Positions 1 to 64,000 of a DNA stretch of 64,000 bases are shown piece by piece; the first letter of the stretch is position 1; the number at the start of each line of letters is the position of its first letter. The notes under the pieces were generated by a model. It worked only from the letters and a program-made list of their open reading frames with translations, did no database searches and was not told the DNA's origin. The translations under genes and the position numbers were made by a program. This stretch comes from Leucobacter aridicollis. Its GTDB lineage: Bacteria; Actinomycetota; Actinomycetes; Actinomycetales; Microbacteriaceae. The stretch spans positions 1,302,001-1,366,000 of the forward strand of contig NZ_JACCBD010000001.1 in NCBI RefSeq assembly GCF_013409595.1, given 5' to 3'.

Positions 1-1
1 T

Positions 2-298
2 GTTGAGCCGTTCACCAGCGACGACGCGGAACGCGAAATACGCGTGCTCGTCGAGGCGGCACTGGCGGAGCCCAACGGGCCCGCAACGACGAGCGAGCGG
101 ATGAGCGAGCCCTCCATCGAGTTCGACGCAGCTCACCCGCCGATCGACGGGCAGAGCTGCGGCTGCGCCACCGCCCCCCTACAGCGTCGGGATGTTCGCG
201 AGCAGCTCCTTCGTGTAGGCGTGCGTCGGGTTGTTGAGCACCTCGTCGACCGGGCCGTCGTCCACGATTTCGCCACGGTTCAGCACGGCGACGCGTGA
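2..298 (+). CDS. Possible 3' end of a gene running in from the left edge
   Basis: An open frame enters from the left edge and stays open to a stop at 296-298. Third-position GC is high over the first 177 bases, as in real genes here, but drops where the frame runs antisense to the ABC ATPase gene. If real, it would overlap that convergent gene by about 120 bp, which is unusual. No family is recognisable from the visible C-terminal part. It may equally be a chance open frame in intergenic DNA. Confidence 0.25.
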   Translation, partial: VEPFTSDDAEREIRVLVEAALAEPNGPATTSERMSEPSIEFDAAHPPIDGQSCGCATAPLQRRDVREQLLRVGVRRVVEHLVDRAVVHDFATVQHGDA

Positions 299-2104
299 CG
301 CGATGTGGCGCGCCAGCGCGATGTTGTGGGTGACGAAGAGTACCGTGAGATCACGCTCTTCCTGCAGGGTGTGGAGCAGCGAGATGATGTTCGCCTGCAC
401 GGAGACGTCGAGCGCCGACGTGATCTCGTCGCACACGAGCACCGACGGCATGTTGACGAGGGCCCGCGCGATCGCGGCGCGTTGCCGTTCGCCGCCCGAC
501 AGGTCGCCTGGCCGCCGGTCGTAGAACTGCCGCCCGAGCTGCACGGCGTCGAGGGCGTCACGCACGCGTTCGCGGCGCTCTTCCGCGCTGTACTCGCTCG
601 CCATCTCGAGCGGCACGAGGAGTGACTGCCCGAGCGTGCGGCGCGGGTTCAGTGACGAGAACGGTGACTGGAAGATGTACTGGATCTGCCGCCGCTGCTC
701 CTGGGTCCGCCCTCGCGTTGACTTCGCAAGCTCCTGGCCGTGGTAGCTCACCGAGCCCTCGTAGTCGCTGAGCAGGCCGGCGATGGAGCGGGCGAGTGTC
801 GTCTTGCCCGATCCTGATTGGCCGAGAAGGAGCGTGCTCTCGCCCGGCGCGAAATCGAGATCGATGCCGCGGAGCACCTGATTCTTGCCGTAGGCGACGC
901 GGAGGTCTCGGATCGAGATCCGTGGATCCGCTGCACCCGGCGCCCCCGTCGTGGCGTCCACACCGGGCTCCGGTGGCGCGTCGACAGGCACTGCCGCCGC
1001 CGCGCCCGCATGGGCGCCGCCGGCACCGTGAGCGCCGGGACCGTGCGCACCGGCGCCCTCGCCTGCTCCGGCGCCTTCGCCAGCGCTTCCGCCCGCATCG
1101 CCGTCACCCGAGCGGGAGACGACCTTATCGGGCGCGGTGTGCTTGAGGATGTCGAGCTCGCCGGTGAGGAACTCCGCGGTGCGCGCGTCCATCTTCGAGA
1201 GCTTCCCGATCTGGTTCTTCCCGGCGAGGTCGGGCACGGCGGCGAGCAGCCTGCGCGTGTAGTCGTGCTGCGGCCGCACGAGCACCTGGCTGGTGTCGCC
1301 GACCTCCACGATCTCGCCGCGAAGCATCACCGCGACGCGGTCCGCGATCTCCGATACGACGGCGAGGTCGTGCGTGATGTACAGCCCGGCGACCCGGTTC
1401 TTCACGGTCATGTCGCGGATCGTGTCGAGCACCTGCTCTTGCGTGGTAACGTCGAGGCCTGTCGTCGGCTCGTCGAGCACGATGACGTCTGGGTACATTG
1501 CGAACGCCATCGCGATCCCGATCCGCTGCTGTTGCCCGCCGGACAGCTGGTGCGGCCAGCGGCGCTGGTACTCGTCGCTGTCGGGGAGCCCGACCTCCCG
1601 CAGCACCGAGCGCACCCGGTCCGCGCGGTCGGCCTCGGACGCGCCGAAGCCGTGAATGTCGAGCACCTCGCGAATCTGGGCACCAACCCGCATGCTCGGG
1701 TTCAGCGAGAGCGCCGGGTCCTGCGGCACGTAGCTGACGCGCGCACCGCGGAGCTGGCGCCTCGCGGACTCGCCCAGCGTGAGCATCTCGGCGAGGTCGG
1801 GGCTGTCGGACGGATACAGCGTGACCGTTCCGCCGGTGTGCGCGAGGCCCTCGCGGATGTGGCCGAGCACTGCGAGGCCGACTGTCGTCTTACCCGATCC
1901 CGACTCGCCGACGAGCGCGAGGATCTCCGCCGCCCGCAGGTCGAGGTTCACGTCGGACACCACGGCGAGGCCGGTGGCGGTCGCCGCGATCGTGAGGTCG
2001 TCGACCTCGAGGATCGGTTCGTCGGCCGACATGCGCAGCTGCCAGGCGGTGCCGTTCTTCTGCGCGTCAGTTGCGATGGGCGCGACGGGGGACTGCTGAG
2101 TCAT
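179..2104 (-). CDS. Double ATPase of a peptide/nickel-type ABC importer (DppD-DppF fusion)
   Basis: 641 aa cytoplasmic protein with two complete nucleotide-binding domains that power the neighbouring permeases. Domain 1 has Walker A GESGSGKTT (66-74), signature LSGGQQQR (187-194) and Walker B VIVLDEP (207-213). Domain 2 has GQSGSGKTT (428-436), LSGGERQR (535-542) and a Walker B ending in CDE (558-560). The two are joined by a Gly/Ala/His-rich low-complexity linker (about 334-372), so separate DppD and DppF subunits of related systems are fused here. The start overlaps the stop of the upstream permease by one base (TAATG), showing translational coupling. It is the last gene of the five-gene minus-strand operon. 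Confidence 0.93.
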   Translation of the reverse strand: MTQQSPVAPIATDAQKNGTAWQLRMSADEPILEVDDLTIAATATGLAVVSDVNLDLRAAEILALVGESGSGKTTVGLAVLGHIREGLAHTGGTVTLYPSDSPDLAEMLTLGESARRQLRGARVSYVPQDPALSLNPSMRVGAQIREVLDIHGFGASEADRADRVRSVLREVGLPDSDEYQRRWPHQLSGGQQQRIGIAMAFAMYPDVIVLDEPTTGLDVTTQEQVLDTIRDMTVKNRVAGLYITHDLAVVSEIADRVAVMLRGEIVEVGDTSQVLVRPQHDYTRRLLAAVPDLAGKNQIGKLSKMDARTAEFLTGELDILKHTAPDKVVSRSGDGDAGGSAGEGAGAGEGAGAHGPGAHGAGGAHAGAAAAVPVDAPPEPGVDATTGAPGAADPRISIRDLRVAYGKNQVLRGIDLDFAPGESTLLLGQSGSGKTTLARSIAGLLSDYEGSVSYHGQELAKSTRGRTQEQRRQIQYIFQSPFSSLNPRRTLGQSLLVPLEMASEYSAEERRERVRDALDAVQLGRQFYDRRPGDLSGGERQRAAIARALVNMPSVLVCDEITSALDVSVQANIISLLHTLQEERDLTVLFVTHNIALARHIASRVAVLNRGEIVDDGPVDEVLNNPTHAYTKELLANIPTL

Positions 2105-3033
2105 TACTTCTCACCTGCGTTCGTGTTGGCGGATGCGCGAGCGATCGAGTCCGCAATGAGGTTGGTGCCGACGGTCAGGATCGCGATCGCGACGACCGGG
2201 AGCAGCACGCCCGCGGGCTGCAGCGAGAGGGCGATGCGGTTCTCGTTGATCATCAGGCCCCAGTCCGCCGCGGGCGGCTGCACCCCGAGCCCGAGGAACG
2301 ACAGTGAGGCGATCGCGCCGATCGAGTACGTCAGTCGGAGCCCGGCCTCGACAGCGAGCGGGCCGGTGATGTTGGGCAGGATTTCGCGGGTGAGGATCCG
2401 GCCGCGCGGCACCGCGTACATCTCCGCGGCGCGGATGTAGTCCTCGTTGATGACGTTCAGCGCGGCGGACCGTGCGACCCGCGCGATGCGCGGCGCGTGC
2501 GTGATCCCGATCACGGTGACGAGCACCCACCCCTGCGGGCCGAGCACGGTCACGGCGAGGAGCGCAAACAGCAGCTGCGGCACGGCGAGGAGCACGTCGT
2601 TCGCGCGCATAATGAGCGAGTCGAGCCAGCCGCCGGTGTATGCCGCAGCCATCCCGAGGGCGACGCCGATGACGAGGCCGACGAGCGTCGCGAGCGCCGA
2701 GTAGATGAGCAGGCTGAGCCCGCCCGCGAGGAACCTGGACCAGACATCGCGCCCAAGGTTGTCGGTGCCGAACAAGCCGTCGGGCTGGAACGGACGACTC
2801 GCGAACTCGGTGGCAGTGTACCCGGTCGCCCACGGCAGAAGCAGCGGGCCGAGGAACGCGAGCAGCACGATGATCGCGGTGAGGATCACTCCGATCTTTG
2901 CCTGCCGCTGCCGCCAGAAGCGATGCATGAACGACACGTTCGCGCCGGTGTTCGCGGACTTGCTCTGGGCGAGATCCTGCGCGGACAGGGTGTTCGTCGC
3001 GTTCAGCCCCGAGGCGTCTTGTGGGTTCGACAT
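2104..3033 (-). CDS. DppC/OppC-type ABC permease
   Basis: 309 aa inner-membrane subunit of the peptide/nickel-type importer. A hydrophilic N-terminus of about 35 residues precedes the first membrane segment, followed by the OppC N-terminal motif region containing FGTDNLGRDVWSR. The EAA loop region (AAEMYAVPRGRILTREILPN), which contacts the ATPase, is present. Length and topology are normal for the family. A GAGGAGGGA ribosome site sits before the ATG. One base separates it from the upstream DppB-type gene, with which it should form a heterodimeric channel. Confidence 0.92.
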   Translation of the reverse strand: MSNPQDASGLNATNTLSAQDLAQSKSANTGANVSFMHRFWRQRQAKIGVILTAIIVLLAFLGPLLLPWATGYTATEFASRPFQPDGLFGTDNLGRDVWSRFLAGGLSLLIYSALATLVGLVIGVALGMAAAYTGGWLDSLIMRANDVLLAVPQLLFALLAVTVLGPQGWVLVTVIGITHAPRIARVARSAALNVINEDYIRAAEMYAVPRGRILTREILPNITGPLAVEAGLRLTYSIGAIASLSFLGLGVQPPAADWGLMINENRIALSLQPAGVLLPVVAIAILTVGTNLIADSIARASANTNAGEK

Positions 3034-3034
3034 G

Positions 3035-3994
3035 TTAGTTCCCTCCTCGAGTGTGAAGTTTCGGGTTCGCGAGGATCCCGACGATGTCGGCGAGGAGATT
3101 CACGACGACGTAGATCGCGGCGACGATCATGGTGATCGCGACGACGACCATCACGTCGCGGTAGTTCACTGCCTCGATGAGCGCCTGGCCGAGCCCCGGG
3201 TACCTGAACAGGAACTCGACGACGACCACGCCGCCGGCCATCCACGCGAGTTGGATCGCGATGACCTGCGCCACCGGGCCGATGGCGTGGGGAAGCGCAT
3301 GGCGCATGATGACGCGGCGCTCGGGCACACCCTTCAGGCGTGCCATCTCGACGTAGCCTGAGTCGAGTACCTCAAGCATGGTCGCGCGCATCATGCGCAC
3401 GATGTACGGGGTGACGACGAGCACGAGTACGAGCACGGGCAGGATGAGCTGGGTGGGGAAGTCCCACACCTGCGTGCCCGGGGGCTGCATCGTGACGGCG
3501 GGCAGGATCGGGAAGACCGTCGTCGCGAAGAGTGCGACGAGGGCGATGCCGACGACGAACTCCGGCAGGGCCGCGAGCACGAGGGAGATGCCGGTGATCG
3601 CCGTGTCGGTGGCGCGCCCGCGGCGGAGCGCGGACCAGATGCCGACGAGGATGCCGACAGGGATCGAGATGACCGCTGCCGCGACCATGAGGAAGAGCGA
3701 GGCGCCGACGCGCTCGCCAATCAGCGCCGCGACAGGCTGCGAGGTCGCCGCGGAGATCCCGAAGTCGCCGACGAACAGCCCGCCGAGCCACAGCAGGTAG
3801 CGTTTCCACGCGGGCTCGTTGAGGTTCATCTGTTCATGGATCGCCGCGATCCGCTCGGGCGTCGCCTGCTGCCCGAGGATCGCCTGCGCCGGATCCCCTG
3901 GGAGGAGCAGCGTGACGAAGAAGATCACCATTGAGACGACGAGCAGGATCGCGACGCTGATCGCGAGCCGCCGCGCGATGAGGCGAAGAATCAT
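3035..3994 (-). CDS. DppB/OppB-type ABC permease
   Basis: 319 aa membrane subunit. The start at 3994 (MILRLIARRLA) gives a classic DppB N-terminal membrane segment. It also gives a 4-bp ATGA overlap with the stop of the binding-protein gene upstream. The open frame continues further upstream, but only antisense-like, low-complexity Arg/Pro-rich sequence is added. The GDPA motif after the first segment and the cytoplasmic EAA loop (MARLKGVPERRVIMRHALP) are visible. It pairs with the DppC-type permease to form the pore of the importer. Confidence 0.92.
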   Translation of the reverse strand: MILRLIARRLAISVAILLVVSMVIFFVTLLLPGDPAQAILGQQATPERIAAIHEQMNLNEPAWKRYLLWLGGLFVGDFGISAATSQPVAALIGERVGASLFLMVAAAVISIPVGILVGIWSALRRGRATDTAITGISLVLAALPEFVVGIALVALFATTVFPILPAVTMQPPGTQVWDFPTQLILPVLVLVLVVTPYIVRMMRATMLEVLDSGYVEMARLKGVPERRVIMRHALPHAIGPVAQVIAIQLAWMAGGVVVVEFLFRYPGLGQALIEAVNYRDVMVVVAITMIVAAIYVVVNLLADIVGILANPKLHTRGGN

Positions 3995-5577
3995 GAGAGG
4001 TCTCCAATCCAGACGCGTTGCAGTTGGAAGCCCGAGAGGGGCAGCCCCGTCGCGTTCGGGACGAGCCCGCCGACGTAGGACTGGTACGCGTCGAGCTGGT
4101 TCGCGAACCCCCAGACGATGAGGCCGCCACGGTCGTACATGATGGCCTGCGCCTCCTCGATGAGCTCGCCGCGTGCGTCGTCGTCGGTCTCGCCGCGCGC
4201 GCGTTCGACGAGCGCGATGAACTCCTCGTCCGCCCAGTGTGTCTCGTTGAACGGCGAATCCGGCATCGCGCCCGAGTTCGCCTGCGGGAGGAAGTTTCGG
4301 GTGTACCAGAAGCTCTGAGAGAACGGGTACTCGAGATAGTCGCCCCAGTACGTCGTGAGGTCCATCCGGTTGATCTTCACCGTGATGCCGGCCTCCGCGG
4401 CCTGCTCGGCGAACACCTGCGCGGCCTCCACGGTGCCCGCCTGTATGGGGGCGGTCGCGAGCTCGACGGTGAGGCCGTCGGGGTAGCCGGCGTCGGCGAG
4501 GAGGCGCTTCGCCTCCTCGATGTCCTGCGTGCGCTGCGGGAACTCCGGGTAGGCCGGGTCGAAACTCGCGAACATGTCGTTGCCGACGGTGCCGTAGCCG
4601 GACAGCACCTGCTCGACCATCTGCTCGCGATCGACGGCGAGGCGGAACGCCTGCCGCACCCGCTCGTCGTCGAACGGCGGGGTGTCGGTGCGCATCGTGA
4701 AGGGCAGCCACATGCCGGTCTCGGAGTTCAGGATCTCCATGCGCGAGTCTGCGCCGATGACCTCCGCGAGCGCGGCGGGGATCTGCGCGACGGCGTCGAC
4801 CTGGCTCGACAACAGCGCGTTGATGAGCGCGTCAGTGTCGTTAAAGTTCAGCAGCTCGATCTTGTCGAGGTACGGTCCGTCGTCTCCCCAGTAGTACGGG
4901 TTCCGCTTGAGCACGGTGGATTGGCCGGGCGTGAAACTCTCAAGCATGAACGGGCCGGTGCCGACCGGGTTCGTCGGGTCGTAGTCCTCGGGCACGATCG
5001 TCATGGTGTACTGCCCAAGGCCGTCGTCGAGGGACGAGTCCGGCACGTCGAGCCTGAACTCGACGGTGGCGTCGTCAACGGCGACGACCTCCCGGAGGTG
5101 CCCGAGGCTTGCGGCGCCGTTCTTCGGATCGTCAGGGTCGATGACTCGCTCGACGCTCGCCACGACGTCTTTCGCGGTCATGGGCCTGCCATCTGAGAAC
5201 TTCACGTCCGTGCGCAGATGCGCGGTCCACACCGTCGCGTCGGCGTTGGGCTCGATCGAGGTCGCGAGCATCGGCTTGAGGTCGAAGTCATCGTCGCGGT
5301 AGAGCAGCGCGTTGTACATGTTAACGGCGCGGGCGACGTCTCCGAGGTTCGTGGCGATCGCGCCGTCGAGGGTGTCTGCGGCGCCGCCGCCGACGAAGCC
5401 GACGCGGAGGGTGCCGCCCTCGACGGGGGATCCTGGGCCGACGCCGTCGGCGCCTGGCACCGCCTGGCCGCTGCAGGCCGCCAGGAGGCCGGCGAGGCCG
5501 AGAGCGAGCGCGGCTCCAAGCATGTGACGGGCCCGTCGACGACGGGGGTGGCGCACACCGGGGGTGCTGTTCACCAT
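3991..5577 (-). CDS. Peptide/nickel-type ABC substrate-binding lipoprotein (SBP family 5)
   Basis: 528 aa extracellular lipoprotein. The signal peptide is Arg-rich (PRRRRAR) with a hydrophobic core and a lipobox LAAC ending at Cys35. The mature part follows the SBP_bac_5 pattern, with GGTLRVGF near the start and TAKDVVASVERV and DPDDPKNGA segments. I chose the ATG at 5577 because an AAAGGAAG ribosome site precedes it by a normal distance, and the long upstream extension of the frame lacks coding character. It delivers substrate to the downstream permease pair. The ligand cannot be read from sequence. Confidence 0.92.
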   Translation of the reverse strand: MVNSTPGVRHPRRRRARHMLGAALALGLAGLLAACSGQAVPGADGVGPGSPVEGGTLRVGFVGGGAADTLDGAIATNLGDVARAVNMYNALLYRDDDFDLKPMLATSIEPNADATVWTAHLRTDVKFSDGRPMTAKDVVASVERVIDPDDPKNGAASLGHLREVVAVDDATVEFRLDVPDSSLDDGLGQYTMTIVPEDYDPTNPVGTGPFMLESFTPGQSTVLKRNPYYWGDDGPYLDKIELLNFNDTDALINALLSSQVDAVAQIPAALAEVIGADSRMEILNSETGMWLPFTMRTDTPPFDDERVRQAFRLAVDREQMVEQVLSGYGTVGNDMFASFDPAYPEFPQRTQDIEEAKRLLADAGYPDGLTVELATAPIQAGTVEAAQVFAEQAAEAGITVKINRMDLTTYWGDYLEYPFSQSFWYTRNFLPQANSGAMPDSPFNETHWADEEFIALVERARGETDDDARGELIEEAQAIMYDRGGLIVWGFANQLDAYQSYVGGLVPNATGLPLSGFQLQRVWIGDLS

Positions 5578-5696
5578 TGAATCGCTTCCTTTCGCATGTT
5601 CCAGGGCCGGCAGCAGCCGGTCTTGGATGGTCGTGACGCCGGGGGTGCGAGGCTCGGCGCTCGGGCAAGTCGTGTGTCTGTGGGGTGTCCTGTCTG

Positions 5697-6761
5697 TCAG
5701 TGCGGTGGGCGTGCGTCGTGCGCGTCCGTGCCTGGTTCGGCGAAGCGGCGGGCGGCGAACGCGGCCCCGTCGCGCATGGCTGCCGTTGCGGCGTCGAGCA
5801 TGCGGCCGAAGTGGAGGAACGAGTGCAGCACCCCGGGGACGATGGACCAATCCACGTCGTGCCCCGCGGCTGCGAGCCGGCGGCCGAGCTCCTCCGAGTC
5901 GTCGCGGAGCGGGTCGAGCTCCGCGCCCACGACATAGGCCGGTGGCAGCGGCGCCGCGAGATCTGCGGTGAGCGGAGCCGCGTACGGGCTCACCCGGTCG
6001 CGGGGGTCGGTGAGGTAGGTGTCGGAGATGAGTTCGAGGTCCGCAGCCGACATGCCATCCCAGAACCCGCCGAGGCTGTGCCGCGACGCGGAGTCCTCGA
6101 GGCCGTAGCCGCCGTAGTACAACAGCATGGCCCTGAGCGAGGCGTTGACCCGTGCGGGATTCGTCGCGGCCTCGGTGACCCGGGCGGGCTCGTCGCGAAG
6201 GAGGAGTGCCGTTCCAAGCGCAAGCACGGCGCCCGCAGAGTCGCCGGCGACGGCGAGGCGATCCCCATCGATGCCGTACCGATCCCCGCCGAGCGCGAGA
6301 TCCGCGACGACGCCCGCGCACTCGAGCAGGGCCTGCGGAAACCGCGCCTCGGGGGCGAGCGAGTAGTCGACCGCAACGACTGCGGCGCCCGACGCGCTCG
6401 CCAAGACCCGGGCGATCCGGTCGTGGGAGTCGAGGTTTCCGAGCATGAACCCGCCGCCGTGGAGGTAGACGATAGCCGGGAGTACGGGGGAGTCGGTCGG
6501 GCGGTGCACGCGCGCCCGGACCCGTGCGCCCGCGACGTCGAAGGTGAGTTCGCGGGTGTCGTGCATGACGGGCCCGCCGACGTTCCAGAACTCGCGCTCC
6601 GCCAGGTAGTCGGCGCGAGCCGCGGCGACGCTTCCCGGGGGCGTGTCGGCCGGAGTGGGCTGGGTCGCCAGGCGGTCGAGCTGGTGTTCCACGACGCGGC
6701 GCATCTGGGGCGTACAGGCCTCCCGAATGTGCCTCGGAATGTCGGTGAATGAATGCTGCAT
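5697..6761 (-). CDS. Alpha/beta-hydrolase, HSL (hormone-sensitive lipase-like) family esterase
   Basis: 354 aa cytoplasmic esterase or lipase-like enzyme. The oxyanion-hole HGGG motif is at 101-104 and the nucleophile elbow GDSAG at 173-177 (Ser175). Likely acid and base are Asp283 (GAELDPLRDD) and His313 (GVLHSF). The start at 6761 follows a GGAAGGG ribosome site. The frame upstream of it is low-complexity and probably not translated. It lies 119 bp ahead of the binding-protein gene and probably heads the importer operon, suggesting that the imported compound carries an ester or similar bond. The substrate is unknown. Confidence 0.88.
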   Translation of the reverse strand: MQHSFTDIPRHIREACTPQMRRVVEHQLDRLATQPTPADTPPGSVAAARADYLAEREFWNVGGPVMHDTRELTFDVAGARVRARVHRPTDSPVLPAIVYLHGGGFMLGNLDSHDRIARVLASASGAAVVAVDYSLAPEARFPQALLECAGVVADLALGGDRYGIDGDRLAVAGDSAGAVLALGTALLLRDEPARVTEAATNPARVNASLRAMLLYYGGYGLEDSASRHSLGGFWDGMSAADLELISDTYLTDPRDRVSPYAAPLTADLAAPLPPAYVVGAELDPLRDDSEELGRRLAAAGHDVDWSIVPGVLHSFLHFGRMLDAATAAMRDGAAFAARRFAEPGTDAHDARPPH

Positions 6762-7444
6762 TGGTGCCCTTCCAACGTGGTGGTGCGGGGTGCCCGCAGG
6801 CTGACGCGTCGAGCGGTGCGGCCCCGGCGTCGTCTGCGGCGTGCGGGGGCTCAGCGCGCGCGCCGCGGGTGCGTGAGCGGTCGCATCGCTCCCTGGGCGC
6901 AGGCCGGTTGCCTCGGGAACGGTCTGAGACCGTGCGGCGCGTGGCCGCGCGTTCGGGGCGCTGAAGCAACCCCGCTCACGCCGTGGACCGGCGCGCGGTG
7001 CCCCCGGCGGCGTCAGTCGTGCGGCGGGAGGCACCAGTTCGTTTCATGGTGGGGTCTGGCTGGGGGACAGGCCGCGATTGAGGTACTGGCCGACCTCGAT
7101 CCCCGCGGCTCCGCCCGCGTGAGGCACGGCGCGGGCAGCCCGCCTCACGGGTGCGGCCGGTGGCCTCCCGTGGACGTGCTGCAGTGCGTGTGCCATGTCC
7201 TGACACTAAGTGAGGGGTCGACAAGGCCGCAAGTGGTGGCGTTCCGCCGCAAATCTGCTGAGTTCTTTGCGACGAACGTCGCGCAAGTCGCTGATTGGCC
7301 TGTGGTGGCCTACCCGCGCGTGGCTGTGCGCTTGGGGCCGTTCTGGCGATTTCGGCGGCCAAATGACACCCGTGAAGTTACGCAAATGTGATTTCCTTGC
7401 TCCCCGTCGCGGTGGGGGCGCGCAAAGATGATGAAATAGGCGGT
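6762..7444. other. Long intergenic region between the esterase and the MarR gene
   Basis: About 680 bp with no convincing gene. Open frames here have poor codon bias and no ribosome sites. It separates two divergent transcription units, so it should hold both promoters. I see a short inverted repeat, GCGACG-aa-CGTCGC, at 7269-7282, and two CAAATG words at 7339-7344 and 7383-7388. These could be regulator sites but are weak evidence. Confidence 0.5.
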
Positions 7445-7912
7445 ATGACAGATTTTGCCCCGCGCATGGACGCCAGGGAGTCACGGGCCTGGCTTGGGCT
7501 GATTGGAGTCGCCCAGTTGCTCCCGCACCTGCTCGACGCTCAGCTGGAGCGGGACTCCCGGATGACGCATTTCGAGTTCACGGTGCTGTCGGCGCTGTAC
7601 GTCGAGCCGACTTCTGTGCTTCGGATGTCGGAGCTCGCGCAGACGACCGCAGCGACGCTGCCGCGGCTCTCGCACGTGTGCACGCGGATGGAGAAGCGGG
7701 ACCTCATCGAGCGGGTCCCGAGCGAGACTGATCGCCGCGCGACAAACGTTCGGTTGACCCCGGCGGGACGGCGGGAGTTCATTCGCGCGATCCCCGCCCA
7801 CATTGAGCTCGTGAGAAGCCTCGTGATCGATGCGCTGACGCCGGAACAGCTCGATTCGCTTGGCGAGATTGCCGAGATCATTGGCGGGAGGCTCGCGGAG
7901 CATCGCAACTAG
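7445..7912 (+). CDS. MarR-family transcriptional regulator
   Basis: 155 aa predicted dimeric DNA-binding protein. The winged-helix core spans about residues 45-120. It contains the recognition region ATLPRLSHVCTRMEKRDLIERV and the wing motif SETDRRATNVRLTPAGRR (typical DxRxxxxxLT of MarR). The ATG at 7445 starts the protein with MTDFAPRMD; an in-frame earlier start at 7388 has no better ribosome site. It is divergent from the esterase/importer operon and upstream of the DUF3105-DUF305-VOC genes, so either side may be its target. Confidence 0.88.
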   Translation: MTDFAPRMDARESRAWLGLIGVAQLLPHLLDAQLERDSRMTHFEFTVLSALYVEPTSVLRMSELAQTTAATLPRLSHVCTRMEKRDLIERVPSETDRRATNVRLTPAGRREFIRAIPAHIELVRSLVIDALTPEQLDSLGEIAEIIGGRLAEHRN

Positions 7913-7986
7913 TTCGTCGCTCCGGAGGATTCTCCCAGGCCACTGATAAATGATTGTCGCAACAACCAAATTGGAGCGGGGATCGA

Positions 7987-8661
7987 ATGTCGGAGCCAAC
8001 AGGCCGCAAGACCACCAAGCAGCAGCGAGCCGAGGCGCGCGCCGAGCGGGTGCGTGCCCACCAGCAGCAGGAGGCGGCGCGCAAGCGCAACCGGCGCATC
8101 GCGGCCGTGAGCGGAGCGGTCGGCGGTGCCGCCGTCATCGCCCTCGTCATCACCTTCGTGGCGACATCGACGGAACCAGTTCAGCGGCCCCAGGACATCG
8201 AGATCGCGGGGCTCACCGAGTTCCCGAATCTCCCCGCGACCCATATCGACCCGGCGCCCGTGGATTATCAGGAGAGCTACGGCATGGCCGTTCCCGCGGG
8301 CGGCGACCACTCGCAGATCTGGCTGAACTGTGGCGTCTACAGCCAGCCGCAGCAAAACGAGAACGCGGTGCACGCGCTCGAACACGGGGCGGTGTGGGTG
8401 ACCTATGATCCGGATGTGGCGACGGATGAGGACATCTCGGCACTGCGAAACGCCATCCCCGACCAGTACACGATCCTCTCGCCGTACCCCGGCCAGCCCG
8501 CTCCGTTCATGGCCTCGGCCTGGGGCGCCCAGATCGAGATGGAGAGCGTGTCGGACGCGCGCCTGGCGCAGTTCATCGACAGGTACTGGAAGTCCGCGGA
8601 CGCGCCAGAGCCGGGCGCGTCGTGCTCGGGGGCGCTGCAGGGCCCAGGCCTTGTCGCCTAG
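7987..8661 (+). CDS. DUF3105 membrane-anchored protein
   Basis: 224 aa. An Arg/Gln/Ala-rich basic N-terminus precedes one transmembrane segment (about residues 38-60). The DUF3105 domain follows outside the membrane. Typical features include AGGDHSQIWLNCGVYSQP, then HALEHGAVWVTYDP, whose clustered His and Cys residues suggest metal or redox chemistry. I chose ATG 7987, which follows GGAGCGGGG, over an in-frame start at 7954. The biochemical function of DUF3105 is not established. The overlapping downstream DUF305 gene is a frequent partner. Confidence 0.85.
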   Translation: MSEPTGRKTTKQQRAEARAERVRAHQQQEAARKRNRRIAAVSGAVGGAAVIALVITFVATSTEPVQRPQDIEIAGLTEFPNLPATHIDPAPVDYQESYGMAVPAGGDHSQIWLNCGVYSQPQQNENAVHALEHGAVWVTYDPDVATDEDISALRNAIPDQYTILSPYPGQPAPFMASAWGAQIEMESVSDARLAQFIDRYWKSADAPEPGASCSGALQGPGLVA

Positions 8662-9304
8662 CGGGCGCAGCGCGGGCCTGACGGCGTTCGTCGCCACGAT
8701 GCTCGCGCTCGTGCTCGTCGCGGCGTCGTTGATCATCGGGCGCGCGACCGCCGGCCCTGATCCGCTACCGAACACGCGCAGCGCCGAGGCGGGGTTCGCC
8801 CGCGACATGCAGATCCATCACGACCAGGCCGTCGAGATGTCGATGATCGTCCGAGACCTCACCGACTCGCCAGACATTCGACTCCTGGCATACGACATCG
8901 CGACCTCCCAGTCCCAGCAGGCGGGGCAGATGTTTGGCTGGCTCGCGACGTGGGGGCTCCCGCAGTCGTCGCCCGAGCCTGCAATGACCTGGATGCATCG
9001 GCCTCTTCCGTCAGGGGAGAGTCACGTGCACGGCGTGCCAGACGCGACGAGCGCGGTGCCCGAGGCGATGCCGGGCATGGCGACGCGTGCGCAACTCGAG
9101 GAGCTGAAGACCCTTCGCGGCGTTGCCGCCGAGCGGATGTTCCTGCGGCTCATGATCGCTCACCACGAGGGCGGCATTGACATGGCCGACGCGCTCCTGC
9201 AGCGGAGCGACTATCCGGTCGTGACGGACCTCGCCGGCAGCATCGCCAAGGCCCAGCAGAGCGAGATCCAGCTCATGGAAGACCTCCTCGCGGAGCGCCA
9301 GTGA
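8651..9304 (+). CDS. DUF305 membrane-anchored protein
   Basis: 217 aa from a TTG start at 8651, which overlaps the DUF3105 stop. ATG 8699 is the alternative, but it would remove the polar N-terminus before the single membrane segment (GLTAFVATMLALVLVAAS). The DUF305 domain shows its two paired-His signatures, MQIHHDQAVEMS and LMIAHHEGGIDMA, in a four-helix ferritin-like fold. Such proteins are linked to metal (often copper) handling, but this is not proven here. It is translationally coupled to the DUF3105 gene. Confidence 0.85.
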   Translation: MSPSGRSAGLTAFVATMLALVLVAASLIIGRATAGPDPLPNTRSAEAGFARDMQIHHDQAVEMSMIVRDLTDSPDIRLLAYDIATSQSQQAGQMFGWLATWGLPQSSPEPAMTWMHRPLPSGESHVHGVPDATSAVPEAMPGMATRAQLEELKTLRGVAAERMFLRLMIAHHEGGIDMADALLQRSDYPVVTDLAGSIAKAQQSEIQLMEDLLAERQ

Positions 9305-9356
9305 CGACCCCGCAATCCAACCCCCGCATCCCACGCAACACTCGAAGGACCCGCCC

Positions 9357-10370
9357 ATGACACGCACGAGCCAGCCCGCGCGCCGCGCGCCAAACCTCCT
9401 CCTCATCGTCATCGCCGCAGTGGCGCTCATCGCGGTCGCCGGCGGTGTGATCTGGGCCGTCTTGGCCGGTCGCGACACCGCGTCTGGCGCCGACCGTACC
9501 GTCGACGCGGCGGGCGTGCCCGTGGAGCGTGCGGACGGAGTGCCCGCGGAAACGGAGCTGGGGATCACGGAGCTCAAGGTTCAGAACCTCGAGAACGTGC
9601 AGGCATATTACGAGAACGCCATCGGGCTCGCGGTCATTGACCAGCAGCCGGACGCGGTCACGCTGGGGTTGGGGGACGTCCCGCTCATGCGGCTCGAGCA
9701 GTCCGCCGAGCCCCTACCGGAGGTGGGCGACGCCGGGCTGTACCACACCGCAATTCTCTTCGCCGACGAGGCGTCGCTCGCCCAGGCGGTGCTGCAGACG
9801 GCGCAGCTCGCGCCTGGCAGCTATCAGGGGTCGGCCGATCACCTCGTGAGCCAGGCCTTCTACTTCGGGGACCCGGAGGGCAATGGCGTCGAGCTCTACG
9901 TTGACCGGCCGCGAGAGGACTGGCAGTGGAACAACGGCCAGGTCGAGATGGGGAGCGAACCGCTCGACCCGAACGCGTTCATCGAGGAGCACCTTGGCGA
10001 CGATGCGGCCGGCACGGCGGTGATCGGGCATATTCACCTGAAAGTCGGAAACCTCGACGACGCGCGCGCGTTCTACGCCGACACCCTCGGATTCGACGTG
10101 GTCTCGGAGGCGGAAGGCGCCCTGTTCTACTCGGCGGGCGGCTACCACCACCACCTCGCGACGAATGTCTGGCAGAGCGCCGGCGCCGGTCCGCGCAGCA
10201 CCGAGGTCGGGCTTGGCTCGCTGACGGTCGCCCTCCCGAGCGAGGCGGACGTCGACAATGTGGCAGCCCGCGTGGCTGCCGCCGGCATTGATCACGAGGT
10301 CGTCGAGCGCGGCATCGTCGTCGAAGACCCCTGGGGCAACAAGATTCGGCTGGTGGCCCGGGCGCAGTAG
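9357..10370 (+). CDS. Membrane-anchored VOC (glyoxalase/extradiol dioxygenase-like) protein
   Basis: 337 aa. One N-terminal transmembrane segment (about 14-38) is followed by two VOC modules. Module 1 spans about 65-180, with DPEGNGVELYVDRP. Module 2 spans about 215-335, with IGHIHLKVGNLDDARAFYADTLGF and DPWGNKIRLVA. The arrangement resembles CatE-type catechol 2,3-dioxygenase-like proteins, which are normally cytosolic. The anchor is therefore unusual and would place the domains outside the cell. Metal-ligand His and Glu candidates are present (HTAIL, HIHLKV, NGVELYV). It ends 22 bp from the convergent permease gene. Substrate unknown. Confidence 0.8.
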   Translation: MTRTSQPARRAPNLLLIVIAAVALIAVAGGVIWAVLAGRDTASGADRTVDAAGVPVERADGVPAETELGITELKVQNLENVQAYYENAIGLAVIDQQPDAVTLGLGDVPLMRLEQSAEPLPEVGDAGLYHTAILFADEASLAQAVLQTAQLAPGSYQGSADHLVSQAFYFGDPEGNGVELYVDRPREDWQWNNGQVEMGSEPLDPNAFIEEHLGDDAAGTAVIGHIHLKVGNLDDARAFYADTLGFDVVSEAEGALFYSAGGYHHHLATNVWQSAGAGPRSTEVGLGSLTVALPSEADVDNVAARVAAAGIDHEVVERGIVVEDPWGNKIRLVARAQ

Positions 10371-10391
10371 CCCGGCCGAGGGCGCGGCCCG

Positions 10392-11444
10392 TCAGCGCTT
10401 GCGAAAGAGGATCGTGAGCGTGAGATACACCCCGCCAAGGCTCACCGTGACAGCTCCGACGGGGAGCTGCGTCGGCGCGAACGCGTGTGCCGCGAGCCAG
10501 TCGGCAATGCTGAGCAGCAGCGCGCCCGCGAGAGCCGCCGCGAGTGTCGGGTGCGTGCGTGGCAGCACGGCCCGCGCGAGGTGCGGCGCGGCCAGCGCCA
10601 CGAACATGATCGGGCCAGCCGCGGCAGTGGTCACCGCGGTGAGCCCGACCGCGCAGACGACGAGCAGGAGCCGCGTTGCGCCAACCCGCAGCCCGAGCGC
10701 GTGTGCCAGGTCGTCGCCCAGTTCGATGATTCGCAGCTTCGGAACGGTCATTGCGGTTGCCGCCGCGATCACCGCGAGCGCGATGAGCACAGGCTGCAGC
10801 AGCTCCCACCGCGTGTTGTCGAGTGTCCCCGCGGCCCACACTGAGCTGGCCGTCGCAGTCGCGGTGTCTGTCTTGTAGACGAGCCAGGTGTTCCACGCTC
10901 CGAGGGCCGCGCTGATCGCGATGCCTGCGAGAACGAACGTGTTCCCGCCGACCCCCGAGCGCGAACTGAACAGCAACACGAGCCCCGCAGCGGCGAGGCC
11001 GCCGACGAGTGCCGCGGTCGCGGTGGCGGCGAACCCCGGGGCGGGAATGAGGATGAGCGCGAGGAGCACGCCAATGTAAGCGCCGGTGTTGAAACCGATG
11101 ATGTCGGGGCTGCCGAGCGGGTTACGGGTGAGCGTCTGGAAGATCGACCCGGCCGCGCCGAGCGCCGCGCCGAACGCGACGGCCGCGAGCGCACGGGGGA
11201 GTCGCCACGCCAGCACCACGGTCTGGGTGAAGTCATTGGCGCTCCCTGTGAGCGCGGCCCACACCTCGGACGGGCTGAGCGCGAGATCTCCCGCGGCGAG
11301 TGCGGCGAGGAACACCGCGGCGAGCAGGGTGACGCCCGCAGCCCACCGCCACCGCGAACGCGCGCGTGCCGGCGGGCCGCCTGCTGCGACTGGCGCTGCA
11401 CGAGTAACTGCCGAGGCATTCGAAGCGGGTCTCGTGTGAATCAT
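10392..11444 (-). CDS. FecCD-family siderophore ABC permease (subunit 2)
   Basis: 350 aa polytopic membrane protein with about 9-10 hydrophobic segments. FecCD hallmarks include TRNPLGSPDIIGFNTGAY, AGTLDNTRW and GPIMFVALAAPHLAR. The start at 11444 makes a 4-bp ATGA overlap with the upstream permease. The longer open frame upstream of it is antisense-like. It should form a heterodimer with that permease and receive ferric siderophore from the binding protein encoded at 12448-13476. No FecE/FepC-type ATPase gene follows in the operon. Confidence 0.92.
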   Translation of the reverse strand: MIHTRPASNASAVTRAAPVAAGGPPARARSRWRWAAGVTLLAAVFLAALAAGDLALSPSEVWAALTGSANDFTQTVVLAWRLPRALAAVAFGAALGAAGSIFQTLTRNPLGSPDIIGFNTGAYIGVLLALILIPAPGFAATATAALVGGLAAAGLVLLFSSRSGVGGNTFVLAGIAISAALGAWNTWLVYKTDTATATASSVWAAGTLDNTRWELLQPVLIALAVIAAATAMTVPKLRIIELGDDLAHALGLRVGATRLLLVVCAVGLTAVTTAAAGPIMFVALAAPHLARAVLPRTHPTLAAALAGALLLSIADWLAAHAFAPTQLPVGAVTVSLGGVYLTLTILFRKR

Positions 11445-12451
11445 GCGCGCCTCCTCAGCACGACCAGGATGACGGGTGCGCCCAGGGCGGCCGCGACGAC
11501 GCCGACGGGAAGCTCGCCCGGCCACAGCACCGTGCGAGCAAGAATGTCGGCGATGAGGAGCAGGCCGGCGCCGACCGGAGTGCTGACAAGGATCATGCGC
11601 CCGGTACTCGGGCCGGTGAACGGGCGAACAAGGTGCGGCACCATGAGTCCGATGAAGCCGATGGGGCCGGCGATGGCCGTGGCCGCGCCGACGAGACAGG
11701 CCGCGCCCACCCCGGTGCCCGCTCGGGCAAGGAACGGGTGGGAGCCGAGGCCCCTGGCGGTGTCGTCGCCGAGGGCGAGCGCGTCGATCGGGCGAGCGAG
11801 GGCGAACGCGAGGACGCCGCCGAACATGATGAGCGGCAGCGAGTTCCAGAGTACGTCCGTGTTGGGGCTCGCGAGTGAGCCCGCAGACCACGCGCGCATC
11901 GCGTCCAGTGCGCGCGGGTTGAGAAGCGTGATCGCAGACTGCACGCCGGAGACGGTCATGCTGAAGGCGACACCGGCAAGCACGAGTTTCGTTCCGCTGG
12001 CCGCGCCCCGCAGTCCAAGCGCGAGCACCGCGGCGGTGACGATTCCCGCGCCCGCCACCGCGCTCCACGCGATTCCGGTGGCCGAGCGCACCCCGAACCA
12101 GGTCATCGCGATGGTCACAGCGAACGCCGCGCCCGAGCTCACTCCGAGCAGGCCGGGGTCCGCGAGCGGGTTGCGAGTCATCCCCTGCATGAGCGTCCCC
12201 GCCCAGGCCAGGGCGGCCCCGACGAGTAGCGCCGCGATCGTGCGGGGGAGCCGCACCTCCCAGAGGAGGGTGTTCAGGTCGTCCCCGCCGCGGCCCGCGA
12301 GCGCCTCATGCAGTTCCGCGGGCGAGACCGTGCGAGACCCAATAAGCAGACTCGCCACGCAGAGCGCGACGAGAACGATGGCCGCGAGGGCCTGCGCTCC
12401 GAGGAGGCGCGAGGCGCTCGTGCGGCGCGCCTCTCGGAGCGTGGCGGTCAC
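11441..12451 (-). CDS. FecCD-family siderophore ABC permease (subunit 1)
   Basis: 336 aa from a GTG start at 12451 that overlaps the binding-protein stop (GTGA). An ATG 48 bp earlier exists but would cause a much longer overlap. FecCD signatures include TRNPLADPGLLGVSSGAAF, WSAGSLASPN and GPIGFIGLMVPHLVRP. It is the pore partner of the 10392-11444 product. Expression is expected to follow the iron box at 14137-14155, through the leftward transcript that also carries the TetR and binding-protein genes. Confidence 0.92.
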   Translation of the reverse strand: MTATLREARRTSASRLLGAQALAAIVLVALCVASLLIGSRTVSPAELHEALAGRGGDDLNTLLWEVRLPRTIAALLVGAALAWAGTLMQGMTRNPLADPGLLGVSSGAAFAVTIAMTWFGVRSATGIAWSAVAGAGIVTAAVLALGLRGAASGTKLVLAGVAFSMTVSGVQSAITLLNPRALDAMRAWSAGSLASPNTDVLWNSLPLIMFGGVLAFALARPIDALALGDDTARGLGSHPFLARAGTGVGAACLVGAATAIAGPIGFIGLMVPHLVRPFTGPSTGRMILVSTPVGAGLLLIADILARTVLWPGELPVGVVAAALGAPVILVVLRRRA

Positions 12452-13476
12452 TTCGCCGGAATGAGTTCGAGGCCCGGGCGGAGCTGCTCGAGTAGCCACG
12501 GCACGGATGCGATGTTCGGATCTTGGAGCGCAGTCGCGGCCTCAAGCCCGACGGGCACGTAGCGCTCGGACATGATCGGCTGCTTCGACACGATCGGATC
12601 GCTCTCAAACTTCTCCTGCAGCGCGTCAGACTGGAACGTCATGAACATGACGCCAGCGTCGTTGAACAGCGGCGCCTGCTCGAAGCTCACGTCGATGGCG
12701 CCGGGAACGGACCCCTGTCCGCCGAGGTCTGCGACTGCAGGCAGTGCAACGAGGCCGAGCTGCTGCATGAACTTCGCGGTGACGTTCGCTTCGTCGACGA
12801 GCATGACGACGACGCCGTCCCTGGCCTGGCCGTACAGGAACGTGCCCCCCGCGAGGCCCGGGAGGTCCTCCTTGATCGCTTCCACAGCGGCGTCTGCTTC
12901 GGCGATGAGGCGCTCCGCGTCCTCAGACTTGCCGAGCGCGTTCCCGATCCTCAGCGCGGACTCCTCACTCGTCGCGCCGTAGAGCGCGGTCTCGTACGAC
13001 ACGACCGGAGCGATATCGCTCAGCTGCGCGTAGAGCGCCTCGTCGAGCGTGAACCCGGCGGTCGCGAGAATGACGTCCGGCTTCGCAGCTGCGACCTGCT
13101 CGACATTGATGCTCATCGGGTTAAGCCACGTAGTGTCCTCGGGCAGCGGGTCAATGTATGGCAGGTTCTTCTCGTCGCCAGCACCCGCGACGCTCGTGAA
13201 GGATTCCGGGGCGGCGACGACCTGCGCGCCGAGCGCTGAGGCCAGCGCGACGTCGGCGTAGCCGAGAGCCGCGACGCGCTCTGGCTGTTCATCAATCGTT
13301 GCGTCGCCGTATGCGTTGTGGATGGTGACGGGGAACGATCCCGATGCTGCCCCGCGTTCAGCGGTCTTCGGATCTCCCGCTGGGTCCGCGCTGGATGAGC
13401 AGCCGGTGAGGAGGAGTGCGCCAGCTGCGAGCGCTGCGAGCCCCGCGGATGTGGCGCGACGAATGGGTGAGGGCAT
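12448..13476 (-). CDS. Iron-siderophore ABC substrate-binding lipoprotein (FepB/FecB type)
   Basis: 342 aa. The signal peptide ends in lipobox LLTGC (Cys at about 26), so the mature protein is tethered to the outer face of the membrane. The periplasmic-binding-protein-2 fold is indicated by ERVAALGYADVALASALG near the start, then AAAKPDVILATAGF and the C-terminal VPWLLEQLRPGLELI. AGGAAGG ribosome site before ATG. It lies 50 bp downstream of the TetR gene on the same strand and upstream of two FecCD permeases. Confidence 0.92.
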   Translation of the reverse strand: MPSPIRRATSAGLAALAAGALLLTGCSSSADPAGDPKTAERGAASGSFPVTIHNAYGDATIDEQPERVAALGYADVALASALGAQVVAAPESFTSVAGAGDEKNLPYIDPLPEDTTWLNPMSINVEQVAAAKPDVILATAGFTLDEALYAQLSDIAPVVSYETALYGATSEESALRIGNALGKSEDAERLIAEADAAVEAIKEDLPGLAGGTFLYGQARDGVVVMLVDEANVTAKFMQQLGLVALPAVADLGGQGSVPGAIDVSFEQAPLFNDAGVMFMTFQSDALQEKFESDPIVSKQPIMSERYVPVGLEAATALQDPNIASVPWLLEQLRPGLELIPAK

Positions 13477-13525
13477 GGGTGTGCCTTCCTAACTGGTGTA
13501 GGTGTGTGGTGGTGAGAGGAAACGT

Positions 13526-14131
13526 CTAGGTGAGCGGGAGTATCGCGGCGACCGCGCGGAAGACCGCCTCCGGCGTCGCAGCGGCATCGAGCGCGGCCCA
13601 GTCGTCCATGAGGTCCGAGACCAGTGGGGGCGCCGCGACGGTTGCCCGCTCGGGAAGTCCGGTCGTCGCGTGCTGCGACTTCGCGTGCGTGATTGTCGCC
13701 TGACCGAGGATCGTCGCGAACATGGAGCGGTAGAACACGAATGCGCTAGTGCGGTCGAGGCCGGACTCGGTGGCGCAGGTGAGGAAGCCCTCCGAGAATT
13801 GCAATCCGGCCGGACTTGCGAGCCTCCCCGTTGTGATCAGACGGATCATCCAGGGATGTTCTCGCAAGAAGTCGTGGAGGGTGAGAGCTAGGTTCACCGC
13901 GTGCTCCCGCGCGGTTCCGGCGCGCTCGGGAAGGGTGATATCCGCTGAGACGCGCTCAACGAGCTCGACGAGGAGCGCGTCGCGATCGCGCACATAACGG
14001 TAGAGCGCCATGGGGGTGACGTCGAGCCGGGTGGCGAGCTGGCGCATAGCGAGCCCAGCCTCGCCGTCGGTCGCGAGAATCGCCATCGCTTCGTCAACGA
14101 TGCGTTCGAGAGTTAAAGTCGTCATGTTCAT
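13526..14131 (-). CDS. TetR-family regulator of the siderophore-uptake region
   Basis: 201 aa. N-terminal helix-turn-helix (about 10-55) contains the pattern GLAMRQLATRLDVTPMALYRYVRDRDAL, typical of TetR. The C-terminal ligand domain is divergent. It is transcribed leftward from a compact divergent promoter region that also drives the ABC genes at 14178. An iron box and a 12-bp palindrome lie in that region. It may autoregulate through the palindrome. The ligand is unknown, possibly a siderophore. Confidence 0.88.
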   Translation of the reverse strand: MNMTTLTLERIVDEAMAILATDGEAGLAMRQLATRLDVTPMALYRYVRDRDALLVELVERVSADITLPERAGTAREHAVNLALTLHDFLREHPWMIRLITTGRLASPAGLQFSEGFLTCATESGLDRTSAFVFYRSMFATILGQATITHAKSQHATTGLPERATVAAPPLVSDLMDDWAALDAAATPEAVFRAVAAILPLT

Positions 14132-14136
14132 CCTAT

Positions 14137-14155
14137 GAAGGTTAGGTTCGCCTAA
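14137..14155. promoter_or_regulatory. DtxR/IdeR-type iron box
   Basis: GAAGGTTAGGTTCGCCTAA matches the IdeR consensus (TTAGGTTAGSCTAACCTAA) at 14 of 19 positions by my alignment. Its core is a perfect inverted repeat, GTTAGG-ttcg-CCTAAC (14141-14156). It sits between divergent starts at 14131 and 14178. It should block the TetR-binding protein-FecCD transcript and the rightward ABC transcript when iron is plentiful. Confidence 0.8.
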
Positions 14156-14170
14156 CTATACGCGTATACT
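14155..14170. promoter_or_regulatory. Overlapping divergent promoter -10 elements with palindrome TATACGCGTATA
   Basis: A perfect 12-bp palindrome lies at 14157-14168. Read rightward, TATACT (14165-14170) is a good -10 element whose predicted start site falls at or next to the GTG start at 14178, implying a leaderless mRNA. Read leftward, TATAGT (complement of 14155-14160) is a good -10 for the TetR gene. The two -10 elements are only 4 bp apart, so polymerase binding should be mutually exclusive. The palindrome may be an operator, plausibly for the TetR protein. Confidence 0.55.
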
Positions 14171-14177
14171 TCGAGGC

Positions 14178-15797
14178 GTGGCAACCAGGCATCCTCTCGT
14201 TCATCCGGCACTTCTCCCAGCGCTCCGCCCCTCACTCCCCGTGCTCGCGCTCGCGGTATTCGCAGCGACGCTGGCTGGCCTCGCGGCACTCGCCGCGACG
14301 TGGGGCATCGTGCAGCTCCTTGCAGCACCGGCGGCGTCGGGCGTTGCCAGGGTGTGCGCGGCGTGGGTCGCTGCGGCGGTACTGGCCGCGGTCGCATCGT
14401 GGCTCGCGCACTCGGCCGAGGCTCGCTTCGAGGCGCGATTGCGCCGAGAAGTCGCCGGCCGGATGCTCAGGCTCCCAGCTGACAGACTGAGCGAGTACCC
14501 ACCCGACGCGCTGCGCAGGCTCGTGGCTGACGACGTCGCCGCGCTACACCACATGGTTGCCCACCTTCCCGGTGAGCTCGCGACACTCGTGACGGTGCCG
14601 GTTGCTGCCGTAGCGTTGCTCATCCACCTCGCGGGTCCCACGGCGCTGCTCGCGCTCGCGCCCGGGGCGCTTGCAGCTGTCGTGTACCTCGCGGTGTTGC
14701 CCCGCCTGTCGGCACAACATGGGGCCGAACGCGGCCGTGTGATGGGCGAGATCGCCTCGGCGGTTGACGACTACGCGCGTGGTATCCACGTCTTCCGGAG
14801 CTTTGGGGATGCCTCGGGCGCGCTCGCGACGTATGCCGGATCGACCGCCAGATTCACCGCAGGCATGGTGGCCTGGGTGCGGCGCGTCGCGACTCCCGCG
14901 GCGATCGCGGTTGCGCTCTTGCAGGCACCAGCGAGCCTCGCGATCGCCTACGCGGTCGGCGTCGCGAGCGACACCGCGACGCTCGCGGCGATCCTGTTGC
15001 TGAGCCTCGCCCTCGTCACGCCGGCGCTGCGCCTCGGTCACGGCCTGGACTTTGTGACGGCGGGGCGAGCCGCTGGGGCGCGGCTGGGCGCGCTGCTCGC
15101 CGAGCCCGCGCTGCCCTCCGGCACGGTGGACGCCACCACCGGGCCGGCCGATGCCACGCTGCAGGGGGTGACGGTTCGAGCTTCGGGCCACACCGTCCTC
15201 TCCGAGCTCTCACTGCGCGCCCCCGCCCGTGCGCTGACTGCCATCACGGGGCCAAGCGGTGCGGGGAAGACCACCGTGCTGCGCGTGTTCGCCGGGTTGC
15301 AGCCGGTGGCGCCAGGCGAGGCAGCGATCGCAGGCACGCCCGTGGGGCAGCTGAGTGAGGCCGGGCGACTGGGCGCGGTCCTCCTGGTCCCGCAGGGCGT
15401 TGCCGCGCTCGCCGCCTCGGTGCGCGACAACCTGCTGCTCTCAGCGCCAGACGCGCGAGACGAAGCGTGCCGGGCCGCCCTTGAACGAGCCAACCTCGAG
15501 GTCGGCCTCGACCGCGACGCGACGCTGCTCTCCGGCGGCGAGCGGCAGCGTTTGGCGCTGGCGCGCGCGTTTCTCACTGAGGCGCGCGTGATCCTGCTCG
15601 ACGAACCGACGAGCGCGCTCGATTCGCGCGTCGCCGACAAGATCTGGGCCGAGCTGCTGCGGCTCGCGCACGACGGCGGGCGAACGGTCATCGTCGTCAC
15701 GCACGACCCCAGCCTGGCTCGGCAGAGCGACAACCTTATCGACATTTCGCCGGGCCCAGGCGCAGACGAGCACCACACGGAAGGTGAAGCAGCATGA
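14178..15797 (+). CDS. ABC half-transporter with fused membrane and ATPase domains (CydD/IrtA-like)
   Basis: 539 aa. The N-terminal type IV (exporter-fold) membrane domain covers about 1-310. The ATPase domain has Walker A GPSGAGKTT (about 358-366), signature LSGGERQR, Walker B VILLDEP and switch His in VTHDPS, so it looks fully competent. GTG start, probably leaderless. Its stop overlaps the next gene's ATG (ATGA), so the two products likely form a heterodimer. The iron box at 14137 and siderophore neighbours argue for siderophore import or export rather than the cytochrome bd role of CydDC. Confidence 0.87.
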   Translation: MATRHPLVHPALLPALRPSLPVLALAVFAATLAGLAALAATWGIVQLLAAPAASGVARVCAAWVAAAVLAAVASWLAHSAEARFEARLRREVAGRMLRLPADRLSEYPPDALRRLVADDVAALHHMVAHLPGELATLVTVPVAAVALLIHLAGPTALLALAPGALAAVVYLAVLPRLSAQHGAERGRVMGEIASAVDDYARGIHVFRSFGDASGALATYAGSTARFTAGMVAWVRRVATPAAIAVALLQAPASLAIAYAVGVASDTATLAAILLLSLALVTPALRLGHGLDFVTAGRAAGARLGALLAEPALPSGTVDATTGPADATLQGVTVRASGHTVLSELSLRAPARALTAITGPSGAGKTTVLRVFAGLQPVAPGEAAIAGTPVGQLSEAGRLGAVLLVPQGVAALAASVRDNLLLSAPDARDEACRAALERANLEVGLDRDATLLSGGERQRLALARAFLTEARVILLDEPTSALDSRVADKIWAELLRLAHDGGRTVIVVTHDPSLARQSDNLIDISPGPGADEHHTEGEAA

Positions 15798-17437
15798 GCG
15801 GGAACGAGGCCCTTCGGGGCGACGCACCGGGCGGGCGGGCCGGTTTTGTGGCGGGAATGCCACCGGCCGCGCGACGTCGGGTGCGCGGCGTGGCCCTCGG
15901 CTGGGCGGGCGTCGCCCTTGCCGAGGCCGCGGCCTACCTCGCGCTCGCTCTCGCGATCCGAGACAGCCTCCCTGTGTTCCCAGTGATCGCCCTCGCCGCG
16001 GTCGCGATGGTCACGACGGTCGTGGTGTCGCGAGCGGGGTACCTCTCGGGCGCCAGGCTCGCGGGCGACCTCTATGGCGAGATGGGGCGTGCTCTTGCCC
16101 GCGCCAAGCTCTCATGGTTCACTGCGGCTAACCGAGCGGTCGTAACGACGGCCGCTGGTCGTAGCGTTCCCACGTTCATGGGGGTGCCTGCTCACCTGCT
16201 GCAGACGCTCGTGCTCTCGCTGCTCGTTCCCGTCGCCCTGGTCGTCGCGGTCGCGATCGTGGGCGGTACCGCGATGGCAGGCCTCGCGCTGCTGTTGCTC
16301 TCAGCCGCGCTGGTCGCACAGCTCGTCGCCCAGCGCTTCCTCGCCGCTGCAGACGCGAGCCGTCACGCGGCCGAAGGGCAGGCGACCGCTGCGACGCTTG
16401 AACTCGTGGAACGCCTCGAGCTGCTCCGAACGGCGGCCGGGCGCGCGCGGGCCCTTGAGCGAGCCGCGCAGGCCTGGCGTGCAGGTGAGGCTGCACTGTC
16501 GAAAACGAATCGCGCGGCGGCCCCGGCGACGCTGATCTCGCAGCTCGCGAGCGTGCTGCCCATCGCCGGAGTGCTCGTCGCGCTCGGGGTGACTGGGGGG
16601 TTTGAACATCCGGCGCTCGCGCTCGCCCTGATCGTGCTCGTCGGGCGCGCCAGCGCGCCCATCGATGACCTCGCGCTCGTCGGCATTGCGCTCGCTGAGG
16701 TGCGTGCTCACACAGAGGCCTACCGGCAGGTTGTCGGCGCCCCCGCCCTTCCCGTGTACGCGGGCGAACCCGCGAGCGCCACGCCCGTGCCAGGCAGCGT
16801 TGAAGTGCGGCGCGTGAGCCACGCCCCCGCCCTCGCCGATATCTCCTTCAGGGTGCCCAGTGGCGAGCGGGCGCTCATCGTTGGCCCCAGCGGGTCGGGG
16901 AAGAGTACGCTCCTCGGCCTGGTACTCAGGTTTGACGACGCGGAGCAGGGGGAGGTGCTGCTCGGCGGCGTGCACGTGCGCACGCTTCCCCAGGGGGAAC
17001 TGGCGAAGCAAATCGCCTATGTCCCCCAGGAGCCTGTCGTCTTCACCGGAACGCTCGCGGAGAACCTGCGCATCGGCCGGCCATCGGCGTCAGACGAGGA
17101 GCTGCGTGAGGCGGCGCTCGCCGCCCGCCTTGGGGACGTGCTTGAGCGCGACCCCCGGGGCCTCGGGCAAGACGTCGGCAGTCACGGCCAGCGCCTCTCG
17201 GGCGGCGAGCGTCAGCGCGTCGCAATCGCGCGAGCCCTGGTGAGCGTGGCGCCCGTGCTCGTCCTCGACGAGGCGACGTCAGCGCTCGACGAACCCACCG
17301 AGCAGATGATCGCAGAGGAGATCGTGCGCCGCGAGAAGACGCTGCTGGTCGTCACTCACCGGCGCCCCGAGATCTGGCAGCCGCACCAGGTGATCAACCT
17401 GGGCGAGCCGATCGTCAGCGCGCGAGACCGCGGGTGA
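15794..17437 (+). CDS. ABC half-transporter, partner of the preceding gene (CydC/IrtB-like)
   Basis: 547 aa. Exporter-type membrane domain (about 25-310), then an ATPase domain with Walker [10 protein letters not shown] (about 362-370), signature LSGGERQR, Walker [13 protein letters not shown] and switch His in VTHRR. All catalytic motifs are intact. It is coupled to the upstream half-transporter by a 4-bp overlap. Its 3' end overlaps the convergent esterase gene by 23 bp, so the transcripts are antisense there. Transported compound unknown; a siderophore is inferred from context. Confidence 0.87.
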   Translation: MSGNEALRGDAPGGRAGFVAGMPPAARRRVRGVALGWAGVALAEAAAYLALALAIRDSLPVFPVIALAAVAMVTTVVVSRAGYLSGARLAGDLYGEMGRALARAKLSWFTAANRAVVTTAAGRSVPTFMGVPAHLLQTLVLSLLVPVALVVAVAIVGGTAMAGLALLLLSAALVAQLVAQRFLAAADASRHAAEGQATAATLELVERLELLRTAAGRARALERAAQAWRAGEAALSKTNRAAAPATLISQLASVLPIAGVLVALGVTGGFEHPALALALIVLVGRASAPIDDLALVGIALAEVRAHTEAYRQVVGAPALPVYAGEPASATPVPGSVEVRRVSHAPALADISFRVPSGERALIVGPSGSGKSTLLGLVLRFDDAEQGEVLLGGVHVRTLPQGELAKQIAYVPQEPVVFTGTLAENLRIGRPSASDEELREAALAARLGDVLERDPRGLGQDVGSHGQRLSGGERQRVAIARALVSVAPVLVLDEATSALDEPTEQMIAEEIVRREKTLLVVTHRRPEIWQPHQVINLGEPIVSARDRG

Positions 17438-18458
17438 GCGCCGCGACTGACTCGGCCAGCGCCCGCGAGCTGAGCTTGCCGACACCGGTCGCGTTCACGA
17501 ACGCGTGAATGTGGCCCTCGACAAGCTGCACGGTCACCGGGACCCCGGCCTCTCGCAGGCGCTCCGCGTAGGCGAGCCCCTCGTCGCGGAGCACGTCGAA
17601 CCCCGACACGGCGACGTGCACTGGCGGGAGCCCGGTGAGTGCGGCGGCGTCCGCGAGGAGCGGCGACACGAGCGGATCGAGGGCGGCATCCGGGGTCGGC
17701 AGGTAGTGGTCTCGGTACCAGTCCATGTGCGCCTCGGTGAGGAAGTACCCCTCACCGAACAGCTCGTACGACCGGTGCTTCGTCGACAGGTCGGTGACAG
17801 GAAAGAACAGCAGCTGGAAGTCGGGCGGCCCGGTCGCGTCGTCGCGAGTGGCGATGCAGACCGTCGCGCTGAGGTTGCCGCCAGCGCTGTCGCCTGCGAC
17901 CGCGATGCGCGCACCGGGCCGCTCGGCCCGCGCCCAGCGGTACGCGTCGATCGCGTCTTCGAGTCCCGCGGGAAACGGGTGCTCAGGGGCGAGCCGGTAG
18001 TCGACGGCGATCACCTCGAGCCCGCTTTCGGCCGCGATGAACCGGCACGCCGAGTCAGCGGATTCGAGGCTGCCCACCACCCAGCCGCCGCCGTGGAAGT
18101 ACAGCACCGTGCCGCGCCCCCGGGCGCCCTGGGCATGCGCGTATCGGCGAGCCCGAACGCTGCCGTGCCGTGTCGGGATGGCGATGTCCTCGACCTCGGC
18201 GACGTCGTGGGTACCGCCGAAGATGCGGGCCTCGGCGTCGATCTGGGCGCGCGCCTCCGGGAGAGGAAGCTGTGTGAAATCGTTGCCCGGCAACGCGTTG
18301 AGGAGCCGGAGGGCCATCTGCACCTCGGTGGCGAGCCGTTGCCCGTCGGCCTCGACGGGTGTCCCGGCGATGAGGCGCTGAGCCCACTGCGGGAGGTTGC
18401 CAAGCGTGCGGATCGCGCCCCTGGTCAGGCGTTCGGAGAGCGGCGGGGTGGTTGGCAT
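17415..18458 (-). CDS. Alpha/beta-hydrolase, HSL-family esterase
   Basis: 347 aa. HGGG oxyanion motif at 122-125, nucleophile motif GDSAGG with Ser191, likely acid Asp288 (SGFDVLRDEG) and base His318 (EGHIHAF). The start at 18458 follows an AGGAG ribosome site; a longer frame upstream lacks one. It lies between two iron-regulated ABC pairs and its 5' end faces irtA. A role in siderophore ester hydrolysis (iron release) is possible from position alone. The family mostly acts on small acyl esters, so this is inference. Confidence 0.86.
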   Translation of the reverse strand: MPTTPPLSERLTRGAIRTLGNLPQWAQRLIAGTPVEADGQRLATEVQMALRLLNALPGNDFTQLPLPEARAQIDAEARIFGGTHDVAEVEDIAIPTRHGSVRARRYAHAQGARGRGTVLYFHGGGWVVGSLESADSACRFIAAESGLEVIAVDYRLAPEHPFPAGLEDAIDAYRWARAERPGARIAVAGDSAGGNLSATVCIATRDDATGPPDFQLLFFPVTDLSTKHRSYELFGEGYFLTEAHMDWYRDHYLPTPDAALDPLVSPLLADAAALTGLPPVHVAVSGFDVLRDEGLAYAERLREAGVPVTVQLVEGHIHAFVNATGVGKLSSRALAESVAALTRGLAR

Positions 18459-18602
18459 GGTGGCTCCTGGGTCGGCGACGGTGGCGACGGAACGGGGCGC
18501 GCGTCGGTGCGGGCCCGTGATCACTCTAGCGGCGCGGGGCCGCGCCTGGGCTGCGTGACGAGTTGCCGGGGGACCGATTTCACTATTGTTACTTCAGCAG
18601 AT

Positions 18603-18621
18603 GATAGTTAGGCTTGCCTTA
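18603..18621. promoter_or_regulatory. DtxR/IdeR-type iron box upstream of irtA
   Basis: GATAGTTAGGCTTGCCTTA matches the IdeR consensus at 12 of 19 positions, including the invariant-looking GTTAGGCT core and CCT half. It lies 126 bp upstream of the irtA start, in the only intergenic stretch between irtA and the divergent esterase gene. It should repress irtAB when iron is sufficient. Confidence 0.7.
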
Positions 18622-18747
18622 GTAATTCGTGGTGTGTGATCGCGAGGCACGCGCTCGGTCGCGCCTCAGCTGACACGACGGCCGCGCTTCCACCCGCTTC
18701 GCCGGGCCGAGGCGAGGCGCGCGCCACGCTGCGGGAAAGGAACAGCG

Positions 18748-21420
18748 ATGGCAAAGCGTGGATTCACGGGGGCCATGACTCGCGCGTATGGGGCGCGCGA
18801 CCACGAGGTGACGGTGACGGCGACCGAAGCGATCACGCCAACCTTCAGGCGCATCTGGATGTCGGCGCCATCGCTCCTCGCCGAGATGAGCCCAGGCTCG
18901 ACGTCCTACCTGCGCTTCTGGTTCCCGGACCCAAACGGCGGTGATGCGGAGTTCCAGCGCGCCTACACAGTCACCCAGGCAGACGCCCAGTCGGGCACCT
19001 TCGCCGTCGACGTCGTGCTGCACGAGCCGGCCGGCCCCGCTTCAGCCTGGGCGAAGGCGGCCGAACCGGGCTGGACAGTCGAGGCGAACTCACTCGGGTC
19101 AACTCGGTTTGAGCTCGCGGACGAACTGCCAGCCGGGTATCTGCTCGTCGGCGATTCGGCTTCCCTGCCCGCGATCAATTCGATCATCGCTCAGGTGCCG
19201 GCGAGCGTACCGGTCGAGCTGTACCTCGAAGAACACCACGCAGACGACAGGCTCATTCCGCTCTCGTCGCACCCGCGACTCGCGGTGCACTGGGTGCCGC
19301 GCGTGGGGGAGGGCTCCCTCGCCGCTGCGATTGCCGACCGCGACTGGTCTGACTGGTACGCGTGGGCCGCGCCAGAGTCGGGGTCGCTGAAGCAGCTGCG
19401 CGTTCGCCTCCGCGACGACTTCGGCTTCCCAAAATCAGAGGTCCACGCGCAGGCGTACTGGTACTTTGGCCGCGCATTTGGGAAGAACCGTTCCAAGGCC
19501 GTTTCGGCCGCCGTTGCCGAGCAGGAGTTGGCGGCGGCCGCTGCCGTCGCCGCGGCTTCGGTTCCCGCCGCGGACGCAGCCCCCGGCGCGACGGGTGCCC
19601 CCGGTGAGCAGGTGGCATCCGCTTCCGTGGGAGCGGTGGGCAGCGGGTCAGGATCCTCATCCCGCGGCGCCTGGCGATCTCAGGCGGGGAGCCGGCTTCT
19701 CGCGCCACTGAAGCCGACAATGATGCTCGCCGGCATCGCACAGGCGCTTCTCACGCTCGTGCAGCTTGCGCCCTTCGTGCTGCTCGTCGAACTTGCGCGG
19801 CTGCTCCTCACGGGAGCGACGCCCGACAGCTACTGGCGGGTGGGGCTCTGGGCGCTCGGGCTCATGGGCGCGGGTGTCGTGCTCGCGGCCGCGATGCTCG
19901 TCTGGCTTCACTGGGTCGACGCGATGTTCGCGCGTGAGCTCAGGCAGCGCCTGCTGCAGAAGCTGTCGCGGCTCCCGCTCGGCTGGTTCGCTGCTCGCGG
20001 ATCGGGGCAGGTCAAGCAGCTCGTGCAAGACGACACGCTCGCGCTGCACTACCTCGTGACCCACGCCGTGCCCGACGCGGTGAACGCGGTTGTCGCTCCG
20101 GTCGCGGTGCTGGCCTACATGTTCGTCACCGACTGGCGCATCGCACTGCTCCTGCTCATTCCAGTACTGGCATACGTCGTTGGCATGTCGATCATGCTCA
20201 TCCAGTCGGGCCCGCGCACCCAGGAGGCATCACGCTGGGCCGAGCGGATGAACGTGGAGGCGGGGGCGTATCTCGAAGGGCAGCCAGTCGTGCGCGTGTT
20301 TGGGGGAGCGGCCGCCTCGTCGTTCCGCGGCAAGCTCGCCGAATACGTTGGGTTCCTCGACTCGTGGCAGCGGCCCCTCTCAGGCCAGAAAGCGTTCATT
20401 GACCTCGCAACGAGGCCGGCAACATTCCTCCTGCTCATCAGCGCCGCGGGAACACTGTTCATCGCGACCGGGTCGATGGACCCGCTCGCGCTGCTCCCGT
20501 TCCTGTTGCTCGGCACGACATTCGGCGCCCGTCTGCTCGGAATCGGGTACGGCCTGTCCGGGCTGCAGGGTGGCCTGCTCGCAGCGCGGCGAATCCAGAT
20601 TGCCCTCGACGAGGCCGAACTCGAGGTCAGTGGCGGCTCTGCTGCCGCGGCCGTGCCCGCCGGCCACGTCGAGTTCGACGACGTCGGCTTCGCCTACCGT
20701 GAGGGGGTACCGGTGCTCGAAGACATTCACCTTGAGCTCGCCCCCGGAACGGTAACCGCCCTCGTCGGGCCGTCAGGCTCGGGAAAGTCAACGCTTGCGG
20801 CCCTGCTCGCGAGGTTCCATGATGTCGGCCACGGTGCGATCCGCGTCGGTGGGCGCGACGTCCGCGATCTCAGCGCGGACGAGCTGTACGCGAGCGTGGG
20901 ATTCGTGTTCCAAGATGCGCAGCTCGTCCACGGCACGGTGCGGGAGAACATCGCCCTCGCCGTTCCGGCGGCGAGCGACGCCGCAATCGAGGCCGCGGCG
21001 CGGGCGGCGCACATCCACGACCGCATCATGCAGATGCCCGAGGGGTACAGCACCGTGCTCGGCGCCGACGCTGCGCTCTCCGGCGGGGAGCGGCAGCGGC
21101 TCACGATCGCCCGCGCCATCCTTGCCGACACCCCCGTGCTCGTGCTTGACGAGGCGACCGCGTACGCCGACCCCGAGTCCGAGTACCTCGTTCAGCGGGC
21201 GCTGAACCAGTTGACAGCGGGGCGCACGGTGCTTGTCATCGCCCACCGCCTCCACACGATCGCGGGCGCGGATCGCATCGTTGTGCTCGACGGCGGTCGC
21301 GTGAGCGAGGCAGGCACGCACGACGAACTGCTCGAACGAGCGGGCAGATACTGGCAGCTCTGGCAGGCCGGTGCTGGTGGTGCCGGGCGCGCGCTCGAGA
21401 CTACGGAGGGGACGCGATGA
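18748..21420 (+). CDS. irtA: IrtA-like siderophore transporter: siderophore-interacting (FAD) domain fused to ABC half-transporter
   Basis: 890 aa. Residues 1 to about 245 form a siderophore-interacting, FAD-dependent ferric reductase domain, with the flavin motif RAYTV at 71-75 and [16 protein letters not shown]. An Ala/Gly/Ser-rich linker (about 250-315) leads to an exporter-fold membrane domain and an ATPase with Walker [10 protein letters not shown] (674-682), signature LSGGERQR (777-784), Walker B VLVLDEAT and switch His IAHRL. Architecture and length match mycobacterial IrtA (known family member), which with IrtB imports ferric mycobactin-type siderophores and reduces the iron. Coupled to irtB by ATGA; iron box upstream. 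Confidence 0.9.
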
Positions 21421-23210
21421 TCCGAACACTACTGGCCCTGCTCCCGGCGGGCAGCGGGCCACGCCTCGCCGGGCACCTCGCCCTCACAACGCTCGGCGTG
21501 CTGCTGCGGGCCGCGGGAGTGGTGCTGCTCGTGCCGCTCGTCAGCGCCCTGTTCAGCGACGACCCGGCCGGCGCGTGGCCGTGGGTCGCGTGGCTCACGC
21601 TCGCGACCGCGGCGGGCTGGGCCGTCGACTCGGTGACGGTCCGTCTCGGGTTCGATATCGGCTTTGGGTTGCTCGAGTCGGGGCAGCGCGCGGTGGCAGA
21701 CCGCCTCGCCGACATTCGGCTCACCTGGTTCACGTCCGGGCACACCGCCACGGCTCGCCAGGCCGTCGCGGCGACGGGGCCCGACCTCGTCGGCCTCATC
21801 ATCTACCTCGTCGCGCCAATCGTTGGCGCGGTCTTGCTGCCCATCGCCATCGGGCTGGCACTCCTGCCCATCGCGTGGCCGCTCGGGGTCGCGGCGCTCG
21901 CGGGCGTTCCCGTGCTCCTCGGCGCCTTCTGGCTGGCGGGGCGGGTGAGCCACCGTGCCGACCGGGCCGCGGCAGCGAGCAACAGCGCGCTCACCGAACG
22001 TATCGTTGAGTTCGCGCGAACGCAGCAGGCGCTGCGCGCCTCACGCCGCGTCGGCGTTGAGGGAAGCCACGTGGGTGCGGCGCTCGCCGCGCAGCATGGC
22101 GCGAGCGTGCGGCTGCTCCTGCTGCAGGTCCCAGGGCAGCTGATCTTCGGGCTCGCGAGCCAGGTCGCGCTGGTGCTGCTCGCCGGGACGATCGTGGTAC
22201 TCACCACCTCGGGTGCGCTCGCCGCGCCGGCGGCCGTGGCGCTCATCGTTGTTGTCGTGCGCTACCTCGAGCCGTTTACCGTGCTTGCCGAACTCTCGCC
22301 TGGGGTGGAGTCTGCGCTCGGGGTGCTCCGGGATATTCGAGAAGTACTTGACGCGCCCGCGGTTCCGGCGGGGCGCAAGGCGCAGGCGGGCGGGGGCGCG
22401 GCCGCGAGTGTCAGGGCGCCTGATCGGTCGCATGACCGGTCGCCTGATCGGGCGCTGGGGCCGCGCTTGGAGCTGCGCGACGTCCAGTTCAGCTACGGGG
22501 CTGCGTCCGCTCAGGTACTCGACGGGCTCTCGCTCACGTTTGAACCCGGCACGACAACCGCTATCGTCGGCCCCTCGGGCTCTGGGAAGAGTACCGTGCT
22601 GTCGCTCCTCGCGGGGCTGCAGTACCCAACTGCCGGGGCGGTACTGGTTGATGGCGTTGACGCGGCGACGTTGACCGGCGCGGCCCGCCGAGAGCTTGTG
22701 AGTGTCGTGTTCCAGCACCCGTACCTGTTTGACGGCAGTATCCGCGACAACGTGCTTGTCGGTCGGCCGGCAGCCGACGACGCTCAGCTTGAACTCGCCG
22801 CCCAACTCGCGCAGGTTGACGAACTGATCGCTCGGTTGCCGGACGGTTGGGACAGTCGTGTTGGCGAAGCGGGCGGCTCCCTCTCTGGGGGTGAGAAGCA
22901 GCGCGTGTCGATCGCTCGCGCGCTCCTCAAACTCGCACCCGTGTTGCTCGTCGACGAAGCGACGAGCGCCCTCGACACCGAGAACGAAGCCGCGGTGGCG
23001 AGCGCGCTCGCAGGCGACCCGGCGCCGCGCACGCGGGTCATCGTTGCGCACCGGCTGAGCAGTATTCGCGCGGCCGACCGCGTCGTATTTCTCGAGAGTG
23101 GCGTCGTCGCTGAAGACGGGACGATCGACGAGTTGCTCGCCGCGGGTGGGCGCTTCGCTGAGTTCTGGCGGCAGCAAGACGCCGCTGGGGCGTGGCAGCT
23201 GCGGGCGTAA
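21417..23210 (+). CDS. irtB: IrtB-like siderophore ABC half-transporter
   Basis: 597 aa. Exporter-fold membrane domain (about 10-310), then an Asp/Arg/Pro-rich linker with a repeated DRS unit (about 340-355), then an ATPase with Walker [10 protein letters not shown] (about 386-394), signature LSGGEKQR, Walker [13 protein letters not shown] and switch His VAHRLS. It overlaps irtA by 4 bp and should form the IrtAB heterodimer in the cytoplasmic membrane. All ATPase motifs are canonical, in contrast to the second SIP-linked pair at 37125-40651. Confidence 0.89.
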
Positions 23211-23228
23211 CAGAGGTCCGGACCGCGC

Positions 23229-23301
23229 AAACACACCATTCTCGCGAGAACACCCCTTCCTGGCGGTAGATAAGGGGTGTTCTCGCGAGAATGATGTGTT
23301 T
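23229..23301. repeat. Very long near-perfect hairpin between convergent genes
   Basis: Arms 23229-23258 and 23272-23301 are 30 bp each and pair with a single mismatch (C23236). The loop is 13 nt (23259-23271). Each arm contains the 12-bp self-palindrome TTCTCGCGAGAA. It lies 19 bp after the irtB stop and 67 bp before the stop of the convergent dehydrogenase gene. It can serve as a bidirectional terminator (a TTTT follows on the plus strand, AAA precedes the left arm). It is longer and more perfect than other terminators here, so it may instead be a small repeat element. Confidence 0.85.
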
Positions 23302-23368
23302 TGGAGGGTGGTGCGGGGCGCCGCGGGGTCGTTCGGGGGGCCGGGTGCGGGGTGCGGGGCGACCAGGC

Positions 23369-24244
23369 TTACTTGTCGTAGGTGAAGAAGCCCTCGCCGG
23401 TCTTGCGGCCGAGCTTGCCCGCGTCGACATAGCTGCGGAGCAGCGTCCGTGGGCCCTCGGGCAGGTTCGGGTTCTCTGCTGCGTAGTGCTCCTCGATATC
23501 GAGTACCACGTCCAGGCCCACCTGATCCATGAGCGCGAACGGCCCGGCGTGGATGCCCATGTTGGCCTGCATGATCGCGTCGACGTCCTCCGGGGTGCTC
23601 ACGCCGTCGGCGACCACTGCGAGGGACTCGCGCTTGATCGCGGCCCAGATGCGGTTGAAGATGAAGCCCGTGCTCTCAGCGAGCGCGATGAACGGAGCGA
23701 GGCCGAACCGCTTCAGCTCCTCAGCGACCGCGGGCAGCAGCCCCTCGCTCGTCTGGCCGTCGCTCATAAGTTCGACCGCCATGCTCTGCGGCGGCATCGC
23801 GAAGTGCATGTTGAAGACCCGCTCGGGGTTCGAGACCTCGTCGATGACCTCGCGCGACTTGTACGACGAGGAGTTCGTTGCGAGCACCGCGTCAGCGTCG
23901 GCGAGCTTGTCGAGGGTGCCGAAGAGCGGGCGCTTGATGTCGAGCCGTTCGGGGACGGCCTCAACGACGAGCCACGCGCCGGGAAGCGATTCCTCGACGG
24001 TCGCAACCGTGGTGACAGTGCCGGGAGTCGCGCTGATGCCCTGCTTCTCGAGCCGCGCGGTGAGCTCGGGGAGCGCCTCGGTGACGTAGTCGAGCGCGGC
24101 CTGCCGCTGCGGTTCCTGCAGCTCCGCGATGCGGACGTCTGAGCCGCCCGACGCGAACACGGCCGCGATACGCCTGCCAAGGGTGCCGCCACCCACCACG
24201 ACGATCGGTCGCTCCTGGGCATTGGCTGGAACGGTGAATTGCAT
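23369..24244 (-). CDS. 3-hydroxyacyl-CoA dehydrogenase
   Basis: 291 aa. The Rossmann domain begins with VVVGGGTLGRRIA, the NAD-binding glycine motif. The catalytic region is FNMHFAMPPQSMAVELMS (the His of the 3HCDH family HFF/HFAxP motif), and the C-terminal 3HCDH domain contains TGFIFNRIWAAIKRE. It oxidises 3-hydroxyacyl-CoA to 3-ketoacyl-CoA in beta-oxidation or related pathways. Start at 24244 (MQFTVP) chosen for its GAGGA ribosome site; an ATG 12 bp earlier lacks one. It is divergent from a TetR gene with a 35-bp palindrome between them. Confidence 0.88.
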   Translation of the reverse strand: MQFTVPANAQERPIVVVGGGTLGRRIAAVFASGGSDVRIAELQEPQRQAALDYVTEALPELTARLEKQGISATPGTVTTVATVEESLPGAWLVVEAVPERLDIKRPLFGTLDKLADADAVLATNSSSYKSREVIDEVSNPERVFNMHFAMPPQSMAVELMSDGQTSEGLLPAVAEELKRFGLAPFIALAESTGFIFNRIWAAIKRESLAVVADGVSTPEDVDAIMQANMGIHAGPFALMDQVGLDVVLDIEEHYAAENPNLPEGPRTLLRSYVDAGKLGRKTGEGFFTYDK

Positions 24245-24283
24245 GTGATTCCTCATTTCCGTTGATCAGTACGCCTTGCATTC

Positions 24284-24318
24284 TCGATGCAATGTGTATT
24301 GAATACATTATGCATCGA
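24284..24318. promoter_or_regulatory. 35-bp palindromic operator between dehydrogenase and TetR genes
   Basis: An odd-centred palindrome: outer arms TCGATGCA (24284-24291) and TGCATCGA (24311-24318), inner arms TGTATT (24295-24300) and AATACA (24302-24307) around G24301. Only the three-base spacers at 24292-24294 and 24308-24310 do not pair. It occupies the divergent promoter region of the TetR gene (start 24340) and the dehydrogenase gene (start 24244). It is the obvious binding site for that TetR protein. Confidence 0.78.
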
Positions 24319-24339
24319 ACACTCGACGGAAGGAACCCT

Positions 24340-25047
24340 GTGGCAGTGCGCGGCGAGAACCTCCCAGGCGACGTCAAGGCTGCGGCGGCACAGCCAGCGG
24401 CCCCGGCAGAACACCCAGCGGGCCCGGCGGCGCAGGCTGCTGCCCCGGCGAGGCGCCGAGCGCGGGTGCACACTCGTGCCGCGCTGCTCGACGCGGCCGA
24501 GGCGATCTTTGCTGAGCGCGGCGCGCCAACGGCAACGATCGACGAGATCTGCTCACGTGCCGGCTTCACGAGAGGCGCCTTCTACTCCAACTTCCGCACC
24601 GTGACCGACGTGTTCTTCGCCCTGTACGAGCGAAAGACGGCGGAGCTGCTGAGCGGCGCGAGTCAGTTCGAAGGCCGCGTTGCGCCCGGCGCGAAGCCAG
24701 CGGACACGCTCGACGGGTTCGTCTCTGAGCTGCTGGCGGTCATCCCCGCCGACACGCAGTGGTACGCCCTCCGCGCGCTGTTCGGGCTTCGTGCCGGTGC
24801 CGATCCCGAGGTTGCGGCCGTGCTGCGCGCGCACGGCGAGGACTTCCAGCACGGCATCACCCCGGTCCTTGCGCGCATCGCCGAGGCTCTCGATTCGACG
24901 CTCGAGCCAGACATCGACGAGGCCGCCCGCGTCGTCATCGCGGCGCACGTAGGGTCGGTGCTGCAGGGCCCGTTCGTCGACGACCCCGAGAGTCTGAGGC
25001 ACGCGGCCGTCCTCGCCGCGCTCCGGGGCGTGCTCCGGCCGAACTAG
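24340..25047 (+). CDS. TetR-family regulator
   Basis: 235 aa from GTG 24340, which has an AAGGAA ribosome site 6 nt upstream; ATG 24310 would place the start inside the operator. A low-complexity Ala/Pro-rich N-terminus (about 5-38) is followed by a TetR helix-turn-helix (about 45-90) with ATIDEICSRAGFTRGAFYSNF. The Ala/Pro extension is unusual. It is divergent from the 3-hydroxyacyl-CoA dehydrogenase gene and probably represses it and itself, perhaps sensing an acyl-CoA. Its stop codon shares CTAG with the stop of the convergent nnrD. Confidence 0.86.
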   Translation: MAVRGENLPGDVKAAAAQPAAPAEHPAGPAAQAAAPARRRARVHTRAALLDAAEAIFAERGAPTATIDEICSRAGFTRGAFYSNFRTVTDVFFALYERKTAELLSGASQFEGRVAPGAKPADTLDGFVSELLAVIPADTQWYALRALFGLRAGADPEVAAVLRAHGEDFQHGITPVLARIAEALDSTLEPDIDEAARVVIAAHVGSVLQGPFVDDPESLRHAAVLAALRGVLRPN

Positions 25048-25958
25048 CCGCCCGAGCGCGCCAGCGCCTCCACGGCGGCGGGCACATGCCGCGCCACGTC
25101 ACCCGCCACGATGGGGCGCCCAGCGCTCACAGCCGCGCCAGCACCGACGCCCGCAGCCAGCCGGGCCGCGGTGTCGTGGAGCATGGCCGCCGTCGCGCAG
25201 AGTTCGGCGAACGCACCTGCGCGGTCGCGGTCGACGATGACCTGCGCGTGCCGCGCGGCCAGCGCCCCAAGGATCCCGGCGAGCACGTCGCCAGTTCCTG
25301 CCGTCGCGAGCCACGGCGTCGCGGGCCCGACGGTGATGATGCCCCCGACCGGGGACGCGACGGTCGTGACGGAGCCCTTCAGGAGGACGGTGACGTCGAG
25401 CCGAGCGGCGAGAGCCGCGGCGGCTTCCGCGTCGTCGGCGGGCTGTGGCTCGCCCAGCCCGCGCCAGAGCCGGGCGAACTCTCCGGCGTGTGGGGTGATC
25501 GCGACGGGCGCGGTCCGGCGGGCGGCGTCGCGCCGCTCGAGGCAGAGTTCGAGCGCGCCCGCGTCGACCACGAGGGGGTGCGCGTCGGTGAAGAGGTCGG
25601 TGAGTGCTTCGGTCTCGGCGGCGTCGCGCTCCGCGGGGTCCGTGCCGCTCCCGATGAGCCAGGCGGTCGCCCGCGAGGCGTCGCGCGTGACGACGGTCTC
25701 TGGCCGCGCCGCGAGTACCGCTGCGGCCGGGGTCGGGAGGCCGAAGCGGGGGTCGGCCTCGCCGAGCTGCGGGGCGAACTGCACGAGCCCGACGCCCGTC
25801 CGCCAGGCGGCCTCGACCCCGAGGGCCGCCGCTCCCGGGTACGCCGCGGAGCCCGTGCGCACGCCGAGCACGCCGCGGGAGTACTTGTGATCCCGCGCAG
25901 TCGGCGTCGTGAGGTACGGCGCGGCGTCCGAGGCGGTCCATCGGGTGTGATCGTGCAC
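25044..25958 (-). CDS. nnrD: ADP-dependent (S)-NAD(P)H-hydrate dehydratase
   Basis: 304 aa, ribokinase-like fold of the YjeF C-terminal (carbohydrate kinase) family. It repairs hydrated, inactive NAD(P)HX back to NAD(P)H using ADP or ATP. Motifs: KYSRGVLGVRTGS near the N-terminus, ITPHAGEFARL, VLLKGSVTTV and the C-terminal catalytic TAGTGDVLAGILG. The GTG start at 25958 follows GGAAGGAG. It lacks the epimerase (YjeF N) domain found in fused enzymes. It is a single gene convergent with the TetR gene, sharing the CTAG of both stop codons. Confidence 0.92.
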   Translation of the reverse strand: MHDHTRWTASDAAPYLTTPTARDHKYSRGVLGVRTGSAAYPGAAALGVEAAWRTGVGLVQFAPQLGEADPRFGLPTPAAAVLAARPETVVTRDASRATAWLIGSGTDPAERDAAETEALTDLFTDAHPLVVDAGALELCLERRDAARRTAPVAITPHAGEFARLWRGLGEPQPADDAEAAAALAARLDVTVLLKGSVTTVASPVGGIITVGPATPWLATAGTGDVLAGILGALAARHAQVIVDRDRAGAFAELCATAAMLHDTAARLAAGVGAGAAVSAGRPIVAGDVARHVPAAVEALARSGG

Positions 25959-26161
25959 GGTGCTCCTTCCTGGCGCGGCGGTCGGCGCGGGTGGTGGGCC
26001 AGCGGCCGCGGCGGGCGAACGCCCCGCAGATCAGGATCGAGCGCCCTGCCCTCAGCGTAGCCCCGGCGACCGCGCGCCGACCTCGCAATGGTGAAACGGC
26101 TATGAGTTTGCAGGGAGAATTGGTGATTTCTCCCAGCAATATCCAGTCCGCCCGTGCGATG

Positions 26162-26175
26162 CTTAGGGCCCTAAG
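26162..26175. promoter_or_regulatory. Perfect 14-bp palindrome upstream of the anchored hydrolase gene
   Basis: CTTAGGGCCCTAAG is fully self-complementary and lies 27 bp upstream of the GTG start at 26203. It shares TTAGG/CCTAA half-sites with the iron boxes elsewhere in the window but with a 2-3 bp shorter spacing, so it may be a site for another regulator. A weaker stem (GGGAGAA at 26113-26119 with TTCTCCC at 26128-26134) lies just upstream. Confidence 0.45.
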
Positions 26176-26202
26176 TAATGCCTGTTTCTCGAGAGCGAGC
26201 CC

Positions 26203-27153
26203 GTGAAGAAACCACTCAAGATCACCCTCATCAGCCTCGGCGTCATCGTCGGACTCGTCGGCGGGACGCTCGCCACCACCTCGATCATCAACGCGGTGAA
26301 GACCCCGCGGGAGGTGGCGGAGCTTGAGCCGTACGGTGAACTCGTCGAGGTGGACGGCAAGCAGATGAACGTCGCCGAGTTCGGGAGCGGCGAGCAGACC
26401 ATCGTGCTCACCCCCGGGGCCGGAACCGCCTCGCCTGTCGCAGACTTCGCGCCAGTGATCAACGGGCTGAAAGATGAGTACCGGATCCTCGTGGTCGAGC
26501 CGTTCGGCTACGGGCTGAGCGACCAGGCCGACACGCCGAGGACGACGGAGAACATCGTCGCCGAGATTCACGAGGCCGTCGCGACCTTCGAGGTCGACGA
26601 GTACATCCTCATGGGCCATTCGATCACGGGCATCTACGGGCTGGCATACGCGAACACGTATCCCGACGAGGTCACCGCGTTTGTCGGCATCGACACGTCG
26701 GTGCCCGAGCAGCCAGGGATGGACAGGGTGCCGGGCATCCTCAAGGCCGCGCCGGCGCTCCGCGGGCTCGGGCTGCTCCGCGTGATGACCGAGCTCGGCG
26801 GCAACCCGCTCGAGGGCAACCCGGCATACACGGCGGAGGACCTCACGCGGATGGACGTGCTCGCGATGCGCAACTCGATGGCGCCGACCTACCTCGACGA
26901 GGTCAACCACCTCGCCGAGAACTTCGCCGCCGCGAAGGGGCAGACCTTCCCGAAGGATCTGCCGCTGCTACTCATGTACCAGGCGAACAACCCTGACTTC
27001 CCGACGTGGACCGACATGCACGAGGCGCAGGCGGCAACCGTCGACTACGCGGTCACGCTCGAGGTCGACGCCGACCACTACCTGCACCACACGAAGGGTG
27101 AGGAGGTCGTCGCCGCGACCAAGGAGTTCCTCGCAGGGCTTCCTGCGGCGTAG
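26203..27153 (+). CDS. Membrane-anchored alpha/beta-hydrolase
   Basis: 316 aa from GTG 26203. One N-terminal transmembrane segment (about 8-30) anchors an alpha/beta-hydrolase domain. Nucleophile elbow GHSITG places Ser140. The likely base is the His of VDADHYLHH near the C-terminus. PGAG at about 71-74 marks the oxyanion region. The substrate is unknown; the family includes esterases, lipases and C-C hydrolases. It is monocistronic, flanked by a promoter palindrome at 26162 and a strong terminator at 27177. Confidence 0.85.
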   Translation: MKKPLKITLISLGVIVGLVGGTLATTSIINAVKTPREVAELEPYGELVEVDGKQMNVAEFGSGEQTIVLTPGAGTASPVADFAPVINGLKDEYRILVVEPFGYGLSDQADTPRTTENIVAEIHEAVATFEVDEYILMGHSITGIYGLAYANTYPDEVTAFVGIDTSVPEQPGMDRVPGILKAAPALRGLGLLRVMTELGGNPLEGNPAYTAEDLTRMDVLAMRNSMAPTYLDEVNHLAENFAAAKGQTFPKDLPLLLMYQANNPDFPTWTDMHEAQAATVDYAVTLEVDADHYLHHTKGEEVVAATKEFLAGLPAA

Positions 27154-27176
27154 CCGCCGGCCGCCCAGCTCGCACC

Positions 27177-27209
27177 GAGGGCCCCGCCGTGCGCACGGCT
27201 GGGGCCCTC
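27177..27209. terminator. Bidirectional hairpin terminator
   Basis: GAGGGCCCC (27177-27185) pairs with GGGGCCCTC (27201-27209). The interior GCCGTGC/GCACGGC (27186-27199) extends the stem, with a single bulged T. It lies between the convergent stops at 27153 and 27229 and has no long U-tract, as is common in high-GC actinomycetes. Confidence 0.75.
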
Positions 27210-27228
27210 TCTGTGAGCCGGGTCGAGG

Positions 27229-28443
27229 CTACGCGGCCTGCTCGGCGCCCTCGATGCGCGCCGCGAGCCCGCGGGCGAGGAAGAGGATCACGACCGCGAG
27301 CACGACCGAGATCATGTACGCGATGCGCATGGAGCTGAGGTCCGCGATCGGGCCGATGAGGGCGGCCCCGAGCAGGAACCCGACGTAGGTGAACGTGTTC
27401 GCCCGCGCCACTGCGACGCCCGTGTCGTCGATCGTTCCCGCGGCCGCGAAGGCGAGCGGGGCGATGACGCACAGGCCGCCGCCCGCGAGCGCGAACCCGG
27501 CGAGGGCCATCCACGGGGCGGTCGCGAACACGACGGCGAGCATGCCGGCGAGCGCGATGAGCGCGCAGACCTGGATCACGCGCTTCGCGCCGAACGCGCG
27601 AATCAGCCAGTCTGCGCTCAACCGGCCGATGAGCATTGCCGCGCTATAGCCGCCGTAGGCGAGGGCGGCGATGCTCTCGGGCGCGGCGAGCGTGTCGTGG
27701 ACGTAGACGGAGCCCCAGCTGGATGCCGAGGATTCGATGAAGTACGCGGAGGTGAGCACGACGCCGATGCTGAGCACGGGGAGCCACGGCACGGTGACGC
27801 GCGTAGGCGCGGTGCGTGCGGCAGCGGCGGGGTCGGCTGTGCCGGCGCCCCCGACGCGGGCGTGCACGAGGGATCGGCCGGTCCAGAGCAGCAGCGGCAC
27901 GAGCACGATGAACTCGGCGCCGAAGAACACCCAGAGCGGCAGCCCCGCCTGCGCCGTGAACGCGGCCGCGAGTGACGCGACGATGCCGGCCGCGCTGTAG
28001 ATCGCGTAGAAGCCGACGACGATGCTGCGCCGGTACCGCTGCTGGAGCGCCACGGCCTTCATGTTCATCGTCGCGTCGACCATACCGAACGCGACGCCCA
28101 TCACGATCCACGCGAGAATCAGCATGGCGAACGAGTTCGCGAACCCGATGAGCACGAGGCCCGTGAGATTCGCGACGATCGCCCACCGCAGCAGCGTGTC
28201 GCTGTGGATGCGCTGCACGAGGGATCCGGTGACGAGGGTCGCGGCACCGGCCATGAGCGGCAGCGCGAGCGTCATGAGCGCGAGCGTCGAGTCGCTGAAC
28301 TCGAACGTCGCCTTCACGGTTGGCAGCCGCGCAAACAGCGAGCCGAATCCGAGGCCCTGCGCGAAGAACACGATAAACAGCGCGACGCGTGCCTGGCGCA
28401 TGCCCGCCGTGATGTGGGTGTCGGTGGAGGTGATATTCGTCAT
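27229..28443 (-). CDS. MFS transporter
   Basis: 404 aa with about 12 hydrophobic segments. It resembles the FucP/YbjJ-like MFS group (RLPTVKATFEFSDSTLALMTLALPLMAG, then GMVDATMNMKAVALQQRYRRS). Start ATG 28443 follows GAGGAGA; an earlier in-frame ATG lacks a site. It is the last gene of the minus-strand MaoC/acyl-CoA-ligase/MFS unit. That context suggests export or uptake of an organic acid handled by the ligase, but the substrate is not predictable. Confidence 0.88.
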   Translation of the reverse strand: MTNITSTDTHITAGMRQARVALFIVFFAQGLGFGSLFARLPTVKATFEFSDSTLALMTLALPLMAGAATLVTGSLVQRIHSDTLLRWAIVANLTGLVLIGFANSFAMLILAWIVMGVAFGMVDATMNMKAVALQQRYRRSIVVGFYAIYSAAGIVASLAAAFTAQAGLPLWVFFGAEFIVLVPLLLWTGRSLVHARVGGAGTADPAAAARTAPTRVTVPWLPVLSIGVVLTSAYFIESSASSWGSVYVHDTLAAPESIAALAYGGYSAAMLIGRLSADWLIRAFGAKRVIQVCALIALAGMLAVVFATAPWMALAGFALAGGGLCVIAPLAFAAAGTIDDTGVAVARANTFTYVGFLLGAALIGPIADLSSMRIAYMISVVLAVVILFLARGLAARIEGAEQAA

Positions 28444-28500
28444 TGTATGTCTCCTCAATTCCCGGCTCTCCATTGAGCCGATAGTCGATGTGGGGTGGGA

Positions 28501-30051
28501 TTACGTGCTGGCGAGCCGGCGCAGTTGCTGCTTGTCGACCTTGCCGACGGGGAGGAGCGGCAAAGCGTCGACGATCACGAACGCCTTCGGGACCTTGTAG
28601 TTCGCGAGGTGCTCCCGCGCGTACTCCCGGAGCGCTTCGGCGGCTGGAGCGCGCCCCGCGGCGGGAACGACGTACGCGACCCCGACCTCGCCGAAGGTGT
28701 CGTCTGGCCTGCCGATGACCGCCGCGAGCGCCACGTCGTCGTGCGCCTCGATGCGCAACTCGATCTCGCGCGGGTAGACGTTGTACCCGCCCGACTTGAT
28801 CATGTCTGACATGCGCCCGACGAGCCGGAGCGTGCCGTCGTCGCCGAGCACGCCAACGTCGCCGGTCTTGAACCAGCCGTCGGCCGTGTACGCGGCCGCG
28901 GTGCCGGCGGGGTTGCCGAAGTACTCGAGAAAGAGCCCGGAGTGGCGCACCTGCACCTCGCCCTGCACGCCGGGGCCGACCGGGCCGCGCTCGTCCGCGA
29001 GGCGCACCTCCATGCCGGGGTCGAACCGGCCGACAGTCTCGGCAAGCACCTCGTCGCTGTCGCCGTCGCGGGTAAACGTGATCGAGGCGATCGTCTCGGT
29101 CATGCCGTAGACGGTCATGAGCGGGATCCCGCGGTCGCGGTAGGTCCGGATCACGCCGATCGGCAGGGGAGCGCCACCCCAGACGACCCGCTGCAGGGTC
29201 GAGAGGTCGGTGCTCGCGAACTCCGGCTGCGCCGCGATGAGCTGCAGGATCGTCGGCACTGTCATGAGATTCGTGAGGCCCAGCTCGGGCACGAGCGCGA
29301 GCAGGCTCGCCGGGTCGAACTGTTCCAGGAGGGCGAGCATGCCGCCGGCCGCGAGCGTCGTGCCGGTGAGGTCGGCGAGGCATGCGACGTGGTTGATGGG
29401 CAGGTTGCAGGGGACGCGCGGCGCCCGGATCCCGAGCACGTCCGCCTCGACCCGCGCCGCGTACACGAGTCCACCGTGCGACAGCACCGCACCCTTCGGT
29501 GACCCGCTCGATCCCGAGGTGTACACGATCGTCGCGGGGTCGGTGGGGCGAAGCTCGGGGAAGCTCGCCGGCGGCGTGCCCGGCTCGGGCAGCACCCGCA
29601 GCTCCGAGGCCACGGTTCGCGGGCCGATCCTGAACGCGCCCCGCGCCCCTACCTCGGCGGCGAGGGCGGCGATATCCGCCCCGTACTCGCGCCCATCGAC
29701 GGCGTCGAGCGAGAGAAACACCGAGGGCCGCGCGTCGGTGGCGACGTGGCGCAGCTCGGAGAGCGTGTACTTCGGGTTGAGGCCGATCCAGATCGCGCCC
29801 GTGCGCATCGTCGCGAGCAGCGACACGAGGTACTCCGGTCGCGGCGTGCAGAGCGTCGCCACGCGGACGCCGGGAGCGGCGCCCAGCGCGGCGAGCGTGG
29901 ACGCGAGGTCGGCGACCTGCTCGGCGAGTTCCCGGTAGCTCAGGGTGACGCCCTCGAACCAGACGGCGTCGGCGTCGGGGGTCGCGCGGGCGTAGTGGTC
30001 GAGATAGTCGAGGTAGCTCGTGGGCTGCGGCACTGCAGCGGTGGCGTGCAC
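28501..30051 (-). CDS. Acyl-CoA synthetase / AMP-dependent ligase
   Basis: 516 aa of the ANL superfamily. It activates a carboxylic acid with ATP to acyl-AMP and then acyl-CoA. The P-loop IVYTSGSSGSPKG (about 175), adenine motif VYGMTETIAS, Walker-like GWFKTGDVG and hinge VGRMSDMIKSGG are present. The C-terminal catalytic Lys is in LPVGKVDKQQL. GTG start at 30051, three bases after the MaoC gene. Acid specificity unknown. Confidence 0.9.
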   Translation of the reverse strand: MHATAAVPQPTSYLDYLDHYARATPDADAVWFEGVTLSYRELAEQVADLASTLAALGAAPGVRVATLCTPRPEYLVSLLATMRTGAIWIGLNPKYTLSELRHVATDARPSVFLSLDAVDGREYGADIAALAAEVGARGAFRIGPRTVASELRVLPEPGTPPASFPELRPTDPATIVYTSGSSGSPKGAVLSHGGLVYAARVEADVLGIRAPRVPCNLPINHVACLADLTGTTLAAGGMLALLEQFDPASLLALVPELGLTNLMTVPTILQLIAAQPEFASTDLSTLQRVVWGGAPLPIGVIRTYRDRGIPLMTVYGMTETIASITFTRDGDSDEVLAETVGRFDPGMEVRLADERGPVGPGVQGEVQVRHSGLFLEYFGNPAGTAAAYTADGWFKTGDVGVLGDDGTLRLVGRMSDMIKSGGYNVYPREIELRIEAHDDVALAAVIGRPDDTFGEVGVAYVVPAAGRAPAAEALREYAREHLANYKVPKAFVIVDALPLLPVGKVDKQQLRRLAST

Positions 30052-30054
30052 GGG

Positions 30055-30543
30055 TCAACGCTCGACGTTTGCGCCGTCTTCGCGGGTCGCGAAGAGCGAA
30101 AGCCATCGGGCGACCATGGCGGGTTTCTCCGCGCCCTCGACCTCGATGATGTTGTCGGTGGTGAGGAGCACGGTGCCGTCCGGGCGCGGCGTCACCTCGG
30201 CGATCGTCGCGACGCAGCGAATGTTCTGCCCGATGAAGACGGGGAGCGTGTAGCGCACGCGGTCGAGGCCGTAGTTGAACCCGTAGATGCCGTCGCCACG
30301 AACCGGGCTGTGGTTGAAGTGGAACATCGTGAGCAGGCTCGTGAGTAGGAAGCCGTCGACGAGGGTCGCGCCGAGCGGGTTGTTCTTCGAAGCGGTGAGG
30401 TCTGCGTGTTCCGCGTCCAGGTAGCTCGCGGTGGCGAAGGCCGAGAGATGCTCGGCGTCGATTGCGAGCCAGTCGGACGTGAAGAACTCCTCGCCCGCGT
30501 GGAGATGGAGCTCGGAGAGCGGGATTTCGCGGCGTTGCGACAT
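30055..30543 (-). CDS. MaoC-like (hot-dog fold) acyl dehydratase
   Basis: 162 aa single hot-dog domain. The hydratase-like features DWLAIDAEHLSAFATAS and DGFLLTSLLTMFHFNH fit MaoC/FAS1 dehydratases that hydrate enoyl-CoA. The strict catalytic D-x4-H pattern is not clearly preserved, so it could be a non-classical member. Start ATG 30543 with TAGGAG upstream; the longer open frame upstream crosses the operator and promoter and is unlikely to be translated. First gene of the operon with the acyl-CoA ligase and MFS genes. Confidence 0.8.
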   Translation of the reverse strand: MSQRREIPLSELHLHAGEEFFTSDWLAIDAEHLSAFATASYLDAEHADLTASKNNPLGATLVDGFLLTSLLTMFHFNHSPVRGDGIYGFNYGLDRVRYTLPVFIGQNIRCVATIAEVTPRPDGTVLLTTDNIIEVEGAEKPAMVARWLSLFATREDGANVER

Positions 30544-30559
30544 TGAAACTCCTAAACCT

Positions 30560-30575
30560 AAGTAAATATTTACTT
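30560..30575. promoter_or_regulatory. Perfect 16-bp palindromic operator
   Basis: AAGTAAATATTTACTT is a perfect, AT-only-centred palindrome in a very GC-rich region. It lies 16 bp upstream of the MaoC start (30543), where it would overlap promoter elements. The divergent TetR gene at 30737 is the likely source of the binding protein. Confidence 0.8.
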
Positions 30576-30736
30576 TAGTATGAGTGCGAAGTCGATCGCG
30601 GTCAAGCCCCAGCGGCAGCGGTTCCGGGCGGCCCACCGCACCGCAGCGGCGGACGGCGACGCCGCGCTGAGCGGCGGCCGACCCGATACGGCAAGATGGA
30701 GGAAATACGCTGCCCACAGGAGCGAGGGGAGAACTG

Positions 30737-31360
30737 GTGACGGCAACCGAGCGACAGACGCCCAAGCAGGCGCGGGGGCGCGCCGCCGTCGCGTCGATCC
30801 TCGCCGCGGCGAGCGAGCTCCTCGAGGAGGGCGGGTTCGACAGCCTCACCACAGCGACCATCGCGACCCGCGCCGGCGTGAACATCGCGACGCTCTACCG
30901 CTACTACCCGAACAAGTTTGCAATCGTCCGTGAGCTCGCGCAGTCGATCGAGGAAGAGCGCTCGGGCGTCGCGCTCGCGGCGCTCGCCGAGCTCGGGGAC
31001 GCGCCCGATTGGCGCGAGCCCGTCGTCCGTGCCATTCGGGCGATGGCGCAGCTGCGGCGCGATCGGTCAGGCGCGACCGCAATCCGGCGCGCCCTCCAGT
31101 CATCGCCGGAGCTCTGGCACCTCGACCACGACGTCAACGCCGCGACCGCGGAAGCGATCGCGCCGTTCCTGCTGCGCGTGAATCCGGCGCTGCCCGCCGA
31201 GCGGGCCGGGGCGATCGCCCTGACCGTCGTGCACACTGTCGCGAGCCTGCTTGACCTCGCCGCGGGGGAGCGGGAGCGTGCGTTCGGGCTCGAGCGCGAA
31301 CTCGAGCTCGTGATCATCCACTACCTCGAGCCCGAGCTCGACGGGACCGGCGCCGCCTAG
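30737..31360 (+). CDS. TetR-family regulator
   Basis: 207 aa from GTG 30737. TetR helix-turn-helix (about 15-60) with TTATIATRAGVNIATLYRYYPNKFAI. It is divergent from the MaoC/acyl-CoA-ligase/MFS operon and most likely controls it through the palindrome at 30560-30575, which lies about 160 bp upstream of this gene. An acyl-CoA or the imported acid is a reasonable inducer, by analogy with other TetR regulators of fatty-acid genes. Confidence 0.88.
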   Translation: MTATERQTPKQARGRAAVASILAAASELLEEGGFDSLTTATIATRAGVNIATLYRYYPNKFAIVRELAQSIEEERSGVALAALAELGDAPDWREPVVRAIRAMAQLRRDRSGATAIRRALQSSPELWHLDHDVNAATAEAIAPFLLRVNPALPAERAGAIALTVVHTVASLLDLAAGERERAFGLERELELVIIHYLEPELDGTGAA

Positions 31361-31431
31361 CGTCCACCGGCCGGTAGCCTCGACCGCCCGCCTAGCGTCA
31401 ACCGCCGCCGCCCGCGCGCCGCGCTGCGCCG

Positions 31432-32346
31432 TCACAGCCCGACGCTGTCGTACAGCGCGTAGATCTCGTCAAGCACGGCCTCGCGGCCAGCCTCGGTCGC
31501 GTCGGCGTAGGCGCCGTAGAGCGTGTCGAGGCGGGCGCGATGCTCGGCCCCCAGGGCGTCGAAGCGCGCGCGCCACGCTGCCTCGTTGTCGGTCCAGTAG
31601 CCGACGACGTGCGTCTTATCGGCCGGAAACCGGAGGGTGTGGCGCAGGTGCCGGCGCACCCGCCTGGTCATCGCAGCCTCGCCGGCGACCCACACACTCT
31701 CGCTGCCGTCCGTCGCGAGCTCGGCGCGCAGCACGATGTCCGCGACCCGGCTGGCGAAGCGCCCGTTGCCGCTGCGGTGGACCCACGTCGCTGAGACCGC
31801 GTCAGTGTGTGCCGCCGCGGCGGGCAGGCGGGCGTCGCGCGGGTCGGCGACCTCGCAGAAGAGCCGGATCCTCGTTCCCGGCGGCGCCGCTTCGATGATC
31901 CGCTCGACGGCGGGCAGCGCGGTCGCGTCGGCGACGAGCGTGATGCGCGTCGCCGACGCGGCGGGTGTGTACTGCGCGAACGGTTCGCTCACCCCGAGCG
32001 GCGCGCCGAGGCGTGCGCCCTCGGCCCACTCGGCCGCGAGCCCGCCGGCGTGGCGGACGAAGTCGATGTCGATCTCGCCAGGCCGGTGCGCGCGAACGGT
32101 GTACGTGCGCATGGGGGAGGGCGCGATGCCCGCGTCGAACTCCCACCCCCGCCCGACGACGCGCGGCAGCCGGGGTTCGGCGCCGGCGGCGTCCGGAAAG
32201 AACAGCCTGACGTACTCGTCGGGCGACCCCGTCGTCGGGTACGCCAGGAGATCGTCGCCGCCGAGCGTCACCCGGCGCATGCCGGGGCTGAGGATCGTGT
32301 TCGCGCGCACCTCGGCGCGCCGCACGCGGGCGGGGGAAGAAGGCAC
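31432..32346 (-). CDS. Siderophore-interacting protein (FAD-dependent ferric-siderophore reductase)
   Basis: 304 aa of the ViuB/YqjH-like SIP family. The flavin-binding motif RTYTV lies after SPM, followed by IDIDFVRHAGGLAAEWA, and the nucleotide-binding half has VADATALPAVERII and VWVAGEAAMTRRVRR. It reduces ferric iron in imported siderophores to release it in the cytoplasm. A C-terminal tail of about 45 residues (after GYWTDNEAAW) is Ala/Arg/Asp-rich and longer than in minimal SIPs. The start lies 4 bp after the stop of the siderophore-binding-protein gene. Confidence 0.9.
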   Translation of the reverse strand: MPSSPARVRRAEVRANTILSPGMRRVTLGGDDLLAYPTTGSPDEYVRLFFPDAAGAEPRLPRVVGRGWEFDAGIAPSPMRTYTVRAHRPGEIDIDFVRHAGGLAAEWAEGARLGAPLGVSEPFAQYTPAASATRITLVADATALPAVERIIEAAPPGTRIRLFCEVADPRDARLPAAAAHTDAVSATWVHRSGNGRFASRVADIVLRAELATDGSESVWVAGEAAMTRRVRRHLRHTLRFPADKTHVVGYWTDNEAAWRARFDALGAEHRARLDTLYGAYADATEAGREAVLDEIYALYDSVGL

Positions 32347-32350
32347 GCCG

Positions 32351-33427
32351 CTACCGCTTCAGCGCGTCGGCGAGCTCGGGAACGAACTCGTCGAGCACCC
32401 ACGGGACCGAGAGCACGGAGGGGGCGGCGACCGCCTGCGAGACCTCGCGGTCGGTGAGCCAGACGGCGCGATCGTTCGCGATGGGCTGCCAGTTGCGGAA
32501 CAGCGCGTGCGCGAGCGACGCGTCAACCTCCGCCTGGTCATTCACCAGCCCGAGGTAGACGTCGGCGTGCACCGTGTCGATGTCCTCGAGGCTGATGCCA
32601 AAGTAGATCTCGTCGGGGAAGCGCTCCGCCTCGGCGACGATCTCGGGCGACAGCGTCAGGCCGAGGTCCTGGATGATGCCGATGAGCGACGTCGTCGGCG
32701 CGTAGAACCCGACGTCGGTCGTGCCCTCGCCGACGCCAGTCGAATACACGAAGGTCGCGTCCCTGAACTCCGGATGCTCGGCCCCGTGCGCGGCGATCGC
32801 TGCTTGGGTGTCGGCGACGAGCTTCGCGGCCTGAGCCGGACGGCCGAGCGCCCTGCCGACGAGCTCGGTGTGGTCTTGCCAGTCGAGGAGCCACGGCTTC
32901 TCCGGGTATGCGAGCGTTGGCGCGATGCCCTGCAGGCGTTCGTACTGCGTGTCGGTGATTCCCGAGAACGGCGCGATGATCGCGTCGGGCCGCAGCGCGA
33001 GAATCTGCTCGAAGTCTATCTCTCCACCGCTGAGGTCCGTGAGCGTCGTCGGCAGTGGCGCGCCCGACCCTTCGACGGCCTCCCGGAACCACGGCACGAA
33101 CCCGTCCTCGTCGCCCGCCCAGCTCGACGGCACGGCGATCGGGATCACGCCGAGCGCGGCCGAGATGTCCTCAGTGGCCCAGCCGATCGTGACGACACGT
33201 TCGGGGGCCTCGTCGAGCGTGAACGTTCCGAACGCGTGGTCGATCGACACGGGAAACGCGCCCGCTTCCGGCTCGCTCACGATCGGTGGCGCAGCGGCAG
33301 ACGGCGGCGGGGCCGGGGCGTTCGTCGCGCATCCTGTCAGCGCGATGGTGAGTACTGCGAGCACGGCCGCGATGCGCCTCGCGTGGGTGCCGGCGTGCGT
33401 GCGGTGGTCGGGATGGGGGCGGGTCAT
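32351..33427 (-). CDS. Iron-siderophore substrate-binding lipoprotein
   Basis: 358 aa. Signal peptide with lipobox ALTGC (Cys at about 33), then a Pro/Ala linker and a FepB/FecB-type binding domain (RVVTIGWATEDISAALGVIPIAVP, ALRPDAIIAPFSGI, VPWVLDEFVPELADALK). Start ATG 33427 has GAGGAGA upstream. No permease or ATPase gene adjoins it, so it must share a transporter encoded elsewhere, perhaps the FecCD pair at 10.4-12.5 kb. It is 45 bp downstream of an AraC gene preceded by an iron box. Confidence 0.9.
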   Translation of the reverse strand: MTRPHPDHRTHAGTHARRIAAVLAVLTIALTGCATNAPAPPPSAAAPPIVSEPEAGAFPVSIDHAFGTFTLDEAPERVVTIGWATEDISAALGVIPIAVPSSWAGDEDGFVPWFREAVEGSGAPLPTTLTDLSGGEIDFEQILALRPDAIIAPFSGITDTQYERLQGIAPTLAYPEKPWLLDWQDHTELVGRALGRPAQAAKLVADTQAAIAAHGAEHPEFRDATFVYSTGVGEGTTDVGFYAPTTSLIGIIQDLGLTLSPEIVAEAERFPDEIYFGISLEDIDTVHADVYLGLVNDQAEVDASLAHALFRNWQPIANDRAVWLTDREVSQAVAAPSVLSVPWVLDEFVPELADALKR

Positions 33428-33471
33428 GGGTCTCCTCGTCGTGTGGTGTCCAGCGCGTGGACACTCCGAGC

Positions 33472-34320
33472 CTAGGAAGTGGCGATGTCGCGGATCGGGC
33501 AGAACGTGCCTGAATCCGCGCAGCCCGCGGTGCGCGCCTTGAGGTAGGCGCCCGGCGTCTGCCCGACCTCCTGGCGAAACGCGGTGACGAACGCGCTCGG
33601 CGAGTGGTAGCCGACCCGGCGGCCCGCTGCGGTGACCGATGCGCCGGCGGCGAGCAGGGAGACGGCGGCGTTGACGCGCACCCGCCGCCGCCAGCGCACG
33701 AAGCTCATGTCGGCGCTCTCCGAGAACGTTCGGGCGATCGTGCTGACGCTCGTTCCGGTGATCACCGACCACTGCTCGAGCGACCGGTCGTCGGCGGGGT
33801 CCGCGAGGATCGCGCGGGCGATACGACTGATGCGCGGGTCGCTCGGCACGGGCAGGCCGGCGTCGTGGGCGTGGGAGCCGCGGATCATGTCGAGGCACAC
33901 CTGCTGGGCGCGCAGCCGCTCGTCGGTGCCCATCGGGGTGTCGTTGAGGTGTTGCAGCATCTCCATGAGCGCCCGGCTGAGCCGCATCGTCGTCGGCTGG
34001 GTCGCCGCGCTGTCGCGCAGGTAGGTCGTCCCGATCCGCGCGGCGCGCATCACCTGCGAACCGTGCGTGGCGTGCGCGGGGACGAGGAGCCCCCAGCCCG
34101 GCCTGATGACGTGGATCGTGTCGCCAACGCTGACGTTGACCACCCCTGACGCGACCCAGATCAGCTCCGCGACGGCGTGGCTGTGGTCGCGCCAGCGTGC
34201 CGCCCGCGGCTGGTCGCGCACGATCGTGGCGAGGAGGAAGGGGCCGGGGATGAGCTCGTCAGGATCGCGCACCCCATGCACCTCGGGTGCGGCGAGCGTC
34301 GGCGTGCGTAGGGCTGGCAT
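33472..34320 (-). CDS. AraC-family regulator with N-terminal cupin domain
   Basis: 282 aa. Cupin-like sensor domain (about 30-110, HSHAVAELIWVASGVVNVSVGD and VPAHATHG), then two AraC helix-turn-helix units (about 165-265; WRRRVRVNAAVSLLAAGASV and VGYHSPSAFVTAFRQEVGQTPGAY). The C-terminus adds CADSGTFCPIRD with two Cys. The start abuts an iron box, so iron controls the regulator itself. It heads the transcript with the siderophore-binding-protein and SIP genes and may activate it in response to siderophore, by analogy with RipA or YbtA-type regulators. Confidence 0.88.
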   Translation of the reverse strand: MPALRTPTLAAPEVHGVRDPDELIPGPFLLATIVRDQPRAARWRDHSHAVAELIWVASGVVNVSVGDTIHVIRPGWGLLVPAHATHGSQVMRAARIGTTYLRDSAATQPTTMRLSRALMEMLQHLNDTPMGTDERLRAQQVCLDMIRGSHAHDAGLPVPSDPRISRIARAILADPADDRSLEQWSVITGTSVSTIARTFSESADMSFVRWRRRVRVNAAVSLLAAGASVTAAGRRVGYHSPSAFVTAFRQEVGQTPGAYLKARTAGCADSGTFCPIRDIATS

Positions 34321-34338
34321 GAGCTTAGGGTAACCTAA
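34320..34338. promoter_or_regulatory. DtxR/IdeR-type iron box, best match in the window
   Basis: TGAGCTTAGGGTAACCTAA matches the IdeR consensus at 16 of 19 positions. The inverted repeat CTTAGG-gtaa-CCTAAG spans 34324-34339. It overlaps the predicted transcription start of the leftward AraC gene: a -10-like GATACT is the complement of 34338-34343. It also lies 49 bp upstream of the rightward AraC gene at 34387, so it may control both directions. Confidence 0.83.
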
Positions 34339-34386
34339 GTATCATGCGATGAACTGCGATCTGCTCGGTTTCGCTAACGTTAAGCC

Positions 34387-35319
34387 ATGCCCAACGAGTT
34401 CACCCCGCGCCAGATCTCCGACCGTGACGTCGCGGCGTTTACGAGCCAGGATCTGCACCGGGAGGGCACGCGCAGTCGCGACGCGATGCCGATGGGCGCC
34501 GTCGTGCACGCGTTCGGGCCGCTGTTCGTGATCGAGGCCTCGGGCGGGCCGACCGAGATCGAGCGCCGCCCGCTGCTGCCTGGCATGCCGACCATAGACT
34601 TCGTGTTCGTCACGCGCGGCACCTTCATCTACCGCGAGGACGACGCGTGGATTGAATCGAGCGATCCGCTGCTCGTCGCCCCGAGCGGTCTGCCGATGCG
34701 CGTGCAGTTCCTCACGGACTGGCGCTTTCTCGTCGCTCGGATCCAGTGCGACGCCCTGCTTCCGTTCCTGCCGCGACTTCCCGAGGGGACGACCGTGTAC
34801 CCGGAACTCACGCTGCCGGAGCGAGCGATGCGGGGGTACCTCGCCGAGCTCGCGCACGCGCCGGCAAGCGTGGGGCCTGGGGATGCCGCAACGGTGTCCA
34901 GGGTCGCGATCGAGATGGCCGGCGCGCTGCTGCGCGGCCGGTTCCCCCTGCTGTCTGCGGAGCCCGGGAAGGGCGCGGCAGACGTGTGGAGCGACGCGAT
35001 GGGCGTGATCGCACGCGAGTGCAGCGCGGCCGGGTTCGGGCCGCGGGAGCTCGCCGCGGCCGTCGGGTGCTCGGTTCGGCGACTCCAGCTCGCCTTCGCC
35101 AGGCACGAGACGAGCGTCGGCGCGGAGCTGCGGCGTGAGCGCGCCCGGATCGCGCGGTCGATGCTGCAGAATCCGGAGCATGACGGGCGCTCGGGCGCCG
35201 AGGTTGCGGCGCGCTCGGGTTTCGGGTCGGCGTCGACGATGTATCGCGTGCTGCTCGACACGTACGGCGTCACCCAGCAAGAGCTGCGCCGCCGGGCGGC
35301 CGCGCCGCGGGGCGCGTGA
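34387..35319 (+). CDS. AraC-family regulator (AraC-binding-like N-terminal domain)
   Basis: 310 aa. An N-terminal AraC-binding-like domain (about 15-180) precedes a C-terminal helix-turn-helix pair (about 205-300) with GFGPRELAAAVGCSVRRLQLAFARHETSVG and SGFGSASTMYRVLLDTYGVTQQELRRR. It differs in type from the two cupin-AraC neighbours. The stop overlaps the start of the next AraC gene. The closest iron box is shared with the divergent AraC/siderophore operon. Confidence 0.85.
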   Translation: MPNEFTPRQISDRDVAAFTSQDLHREGTRSRDAMPMGAVVHAFGPLFVIEASGGPTEIERRPLLPGMPTIDFVFVTRGTFIYREDDAWIESSDPLLVAPSGLPMRVQFLTDWRFLVARIQCDALLPFLPRLPEGTTVYPELTLPERAMRGYLAELAHAPASVGPGDAATVSRVAIEMAGALLRGRFPLLSAEPGKGAADVWSDAMGVIARECSAAGFGPRELAAAVGCSVRRLQLAFARHETSVGAELRRERARIARSMLQNPEHDGRSGAEVAARSGFGSASTMYRVLLDTYGVTQQELRRRAAAPRGA

Positions 35320-36095
35320 TGGCGGCACGCTCGCACCTGTCGACGGCGCCGCAGCGCATTCGCGGGTTTTTGCTCACCAGCGTGCGTCACGAGAGCCGCA
35401 GCATTCGCGCGTGGGAGACCGAGGTGCACGAGCACGACGAACTCATCTGGTCGACTGCGGGGGTTGCTACGGTCCGCGCCGGCGACTCCGTATGGACGGT
35501 GCCGGCGCAGCGCGCGGTGTGGGTGCCGAGCGGGGTGCCCCACACGATCGAGACCTCGGCCGACTCGCTGTTCTATGCGACCTTCCTCGAGGCCGGGCTT
35601 GCGGCGCAGCTGCCGCGGGAGGCGATGGTGGTCGAACTCATTCCGGCGGTGCGCGAGCTGCTCTTGCTCAACGCCGAGTCCGAGATGCCGACCGACACGC
35701 GGCTCCGGCTCCAGCGCCTCGTGATCGAGCTGCTCACGCCGAGCCCCGGCGCGCAGGTCGACCTGCGGATGCCCGTGACCCCGAGCCTGCTCGCCGTCGC
35801 GGAGCGCATCCTCGCGGATCCGGGCGCGTTCGACACTACGGTCGACTGGGCCGAGCGCGTCGGGCTGCCGCCGCGCGAGCTGACGCGCGCGTTCGTCGCC
35901 GAGACCGGGCTCTCGCTCACGCAGTGGCGGATCCGCGCGCGCGTGCGCGCCTCGCTCGTGCTGCTCGCGTCCGGGCAGACTGTCGCCGCGACGGCCGCGT
36001 CGCTCGGCTACGCGAACCCGAGCACCTTCATCGGGCACTTCCGCGAGATTGTCGGGACGACCCCGGCGGCGTACTTCGCGGGTGCCAGCGCGTAG
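35319..36095 (+). CDS. AraC-family regulator, paralogue of the 33472-34320 product
   Basis: 258 aa; ATG 35319 overlaps the previous stop (TGATG), with GTG 35316 as alternative. Cupin domain HEHDELIWSTAGVATVRAGD and WVPSGVPHTI, then the helix-turn-helix pair with WRIRARVRASLVLLASGQTV and LGYANPSTFIGHFREIVGTTPAAYF. Side-by-side reading shows the same organisation as the divergent AraC protein, so the two are paralogues. It lies upstream of the SIP-ABC-ABC operon and may bind the inverted repeat at 36181-36203. Confidence 0.87.
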   Translation: MAARSHLSTAPQRIRGFLLTSVRHESRSIRAWETEVHEHDELIWSTAGVATVRAGDSVWTVPAQRAVWVPSGVPHTIETSADSLFYATFLEAGLAAQLPREAMVVELIPAVRELLLLNAESEMPTDTRLRLQRLVIELLTPSPGAQVDLRMPVTPSLLAVAERILADPGAFDTTVDWAERVGLPPRELTRAFVAETGLSLTQWRIRARVRASLVLLASGQTVAATAASLGYANPSTFIGHFREIVGTTPAAYFAGASA

Positions 36096-36180
36096 CTGGC
36101 GGCCGCCGCGCGGCGCCGACTCAGAGGGCGCGTTTCGCCGCGCGGCGTGCGCGTGTCAAAAAGCGACATAGATTGACCTA

Positions 36181-36203
36181 ATAGCGATATTTGTCTTCGC
36201 TAT
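36181..36203. promoter_or_regulatory. Inverted repeat ATAGCGA-N9-TCGCTAT next to an iron box
   Basis: Perfect 7-bp arms (36181-36187, 36197-36203) separated by 9 bp, ending 6 bp before the iron box at 36210. The spacing places the arm centres about 16 bp apart, on nearly the same helix face. A plausible binding site for an activator such as the adjacent AraC protein. A -35-like TTGACC is at 36173-36178. Confidence 0.5.
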
Positions 36204-36209
36204 GGTGGA

Positions 36210-36228
36210 TCAGGTAAGGCAACCCTTA
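36210..36228. promoter_or_regulatory. DtxR/IdeR-type iron box upstream of the SIP-ABC-ABC operon
   Basis: TCAGGTAAGGCAACCCTTA matches the IdeR consensus at 14 of 19 positions. Its core is the inverted repeat GGTAAGG-caac-CCTTACC (36213-36230). It lies 99 bp upstream of the SIP start at 36328 and should repress the three-gene operon when iron is plentiful. Confidence 0.78.
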
Positions 36229-36327
36229 CCAAGATCTCACCATTGTCAAAGGATCGTTCGTGCAGGTTTTATTCGCCGGTTCCACCCCGCCCCGTTGGGC
36301 GCCAACCTCAGCGCGGAAGGACTGATC

Positions 36328-37125
36328 ATGGCCATTCCCTGCGCACCCGCCCGCGTCGTTACCACGCAGCGGCTGACCCCGAACATGCTGCGCATCACGT
36401 TCGAAGCTGTCGGCGACTGGCTGTGGCCGACGCACGGCCGCGGCGACGAGCGCGTCGACATCGCGCTCCCGGCTCCCGGCGAGACCGTCGCGAACATCGA
36501 CGTGTTCAACCTGCCAGAGTACGGGCGCGGCTGGGAAGGGGAGGAGCCACCGTGGCGGCACTACACCGTTCGCCAGGTGCACGAGGGCGGCAGGCTTCTG
36601 GACATCGACTTCGTCGTGCACGACGGCGGGCTCGCCTCGGCTTGGGCCGAGCGGGCGGAGCCCGGGCACATCATCGGCATCTTCGGGGCGGGCGAGCGCG
36701 AGGAACCCTCCTCGTACTACGCTGCACCCGACGACGCGGAGTTCCAGCTGCTCGTCGCCGACGCGACCGGCGTGCCGGGGCTCGGCCGGATCCTCGAGCA
36801 GCTCCCCGCCGGGGCCCGCGCGCTCGCGATCGTCGAGGTGCCCACCGAGGCTGACATCCAGGAGTACGAGACCGCCGGCGACGTCGAGATCCGCTGGCTC
36901 ATCGGCTCCGGCAACGGGCACGGCCCGAGCGCGCTCGCGACCGAGGTCGCCGGGCTCAGCGCGCCCAAACACCCCTGGTACGCGTGGGTCGCGTGCGAGG
37001 CGGCGACGAGCCGCGCCATCCGCAGCGACCTCCGCGCCCGGCTCGGCCTCGCGCGCAACCGGCACCACGCGATCGGGTACTGGACCCAGGACCGCACCGG
37101 CAACATGTCTGCCGACGTCGACTGA
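36328..37125 (+). CDS. Siderophore-interacting protein (FAD-dependent ferric reductase)
   Basis: 265 aa. SIP-family flavin domain with RHYTVRQ (about residue 76) and IDFVVHDGGLASAWAE, then the nucleotide half with VADATGVPGLGRILEQLP and the C-terminal HAIGYW motif. ATG 36328 with GGAAGG upstream; the longer open frame upstream would cross the iron box. Its stop overlaps the start of the next ABC gene by one base (TGATG). The order SIP, ABC, ABC mirrors the fused IrtA-IrtB arrangement at 18.7-23.2 kb, but with the reductase as a separate protein. Confidence 0.9.
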   Translation: MAIPCAPARVVTTQRLTPNMLRITFEAVGDWLWPTHGRGDERVDIALPAPGETVANIDVFNLPEYGRGWEGEEPPWRHYTVRQVHEGGRLLDIDFVVHDGGLASAWAERAEPGHIIGIFGAGEREEPSSYYAAPDDAEFQLLVADATGVPGLGRILEQLPAGARALAIVEVPTEADIQEYETAGDVEIRWLIGSGNGHGPSALATEVAGLSAPKHPWYAWVACEAATSRAIRSDLRARLGLARNRHHAIGYWTQDRTGNMSADVD

Positions 37126-38837
37126 TGGCCCGGCGGCGCGCCGTGGCGCGGGAGGCGTCACCGCACCCGGTTCCCAACCTGCTGCGCGTCGCGCTCGCCG
37201 GCGACAAACGCGACAGAAAGCTCGCCCTCGCGACGCTCGGCCTCATGCTGCACCAGGCGGGCGAGGCGGCCGTCCCGATCCTCATCGGCGTCGTCATCGA
37301 CCGGGCGATTGCGCCGGGCAACCTCTCGGCGCTGCTGCTCTGGCTCGGCGTGCTCGGCGCCGTGTTCCTCGTGCTGTCGCTGAGCTACCAGCGCTCGGTC
37401 CTCGCGATGGTGAGCGTCTTTGGCTACGGGGAGCACGACCTTAGGCTGCTCGCCGCCAGGCGGGCGCTCCACCCGCGCGGCCTGCGCACGGCGCGCCATC
37501 CCGGCGAGCTGCTGTCGATCGCCACGAGCGACACGGGGCGCGTCGCGGGCATCGCCTGGAGCATCGCGCAGCAGGCGGCGACGCTCATGGCTGTCGCCGC
37601 CGCGACGATCGCGCTGCTCGTGATCTCGGTCCCGCTCGGGATCGGCGTGGCCGTCGGCGCGGTCGCCGTGCTGTTCGTGATGCAGTGGCTCGCCCGACCG
37701 CTCGAACGGGCCGGCGCGACCGAGCAGCAGGCCGTCGCGTCGGCGAGTGAGGTCGCAACCGACGCGCTCGCCGGGCTCCGCGTGCTGCACGGCCTCGGCG
37801 CGCAGGCGGAGATGGTGCGCAAGTACCGGGGCGCGAGCGTCGCCTCGCGCGACGCCGGCATCGCTGCCGCGCGCCTCCTCGTCACCTACCAGGCCGTCAG
37901 CACGACAGTGTCGGTGCTGTACCTTGCGGGGCTCGCGCTCGCCGCCGGCTGGCTCGCCGTCCGCGGCGAGATCACCCCGGGGCAGCTCGTGACCGTCGTC
38001 GGTCTCGCGCAGTTTCTCCAGGGATCGCTCGCCCACGTCGGCACCTTCGGCGCAAATTGGGCCCACAAGCGCGCCTCCGCCCGCCGCCTGCGTGCGCTGC
38101 TCGAGGAGGACTACGCCCTGGGGGCCGGGACCGTTGGCGCCGTCGAGGCGCTCGACACCGCGGCCGCCGCCGGCGCGCTGCTCGAATGGGACGCGCCCAG
38201 CGGCGAGACCCTGCGCGTGAACGTCGACGACGGCCTCGTCGGCGTCCGGGTGCGCACCGCCGCCGAGGCGCGCACCGCCGCCGCGACGCTCGGCTTCCGG
38301 CGCGACCCCGCGCCGGGCGAGCTCAGGCTCGGCGGCCTGTGCGCCTGCGACCTCGGACCCGAGTGCGTGGCGCGGCGGATCGTCGCGCCACCGCACGACG
38401 CTGCCCTGTTCACCGGGTCGCTGCGCGCGAACGTCGCACGGGACGGCTGTCTCCTGCAGCGCCCGATCAACGCCGCGGCCCTCGCGGACGTCGTCGACCA
38501 CTTGGGCGATGCTGACGAGGAGATCGGCGCCGGCGGCAGGCGGCTCTCGGGCGGCCAGCGGCAGCGGGTGCTGCTCGCGCGGGCGCTGCACACGCCGGGG
38601 GACGTCGTCGTGCTCGACGAGCCGACGAGTGCGCTCGATCCCCTCACGGAGCAGCGCGTGGCCGAGTCGCTCGCACGCCTCGGCAGGCCGGTCGTCGTCG
38701 TGACGGCGAGCCGGACGCTGCTCGCCGCGTGCTCGCGCGTCGTGGACGGCCGCTGCCGCGAGCCCGAGCGCACGTGTTGCACCGCAGCGGGCACTGGCAG
38801 CGCGGGCGCCGCCTGCTGCGCGCTCGGGGCGCGCTGA
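37125..38837 (+). CDS. ABC half-transporter with an ATPase domain that has lost its Walker A motif
   Basis: 570 aa. Exporter-fold membrane domain (about 25-315). In the ATPase domain the P-loop is replaced: after GLVG the sequence reads VRVRTAAEARTAA (about 374-386), without GxxGxGKS/T. The Q-loop region reads APPHDAALF, and the switch His is Ala528 (VVTASR). The signature LSGGQRQR (474-481) and Walker B VVVLDEPTSALD remain intact. It can therefore contribute the signature to a partner but cannot bind ATP normally itself. The C-terminal tail (last 30 residues) has six Cys. Coupled to the next gene by TGATG. Confidence 0.85.
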   Translation: MARRRAVAREASPHPVPNLLRVALAGDKRDRKLALATLGLMLHQAGEAAVPILIGVVIDRAIAPGNLSALLLWLGVLGAVFLVLSLSYQRSVLAMVSVFGYGEHDLRLLAARRALHPRGLRTARHPGELLSIATSDTGRVAGIAWSIAQQAATLMAVAAATIALLVISVPLGIGVAVGAVAVLFVMQWLARPLERAGATEQQAVASASEVATDALAGLRVLHGLGAQAEMVRKYRGASVASRDAGIAAARLLVTYQAVSTTVSVLYLAGLALAAGWLAVRGEITPGQLVTVVGLAQFLQGSLAHVGTFGANWAHKRASARRLRALLEEDYALGAGTVGAVEALDTAAAAGALLEWDAPSGETLRVNVDDGLVGVRVRTAAEARTAAATLGFRRDPAPGELRLGGLCACDLGPECVARRIVAPPHDAALFTGSLRANVARDGCLLQRPINAAALADVVDHLGDADEEIGAGGRRLSGGQRQRVLLARALHTPGDVVVLDEPTSALDPLTEQRVAESLARLGRPVVVVTASRTLLAACSRVVDGRCREPERTCCTAAGTGSAGAACCALGAR

Positions 38838-40651
38838 TGGGCGCGAAGAACCTCGGTCGCGCGGACGAGCCGGCGGGCGGGGGATCGGCCGTGGGGGCCG
38901 GCGTCTCCGGCCTGCTGCCGACGTCGTCCGCGGCCGCGGCCGCGAAGCTCGGCCTGCGACTCCTCTGGCGCCAGCGCTGGCTGCTGCTCGCGACAGTCAC
39001 GCTGCTGCTCCTCGGGACGGCGGCGATGCTGCTCGTGCCGCCGCTCCTGGGCGCGGTCGTCGACGCGGTCATCGCGGGGGAACCGTTCACGCGCGTGCTG
39101 TGGCTTGGCGTCGCGATCGCGGGCGCCGGCGTCACCGCCGCCGCGCTCGAGGGGATCGGCGGCGTGCTGCTCGTGCGCTGCCTCCAGCACGCGCTCGCGG
39201 CGCTCCGCGAGGACGTGTTCGACGCGGCCCTGAACCTGCCGTTACGCCGCGTGGAGGCCGCCGGAGACGCCGACGTCATCTCGCGCGTGACGAACGACGT
39301 CGAGGCCGTGACGGAGGCGATCGCCGGGGTGATCCCGCTCTGCGCGCGTGCCGTCTTCACGATCGTGCTCACGCTCGTCGGCATGGCAGCGCTCGACCCC
39401 TGGCTCGCGCTCGCCGCGCTCGTCGCGGTGCCGATCCAGATCGCCAGTACGCGTGCGTTCATGCGGCGATCTCGGCCGCTGTACGCGAGGCTCCGCCGCG
39501 AGGAGGCGGAGCGCGGGCGCGCGTTCGTGGAGGCCGTCGCCGGCGCGGAGACCGTGCGCGCGTACGGGACCGCCGAGGAACACCTCACGGCAATCGCGCG
39601 CGCGAGCGACACCGCCGTGCGCACCCACCGCGAGACCGGCAAGGCGCGAAACATCTTCATCGGCGGCCTCAACGGCGCAGAGTTCGTCGGCCTCGCGGCG
39701 GTGCTTGCCGTCGGGTTCGTGCGGGCGACCGCGGCCGGGCTCTCCGTTGGCGCCGTCACCGCGGGGGCGCTCTACTTCCACAGGCTCTTCAACCCGATCG
39801 GCGACCTGCTCGGGAGCATGGACGACCTGCAGCGCGCCCTCGCCGGGCTGCAGCGCCTCACCGGGGTGGTGATCGCCGGCGCGGAAGCGCGAGCGGACAC
39901 CTTTGCGGGTGCAGGCAGCTCGGAGATCGCCGACGGTGCGGTCGAGGTGCTCGGCGTGAGCTTCCGCTACGGAGCGCAGACCCGCCGCGCCGCGCTCCAG
40001 GGGGTCGACCTGTCCATCCCAGCCGGCGCCACCGTCGCGCTCATCGGCACCTCCGGCTCGGGCAAGAGCACGCTCGCCCGGCTCATCGCAGGCTTCGACG
40101 AACCGGCCGCGGGCGGCGTGCGCATCGGGGGCGTTCCCGCGCACGTGGCGCGGTCGGGCGGGCGCCCAGCCGCGCTGCTCGTTGCGCAGGAGACGCACCT
40201 GTTCGCGGGCACCGTCGGCGACAACGTCAGGATCGCGGCTCCCGGCGCGAGCGACCGCGAACTCGCCGCCGCCCTCGCCGAGGTCGGGTTCGATCTCGCG
40301 GCGGTGCCCGGAGGCCTCGACGGCACGCTCCCGCCGGCGGTGAGCCACCGGGAGGCGCAGCAGCTCGCCCTCGCCAGGGTGCTGCTCGCGGATCCGCCGG
40401 TCGTCGTGCTCGACGAGGCGGGCTCCCAGGCGGGCTCGGACGCCGCGCTCGCCACGGCGATGCGGCGCGTGAGCGCCGGTCGCACCGCCGTCGTCATCGC
40501 CCACCACCTCGACCAGGTGCGCGGCGCCGACCGCGTGGTCGTGCTGGAGCAGGGGTGCGTCATCGAGCAGGGGGAACCCGGCGAACTCCTCGAGCGGCCG
40601 GACGGCGCGTTCGCCCGGCTGTGGCGCATGGCGCAGTGGGCTGAGGAGTAG
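38837..40651 (+). CDS. ABC half-transporter, catalytic partner with intact Walker A but lost signature motif
   Basis: 604 aa. A flexible Gly/Ala N-terminus is followed by a membrane domain (about 45-340) and an ATPase domain. Walker A GTSGSGKST (404-412), a Q-loop with VAQETHLF, Walker B VVVLDEAGSQ with the catalytic Glu, and switch His VIAHH are all present. The signature LSGGQ is replaced by VSHRE (502-506). Combined with the upstream protein, this gives exactly one complete ATP site: its own Walker A/B/H-loop with the partner's LSGGQ. Expected partner for siderophore import with the SIP. Confidence 0.86.
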   Translation: MGAKNLGRADEPAGGGSAVGAGVSGLLPTSSAAAAAKLGLRLLWRQRWLLLATVTLLLLGTAAMLLVPPLLGAVVDAVIAGEPFTRVLWLGVAIAGAGVTAAALEGIGGVLLVRCLQHALAALREDVFDAALNLPLRRVEAAGDADVISRVTNDVEAVTEAIAGVIPLCARAVFTIVLTLVGMAALDPWLALAALVAVPIQIASTRAFMRRSRPLYARLRREEAERGRAFVEAVAGAETVRAYGTAEEHLTAIARASDTAVRTHRETGKARNIFIGGLNGAEFVGLAAVLAVGFVRATAAGLSVGAVTAGALYFHRLFNPIGDLLGSMDDLQRALAGLQRLTGVVIAGAEARADTFAGAGSSEIADGAVEVLGVSFRYGAQTRRAALQGVDLSIPAGATVALIGTSGSGKSTLARLIAGFDEPAAGGVRIGGVPAHVARSGGRPAALLVAQETHLFAGTVGDNVRIAAPGASDRELAAALAEVGFDLAAVPGGLDGTLPPAVSHREAQQLALARVLLADPPVVVLDEAGSQAGSDAALATAMRRVSAGRTAVVIAHHLDQVRGADRVVVLEQGCVIEQGEPGELLERPDGAFARLWRMAQWAEE

Positions 40652-40723
40652 CCGCGACCGGCCCGGCGCGCACCGCAAATTCAACGAATGCAAAGATCTG
40701 ATCACGAAGTGGTGAAGGATTTT

Positions 40724-40750
40724 TGTGACATTTGGTGCGCGACTAGCGTC
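40724..40750 (+). promoter_or_regulatory. Candidate ECF-type promoter of the Asp23 cluster
   Basis: TGTGAC at 40724-40729 and CGTC at 40747-40750 are 17 bp apart. CGTC is a common -10 core for ECF sigma factors, and TGTGAC/TGTCAC-like -35 elements are known in some ECF groups. The sigma factor encoded at 42955 inside this operon could be the user, making it autoregulated. No good housekeeping promoter is obvious here. Confidence 0.4.
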
Positions 40751-40814
40751 GTATAGGTGAGGTTATCAATTCATGGCGCGCCATCTCGGCGGGCCGGGAG
40801 GAGAAGAAATCACC

Positions 40815-41255
40815 ATGGCTAACGCAACACCCACGCAGGCACCCAGCAAGTCACCGAGCGCCCAGGCGGTCGAGGGCAAGACGACCATCGACGATGGCGT
40901 CGTCGCGAAGATCGCCGGAATCGCCGCACGCGAGATCCAGGGCGTGTACGCGCTCGGCGGCGGCGCGGCACGCGTGGTCGGGGCGATCCGGAACGTCCTG
41001 AACACCACCGATCTCGCGCAGGGCATCAACGTCGAGGTTGGCGAAACCCAGGTCGCCGTCGACGTCACGATCGTCGCCGAGTACCCGGTGTCGCTGCAGC
41101 GGGTCGCGCAGGAGGTGCGCGAGTCCATCGCGAAGGCGATGCACGAACTCGTCGGGATGGAGGTCGCCGAGGTCAACGTGACCGTGAACGACGTCCACAT
41201 CGCCTCAGACGACGACGATGGCGACAGCGACGCAGAAGAAGCGCGAGTACAGTGA
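40815..41255 (+). CDS. Asp23/Gls24-family envelope stress protein
   Basis: 146 aa. Gls24 core with GVVAKIAGIAAREIQGVYAL and the paired-strand region VEVGETQVAVDVTIVAEYPVSL, ending in an acidic tail (SDDDDGDSDAEEA). In Gram-positives these proteins line the membrane through small membrane partners and respond to envelope or alkaline stress. ATG 40815 with GGAGGAGAAG upstream; in-frame 40773 is an alternative. First gene of an eight-gene operon in which each following start overlaps the previous stop. Confidence 0.9.
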   Translation: MANATPTQAPSKSPSAQAVEGKTTIDDGVVAKIAGIAAREIQGVYALGGGAARVVGAIRNVLNTTDLAQGINVEVGETQVAVDVTIVAEYPVSLQRVAQEVRESIAKAMHELVGMEVAEVNVTVNDVHIASDDDDGDSDAEEARVQ

Positions 41256-41440
41256 GCCCGGCAGCGGTGGGGGCCGCCGCCGGCGCCGTGCTCGCCCTCA
41301 CCTGGATCATCCTGGGGTTCTGGGCCTGCGTGTTCGTGGCCGCCGCGATGGCGGTCGGCACGCTCGTCGGCCGGGTCATTGACGGCAGGATCGACGTGCG
41401 CGCCCTCGCGCGGGCGCTCCGCGGGAGGGGATCGTCGTGA
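41252..41440 (+). CDS. Small membrane protein (DUF2273-like) of the Asp23 cluster
   Basis: 62 aa, GTG start overlapping the previous stop (GTGA). Two close hydrophobic segments (about 5-25 and 27-43) form a hairpin, followed by a basic C-terminus (RALARALRGRG). This shape matches the small DUF2273-type membrane proteins that accompany Asp23/AmaP. It probably anchors Asp23-like protein at the membrane. Confidence 0.75.
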   Translation: MSPAAVGAAAGAVLALTWIILGFWACVFVAAAMAVGTLVGRVIDGRIDVRALARALRGRGSS

Positions 41441-41775
41441 CACGCGACCGGCCCGTGCCCGGCCGCACCGTGATCACCGCACGCGCACTCGAGCGGCTCG
41501 CCGTCGGGGCCGCCCGCGGCGCCGAGGCCTGGCGTGATGCCGCAGCGAGCCCCCGGGCGGTCGGCGTGAAGCTCGCCGACGACGCCGGAGACCTGCGCGC
41601 GAGCGTGCAGATCGACCTCACGCTCGGCCGCGCGCCCGAACCACTTCTCCCGCTCGGTGACGCCGTGCGCGCGGCCATGATCGCGCAGCTGTCGGCGCTC
41701 GGCGGCAGAAGCGTGTCACGCGTGGACGTGAGATTTTCGGCGGGAGGCCGGGCGACCGAACGGAGGGTGGCGTGA
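41437..41775 (+). CDS. Divergent Asp23-like protein
   Basis: 112 aa from GTG 41437, overlapping the previous stop by 4 bp. It reads as a short Asp23/Gls24 domain: VKLADDAGDLRASVQIDLTLG (paired strands), LGDAVRAAMIAQLSALGG (helix), VSRVDVRFS (strand). It lacks the N-terminal helix conserved in the first paralogue. Probably a structural component of the Asp23 layer; no enzyme motif. Confidence 0.6.
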   Translation: MTRDRPVPGRTVITARALERLAVGAARGAEAWRDAAASPRAVGVKLADDAGDLRASVQIDLTLGRAPEPLLPLGDAVRAAMIAQLSALGGRSVSRVDVRFSAGGRATERRVA

Positions 41776-42347
41776 CTGCGAACACATCGTTTCTGCCGCA
41801 CTACCGCCGGCTGCTCCGGCGAGAAACCCACGCCGCCCGGACCGGGTGGGCGACAGTGGCGGCAGTGCTCGTCGGCGTGACCGCCCTCGTCGCGTTTGTC
41901 GTGAGTATCTGGGTGCTGCTCGAACCGGGCCTCGACCGCCGCCTCGCCGCAGCGGTCGGCAGCTGGGTGGGTGGCGACGCCACGCCGCGCGTCGCCCTCG
42001 CAGCCGGAGCCGGCGTCGCGCTTGTCGCGCTCGTCTTCGTGGTCCTCGCGTGCGTGCCCGGCCGCCGGCCGCGGCAGCGGCGGGTGGCACCCAGGACGGC
42101 GATCCTGATCGACGACCAGGTGCTCGCCAACGCGACCGCGGACGCCGTCGCCCGTGACAGCGGCGTGCCGCGAGACCGGATTACCGTCGACGCGCAGCGC
42201 GGCCGCGTCCGCGTCAGGGTGACCCCGACGAGCGGGGTGCCGCTCGCCGAGACCACCGTCCGCGAGGCCGCGGCGGCCGTGTGGGAGGCCGCCGGCATCC
42301 CCGCCAGTGTGCGCGTCACGATCGCCGCTCGAGGGGTGGTGGCATGA
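41772..42347 (+). CDS. Membrane protein of the Asp23 cluster (DUF6286-like)
   Basis: 191 aa from GTG 41772 with GTGA overlap. Two transmembrane segments (about 27-50 and 72-96) precede a cytoplasmic alpha/beta domain (RTAILIDDQVLANATADAVARDSGV, then ITVDAQRGRVRVRVTPTSG). The soluble part again looks like the Asp23-type fold. Proteins of this shape sit beside Asp23 genes in actinomycetes and may tether them. The family name is a tentative recollection. Confidence 0.6.
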   Translation: MTANTSFLPHYRRLLRRETHAARTGWATVAAVLVGVTALVAFVVSIWVLLEPGLDRRLAAAVGSWVGGDATPRVALAAGAGVALVALVFVVLACVPGRRPRQRRVAPRTAILIDDQVLANATADAVARDSGVPRDRITVDAQRGRVRVRVTPTSGVPLAETTVREAAAAVWEAAGIPASVRVTIAARGVVA

Positions 42348-42958
42348 ACGACGTCTCACGCATCCTCAACCGCGTCGTGCTGCTGCTCGTCGGGTGCCTG
42401 ATCGCGGCAGCGGGCGCCGCCCTCGCGCTGTGGGCGCAGTGGCCGAACGCGCTGCCGCCCTGGCTGACCGAAGCGGGCGCGCGCGCCGTCGAACGCGCGC
42501 ATCAGCTGACGATCTGGGGCGCACGCGCCCTCGGGCTCGACGAGCGGCTGAGCGTGGCAGCCTCCGTGCTCATCGCCTCGCTCGTCGTGCTGCTCGCGGT
42601 CGTCTGGTTCGTCGCGACGCGACGGACACAGCGCCCCTCCGTCGCGCTCACCGCGGGCGGGCCCGCCGGCCGCACCGAGATCGATCCGGGGCTCGCGACG
42701 CTCGCGCTCGCCGGCCCGCTCCGGGATCGGCGCGACGTCACCTCGGCGCGGGTCAGCCTGCACCGGGTGCGGCGCGTCACCACGATCCGGCTCGCCGTCA
42801 CCGTCCGCCGCGGCGCCCGCCTCGACGAGGTGATTTCGGCCGCCGAGGCCGCAGTCGCGGACTGGGACGTGCTCGCAGGGGTGCGCATGCCGGTGCTCCT
42901 GCACCTCGAGGGACCCGGGCTGACAGGCAGGCTGCGTGCCGAAATGAGGGCCACGTGA
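42344..42958 (+). CDS. Membrane protein of the Asp23 cluster (AmaP-like)
   Basis: 204 aa, ATGA overlap with the preceding gene. Two transmembrane segments separated by about 40 residues (about 8-28 and 72-92) match AmaP, the Asp23 membrane anchor, followed by a soluble domain of Asp23-like strands (TSARVSLHRVRRVTTIRLAVTV). It would recruit Asp23 to the membrane. The frame can be read further upstream, but ATG 42344 gives proper coupling. Confidence 0.7.
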   Translation: MNDVSRILNRVVLLLVGCLIAAAGAALALWAQWPNALPPWLTEAGARAVERAHQLTIWGARALGLDERLSVAASVLIASLVVLLAVVWFVATRRTQRPSVALTAGGPAGRTEIDPGLATLALAGPLRDRRDVTSARVSLHRVRRVTTIRLAVTVRRGARLDEVISAAEAAVADWDVLAGVRMPVLLHLEGPGLTGRLRAEMRAT

Positions 42959-43542
42959 TCCGCGAGGCCGCCGGGTGGCCTGCCGGCGGCCCCAGCGGAT
43001 CCCTCGACGCGGCGGACGACCGGATCGTCGCTGGCCGGGCCGTGGACGGCGACACCGCTGCCTTCGCCGTGCTGGTGCGCCGGTTCACGCCGCTCATGCG
43101 CGCCTACGCCCGCAGGATGCTGAACGGCAGCGCGGACGTCGACGACGTCGTGCAGGAGTCCTTCATCACCGCATGGGAACGGCTGCCGGAGCTCACCGAT
43201 CTCGAACGGGTGAAGAGCTGGCTCATGCGTATCACCAGCCGCAAGGCGATCGACAGGCTCCGGCGTGACCGGGCACACGTCGACCTCGCCGACGTTGATC
43301 CGGAGGGGCCAGCATCCGCGACCCCGCCGCAGCAGGCGCAGGCTCGCTCGCTAGTCGAAGCGCTCGGCGACGCGCTCGAAACGCTGCCGGCTGCGCAGCG
43401 CGAGACCTGGCTGCTCAGGGAGGTCGGCGAACTGAGCTACGACGATATCGCGGGTGAGCTCGGGCTGCCGCTCGCGACCGTGCGCGGACTGCTCGCGCGC
43501 GCACGAAAAGCCCTCATAGTGCGAATGGAGCAGTGGCGATGA
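42955..43542 (+). CDS. ECF-type RNA polymerase sigma factor
   Basis: 195 aa from GTG 42955 (GTGA overlap). Region sigma2 spans about 25-95 (AFAVLVRRFTPLMRAYARRML, VDDVVQESFITAWERL), and sigma4 about 130-190 (LPAAQRETWLLREVGELSYDDIAGELGLPLATVRGLLARARKAL). It likely directs transcription of this envelope-stress operon. No anti-sigma factor with a recognisable zinc motif is adjacent; the next genes are Asp23-like, so sensing may be through them, which is inference. Confidence 0.88.
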   Translation: MIREAAGWPAGGPSGSLDAADDRIVAGRAVDGDTAAFAVLVRRFTPLMRAYARRMLNGSADVDDVVQESFITAWERLPELTDLERVKSWLMRITSRKAIDRLRRDRAHVDLADVDPEGPASATPPQQAQARSLVEALGDALETLPAAQRETWLLREVGELSYDDIAGELGLPLATVRGLLARARKALIVRMEQWR

Positions 43543-44093
43543 CGGCAGAGACACCGACGGAACGCGCGGACGCGGGCGAGGAGACCGCCGAGCAGCGACT
43601 GGAGCGTGACGCGCTCGACCGCCTCAGCGAGCTCGTCCCCGCGCTGCTCGAACGAGACGCACAGGCGGAGGGCGCCGTCGACGAGTCGTGGGTGCGCGGA
43701 GTGCTCGCCGGCATTCGGCTCGATGCGCGGGCCGGCAGGCGGATCCCGATCGAGGCAGGCGAGCGCGCAGACCTCGGCATCACCGAGGGTGCCGTGCGCG
43801 GCATCATCCGCGCCTGCGAGGACCGCGTGCCGGGGGCGCTCATCGGCCGGTGTCAGCTCGACGGCGACGTGACCGAGCCTGGCGCCCCCATCCGCGTGGA
43901 GGTGGACGTGAGCGCGCTGTACGGGGCGCCGATCGTGCCCCTCGCCGAGCGGCTCCGCGCCGAGATCGGCCAGGCGCTCGCAGCGCATACGCCGCTTGCC
44001 GTCGCCGCGATTGATATCTCGGTCAGGGACGTGCAGCTGCCCGGCCCTGCCAGCCTTGCCCACCCCGAAGCGACAGGAGGCTCCGCGTCATGA
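43539..44093 (+). CDS. Asp23-family protein downstream of the sigma factor
   Basis: 184 aa from ATG 43539 (ATGA overlap with the sigma gene; GTG 43533 possible). An acidic N-terminal half (DAGEETAEQRLERDALDRLSEL) precedes an Asp23-like domain (IEAGERADLGITEGAVRGIIRA, IRVEVDVSALYGAPIVPLAERLRAEIG). The N-terminal charged helices and direct position after an ECF gene are where an anti-sigma factor is usually found, so a regulatory role is possible but unproven. Confidence 0.65.
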   Translation: MTAETPTERADAGEETAEQRLERDALDRLSELVPALLERDAQAEGAVDESWVRGVLAGIRLDARAGRRIPIEAGERADLGITEGAVRGIIRACEDRVPGALIGRCQLDGDVTEPGAPIRVEVDVSALYGAPIVPLAERLRAEIGQALAAHTPLAVAAIDISVRDVQLPGPASLAHPEATGGSAS

Positions 44094-44419
44094 CCTCGCG
44101 CACCGACGTCTCGGCTCTCGCCGAGCAGCTTGAGGACGCGCTCGCCGCGGTCCCGGGCATCACCGACCTCTACCGCCCAGGGCGCGGCGGGGCGGTAGCC
44201 GCCGCCGCACGCGGCGCCACCGGAGACCGCCGTGGAACGCGCCTCCGAGTGACCGAAGAGACCGGCGGGCGGCTCCACATAGACGTCGGGATTGGCGTCG
44301 CGGGCCACACCCCGGCGCCCGAGGTGGCTCGGGCCGCGCAGCGCGCGCTCACAGCCCACCTCGACAAACTGGAGATTGCGCCGGTGACCGTGCGGGTCAC
44401 CGTGCTGCGCGTCGGGTGA
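44090..44419 (+). CDS. Small Asp23-like protein, last gene of the cluster
   Basis: 109 aa, ATGA overlap. Pattern TRLRVTEETGGRLHIDVGIGVAGHTPAPEVARAAQRALTAHL is the Asp23 strand-strand-helix arrangement; an Ala-rich N-terminal helix precedes it. No catalytic motif. The seventh consecutive 4-bp stop/start overlap in the operon is at its start, so all eight genes should be made in fixed proportion. Confidence 0.65.
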   Translation: MTSRTDVSALAEQLEDALAAVPGITDLYRPGRGGAVAAAARGATGDRRGTRLRVTEETGGRLHIDVGIGVAGHTPAPEVARAAQRALTAHLDKLEIAPVTVRVTVLRVG

Positions 44420-44457
44420 GCGGGCTCACAGTCTCAGGCGTCGCCGCCGGGCCGTGA

Positions 44458-46146
<1,689 letters not shown>

Positions 46147-46195
46147 GGGTCACTCTTTCTTCTGCGTGGGGCCGTTTTGGGGAGCGGGAGCGGTG

Positions 46196-46312
46196 CTAGT
46201 TGCAGCTGCAGCGGTCGGCGACCGCCACGCCCTCAAGCGCCTGCTCGATGTGTTCGCCGCAGCCGGCCCAGGTCGGCTTGTTGCAGTTGCTGCAGGTGAC
46301 TCGTGCGCACAT
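46196..46312 (-). CDS. Tiny Cys-rich protein (38 aa), paralogue of the 62-aa protein upstream
   Basis: 38 aa. It begins MCARVTCSNCNKPTWAGCGE and ends in DRCSCN. Six Cys include CSNC, the WAGCG motif and a terminal CSC. An AAGGAATTC ribosome site precedes the ATG. The core CxxCxKxTWAGCGxHxE is shared with the protein at 46824-47012, so both are real and related. It probably binds a metal or carries persulfide. Positioned between the thioredoxin and the persulfide dioxygenase-rhodanese genes. Confidence 0.8.
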   Translation of the reverse strand: MCARVTCSNCNKPTWAGCGEHIEQALEGVAVADRCSCN

Positions 46313-46392
46313 AGTGAATTCCTTCGTGGTGTTGATGTGTTGGTGTGTGGGAGTTGCTGGTGCCGCGGCGCCGCTGGTCTCGCGTGCGGCCG

Positions 46393-46788
46393 CTAGGCGG
46401 ACGCCGGCGCTGATCCTGACCCGGCGGTGGCCCCGGCCGCGGCGAGCTGCCTGCGTACGTCGTCCATGTCGAGGTCGCGCGCGCCCTGGATGAGGTGCTC
46501 AAGCTGCTGAGCGGGGAGGGCGCCTGCCTGCGAGAACACGAGGATGCCGTCGCGGAACACCATGAGCGTCGGGATCGACGTGATCTGGAACTCGGCGGAG
46601 AGCGCCTGCTCGGCCTCCGTGTCGACCTTTCCGAAGGTGATGTCCGGGTGCGTCTCGGACGCCTGCTCGAACACCGGCGCGAACGAGCGGCACGGACCGC
46701 ACCAGGCGGCCCAGAAGTCGACGAAGACGATGCCGCCCGCTTCGACAGTGGGAACGAAGGTGTCGACGGTGAGGTTTGTCGTGGCCAT
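46393..46788 (-). CDS. Thioredoxin
   Basis: 131 aa. Active site WCGPC (Trp29, Cys30, Cys33), VDFWAAWCGPC typical of thioredoxin 1, cis-Pro in ITSIPTLMVF. A C-terminal extension of about 25 residues is Ala/Gly/Ser-rich. In this operon it likely reduces protein or low-molecular persulfides and regenerates rhodanese. It lies between the two tiny Cys-rich protein genes. Confidence 0.93.
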   Translation of the reverse strand: MATTNLTVDTFVPTVEAGGIVFVDFWAAWCGPCRSFAPVFEQASETHPDITFGKVDTEAEQALSAEFQITSIPTLMVFRDGILVFSQAGALPAQQLEHLIQGARDLDMDDVRRQLAAAGATAGSGSAPASA

Positions 46789-46823
46789 GGCTCAGACCTT
46801 TCTTGCTGGATGGGGAGGAACGG

Positions 46824-47012
46824 TTAGCGACCGAAGAGCCGCGCGAAGAAGCCCGGCCCACGGGCGGCCTGCGCCGCGTCGATCTGGGCTTGGGTGTGCT
46901 TGCCGTTGCACCAGTCCGACGGCGGAACGCTCATCTTGACCATCTCGACGTGCTGACCGCAGCCTGCCCAGGTTGTCTTGCTGCAGGTGCGGCATTTCGT
47001 CGGTCGGCACAT
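46824..47012 (-). CDS. Small Cys-rich protein with CxxC-WAGCG motif
   Basis: 62 aa, first gene of the minus-strand persulfide operon. It begins MCRPTKCRTCSKTTWAGCGQ and later has a single DWCNGKH Cys, then a basic amphipathic tail ending FFARLFGR. The N-terminal 25 residues match the 38-aa paralogue. CRTC and AGC may bind a metal. I recall similar short proteins beside actinomycete rhodanese genes, but the function is unestablished. Controlled by the CstR operators at 47055-47105. Confidence 0.8.
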   Translation of the reverse strand: MCRPTKCRTCSKTTWAGCGQHVEMVKMSVPPSDWCNGKHTQAQIDAAQAARGPGFFARLFGR

Positions 47013-47054
47013 GTGAGGTCTCCTTCGTGGGCTGAGCCCGGTTCGCGGTGGCTT

Positions 47055-47070
47055 ATACCCCCGGGGGTAT
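47055..47070. promoter_or_regulatory. CsoR/CstR-type operator 1
   Basis: ATACCCCCGGGGGTAT is a perfect 16-bp palindrome of the A/T-flanked C-tract/G-tract class bound by CsoR/CstR proteins. It lies upstream of the minus-strand small-protein/thioredoxin/persulfide-dioxygenase operon (start 47012), close enough to overlap its promoter. Confidence 0.85.
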
Positions 47071-47089
47071 CTTGGTTGTGCGCATAACT

Positions 47090-47105
47090 ATACCCTATGG
47101 GGTAT
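47090..47105. promoter_or_regulatory. CsoR/CstR-type operator 2
   Basis: ATACCCTATGGGGTAT is the same class of site, with 14 of 16 positions self-complementary. It lies 37 bp upstream of the cstR ATG, suggesting autoregulation. The centre-to-centre distance to operator 1 is 35 bp. Confidence 0.8.
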
Positions 47106-47142
47106 CCTGGTGGTCAAGTTCGATCCTGAGAGAGGGCCTGCA

Positions 47143-47463
47143 ATGTCAGAGGTAGAGAGCACCGAGACGCACGAGCGCGAGGATGCCGGCGCCGGCGCCG
47201 GGAGCGCGAGCCCGGAGGCGAAACGCAAGATCGTGAACCGGCTGCGCCGCGCGCACGGTCAGCTCGCCGCGGTGATTGAGGCCGTTGAGGGGGAGGCGCA
47301 TTGCCGCGACGTCGTCCAACAGCTCTCGGCGGTCACCAAGGCGCTCGACCGTGCGGGCTTCCTGGTCATCTCGACCGCGCTCCAGGAGTGCCTCGCCGAC
47401 CCCGACAATGAGGACTCGGCGAAGCCCGAAGAGCTCGAGAAGCTGTTCCTGTCGCTCGCGTAG
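47143..47463 (+). CDS. cstR: CstR-like persulfide-sensing repressor (CsoR/DUF156 family)
   Basis: 106 aa all-helical DUF156 protein. Cys54 (AHCRDVVQQ) and Cys83 (LQECL) are present, but the copper-ligand His of CsoR, four residues before the second Cys, is Ala79. This two-Cys, no-His pattern is that of CstR, which forms di-, tri- and tetrasulfide links and releases DNA under persulfide stress. ATG 47143 with AGAGAGGG upstream. Divergent from its predicted target operon, with two operators between. Its last 14 codons and 3' flank are duplicated at 49321. Confidence 0.88.
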   Translation: MSEVESTETHEREDAGAGAGSASPEAKRKIVNRLRRAHGQLAAVIEAVEGEAHCRDVVQQLSAVTKALDRAGFLVISTALQECLADPDNEDSAKPEELEKLFLSLA

Positions 47464-47498
47464 GGGCGACGCAGTCTTGAGGGCATTGGGGGACTGCT
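47422..47498. repeat. Direct repeat copy 1: cstR 3' end and flank
   Basis: This stretch, covering the last codons and stop of cstR plus about 35 bp downstream, recurs at 49321-49398. By eye the two copies differ at only five positions over about 76 bp (four substitutions and one inserted G). Such 3'-end duplications are produced when an element integrates into the end of a gene and restores it. Confidence 0.85.
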
Positions 47499-47887
47499 GC
47501 TCTGTGGCACGCGCCCGCGGCAATAGCACTGCATGAGCGCGTCGTCCGCTTGGGCGCGATCGGTGCGCGCTGAGCGCCGGACTGGTGAAGAGTACGCCCT
47601 GCTCAACTGCCCGGCTGGCCCCGTCGCTGAGTGACGTGGTCGGCCTCAACGTTGGCGTCTTCGGCGCTGAGGTGGCGCAGCAGGTGGGGTATTCCGGCGA
47701 GGAGCTTCTGGGTAGCTTGCTAGGCGCCCGAAGTCGTCCGGCTCGCAAGTACCCGGCGGTCAACAGCGCAATAGCCTCACGGTCTAGCCGCTTCACTGTG
47801 GAGGTCGGGAGTGGGGTTGTCGTCTGTGGGTGCGTTCTGAATCGGGTGGGGTGTGCAGGATGCGCATGACCCAAGTCCGACACTGTT
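47464..47887. other. Non-coding gap with a possible gene remnant
   Basis: About 420 bp with no intact gene. On the minus strand, 47603-47719 is open and well biased. It encodes KLLAGIPHLLRHLSAEDANV and ends at a stop, but is closed upstream by TAG. A neighbouring minus frame (about 47723-47780) carries KRLDREAIALLTAGYLRAGRL. Together they look like one decayed, frameshifted gene end. I cannot name its family. Confidence 0.35.
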
Positions 47888-48436
47888 CTAACGGGTTTCA
47901 GCATCCTGTGTGTTCGACTGAAGTTCTTGAGCTGTCGTGAACCAGTGGCGGGTGGAGCGCTGACCCAGCGCAACGAGGACGAGGAGTCCAAGGCCCGATT
48001 GAACAAGGCGAATGACGATTGACCAGATGGGTCCGCCTGTGGTCGCGAGCATCGCATACCCGATGCAGGCAATGGCGCCCACAAAACCTAGAACCCACCC
48101 GTTTGCCGGCCTCTTGACTGCTATCAGTCTTCCGAATTGGGTGATGCTCGCGATGAGTGCAACTGAGAACAGTGCGCGAATCCACAGCGAGATCTGAATG
48201 CCAGGAATCTCGCCGATTGGAGCACTGTCTCGATTGAATCCCTTCAAAGCCAACATCCAGTCGATGTACTCGTGCATAAACACGATTGAGCTGACTGAGT
48301 TGATGATTGACAGGGTGACGATTCCAATGGCCGACAGAATCACTAGTCGAGGCCCCAGCGGCGTCCCCTTGGAGATGAGAGTGATTGTGTCCCGGGCGAT
48401 GCTGGGGGCCCTCTCGGACCTATTTAGAGCCATCAT
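47888..48436 (-). CDS. Unrecognised membrane protein with about four transmembrane segments
   Basis: 182 aa from ATG 48436 (a second ATG follows at once). Hydrophobic segments at about 28-50, 80-105, 113-132 and 138-160, so it is polytopic; spacing resembles DUF2975-type proteins. Codon use is less GC-biased than in neighbouring genes, suggesting acquired DNA. The 5' end overlaps the preceding small membrane-protein gene by 17 bp, so the two are coupled. No function can be assigned. Confidence 0.65.
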   Translation of the reverse strand: MMALNRSERAPSIARDTITLISKGTPLGPRLVILSAIGIVTLSIINSVSSIVFMHEYIDWMLALKGFNRDSAPIGEIPGIQISLWIRALFSVALIASITQFGRLIAVKRPANGWVLGFVGAIACIGYAMLATTGGPIWSIVIRLVQSGLGLLVLVALGQRSTRHWFTTAQELQSNTQDAETR

Positions 48437-48626
48437 CGTCCTGTTTCTTGAACGCCCATGCCTCCCAGCAGAAGTAGAGCCCAAAGATCAACAGGCCCAG
48501 GGGAACGAAAAGCATCGCGGTCGGATAATTTCGTGGTCCGCCGCCGACGAACACGAGAATCACGGCTCCGAGCCCCATGGACAGCATCAGCCAAGCCTTA
48601 AAGTAGGCAAACTGGACGCGATTCAC
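48420..48626 (-). CDS. Small membrane protein (68 aa)
   Basis: 68 aa from GTG 48626, chosen because a perfect AAGGAGG ribosome site lies 8 nt upstream; GTG 48635 would sit directly on that site. Two transmembrane segments (about 12-30 and 40-58), then the charged tail KKQDDDGSK. Coupled to the downstream polytopic membrane protein. In other Gram-positives, small proteins of this shape pair with DUF2975-type proteins and a small HTH regulator, but no HTH gene is seen here. Confidence 0.6.
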   Translation of the reverse strand: MNRVQFAYFKAWLMLSMGLGAVILVFVGGGPRNYPTAMLFVPLGLLIFGLYFCWEAWAFKKQDDDGSK

Positions 48627-49429
48627 AATGGTCACCTCCTTCTTCCGAATGAGCTCGTGTCCAGAACCATTTCCGGCGACGGTTCAATAGTGAAGAGGGC
48701 ATAGTGGGGCAGGCCAAGGGGCTGCCGTGAGGGCGCAGGCGGGTGATGCCAGTGTTCATGCTTGCTGCGACTGACGATGCTCGACCTGGCGGTGTTCACG
48801 CAGCAGAAGCTGATGAGGGGCCTGCGGTTAGTGTCCATGGTGGATTCCGTACCCTCCTCGCTGAGGTTTGCCGCCCTGCCGAAGTGCTGCCGCTCCGTCG
48901 AGGGGAAGGGTGAAGCTCGGTGAGTGATCGTGTTGCTACTTAACCTCCCGCCATACAGTGGAGTTGCCTGCGTTGGGGCTATTTGGAGGAGCACCAGCGG
49001 CGGGCAGTGGCTCTGCGATCGAGCAGTGACCCTCGGTGCGGGTGGCGGCTGCGGCGGCAGGGTAGTACCACGATATTTATTCAACTTTTGCTTGTCGAAT
49101 ATATCACTAATGTTCACTTCTGGCGTGGGGTAGCGTGGCTTTTCTCGCAATTGCAGGTGGAGCAGATTTAGCGTCGCACTACTGGCAGCGCGGTCCCAGT
49201 GGGGACTGAGAAGGCGAGCGTGCGAACGGGATCAGAGTCGTGGGCGACGAGAATAACGACCGTGGGGTCGTGAGCACGAGACGGCAACCTGGTGGCGGCC
49301 AGCCGGGGATGGGAGGCGACGAGCCCGAAGAGCTTGAGAAGCTGTTCCTGTCGCTCGCGTAGGGGGCGATGCGGTCTTGAGGGCATTGGGGGTCTGCTTT
49401 TTGAAACAAATTGCGCCTAGGGTGATGGC
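48627..49429. other. About 800 bp without a supported gene
   Basis: AT-richer than the surroundings, especially 49065-49115. One minus frame (start near 48839, preceded by GAGGAGGGTACGG) could encode a short His/Pro-rich peptide of about 68 aa, but its composition is not protein-like. The region also holds the second copy of the cstR 3' end (49321-49398). It probably contains the promoter for the two small membrane genes and element remnants. Confidence 0.45.
49321..49398 (+). pseudogene. Direct repeat copy 2: orphan cstR 3' end
   Basis: Encodes the last residues of CstR (EPEELEKLFLSLA-like, with its stop) plus the same downstream flank as at 47422-47498, but without the rest of the gene. 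Upstream of 49321 the similarity stops abruptly. The copies bracket about 1.8 kb carrying the two small membrane genes. Confidence 0.8.
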
Positions 49430-49891
49430 ATGAGCAGAACAGACCGCGCGAGCCTCCTCATCCACGACGACGCCGCGACCGTCTTCGCGGCGCTCACCGA
49501 TCGGGACGCGCTGGCAGCCTGGCTCCCGCCCAAGGGTATGCACGGACGATTTGAACGGTTCGATATGCGCGAGGGCGGCTCGTTTCGCCTCGTGCTCACC
49601 TATGAGGATGCAGGAGGCGCACCCGGGAAAACATCGGCGGACGCGGACGTGTCCGAGGTGCATATCGCGCAACTCGTTCCCGGGGAGCGCGTGGTTCACG
49701 AGGTGGACTTCGAGTCAGACGATCCCGCGTTTCAGGGCACCATGCGAATGGAGTGGACGGTTCGAAGCACCGCAGAAGGGGCGGACGTGGAGATCGTCGC
49801 GCGCAATGTCCCGTCCGGGGTTCGTGCGCGCGACCACGCCGCAGGACTCACGTCGTCGTTGGCGAACCTCGCTGCGCTCCTCGAACCGTAA
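49430..49891 (+). CDS. SRPBCC/AHSA1-family protein
   Basis: 153 aa with the START-like helix-grip fold of the AHSA1 group: ASLLIHDDAATVFAALTDRDALAAWLPPKGM at the start, REGGSFRLVL in the middle, GTMRMEWTV strand, and a C-terminal helix (AAGLTSSLANLAALLE). These proteins bind hydrophobic ligands; specific function is unknown. It follows the duplicated cstR end by 31 bp. Confidence 0.85.
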   Translation: MSRTDRASLLIHDDAATVFAALTDRDALAAWLPPKGMHGRFERFDMREGGSFRLVLTYEDAGGAPGKTSADADVSEVHIAQLVPGERVVHEVDFESDDPAFQGTMRMEWTVRSTAEGADVEIVARNVPSGVRARDHAAGLTSSLANLAALLEP

Positions 49892-49971
49892 CGCACGCTC
49901 ACTGCGGCGCCGGGGCCGGCGCTGCGTTTGGCGCGGCGAGGCCGTCTCGCTTGGCGCATCGCGCGCTCACC

Positions 49972-50226
49972 CTAGTAGTGGTACCTCGCCTGCAAGATGA
50001 CCACCTGATCGTGGGCCACGAGATAGACGAGACGATGCTCGGAAGTGATGCGCCGTGACCACGCCCCCTGCGCGCCGTATTTCAGCTGTTCGGGCTTGCC
50101 GATCCCGTCACATGGCGTCCGGAGACAGGTGTCGATCAGTGTATTGACGCGCTTGAGTATGCGCCGGTCGGTCGTCTGCCAGTAGACGTAGTCCTCCCAG
50201 GCAGACGCGTCCCACGCCAGCTGCAC
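49972..50226 (-). CDS. yoeB: YoeB/Txe-family mRNA interferase toxin
   Basis: 84 aa, the exact length of Escherichia coli YoeB. The catalytic residues fall at the same numbers: Glu46 (KPEQLKY), Arg65 (SEHRLVYLV) and the C-terminal His83-Tyr84 (ARYHY). It cleaves mRNA at the ribosomal A site when freed from its antitoxin. It begins one base after the antitoxin stop. Confidence 0.93.
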   Translation of the reverse strand: MQLAWDASAWEDYVYWQTTDRRILKRVNTLIDTCLRTPCDGIGKPEQLKYGAQGAWSRRITSEHRLVYLVAHDQVVILQARYHY

Positions 50227-50478
50227 TTACTCGCCCCGGTCGAGCTCGTGATTCTCAGTGTGGCCTGCTGTCACACGCTCAAAAGAGTCGAGCAGCCTGC
50301 GGGCGTTTGTGGGGGAGCGGAACAGGTAGGCGGTTTCCTGCCACGCCGCGTACTCATCGGCGGGCATGAGGACGGCGTTGCCCCTGCGGGAAACGATCTC
50401 CACGGCCTCGCGGTCAGCGTTGACCTGTTCGATCAGTGGGAAGAGGGACCGGCGTGCTTCGCTTGCTGAGATGGACAC
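50227..50478 (-). CDS. yefM: YefM/Phd-family antitoxin
   Basis: 83 aa. N-terminal Phd/YefM DNA-binding fold (SISASEARRSLFPLIEQVNAD, then EIVSRRGNAVLMPADEYAAW) and a flexible acidic C-terminus (TENHELDRGE) that wraps the toxin. It binds and neutralises the YoeB toxin encoded directly downstream and should repress the operon. TTGTACC and TTGTCCC half-site-like words lie upstream, around 50497-50515. Confidence 0.92.
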   Translation of the reverse strand: MSISASEARRSLFPLIEQVNADREAVEIVSRRGNAVLMPADEYAAWQETAYLFRSPTNARRLLDSFERVTAGHTENHELDRGE

Positions 50479-50598
50479 TCGCGCTCCAATCCGTAAGTCT
50501 TGTACCGATATATTGTCCCACTCAGTCGATCGCGTGGCGCGGCTGGATGCGATGGTGCACCGCGTCCGCGCGACTGTCGTAGAGTCAATCTGAGCGCG

Positions 50599-51411
50599 CT
50601 ACGTCAGTTTGGTGATGAGGCGCTCGCGCTGGAAGGTCTGCGCAACAGCGAGGAACACCGCGACGTCGATCGCGGCGATGGCAACGACCGCGATGAGGGC
50701 GACGGGGGCGTCGAACAGCATGAGGCCCGTCGCCTGCCCGACGACAAGCGCGAGCACGGGCAGCAGCACGAGTACCGAGATCCCTTGCGCCCCCTGCACC
50801 GTCGTTGAGCGACCCGACACCGCGACGATGAGCGTGATCGCGAGAAACGCGATGACTGGCACGAGTAGGAAGACGACGATGAGCCACGTGAGGTTGGGGA
50901 AGAACGCCCGGCCGACGACCGGGTTGCCGAGCACGTTCGCGATGATCGTGTAGATGGCGAACGATCCCCAGGTGATGACGACGGCCGGCACGAGCGAGGC
51001 GAGCACCTTGCCGAGCACCAGCTCCCGGTTCGTGACCGGGGTGTAGAGCAGGCCCTCGAGCGTGCGGCGCTCCTTCTCTCCGACAAAGCTCGAACTCGCG
51101 ACCACGGAGGCGACCATCACCGGGATCAGGAGGAACATCGGCGCCATGAAGTACGTGAGGGCGGCGTAGACGACGATCCCTCCGGTGTCGAGATCGGGTG
51201 GGAGCACGCCGGCCGGAATGTTCTCGAGGAACGCGTCGAGGCCGTTGATCGACGCCGTCAGGATCGGGCTCCTGCCGAGCAGCGCAATCGCGGCGGGAAA
51301 CACCGCCGCGAAGAGGATCGGGACGACAAGGAGCGGCGCGAGCGCCTGCTTGTTGCGGAGCACCTCGCTGAGATCCTTGCGTGCGATCGTGAGAATTCTG
51401 CGGCCGTTCAT
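50599..51411 (-). CDS. ABC-2 type permease (NatB-like)
   Basis: 270 aa with about six transmembrane segments. It begins MNGRRILTIARKDLSEVLRN, typical of ABC-2 export permeases. A large extracytoplasmic loop (SINGLDAFLENIPAGVLPPD) follows segment 1, and GEKERRTLEGLLYTPVTNRELVLGK is the conserved coupling helix region. ATG 51411 overlaps the ATPase stop (ATGA). With the ATPase it forms an exporter; the substrate is unknown (Na+, drug or peptide). Confidence 0.88.
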   Translation of the reverse strand: MNGRRILTIARKDLSEVLRNKQALAPLLVVPILFAAVFPAAIALLGRSPILTASINGLDAFLENIPAGVLPPDLDTGGIVVYAALTYFMAPMFLLIPVMVASVVASSSFVGEKERRTLEGLLYTPVTNRELVLGKVLASLVPAVVITWGSFAIYTIIANVLGNPVVGRAFFPNLTWLIVVFLLVPVIAFLAITLIVAVSGRSTTVQGAQGISVLVLLPVLALVVGQATGLMLFDAPVALIAVVAIAAIDVAVFLAVAQTFQRERLITKLT

Positions 51412-52385
51412 CGCGCGTCCTCCCGCTGCTTCGTGATGACGTCGAAGTAGAGGTCTCCGAGCGTTGGGGTGTCTGGCACGACGGCGCGGATGGCCGCGCC
51501 GCCAGCCGCGAGAGCGGCGACCGCGGCCTCGACGGCGGCGTCGTCCGCGAGGGCGAGGGCGAGGGATCCAGCTGGGGAGACAGCGGCTTCGCCGCCCGGC
51601 ACTGCGCGGGCGACGAGTGCGGCCGCGGCGCTCCCCGTGGGTCCGGAATCGCCGAGGCTGACGGTGACGCGCCGCCCGGGCCAACGGTCGCTGATCAGAT
51701 CGGTGATCTGTCCTCGCGCGACCATCTCGCCGTGCATGAGAAAGCCCGCGTCCTCGCAGAGCTCCTCGAGTCCGTGCAGCTGGTGGGTGCAGATGACGAG
51801 GGTCGTCTTGCCCGAGGCGATCATCTGCTTGAGGTAGTCGATGAGCTCAAGCGAGGCTTCGGGGTCGAGGCCCGCCGTCGGCTCGTCGAGAAACAAGAGC
51901 TCGGGCTCGTGGATGATCGCGCGGCCGACCGCGACCTTCTGCCGCATGCCCTTGCTCAGGGTGCCGGCGAGCGAGCCGGCCCGGTCCGCGAGGCCCAACA
52001 CCTCGAGCAGCTCGGCGATGCGGCCGGGCAGCTTCGCCTTCGGCACCCCGTAGAGTTCGCCCCAGATCTTCAGGTTCTTATGCACCGTGAGCGTCTCGTA
52101 GAGGTTGGTGTCGGTCTGCACGCCGATGCGCTGCCGCAGGCTGTCGCCGGACTCCTGCGTGAGAGGTTCGCCAAAGAGCTCGACGCTGCCCGCTGTCGGG
52201 GCGAGCACCCCGTTGAGCAGCCGCACGATCGTCGTCTTGCCCGAGCCGTTTGGCCCAAGCAGCCCGAATGCGCGCCCGCGGCGCACGTCGAACGTGACGT
52301 CGGAGACGGCCTGGAAATCGTCGAAGCGCTTCGAGAGGCCGGTCGCGCGGAGCGCGGCCTCGGCTTTGACGTCGTTGCGGTGCAT
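51408..52385 (-). CDS. ABC-2 exporter ATPase (NatA-like)
   Basis: 325 aa. Walker A GPNGSGKTT (about 44-52), signature in the ABC-2 form LSKGMRQKV, Walker B LLFLDEPTAGLDP and switch His in CTHQLHG. A C-terminal accessory domain (about 235-310, Ala-rich) follows. First gene of a two-gene exporter operon located between the YefM/YoeB and MntA/HepT modules. A palindromic operator lies 45 bp upstream of its start. Confidence 0.9.
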   Translation of the reverse strand: MHRNDVKAEAALRATGLSKRFDDFQAVSDVTFDVRRGRAFGLLGPNGSGKTTIVRLLNGVLAPTAGSVELFGEPLTQESGDSLRQRIGVQTDTNLYETLTVHKNLKIWGELYGVPKAKLPGRIAELLEVLGLADRAGSLAGTLSKGMRQKVAVGRAIIHEPELLFLDEPTAGLDPEASLELIDYLKQMIASGKTTLVICTHQLHGLEELCEDAGFLMHGEMVARGQITDLISDRWPGRRVTVSLGDSGPTGSAAAALVARAVPGGEAAVSPAGSLALALADDAAVEAAVAALAAGGAAIRAVVPDTPTLGDLYFDVITKQREDAR

Positions 52386-52429
52386 GCGGTGGTCCTTCCC
52401 CAGGCGGGCGTATGCCCATCATGCGCCAC

Positions 52430-52449
52430 TGTATTACGGCAGTAATACA
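52430..52449. promoter_or_regulatory. Inverted repeat TGTATTAC-ggca-GTAATACA upstream of the ABC-2 exporter
   Basis: Perfect 8-bp arms, AT-rich in a GC-rich setting, 45 bp upstream of the ATPase start. It has the look of a GntR (YtrA-type) operator, which often control ABC-2 exporters. No GntR gene is in this neighbourhood, so the regulator must be elsewhere. Confidence 0.65.
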
Positions 52450-52507
52450 AATTGCAATGGGGTGGTGAAGTGACCAGCGCTGCGGGCGCTCCTTGGGTTG
52501 CCCAGGC

Positions 52508-52849
52508 CTATTCCAGCTCGTCTCTGGCGAGCTCAAACGCGGCGATGACGGGAGGCAGGTACCGTTCTACGACCTCGCGAACGGTGTCGGTGTCGACGCC
52601 AAAGTATTGGTGGACGAGAATGTTCCGGAGACCACGTATTTGCGGCCACGCAATGTGGGAATGGGCTTCAGTCAGGCCTGTCGGGAGATGGTTCGCAGCT
52701 TCACCGATGATTTGAAGATTCCGTTCAATGGCGTCTTCCGCCATTGCGACAATAACTGGGTCAGCACTGTCCAGCGACTCAACGTATTGCGCGCACCTGG
52801 CTGCTGCTTCTCGAATGTCTGAGATGCGCTGGGCGGTGCTCCGGCTCAT
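52508..52849 (-). CDS. hepT: HepT-like HEPN ribonuclease toxin (DUF86)
   Basis: 113 aa all-helical HEPN protein. The catalytic Rx4H motif is R75-NILV-H80 followed by QY (RNILVHQYF). IERNLQIIGEAANHLP is a conserved DUF86 segment. It acts as an RNase (or tRNase) toxin held in check by the cognate MNT nucleotidyltransferase, which adds AMP to it. ATG 52849 overlaps the mntA stop (ATGA). Confidence 0.9.
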   Translation of the reverse strand: MSRSTAQRISDIREAAARCAQYVESLDSADPVIVAMAEDAIERNLQIIGEAANHLPTGLTEAHSHIAWPQIRGLRNILVHQYFGVDTDTVREVVERYLPPVIAAFELARDELE

Positions 52850-53175
52850 AGCACTACAGCTTCCTTAAGCGCGGCTTTTGAGATTGGTTCTTTCAGCAAT
52901 TGCGCGGGGAAAACATCAATGTCGTCGCGCTCGTAGAGCCGACGCGTTTCCTCCAGGAGACCGGATGCTCGCATCAGAAGGTTGCCGTCTTTGGCGTCCA
53001 TGTCGACGAGGATATCGACGTCGCTCCCGGGCGAGGCGTTTCCACGGGCCACAGAGCCGAACAGTCGCGGGTTCGTTGCGCCATATTTGACGAGCAGCGC
53101 TCGGAAGGCGTCCCGGCGCGTATCCAGGAGCTCGCGGAGCGCGAGCGTCTCAGGAGTGCTGGCCGACGTTGACAT
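52846..53175 (-). CDS. mntA: MntA-like minimal nucleotidyltransferase antitoxin
   Basis: 109 aa. Nucleotidyltransferase signature GSVARG (40-45) then SDVDILVDMD, with metal-binding Asp52 and Asp54. It AMPylates the HepT toxin in characterised systems. ATG 53175 gives the normal family length; the frame continues upstream with weaker features. Overlaps hepT by 4 bp in the usual antitoxin-first order. Confidence 0.88.
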   Translation of the reverse strand: MSTSASTPETLALRELLDTRRDAFRALLVKYGATNPRLFGSVARGNASPGSDVDILVDMDAKDGNLLMRASGLLEETRRLYERDDIDVFPAQLLKEPISKAALKEAVVL

Positions 53176-53274
53176 GATCCCAGGGTACCTTGACAGGGCG
53201 TTTTCGCCCCCGTGAACAGCACACGCGGGCACTGCTAGTGCGTTGATGCACCCTCACTACATGCCGAGGGGGCG

Positions 53275-53280
53275 TACACT
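53275..53280 (+). promoter_or_regulatory. -10 element giving a probably leaderless ligase mRNA
   Basis: TACACT lies 7 bp before the ATG at 53288, so transcription should begin at or next to the A of the start codon. No ribosome site is present between them. A clear -35 element at the right spacing is not visible. Confidence 0.45.
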
Positions 53281-53287
53281 GGCGCCC

Positions 53288-54286
53288 ATGAAGGTCGCTG
53301 TTCTGTTTGGAGGAACCGGCGAGGAGCGTGACGTTTCTATCGCGAGCGCTGCCGCCGTCATTCCAGCGCTGAGACGATCCGGGCACCAAGTGCTCCCTGT
53401 CGACACCGTATTTGGGGCAATCGCGCCGGGCGACGAACCGCGAATCTTGATCAGGGAGGTGGGTGAGAATCCACCGGCAGATGTCGGCCTAGGTCTGGTG
53501 AGCAGAGGAACGATACCGGTGCGCATCCCCTCCGAAGTTCGGGACTGCGATGTCGTGTTCCTCGCTTTGCATGGCGGATCAGGCGAGGACGGGCGGATCC
53601 AGGCGCTGCTTGATCTTGCCGAGGTGCCGTACACCGGATCAGGGCCACTCGCCAGTGGGCTTGCCATGGACAAAATTGTGAGCAAGACGTTGCTGAGATC
53701 CGCAGGCCTCCCTACGCCGGACTGGCTGACGGATGAAGCCGACGCGATGGCGGTGGAGGAATCTCTGGGATTTCCCGTCGTCGTCAAGCCCAGCGCTCAG
53801 GGGTCGACTGTCGGGCTCACTCTGGTTCGGGAAGCAGTCGATCTCGGCAACGCAATCTCTGAGGCAGCACGCTACGGTCACGTCATGATCGAGCAGCTCA
53901 TAGCCGGACGTGAGCTCACCGTCGGCGTTTTCGACGGCATGGCGCTCGCTGTGGGAGAGGTCATGGTGGACAGCGAGGAGGTATTTTCCTATGAGGCCAA
54001 GTATCAGCCGAATGCCGTGTCCGAGATCTTTCCCGCCGAATTGCCAACGGAGCTAGCGCAGTCGATTCGTACCGCGGCTGTACAAGCCCATGACGTGCAC
54101 AGGCTGAGCGGCTACAGCAGGACCGACTTCAGGCTCGACGATCATGGCAAGGCCTGGATCATCGAGACGAATAGCTTGCCGGGCCTTACCTCCACCAGCC
54201 TGTTTCCACAGTCCGCGGCCGCGGCTGGCCTGAGCTTCGATGAGGTGTGCGACCGGATCTGTCGGCTCGCGGTTACACGGCGATGA
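53288..54286 (+). CDS. D-alanine-D-alanine ligase family protein (ATP-grasp)
   Basis: 332 aa. N-terminal motif VLFGGTGEERDVSIASA, catalytic HGGSGEDGRIQALL and YTGSGPLASGLAMDK, ATP-grasp region VVVKPSAQGSTVGL, and C-terminal metal and substrate motif IIETNSLPGLTSTSLFPQSA. All are typical of Ddl, which joins two D-Ala for cell-wall precursors. It is slightly shorter than many Ddl proteins. The gene stands alone beside toxin-antitoxin modules with lower GC, so it may be an extra copy or a D-Ala-D-X variant rather than the housekeeping ligase. Confidence 0.85.
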   Translation: MKVAVLFGGTGEERDVSIASAAAVIPALRRSGHQVLPVDTVFGAIAPGDEPRILIREVGENPPADVGLGLVSRGTIPVRIPSEVRDCDVVFLALHGGSGEDGRIQALLDLAEVPYTGSGPLASGLAMDKIVSKTLLRSAGLPTPDWLTDEADAMAVEESLGFPVVVKPSAQGSTVGLTLVREAVDLGNAISEAARYGHVMIEQLIAGRELTVGVFDGMALAVGEVMVDSEEVFSYEAKYQPNAVSEIFPAELPTELAQSIRTAAVQAHDVHRLSGYSRTDFRLDDHGKAWIIETNSLPGLTSTSLFPQSAAAAGLSFDEVCDRICRLAVTRR

Positions 54287-54955
54287 GCGCATGTTAGCGT
54301 GCTGTCCGTCCAGACAGCCGTTCGTGACGGGCAAGCTGCGTGCGTGGTGTGAGAGATCTTCAGGAACTGCCGAGCCTCGATGCTGCCGGAGCTGCGGGCG
54401 CAACAGATCGCTGACCGTCGACAACTTTGCGTAGTTCGGGCTGGAGTAAACGTATCGGTTGTGCGAGGGGTGGTCCCGAGGTGTCCGGCCTTAATCTGAT
54501 CATCGAGTTCGTCCCCAGGGCTGCCCGAGACCTCAGTCCGTTAGCAGGCGCACCGAGCGCTGCGACTGGGATCCCGGTCGATGGCGTCGACGCCCAGGTT
54601 TTGAGCGAGCGCGCCCACGAGACTGAAATCTGCTTAGCAATCCTTCTTGGTACGGTGGCCGTGTGACGCTGGCTCCGCCGAACGGTTCTTCGCTCTCGTC
54701 GCCAAGCTGTCCAGGCGAAGAAGCTATGTGGGTTGTAATCGAGGTGGTTCCGTCGGCGCGGTGGTCGTCAGATGTAGGGGGCGTTTGCTGGATACCGCGT
54801 CCCCTTTTGGGTCGAGGGCTTGGAGCGGGCCGTCGATGTCGCGCAGTTGTATTGCGGTAGAAGTGATCTATATTTTGTGCGGAGCTGGCAGGGGGAGTCC
54901 ACGGATCTTCGCGTAGAGTCCCAACGCTGGCGCAGTGCTGCGACGGCGGACTTGG
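54287..54955. other. About 670 bp with no supported gene
   Basis: Several short plus-strand frames (for example 54427-54666) lack ribosome sites, codon bias and recognisable motifs. No tRNA-like cloverleaf or strong hairpin is visible. The GC content is lower than in most of the window. It may be decayed DNA at the edge of the accessory zone. Confidence 0.5.
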
Positions 54956-55534
54956 CTACCGCGCGGGCTCAGTTGGGGCGCGGGTAATGCCCTGGCCGGT
55001 TTCTTCGGCAGCGACGCGCATGAGCTTTTCCAGTATCTCCATGAGGTGGCTTTGATCGTCCGGCGTGAGAGCTTGCAGCAGCTTTGACTCGCGTTGGTTG
55101 CGCTCGAGAAAGACCCGCTGATACGTTTCCAGGCCCGCCTCGGTCGCTGTGTGCACGACTGCTCGTCCATCGTGCGGGGAAGTTTCCCTGCTAATCATCC
55201 CGTCGGCGAGCAGCGTGCGCACAGCAGACGAGACTGCGGCTCTACTCATGCCGGTAAGCCCTGCAATGTCCGATTGGGTGAGCGGCCCGCAGAGGGCGAG
55301 CGTGAGCATGATGCGTTGCCCTGCGGTGGAGAGTTCTCCCGTGCGCGAGCCGTGCTCTGCGCGTGCGAATTCGCCAATCGTTCCCGTGGCTCGACGCATT
55401 CTCATCACGAGGCGTGATGCTTCGGCGTCGACGCCCGGGAAGTGTTCAGGGAGCTGTCCATAAGCGAAGTGGGTGAACCACCAATCCGGGAGAACCGCAT
55501 CTTCGCGCTCTGCTCCCGCGTCGTCAATCCACAT
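54956..55534 (-). CDS. MarR-family regulator
   Basis: 192 aa, with an N-terminal extension of about 45 residues (WWFTHFAYGQLPEHFPG) before the MarR core. Winged helix about 75-140: GPLTQSDIAGLTGMSRAAVSSAVRTLLADGMI, wing SPHDGRAVVHTATEAG. Divergent from the amino-acid ABC operon with a perfect 16-bp palindrome between them, so it probably represses that operon and itself. Confidence 0.88.
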   Translation of the reverse strand: MWIDDAGAEREDAVLPDWWFTHFAYGQLPEHFPGVDAEASRLVMRMRRATGTIGEFARAEHGSRTGELSTAGQRIMLTLALCGPLTQSDIAGLTGMSRAAVSSAVRTLLADGMISRETSPHDGRAVVHTATEAGLETYQRVFLERNQRESKLLQALTPDDQSHLMEILEKLMRVAAEETGQGITRAPTEPAR

Positions 55535-55631
55535 CGCGTCACCTTTCTGGGGTTTCCCTGATCGTATAGGAAGCGACGCCCGTCGGGTTGTCGCGGGCGA
55601 GCTTCTCAGTCAAATATAACAAAACAAAGTC

Positions 55632-55660
55632 TTGACTAATTAGTCAAAGGATTGAATACT
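55632..55660 (+). promoter_or_regulatory. Promoter with embedded MarR operator TTGACTAATTAGTCAA
   Basis: A perfect 16-bp palindrome at 55632-55647 contains the -35 hexamer TTGACT (55632-55637). AATACT at 55655-55660 is a -10 element at the ideal 17-bp spacing. Binding of the divergent MarR protein would block polymerase. The transcript would start near 55667, about 30 nt upstream of the binding-protein ATG. Confidence 0.8.
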
Positions 55661-55696
55661 TTGAGGTGCCTGACTTGGGCTGCAAAGGAGGAACCC

Positions 55697-56629
55697 ATGA
55701 CTATTAAACGATCACTGAAGATCTCATCCCTCGCGGCGGTAGCCGCGCTCATGCTTGCCGGTTGCACCGCGGCAGACAGCGAGAAGCCGGCGGCGAGCGC
55801 CGAAGGGGAGACGAGCGCGTTTGCGCTTCCGACCGAGCTGCGAAAGCCCACGGGCGAGTTTGGCGTGCTCAAGGATCTCGTCCCCACGGACGAGGACGGT
55901 GTCTGGATTGCTGCAGGTTCCGGGCAGGTGGCGCCACTGCAATACGTCCCTGAGGGAAACAGCGAAATTATCGGCATTGTGGCAGACCTCACCGCCGAGT
56001 ACGCGCACCGTCTCGGCCTCGAACTCAAGATTGAACAGGTCTCGGGTGGTGGCGTGATGCCGGGAGTCGAATCAGGCCGCTATGACGCTGCCCTGGCGTC
56101 GGGCGACTTCATCGAGCGGCGAGGGACGGCGTCATTTGTCGACATCCTCAAGGGCGGCACAGCGCTCATCGGAAACGCCGCGGCGCCAACCGACATCACC
56201 GGCGTCGACGCGCTCTGCGGACACTCGCTCGCAGTCACTATTAGCTCAATCCAGCAGACGCGCGCAGAGGAGGAGAACAAGACCTGCATCGACGCAGGGA
56301 ATGAGCCGATCGATGTCCAGCCCTATGACACAGTGCAGGCGGCAGTGCTTGCGGTGCAGTCGCAGCAAGCTGAGGTCGCCTGGTCTGATATCTCGCCGAT
56401 CAACGTGATCCTCGCCGAAACTCCCGGAGTATTCGAACTCGTGGGTGAGCTCATGTGGTACGCCCCCTATGGGGTCGCAATCTCTGTTGATCGGCCTGAA
56501 ATGGTCGAAGCAGTGCGTGCCTCGCTGCAGAGCATGCATGACGACGGGACCTACCACGAGATCCTTGCGCGGTGGGGGAGCGAGTCGCTTGAACTCGATG
56601 AGATCGTCGTTAACGGTTCAGAGTTCTAA
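55697..56629 (+). CDS. Amino-acid-type ABC substrate-binding lipoprotein (SBP family 3)
   Basis: 310 aa. Signal peptide with lipobox MLAGC (Cys at about 22). The mature domain has the family-3 pattern: GIVADLTAEYAHRLGLELKIEQ, YDAALASGDFIERRGTASFVDIL, and ends DDGTYHEILARWG. ATG 55697 follows a perfect AAAGGAGG site. First gene of an operon with permease, ATPase and aldo/keto reductase. Ligand is probably a polar amino acid or analogue. Confidence 0.9.
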   Translation: MTIKRSLKISSLAAVAALMLAGCTAADSEKPAASAEGETSAFALPTELRKPTGEFGVLKDLVPTDEDGVWIAAGSGQVAPLQYVPEGNSEIIGIVADLTAEYAHRLGLELKIEQVSGGGVMPGVESGRYDAALASGDFIERRGTASFVDILKGGTALIGNAAAPTDITGVDALCGHSLAVTISSIQQTRAEEENKTCIDAGNEPIDVQPYDTVQAAVLAVQSQQAEVAWSDISPINVILAETPGVFELVGELMWYAPYGVAISVDRPEMVEAVRASLQSMHDDGTYHEILARWGSESLELDEIVVNGSEF

Positions 56630-57537
56630 TGTCTGCAGTCGAACAACCGGCCCCAACAGGGCCGATTGAGATCGATCTCACTACACCCGATATCGGTAGG
56701 CGACGCCTCTCGTGGTGGATCTGGGGCGGCGTCGGGGCCGTGGCGCTCGTTGGCATAGCCAGATTCATGATCGTGACGCCTGGCTGGCAATGGAACGTGG
56801 TGGCCGAGTATCTCTTCAAACCGGAGATCTTGCGCGGTGTGATGAACACCATCTGGCTGACTGTGCTCTCTGCGATCACAGGTCTCATCGCGGGTGGCTT
56901 GGTCGCGTTCCTGCGTATGTCTGAGAATCCCGCGTTTCGTGCAGCAGGAACCGCCTTCATCTGGTTGATGCGAGCGATCCCTGCACTCGTGGTGTTGCTC
57001 TTCATCTTCTTCATGGGGGCGCTGGTGCCGGAGTTTACCTTTGGAATCCCCTTCACCGACGTGACGTTTTTCTCTGTCAAGACGAATGATGTGATTAACA
57101 AGTTCTCGGCCGCTCTGATTGGCCTGACCCTTATCCAAGCAGCGTACGTCGGTGAGATCTACCGTGCGGGAATTCTCTCGGTTTCGAAAGGACAGTACGA
57201 GGCCGCTGGTGCGATAGGGATGACTCGCGCACAGGCGATGCGACGCATCATTATGCCACAGGCCATTCGGGTGATCATTCCTCCGCTGAGCAATGAGCTC
57301 ATCACGCTGTTCAAGAGCACTTCGCTGGTCTCGGTCATCGGGTTCACTGAACTCCTTACCTCGGTGCAGCTTGTCTACGGCCGCACCTACCAGACGATCC
57401 CAATGCTGCTCGTTGCCTGTCTGTGGTACCTGCTCCTCACCAGCATTGCCATGGTTGGACAAAGCGCGCTCGAGAAGCGCTACTCAAAGGGATTTGTGCG
57501 CCGCAGCAAACTGAAGACCCTGGAGGTTCCCGCATGA
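56629..57537 (+). CDS. Polar amino-acid ABC permease (HisM/GlnP type)
   Basis: 302 aa. A cytosolic N-terminus, one extra N-terminal transmembrane segment (about 30-50), then the permease core starting ILRGVMNTIWLTVLSAITG. The EAA loop EAAGAIGMTRAQAMRRIIMPQ contacts the ATPase. ATG overlaps the binding-protein stop by one base (TAATG). It probably forms a homodimer, as it is the only permease gene in the operon. Confidence 0.92.
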   Translation: MSAVEQPAPTGPIEIDLTTPDIGRRRLSWWIWGGVGAVALVGIARFMIVTPGWQWNVVAEYLFKPEILRGVMNTIWLTVLSAITGLIAGGLVAFLRMSENPAFRAAGTAFIWLMRAIPALVVLLFIFFMGALVPEFTFGIPFTDVTFFSVKTNDVINKFSAALIGLTLIQAAYVGEIYRAGILSVSKGQYEAAGAIGMTRAQAMRRIIMPQAIRVIIPPLSNELITLFKSTSLVSVIGFTELLTSVQLVYGRTYQTIPMLLVACLWYLLLTSIAMVGQSALEKRYSKGFVRRSKLKTLEVPA

Positions 57538-58334
57538 GCAACCCCGTTGTGACGGTCCGTGGACTGATCAAGAAGTACCACGACACTGCTGTGCTCCAGG
57601 GCGTGGATCTAACGCTGGACCGGGGCGAGGTGCTGAGCATCATTGGGCCGTCTGGCTCGGGTAAGTCAACGCTGTTGCGCTGCCTGAACCAATTGGAAGA
57701 GATCGATGGCGGCGAGATTTGCCATGGAGACGAACGGCTTGGAATCGAAACTGTCCGCGGGAAACTCATGAGAGTGCGTGAGAAAGACGTCGTCAGGCAG
57801 CGGCGTGCATTCGGGATGGTATTCCAGCACTTCAATCTCTTCCCCCACATGACCGCTCTGCAAAATGTAATGGAGGGACCAACCCAGGTTCGCCGCATGC
57901 CGCAGGCTGATGCTCGCGCCCTTGCCTTGGAAGAACTCAAACGAGTTGGCCTTGCTGGACATGCAAACCACTATCCGGCTGAACTCTCGGGCGGCCAACA
58001 GCAGCGAGTAGCGATTGCCCGGGCGCTCGCCATGCGCCCAGAGATCATGCTGTTCGATGAGCCAACGAGCGCGCTCGATCCAGAGTTGGTGGACGAGGTC
58101 CTTGACGTGATTCGCGGCCTCGCCGCCGAGGGAATGACGATGGTGATCGTCACGCATGAGATGAGTCTCGCGCAAGAGATTTCCGACAGCGTCGTAGTGA
58201 TGGATCGCGGTCAGGTCGTTGAGGCTGGCCCGCCCACGCAGATCTTTCGCGCCCCGCGGTCGGAACGGACGCGCCGGTTCGTCGCCAAGCTCATCGCAGC
58301 TCAACAGAAAACAGAAGAGAAGGAGAATCTATGA
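57534..58334 (+). CDS. Polar amino-acid ABC ATPase (GlnQ/HisP type)
   Basis: 266 aa. Walker [10 protein letters not shown] (about 38-46), Q-loop MVFQHFNLFPHMT, signature LSGGQQQR, Walker B IMLFDEPTSALDPE, switch His VTHEM. ATG 57534 overlaps the permease stop (ATGA); the frame is open further upstream but lies inside the permease gene. Energises the importer encoded by the two genes before it. Confidence 0.94.
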   Translation: MSNPVVTVRGLIKKYHDTAVLQGVDLTLDRGEVLSIIGPSGSGKSTLLRCLNQLEEIDGGEICHGDERLGIETVRGKLMRVREKDVVRQRRAFGMVFQHFNLFPHMTALQNVMEGPTQVRRMPQADARALALEELKRVGLAGHANHYPAELSGGQQQRVAIARALAMRPEIMLFDEPTSALDPELVDEVLDVIRGLAAEGMTMVIVTHEMSLAQEISDSVVVMDRGQVVEAGPPTQIFRAPRSERTRRFVAKLIAAQQKTEEKENL

Positions 58335-59293
58335 ACACCGCACGACTTGGAACCACTGACGTTGAGGTTTCGCGCCTGTCGCTCGGATCTTGGTATACGT
58401 ATTCAAGGCTCAGTTTCGAAGCCGGGGTTGAGCTGGTCCGAACGGCCCTCGACAACGGACTGACCTTCTTCGACGTGGCGTACTACAGGAATTCCCCTCA
58501 CACGGAGCTCATCTTCAGCCGACTGATTCGTGAGGCCGGGGCAAAACGGCACGACTACCAGATCGCTGAGAAGCTCTGGTACTTCTCCTACCCCGAGGAG
58601 TCGCTCAGTGACCAGGCGAATCGCATGCTGCGTCGGATCGATGAGGAGTTTGTCGACACGTTGATCATCGAACACCCCCGCCCAGGGATGAGCGTCGAGA
58701 AGCTCGTCGATGAGATCACGGAGATCGTTGCCGATGGCCGTGCCCGTAGCTGGGGTGCATTGAACTGGGTTCCCGAGGACTTGATGCGGGCTCATGAGCA
58801 CGCCACCGCAAACGGCGTGCAGGGCCCGGCTCTTGCCCAGCTGAAGTATTCCATTGTGCGGAGAAACGTCGTCGAGGAGCAGTATCGACAGGTTGTTGAG
58901 CAGACTGGGATGAGTATCCACGCTTCCGACACGATGGAGGGCGGCATCCTGGCAGGCGTCCTCAACCCGGAGCGCCATATCGGCATTGACGTTGGAGAGA
59001 TCCGCGAGCAGATCAAGGGCACCGTGCCTAAGGTCCTCGAGGCAGCACGGCGTCTTGACATCACGCCGGCCCAATTCTCGCTTGCGTGGTGTTTGACCAA
59101 TCCCCAGGTTGCGTCACTCCTCTTCGGTGCGACTCGCCCAGAGCGACTCATCGAGAACATTGAGGCTGTTCGAATCGCGTCAGAACACGGTGCCGAGATC
59201 CGCGCCGCGGCAGAGGGGCTCGGCATCGACGCGCACGCCCTTGACGCGCCGTACACCCATGACCGCCCCCTGATTGGCGACTACGTCGCGTAA
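58331..59293 (+). CDS. Aldo/keto reductase
   Basis: 320 aa TIM-barrel NADPH-dependent oxidoreductase, related to voltage-gated potassium-channel beta-subunit-like AKRs. Expected catalytic residues: Asp48 (FFDVAYY), Tyr (51 or 52), Lys81 (AEKLW) and His115 (IEHPRPG). The Tyr is spaced one residue closer to the Asp than usual, an oddity. ATGA overlap with the ATPase gene. It may act on the imported compound. A strong hairpin terminator follows at 59352. Confidence 0.88.
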   Translation: MNTARLGTTDVEVSRLSLGSWYTYSRLSFEAGVELVRTALDNGLTFFDVAYYRNSPHTELIFSRLIREAGAKRHDYQIAEKLWYFSYPEESLSDQANRMLRRIDEEFVDTLIIEHPRPGMSVEKLVDEITEIVADGRARSWGALNWVPEDLMRAHEHATANGVQGPALAQLKYSIVRRNVVEEQYRQVVEQTGMSIHASDTMEGGILAGVLNPERHIGIDVGEIREQIKGTVPKVLEAARRLDITPAQFSLAWCLTNPQVASLLFGATRPERLIENIEAVRIASEHGAEIRAAAEGLGIDAHALDAPYTHDRPLIGDYVA

Positions 59294-59351
59294 TCTCCGC
59301 CGAGGAAGACTACGCGTCGACCGAGCACTGGTATTTCCACCCGCTCGGTGA

Positions 59352-59385
59352 GAAGGCCAGGACCTATGTGGAGGTCCTGGCCTTC
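59352..59385 (+). terminator. Hairpin terminator of the amino-acid ABC operon
   Basis: GAAGGCCAGGACCT (59352-59365) pairs perfectly with AGGTCCTGGCCTTC (59372-59385) over a 6-nt loop, 14 bp of stem. It starts 59 bp after the aldo/keto reductase stop. No long U-tract follows. Confidence 0.85.
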
Positions 59386-59500
59386 ATCCTTTGGCCTGGC
59401 GTTTAGGCATCCTGGGAAGGAGAGCAGCCCTGTCCACCACACACAATCTCACCCGCGAAAGGGGGTATCGACCCCGCGAAGCCCCAGGGATCATGAGGTC

Positions 59501-61105
59501 ATGGGCAATGGAGCACAGATTTCTTACGCATCGGGTACGAGCATGACACCGCTGAAGGGGCAGACCATCGGCGAGATGCTCGACGAGATCACCGGCCGGT
59601 TTCCTGACAATGAGGCGCTGGTCGAGACGTTCACGGGGCGGCGGTGGACCTTCTCAGAGTTGAGAAGCGAAAGCGCCAGACTCGCCGCAGCGCTGACGAA
59701 GCGCGGCGTCGCGAAGGGCGACCGGGTCGGCATCTGGTCGCCGAACTGTGCCGAGTGGGTGTTCACGCAGTACGCGACCGCGATGATCGGCGCGATCCTG
59801 GTGAACGTCAACCCGGCCTACCGTACGCACGAGCTCAAGCACGCGGTGGACACGTCGGGCATCACCGTGATGGTGAGCGCCGTCGAGTACCGCTCGAGCG
59901 ACTATGCGGGCATGCTCGCCGAGATCGGGTTCACCGACGTGCTGTTCATCGGTACGAAGGAGTGGGATGCCGCGCTCGCCGACGCTGAGCAGGATCCGCC
60001 CGCCGCGGAGGCGGTCCCGCTCACGTTCGACGAGGCGATCAACATTCAGTACACGTCGGGCACGACCGGGTTCCCGAAGGGCGCGACGCTCACGCATCAC
60101 AACATCCTCAACAACGGCTTCTTCGTTGGTGAGGGCGTCGGCTACACGGACACCGACCGCGTCTGCCTGCCGGTGCCGCTGTACCACTGCTTCGGCATGG
60201 TCATGGGCATCCTCGGCGCGCACAGCCACGGCGCCTGCATCGTGCTGCCTGCGCCGACGTTCGACGCGGCCACGACGCTCGCCGCCGTCGAGCAGGAGCG
60301 CTGCACCTCGCTGTATGGGGTGCCCACGATGTTCATCGCAGAACTCGGGCTCGAGAACTTCTCGGAGTACAACCTCCAGAGCCTCCGCACGGGCATCATG
60401 GCGGGCTCGTCGTGCCCCGCCGAGGTGATGGAGCAGGTGATCGCCGAAATGCACATGAGCGAGGTCGCGATTTGCTACGGCATGACCGAGACCTCGCCCG
60501 TGTCGACGATGACCTCGGTCACCGACGACCTCGTCGCGCGGACCCAGACGATCGGCAAGGTGATGCCGCACCTCGAGGTGAAGATCATCGACGAAGACGG
60601 CCACGTCGCCCCGGTCGGGGTGCCGGGGGAGCTGTGCACGCGCGGCTACTCGGTGATGCTCGGCTACTGGGGGCAACCTGACGAGACCGCTGAGGCGATC
60701 GACGCCGGCAACTGGATGCACACGGGCGACATCGCGACCATGGACGAGAACGGGCGCCTGAACATCGTCGGACGGCTGAAAGACATGGTCATTCGTGGCG
60801 GCGAGAACATCTACCCGCGCGAGATCGAGGAGTTCCTCTACCGCCACCCCGACATCGCTGACGTCCAGGTGATCGGCGTGCCAGATCAACGGCTCGGCGA
60901 GGAGCTCATGGCCTGGGTCGTGCTCCGGCCTGGCGCGGGGATCCTCACCGCCGAGAGCCTCCGCGAATTCGCGTCGGGCAAGCTCACCCACTTCAAGATT
61001 CCGAAGTACGTGCACGTGGTCGACGCGTTCCCTATGACAGTTACCGGCAAGGTGCGCAAGGTCGAGATGCGCGAACTTGCCACAACAATGTTGGCCAGCG
61101 TTTGA
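59501..61105 (+). CDS. Fatty-acyl-CoA synthetase (AMP-binding)
   Basis: 534 aa ANL-superfamily ligase. P-loop IQYTSGTTGFPKGATLTH, adenine motif CYGMTETSPVS, GNWMHTGDIATMDENG, hinge VGRLKDMVIRGGENIYPREIEEF and C-terminal catalytic Lys in MTVTGKVRKVEM. Activates medium- or long-chain fatty acids for beta-oxidation. ATG 59501 (MGNGAQ) chosen as the first start with family-like sequence; its ribosome site is weak. Upstream of a GAF-LuxR regulator and an acyl-CoA dehydrogenase gene. Confidence 0.9.
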   Translation: MGNGAQISYASGTSMTPLKGQTIGEMLDEITGRFPDNEALVETFTGRRWTFSELRSESARLAAALTKRGVAKGDRVGIWSPNCAEWVFTQYATAMIGAILVNVNPAYRTHELKHAVDTSGITVMVSAVEYRSSDYAGMLAEIGFTDVLFIGTKEWDAALADAEQDPPAAEAVPLTFDEAINIQYTSGTTGFPKGATLTHHNILNNGFFVGEGVGYTDTDRVCLPVPLYHCFGMVMGILGAHSHGACIVLPAPTFDAATTLAAVEQERCTSLYGVPTMFIAELGLENFSEYNLQSLRTGIMAGSSCPAEVMEQVIAEMHMSEVAICYGMTETSPVSTMTSVTDDLVARTQTIGKVMPHLEVKIIDEDGHVAPVGVPGELCTRGYSVMLGYWGQPDETAEAIDAGNWMHTGDIATMDENGRLNIVGRLKDMVIRGGENIYPREIEEFLYRHPDIADVQVIGVPDQRLGEELMAWVVLRPGAGILTAESLREFASGKLTHFKIPKYVHVVDAFPMTVTGKVRKVEMRELATTMLASV

Positions 61106-61224
61106 GCGTGCGTACAGTGCGCCGGAGGTACGGTGGACATGACTGCGCGATAGCCCTAGGCTGGCTCGCACGGCGCCGAAGCCGTGCGGATCACCGAGGC
61201 TGGCGCGGGCGACAAGGAGGTCCG

Positions 61225-61305
61225 ATGTTCAAGCTTGACGGCGGGCGCGCGCGGCGCGCTGCGCAGCGGCGTGTGCACGGCAGCGACCTGGTGAGGGCAT
61301 CATGA
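61225..61305 (+). CDS. Tiny basic leader ORF coupled to the GAF-LuxR gene
   Basis: 26 codons beginning MFKLDGGRARRAAQRRVH and ending in VRAS, with a perfect AAGGAGG ribosome site 4 nt before the ATG. Its stop overlaps the regulator start (ATGA at 61302-61305). The regulator itself has no good ribosome site, so it probably depends on re-initiation after this peptide. Alternatively the peptide is the true N-terminus of the regulator, joined by frameshifting or a sequence error. Confidence 0.6.
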   Translation: MFKLDGGRARRAAQRRVHGSDLVRAS

Positions 61306-62132
61306 TGCGCTCGGCTGTCGCGGGCGCGCTTTCTGGCGCGCGCGAGGCCACCGGCCTCGACGTGCTGTTCGGCGGCTACGCCGCCCCCGATTCGGATCGG
61401 TTCACGATTACTCACACCGTTGGCGCGCTGACGCCCGCGCTGACCGGGCTCGTGATTCGCGCGGGGAAGGGGCTCGGCGGGCTTGCGCTGGCCCAGAAGG
61501 CCCCGACCGCCGCCCGCGATTACCTGCACGACTCCTCGATCTCTCGGCACTACGACCCCGCCGTTCAGGCGGAGTCGCTCCGATCAGTTGTCGCCTTCCC
61601 GATCGTCGTTGACGGCGACGCCCGCGGCATCGTCTACGGCGCCAGACGCGAGACGGGCTCGTTCGCGCCGCAGGAGGTGCGGAGCGTTCGCGCCGCAGCC
61701 GACGCCGTCGCGTTCCGTGTGGCCGTCGACGAGGCGGTCCAGAAGCAGGTTGAGTCCGCGGAGACCGCCGAGTACCTGCGCGCGGTGCGCTCGGCGCCCG
61801 CGGACCGCGAGTGGGAGCAGGTGCGGGTCGCCTTCGCCGAACTTCGGGAGCTGGCGCGCACCATCGAAGACGCCGACGCGCAGATCGGGATCCAGGCGAT
61901 CCTCGACAAGCTCACCCCTGACGCCGCGCCCGAGGGTCCCGCGCTGTCGGTGCGGGAGATCGACGTGCTCGCGCTCGTTGCGCTGGGGCTCTCCAACCGC
62001 GAGATTGGGGACCGGCTGCACCTCGAGCTCGAGACCGTGAAGAGTTACCTCCGCAGCGCGATGCGGAAGCTCGGCGCACACAACCGTGTCGAATCGGTCG
62101 CGCTCGCTCGCGGCCTCGGCCATCTGCCCTAG
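61302..62132 (+). CDS. GAF-domain LuxR-type regulator
   Basis: 276 aa. N-terminal GAF-like sensor domain (about 15-150) with GLVIRAGKGLGGLALAQKAP and SVVAFPIVVDGDARGIVYGA. The C-terminal LuxR helix-turn-helix (about 210-270) has LSVREIDVLALVALGLSNREIGDRLHLELETVKSYLRSAMRKLGAHNR. It sits between an acyl-CoA synthetase and an acyl-CoA dehydrogenase gene and likely controls fatty-acid catabolism. Confidence 0.88.
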   Translation: MMRSAVAGALSGAREATGLDVLFGGYAAPDSDRFTITHTVGALTPALTGLVIRAGKGLGGLALAQKAPTAARDYLHDSSISRHYDPAVQAESLRSVVAFPIVVDGDARGIVYGARRETGSFAPQEVRSVRAAADAVAFRVAVDEAVQKQVESAETAEYLRAVRSAPADREWEQVRVAFAELRELARTIEDADAQIGIQAILDKLTPDAAPEGPALSVREIDVLALVALGLSNREIGDRLHLELETVKSYLRSAMRKLGAHNRVESVALARGLGHLP

Positions 62133-62240
62133 CAGGCATCATCACCCGGGTGTCGCCCACAGGCGGCGCTCACTATCCAGGGGTCCGGCACCGCACCGGC
62201 GTGCCGCCTCGCCCCACCCGACACACGAAGGAACAGTTTG

Positions 62241-63392
62241 ATGGAGAACTACAGTCTGAACGAGGAGGAGCTGCAGCTCGCCCAGATGGTGCGCGAGTTC
62301 GCTGACGAGGTGGTGGCGCCCGTCTCGTACGAGGCTGACCGCACCCACACCCTCCCGCTCGACATCGTCGCGCAGATGGGCGACATGGGCCTGTTCGGGC
62401 TCCCGTTCCCCGAAGACGTCGGCGGTCAGGGAGGCGACTACTTCGCGCTCTGCCTCGCGATTGAGGCGCTCGCGCGGGTCGACCAGTCGATCGCGATCAC
62501 GCTTGAGGCCGGGGTGAGCCTCGGAGCGATGCCGATCTTCCGCTTCGGTACCGCCGAGCAGAAGGCGGAGCTGCTGCCCGACCTGCTCGCGGGCCGGGCA
62601 CTCGCGGGCTTCGGCCTGACCGAGCCTGAGGCTGGATCGGACGCCGGCGCGACCCGCACCACCGCGCGCCTCGAGAACGGCGAGTGGGTCATCAACGGCT
62701 CGAAGCAGTTCATCACGAACTCCGGCACCGACATCACGAAGTTCGTCACCGTCACCGCCGTCACCGGCGAGAACAACGGCCGGAAGGAACTCTCGACGAT
62801 CATCGTGCCGAGCGGCACCCCCGGCTTCACCGTGGAGCCCGCGTACGACAAGGTCGGCTGGAATGCGTCAGACACGCACGCGCTCACCTTCAACGACGTT
62901 CGGGTGCCCGAAGCTAACCTGCTGGGCGAGCGCGGCCGCGGCTTCGCGAACTTCCTGCACACCCTCGACGAGGGGCGCATCGCCGTCGCGGCGCTCGCGA
63001 CCGGCGCGGCGGAGGGGTGCCTCGAGCAGGCGATCGACTACGCCGGCAAGCGACACGTGTTCGGTGAGCCGCTGAAGACTCGGCAGCACATTCAGTTCAT
63101 GATCGCCCGCATGCAGCTGCGCGTGCACAACGCGAAGCTCTCCTGGCACCACGCGGCGCGCCTCTGCGCCGAGGGCAAGCCGTTCAAGACCGAGGCCGCG
63201 ATCGCAAAGCTCACCGCCTCGGACGCCGCGATGGACAACGCTCGCGACGCGACGCAGATCTTCGGCGGCAACGGGTTCATGAACGAATTCCCGGTTGCGC
63301 GCCACTACCGCGATTCGAAGATCCTCGAGATCGGCGAGGGCACCAACGAGGTGCAGCTGCTCGTTATCGCCCGCTCGCTGGGTCTCGCGTAG
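62241..63392 (+). CDS. Acyl-CoA dehydrogenase
   Basis: 383 aa FAD enzyme of beta-oxidation. Signature FGLTEPEAGSDAGATRTTA (FAD contact), VINGSKQFITNSG, and the C-terminal signature QIFGGNGFMNEFPVARHYRDSKILEIGEGTNEVQ, whose Glu in YRDSK..EIGEGTNE is the usual catalytic-base position in short/medium-chain enzymes. ATG 62241 with GAAGGAA upstream; a TTG directly before it is possible. A strong terminator follows at 63422. Confidence 0.94.
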   Translation: MENYSLNEEELQLAQMVREFADEVVAPVSYEADRTHTLPLDIVAQMGDMGLFGLPFPEDVGGQGGDYFALCLAIEALARVDQSIAITLEAGVSLGAMPIFRFGTAEQKAELLPDLLAGRALAGFGLTEPEAGSDAGATRTTARLENGEWVINGSKQFITNSGTDITKFVTVTAVTGENNGRKELSTIIVPSGTPGFTVEPAYDKVGWNASDTHALTFNDVRVPEANLLGERGRGFANFLHTLDEGRIAVAALATGAAEGCLEQAIDYAGKRHVFGEPLKTRQHIQFMIARMQLRVHNAKLSWHHAARLCAEGKPFKTEAAIAKLTASDAAMDNARDATQIFGGNGFMNEFPVARHYRDSKILEIGEGTNEVQLLVIARSLGLA

Positions 63393-63421
63393 GTCACGCG
63401 CCGACAGGCATCTGCCGGCAC

Positions 63422-63460
63422 GCACCCCGTCCCGCCCGGACCACGGGCGCGACGGGGTGC
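63422..63460 (+). terminator. Hairpin terminator of the acyl-CoA dehydrogenase gene
   Basis: GCACCCCGTC (63422-63431) pairs with GACGGGGTGC (63451-63460). CGCCCG (63433-63438) and CGGGCG (63444-63449) extend the stem past one C-C mismatch, with a 5-nt loop. A TTTT follows at 63466. It starts 29 bp after the stop codon. Confidence 0.88.
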
Positions 63461-63566
63461 TCGCGTTTTGGCTGCAGTCAGGGGTGGCCCCTGCGGCCGT
63501 CTCGGGGCCCGCTCTAGGATGGGTACGAGCCAGCCGCACGAACGATCGCGGCAGAACGGGGCCTTC

Positions 63567-63992
63567 ATGCGCATCGCCAAGACGACAGACACCGGTTCGG
63601 TGGGTGACGTCTACGCGCTCGCTGACGAGCTCCTGGCCGACGCCGAGCAGTTTCAGCGGGCCACGGCGGCCGTGCCCGGCGAACTCTTCATCGCGTTCCG
63701 CTCGCTGCCGCGAGAGTACGGCCGCAGATCCACCGTGCGATACGTGTCGGCTGACGATGTCCTCTACCTCGACGTCGCGGTCGCGGAAGAGGACATCGCC
63801 GAGCTGACATTCGACGAGCAGCGGGACCTGCTTCGATCCGAACTCCGTGCGCTGGTGCAGCGCGGCGTGCGATCGCGCACCGCGGGGTGGAGCCGCGCGC
63901 AGAGGCACACGATCAACAGCGCATTCGAGGCCCTGTTGAGCGGCACCGACGCCGCTCCTGGCGACGGCGTTCTCGCAGATACCCCGACATAA
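63567..63992 (+). CDS. Unrecognised small soluble protein
   Basis: 141 aa from ATG 63567. No transmembrane segment or known motif. Predicted mixed alpha/beta: a helix (YALADELLADAEQFQRATAAV), strands (STVRYVSADDVLYLDVAVAE), then a helix with FDEQRDLLRSELRALVQRG and a basic stretch RSRTAGWSRAQRH. Codon bias is typical of the genome, so it is likely real. A TAGGAT -10-like element is near 63514. The start could lie further upstream in frame (63468). Confidence 0.6.
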   Translation: MRIAKTTDTGSVGDVYALADELLADAEQFQRATAAVPGELFIAFRSLPREYGRRSTVRYVSADDVLYLDVAVAEEDIAELTFDEQRDLLRSELRALVQRGVRSRTAGWSRAQRHTINSAFEALLSGTDAAPGDGVLADTPT

Positions 63993-64000
63993 CGGGGTGA

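Follow-up and report, generated by a model that had tools for sequence, protein, structure and literature searches.

An iron-linked pair of ABC half-transporters with complementary ATP-site motif losses in Leucobacter aridicollis and other actinobacteria

Two overlapping genes of Leucobacter aridicollis, here termed ABC1 and ABC2, encode half-transporters that have lost complementary sets of ATP-site motifs, and this design is common to their relatives in other actinobacteria. The genes lie in a 64,000-nucleotide stretch of contig NZ_JACCBD010000001.1 (the window), and we infer that their products work only as a heterodimer, with one ATP site. The fuller reading, to which we lean with some confidence, is an obligate one-site heterodimer with an empty second site that spends one ATP per cycle and most likely exports iron-free siderophore. 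The observations behind it are motif conservation, the predicted local fold, gene overlaps, an iron-box-like site and gene linkage in the core clade; the heterodimer, a nucleotide-free second site, the use of one ATP per cycle, and the direction and substrate of transport are deduced from them.

Retained and replaced motifs in ABC1 and ABC2

The motif losses and retentions first noted in the two proteins were confirmed in the sequence and by alignment with four canonical halves, taken from two other ABC pairs in the same window. Two features came in addition: ABC1 but not ABC2 has the D-loop Asp, and most ABC1 relatives have a gap at the A-loop.

ABC1 (570 aa) has Ala382 in place of the Walker A Lys, which is absent from all 80 ABC1 relatives in the fetched loci. 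Ala382 was found in 50/50 sequences and Arg383 in 47/50, therefore the replacement appears to be maintained and not drifting. In the AlphaFold model (pLDDT 88.5) strand 371-375 is followed by a three-residue loop and a helix (379-389) that contains Ala382. The Q-loop Gln is present in one of the 80 relatives, with Pro423 in 50/50 and His424 in 49/50 sequences; the switch His likewise occurs in a single relative, and 75 have a gap in place of the A-loop tripeptide. Trp355, invariant in 50/50 sequences, could be a remaining aromatic platform. The SGG[QE] signature and the D-loop Asp are retained throughout (80/80 each) and the Walker B Asp in 18/80; the L. aridicollis segment VVVLDEPTSALD has the Walker B Asp, the Walker B Glu and the D-loop Asp. 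The best Foldseek matches of ABC1 are TM287, chain B of TmrAB and MsbA. A control search of the host genome gave 14 matches to PF00664 (12 over the cut-off), among which only ABC1 lacks a P-loop; some ABC genes of the window were not picked up by this search.

ABC2 (604 aa) retains the Q-loop; the Walker A Lys, the switch His and both acidic Walker B residues (Asp, Glu) are present in 75/75 ABC2 partners of the ABC1 relatives. Its AlphaFold model (pLDDT 85.2; both models are of monomers) has strand 399-404, a five-residue loop and a helix beginning at Lys410. The SGG[QE] signature is found in none of the 75 partners, and the D-loop Asp in 27. One of the two composite sites had been described in the earlier note as completely dismantled. 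It has indeed lost the P-loop, Q-loop Gln and switch His of ABC1 and the signature and D-loop Asp of ABC2, but the dismantling is not total in this member because the Walker B motif of ABC1 is intact.

Table 1. Features of the ABC1/ABC2 region; positions are those of the window
Feature	Position	Strand	Details
Second SIP gene, divergent iron cluster	31432..32346	-	PF04954 96.5 bits
ORF with FepB-type siderophore-binding protein, true start probably internal	32351..33898	-	PF01497 66.5 bits on 32351-33583
Two AraC-type regulators (34387-35319, 35316-36095) upstream of SIP operon	34387..36095	+	PF12833
Iron-box-like palindrome (DtxR/IdeR-type), upstream of SIP-ABC1-ABC2	36210..36228	+	14/19 match to consensus TTAGGTTAGSCTAACCTAA
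SIP-family siderophore-interacting protein	36328..37125	+	PF04954 114 bits, PF08021 79 bits
ABC1, half-transporter without P-loop, signature and D-loop intact	37125..38837	+	PF00664 and PF00005 above cut-off
ABC1 Walker A position, VRTAAEART, Ala382 for Lys	38250..38276	+	residues 376-384
ABC1 Q-loop position, APPHDAALF	38385..38411	+	residues 421-429
ABC1 signature LSGGQRQR, kept	38544..38567	+	residues 474-481
ABC1 Walker B and D-loop VVVLDEPTSALD, intact in this member	38604..38639	+	residues 494-505
ABC1 switch region VVVTASRT, Ala528 for His	38694..38717	+	
ABC2, half-transporter with intact ATP half-site, signature and D-loop Asp lost	38837..40651	+	PF00664 and PF00005 above cut-off
ABC2 Walker A GTSGSGKST	40046..40072	+	residues 404-412
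ABC2 VSHREAQQ in place of LSGGQ	40340..40363	+	residues 502-509
ABC2 Walker B (Glu present), no D-loop Asp, VVVLDEAGSQAG	40400..40435	+	residues 522-533
ABC2 switch region VVIAHHLD, switch His is His556	40490..40513	+	

Complementary loss in related loci and in TetAB

In total 84 loci were fetched, including two plasmid regions without annotation and three loci (L035-L037) that came from a contig scan with unspecific patterns, among the matches listed. The regions were picked from match lists to span the range of scores, not at random, and represent the smaller part of the listed matches; in the genome searches the best three to six candidates per genome were scored, and part of these matches were typed. 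Proteins were typed as ABC1 or ABC2 by their best whole-protein score against the window proteins, not by motif. Four of the lowest-scoring loci (L221, L223, L224 and L225; 88-96 bits) contain canonical ABC proteins only. An ABC2 ORF accompanies ABC1 in 75 of 80 loci; the five without an intact one are L037, L191, L207, L208 and L247, and in L191 ABC2 is in two pieces.

The search for the pair in other genomes showed the complementary losses to be conserved in all 75 pairs, and the claim that the losses are exactly complementary was borne out, per composite site, in each of them. The same pattern was seen for each half among its 120 top-listed homologues. Distances among ABC1 proteins correlate with those among their ABC2 partners (r 0.935 over 75 pairs; maximum of 500 permutations 0.065), a correlation to which shared species history contributes too. 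In the phylogenetic tree each half forms one clade with TetA or TetB inside (support 0.995 and 1.0); the halves are monophyletic for 82/82 and 77/77 sequences in this tree, which has 12 canonical outgroups only.

TetAB of the Corynebacterium striatum plasmid pTP10 (NCBIfam NF000506/NF000103, labelled tetracycline efflux) has the same complementary pattern. TetA, like ABC1, carries EPAERSYAT, LSGGQRQR and LDDPTTGLD and has no switch His; TetB, like ABC2, carries GTSGAGKST, IPPEVEQQ, LDEATAEAG and AHRLD. TetA falls within the ABC1 clade and TetB within the ABC2 clade, their placement inside being weakly supported (0.33 and 0.53). The proteins are distant, at 97 bits between TetA and ABC1 and 163 bits between TetB and ABC2, and the scores to the NCBIfam models lie far below the curated cut-offs (ABC1, 89 bits vs 1025; ABC2, 157 vs 999). 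By motif the pair is TetAB-like, as ABC1 lacks Walker A and has LSGGQ, and ABC2 is the reverse. No SIP or siderophore gene is among the 50 features listed for the TetAB plasmid stretch, the gene table of which has gaps.

According to the title of its report (Tauch 1999, cited in PMC4384142), TetAB is an ABC transporter conferring resistance, therefore a pair with this pattern can function. Together with the 75 complementary pairs, this supports the earlier suggestion of a one-site engine. Not every pump of this kind tolerates the loss of one P-loop, since deletion of the Walker A region in either half of a different heterodimer, TetAB(60), abolished resistance (PMC5138185, in the accessible part of the article). 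A literature search, which covered mostly texts open without subscription, found no description of this motif pattern in TetAB-type pairs.

Iron context and direction of transport

The SIP gene (a longer start is possible at 36202) and ABC1 overlap as TGATG, and ABC1 and ABC2 overlap likewise. The link to iron, proposed earlier from the iron box and the SIP gene of the operon, is supported by the genes of the core loci and by upstream iron-box-like sites. Within 6.5 kb of the pair, a binding protein was found in 15, FecCD in 15 and SIP in 14 of the 18 core-clade loci, where the core is defined by an ABC1 score cut of 340, chosen after the scores were seen, at a gap between 346 and 277. This survey used eight tblastn queries, which distant genes may escape, and the ORF starts used for distances may be too long. 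Iron-box-like sites occur upstream in 31/80 loci, compared with 0/80 inside genes, 2/79 downstream and 1/80 in shuffled sequences that preserve base content only. For the site at 36210, a search pattern derived from it gives no independent test. Iron-box-like sites were found in 27 of the 48 loci with an ABC1 score above 190 vs four of the 32 below, where members mostly have neither iron neighbours nor boxes.

The earlier note had taken the pair for a split-subunit analogue of IrtAB, a view that the evidence does not support. The window has an IrtA of its own (18748-21420, 1179 bits to 6tej_A), followed by an ABC gene called IrtB-like by position, and both are canonical at their motifs. ABC1 and ABC2 each belong to a clade of their own; among half-transporters the family profile of ABC1 is closest to TM287 and that of ABC2 to TM288, and no IrtA or IrtB chain appears in the best 60 PDB rows for either profile. 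Membership in IrtAB is rejected on these grounds of clade and profile. Contrary signs are the single-sequence search with ABC1, in which IrtB (75.5 bits) comes close behind TM287 (80.3 bits), and the Foldseek search, which lists IrtB chains at rank 20 and beyond with 24% identity. Both systems are exporter-fold heterodimers linked to iron and to a SIP domain, but SIP is fused to IrtA in mycobacterial IrtAB, whereas here it is a separate gene.

It is conceivable, though rather doubtful, that ABC1/ABC2 is an IrtAB-like siderophore importer with SIP as a separate subunit, perhaps fed by the FepB-type protein. The SIP gene directly precedes and overlaps ABC1, and in locus L184 it stands behind ABC2 with overlapping ends; in the window the FepB-type gene lies at a distance of 3.5 kb, and no FecCD match is closer than 24.8 kb. 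PDB entries name IrtA a mycobactin importer, IrtB also turns up when ABC1 is matched by fold, and the next-best window reference for ABC2 is the window IrtA in most loci compared. The separate, genuine IrtA, the clades and profiles described above, and the efflux label of the relative TetAB all speak against import. Of the 18 core loci, 15 have a FecCD importer gene next to the pair, so ABC1/ABC2 is not the obvious importer; import fed by a binding protein was demoted from the main reading on the same ground. We prefer the reading, drawn from gene context and the TetAB analogy, that ABC1/ABC2 exports siderophores that are foreign or have been stripped of their iron. After an importer and SIP have delivered and stripped the siderophore, the pair would export it iron-free, and here the siderophore would probably be foreign. 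This recycling role is less supported in the window than in relatives, because of the distance to the FecCD match. Export of a siderophore made by the host through the NRPS or NIS route was considered and is unsupported: NRPS condensation and IucA/IucC domains were both searched for in the host genome, and neither was found.

One or two ATP sites

ABC1 and ABC2 would together make an ABC transporter of type IV (exporter fold) that works only as a heterodimer and has one functional ATP site. ABC2 would supply the Walker A, the Q-loop, the Walker B Glu and the switch His of that site, and ABC1 its LSGGQ and D-loop. At the opposite site, where in this member only the ABC1 Walker B remains, ATP would be neither bound nor hydrolysed. 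The P-loop appears to have turned into a plain strand-turn-helix, and the contact between the nucleotide-binding domains (NBDs) on this side may be held by protein-protein contacts, so that one ATP per cycle could switch the pump. We consider it fairly probable that the actinobacterial class as a whole, iron-linked members and TetAB, runs on a single ATP, with a second site free of nucleotide, where the glue ATP has given way to fixed contacts between the helix that stands in the position of the P-loop and the partner's remodelled signature segment.

The closest designs are TM287/288 and Pdr5; TetAB, MsRv1273c/72c and mycobacterial IrtAB are also among the closest known systems. In TM287 the Walker A motif is present at the degenerate site. 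The same is reported for MsRv1273c in the available part of its description. ABC1/ABC2 shares with TM287/288 the PF00664 and PF00005 domains (ABC_membrane and ABC_tran) in each half and one consensus composite site, and with both TM287/288 and MsRv1273c/72c the fold and the combination of one consensus with one degenerate site. It differs in that the P-loop is absent from its degenerate site; in the two known transporters that site has nucleotide bound, as far as the accessible excerpts describe them. The earlier note is largely correct in saying that the P-loop is retained in known exporters. In yeast Pdr5 (PDR/ABCG), though, the Lys of the degenerate site NBS1 is already Cys and the other motifs except the D-loop are altered as well: the accessible parts of PMC7756269 and PMC8421411 give Glu to Asn, His to Tyr and a signature LNVEQ. 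Thus Pdr5, like our pair, has a site altered in all motifs but one, with contributions from both NBDs. It is, however, a full-length eukaryotic protein with the NBD before the transmembrane domain, which retains the D-loop and, in the same excerpts, is seen with ATP in NBS1; ABC1 and ABC2 are half-size, with a PF00664 domain that precedes the NBD. Here the glycines of the ABC1 Walker A and the Asp of the ABC2 D-loop have gone as well, whereas the Walker B of ABC1 is kept.

Absence of these motifs is no proof that the site is empty, because Pdr5 binds ATP at a site so altered. The second site may, as a less likely alternative, be dead for hydrolysis yet bind nucleotide or another ligand as structural glue. 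Besides Pdr5, where every NBS1 motif but the D-loop is altered, the nucleotide that stabilises NBD contacts at the degenerate site of TM287/288 (in the accessible text) speaks for it, as do the invariant Trp355 and the intact Walker B of ABC1 in this member. Loss of the Walker A glycines along with the Lys, the A-loop gap in most relatives and the predicted absorption of the ABC1 loop into a helix point to a site without nucleotide. That an ABC2 homodimer does the work, with ABC1 merely regulatory, is very improbable: of the two halves only ABC2 has a full half-site for ATP binding, but its homodimer would have no signature on either side, and the steady company and matched divergence of the two halves argue against it. 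We give practically no credence to ABC1 being a decaying pseudogene or a sequencing error, a reading suggested by the loss of several catalytic motifs and refuted already by the ABC1 relatives. The frame is open and overlaps both neighbours, the replacement residues are invariant, signature and D-loop Asp are universal, and a frameshift or sequencing error is ruled out by the same Walker A loss in 80/80 locus copies; no P-loop pattern occurs in the 120 listed ABC1 homologues (52-98% identity). The C-tail of ABC1 is Cys-rich, and an overlapping frame there resembles a normal ABC C-terminus; a frameshift at this point was ruled out, since a short variable tail is usual in the displayed relatives.

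In TM287/288, MsRv1273c/72c and Pdr5 the dead site holds nucleotide, according to the accessible parts of their descriptions. A family in which the dead site has apparently been removed, with a working member in TetAB, offers a test of whether one ATP per cycle suffices, and raises the question of what joins the NBDs without a glue nucleotide. The pair of L. aridicollis is thus a naturally occurring case in which to ask whether two ATP sites are required in such pumps, and it flags a recurrent iron-linked candidate pump in actinobacteria.

Motif losses in the ABC1-ABC2 pair

TGATG overlaps join the siderophore-interacting protein (SIP) gene to ABC1 and ABC1 to ABC2, the neighbouring half-transporter gene. 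On the left flank of the window, the minus strand carries another SIP gene, a FepB-type binding protein gene and an AraC regulator; to the right of these genes lie two AraC regulators and then SIP-ABC1-ABC2.

Features of the window
Feature	Position	Strand	Remarks
Further ABC half-transporter pair	14178-17437		canonical; upstream of IrtA region
Genuine IrtA (SIP fused to ABC), then IrtB-like ABC gene	18748-23210		IrtA: 1179 bits to PDB 6tej_A; IrtB-like by position
SIP gene, left flank	31432-32346	-	
Iron-box-like site	34320-34338		16/19; between divergent AraC-type regulators
SIP gene	36328-37125	+	Pfam: SIP and FAD_binding_9
ABC1	37125-38837	+	Pfam: ABC_membrane and ABC_tran
ABC2	38837-40651	+	Pfam: ABC_membrane and ABC_tran
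Asp23-family gene, then small ORFs	40773-44093		PF03780; possibly a cell-envelope stress cluster
Sigma-factor-like stretch	within 42307-43542		sequence read by eye

The motifs were located by alignment with IrtA and the IrtB-like gene, both with canonical ATP motifs, and with both halves of the further ABC pair, all from the same window. In ABC1, the Walker A place reads VRTAAEART, the Q-loop place APPHDAALF and the switch region VVVTASRT; the signature is LSGGQRQR, followed by VVVLDEPTSALD, and Walker B is intact. ABC2 has GTSGSGKST at Walker A and VVIAHHLD at the switch, and VSHREAQQ stands at the signature place. The Pfam ABC_tran match in this protein covers only positions 86-137 of 137. 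The D-loop Asp obeys the same rule as the other motifs, being present in ABC1 and gone from ABC2. The complementary losses proposed in an earlier note are thus borne out by alignment with the four canonical halves. The same note called one ATP site completely dismantled; the pattern is right, and the wording is slightly too strong for the window member because ABC1 Walker B is intact.

In the AlphaFold monomer of ABC1 (50 sequences, pLDDT 88.5, pTM 0.81), strand 371-375 is followed by loop 376-378 and helix 379-389, so that the Lys-equivalent position 382 lies inside the helix. The ABC2 monomer (36 sequences, pLDDT 85.2, pTM 0.61) has a strand at 399-404, a loop at 405-409 and a helix beginning with Lys410. 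The best half-transporter profile matches are TM287 for ABC1 (140 bits) and TM288 for ABC2 (299 bits); single-sequence scores of ABC1 are 80.3 bits for TM287 and 75.5 bits for IrtB. Foldseek ranks TM287, TmrAB chain B and MsbA highest for ABC1, and from rank 20 there are IrtB chains, at 24% identity versus 20% for TM287.

Conservation and divergence among relatives

The P-loop pattern is absent from all 120 ABC1 homologues in the list, which have 52-98% identity and named sources including Leucobacter, Brachybacterium, Microbacterium, Corynebacterium, Nocardioides and Streptomyces, and all of them have SGG[QE]; the P-loop occurs in 120/120 listed ABC2 homologues and SGG[QEM] in 0/120. One listed ABC1 homologue (P0004, 87% identity) has the source name Nonlabens tegetincola, a Bacteroidota name, and is probably a mislabelled or contaminated record.

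The ORFs of 84 fetched loci were typed by best whole-protein score, motifs being left aside. ABC1 was found in 80 loci and ABC2 in 75 of those; the four that lack ABC1 have canonical ABCs. The ABC1 proteins have the Walker A Lys in 0/80, the Q-loop Gln and the switch His in 1/80 each, the Walker B Asp in 18/80, and SGG[QE] and the D-loop Asp in 80/80. In ABC2, the Walker A Lys, Q-loop Gln, switch His, and Walker B Asp and Glu are each present in 75/75, SGG[QE] in 0/75 and the D-loop Asp in 27/75. Complementary losses are conserved in other genomes, where the earlier note had suggested looking for the pair. The 13 loci with the highest scores have DE at Walker B of ABC1, most of those with middling scores have HD, and ABC2 retains the D-loop Asp mainly in the lowest-scoring branch; a gradual decay of motifs is visible across these sequences. 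In individual loci, ABC2 lies upstream of ABC1 (L248), was not found inside the fetched region (L037, L207, L208, L247), or is split into two ORFs beside an intact ABC1, with SIP, binding-protein and FecCD matches in the locus (L191).

Matches counted by E-value, not all typed, occur in 88/297 genomes order-wide and 124/394 class-wide (E up to 1e-60), and in 18/296 phylum-wide (E up to 1e-55), seven of them outside the class. In 11/11 loci from the phylum search, at least three of which duplicate places counted before, ABC1 lacks the P-loop and has LSGGQRQR; their partners, cut by the locus end, have the P-loop in 9/11 and an SGG signature in 0/11.

Loss of the ABC1 motifs does not look like drift. 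Among 50 aligned ABC1s, Ala occupies the Walker A Lys position in all and Arg comes next in 47; Pro423 and Cys536 are invariant and His424 is found in 49. In trees with only 12 canonical outgroups, ABC1 forms one clade (82/82, support 0.995), as does ABC2 (77/77, support 1.0). The two diverge in step (r 0.935, n = 75), to which shared species history contributes. ABC1 alone lacks a P-loop among the 14 PF00664 matches of the window's genome; two other loci there (L255, L259) have SAGE/SAGQ instead of SGGQ and retain the P-loop, which is ordinary degeneration.

Iron-related context

Loci with an ABC1 score of at least 340 against the window protein, a cut chosen post hoc from the scores, form a core set of 18, the window left out. 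Within 6.5 kb of the pair, binding protein, FecCD and SIP genes occur in 15, 15 and 14 of these, and in 8, 9 and 2 of the 62 non-core loci. The window distances are 3 bp for SIP, 3.5 kb for the binding protein and 24.8 kb for the nearest FecCD match. For selected neighbouring genes, Pfam confirmed PF01497 in six loci (L175, L177, L180, L183, L184, L187); three of these (L183, L184, L187) also gave AraC-type domains.

DtxR/IdeR-like sites (at least 14/19) precede ABC1 within 2.6 kb in 31/80 loci, with controls of 0/80 within genes, 2/79 downstream and 1/80 shuffled. They occur in 27/48 loci with ABC1 scores above 190 and in 4/32 below; the site of the window pair scores 14/19, and a stronger one lies between the AraC-type regulators.

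Known systems and proposed role

NCBIfam matches of the window pair, named for tetracycline efflux, led to TetAB of Corynebacterium striatum plasmid pTP10. Its motif pattern is the same, with EPAERSYAT / FPPHTVNVF / LSGGQRQR / VLILDDPTTGLD / VVITGNAA in TetA and GTSGAGKST / LLTQDVHLF / IPPEVEQQ / VLILDEATAEAG / LVVAHRLD in TetB. The title of a paper by Tauch et al., which names glutamicum, presents TetAB as a resistance-conferring ABC transporter, making it a working relative of the pair; StrV/StrW are presumably relatives too.

The general design of one consensus and one degenerate site is already known. By contrast with TetAB of pTP10, another heterodimer, TetAB(60), lost resistance when the Walker A region was deleted in either half (PMC5138185). 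Nucleotide at the degenerate site stabilises NBD contacts in TM287/288 (PMC5216877), and MsRv1273c/72c has ATP at the degenerate site as well (PMC12038006). Pdr5 is a near-complete eukaryotic precedent, its NBS1 binding ATP though all motifs except the D-loop are altered (PMC8421411, PMC7756269). Compared with Pdr5, the ABC1-ABC2 family lacks the Walker A glycines as well as Lys, the A-loop is gapped in 75/80 ABC1s and the D-loop Asp is missing in 48/75 ABC2s, whereas ABC1 Walker B is retained in the window's clade. The open-licence literature, in the parts available, yielded no description of a prokaryotic heterodimeric exporter family with one half lacking the P-loop.

An ABC2 homodimer would have no signature at all and an ABC1 homodimer no P-loop at all; the sole complete ATP site would combine Walker A, Walker B, Q-loop and His of ABC2 with LSGGQ and D-loop of ABC1. 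Motif pattern, its conservation, the predicted local fold and the gene context are direct results, and what follows is interpretation. The pair is almost certainly an obligate heterodimer and, with the same high confidence, has one hydrolytic site; the opposite site is probably without nucleotide.

Among 18 genomes surveyed, which were the window's own, G429 and 16 that carry core loci, IucA/IucC was found in five and NRPS condensation domains in ten; seven have neither, including the window's own. That whole genome has ten SIP-domain, 12 PF01497 and 20 FecCD matches. Import by the pair seems unlikely to us; export of an iron-free or foreign siderophore has about an even chance of being its role. 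From its gene content, the organism seems to have specialised in living off foreign siderophores.
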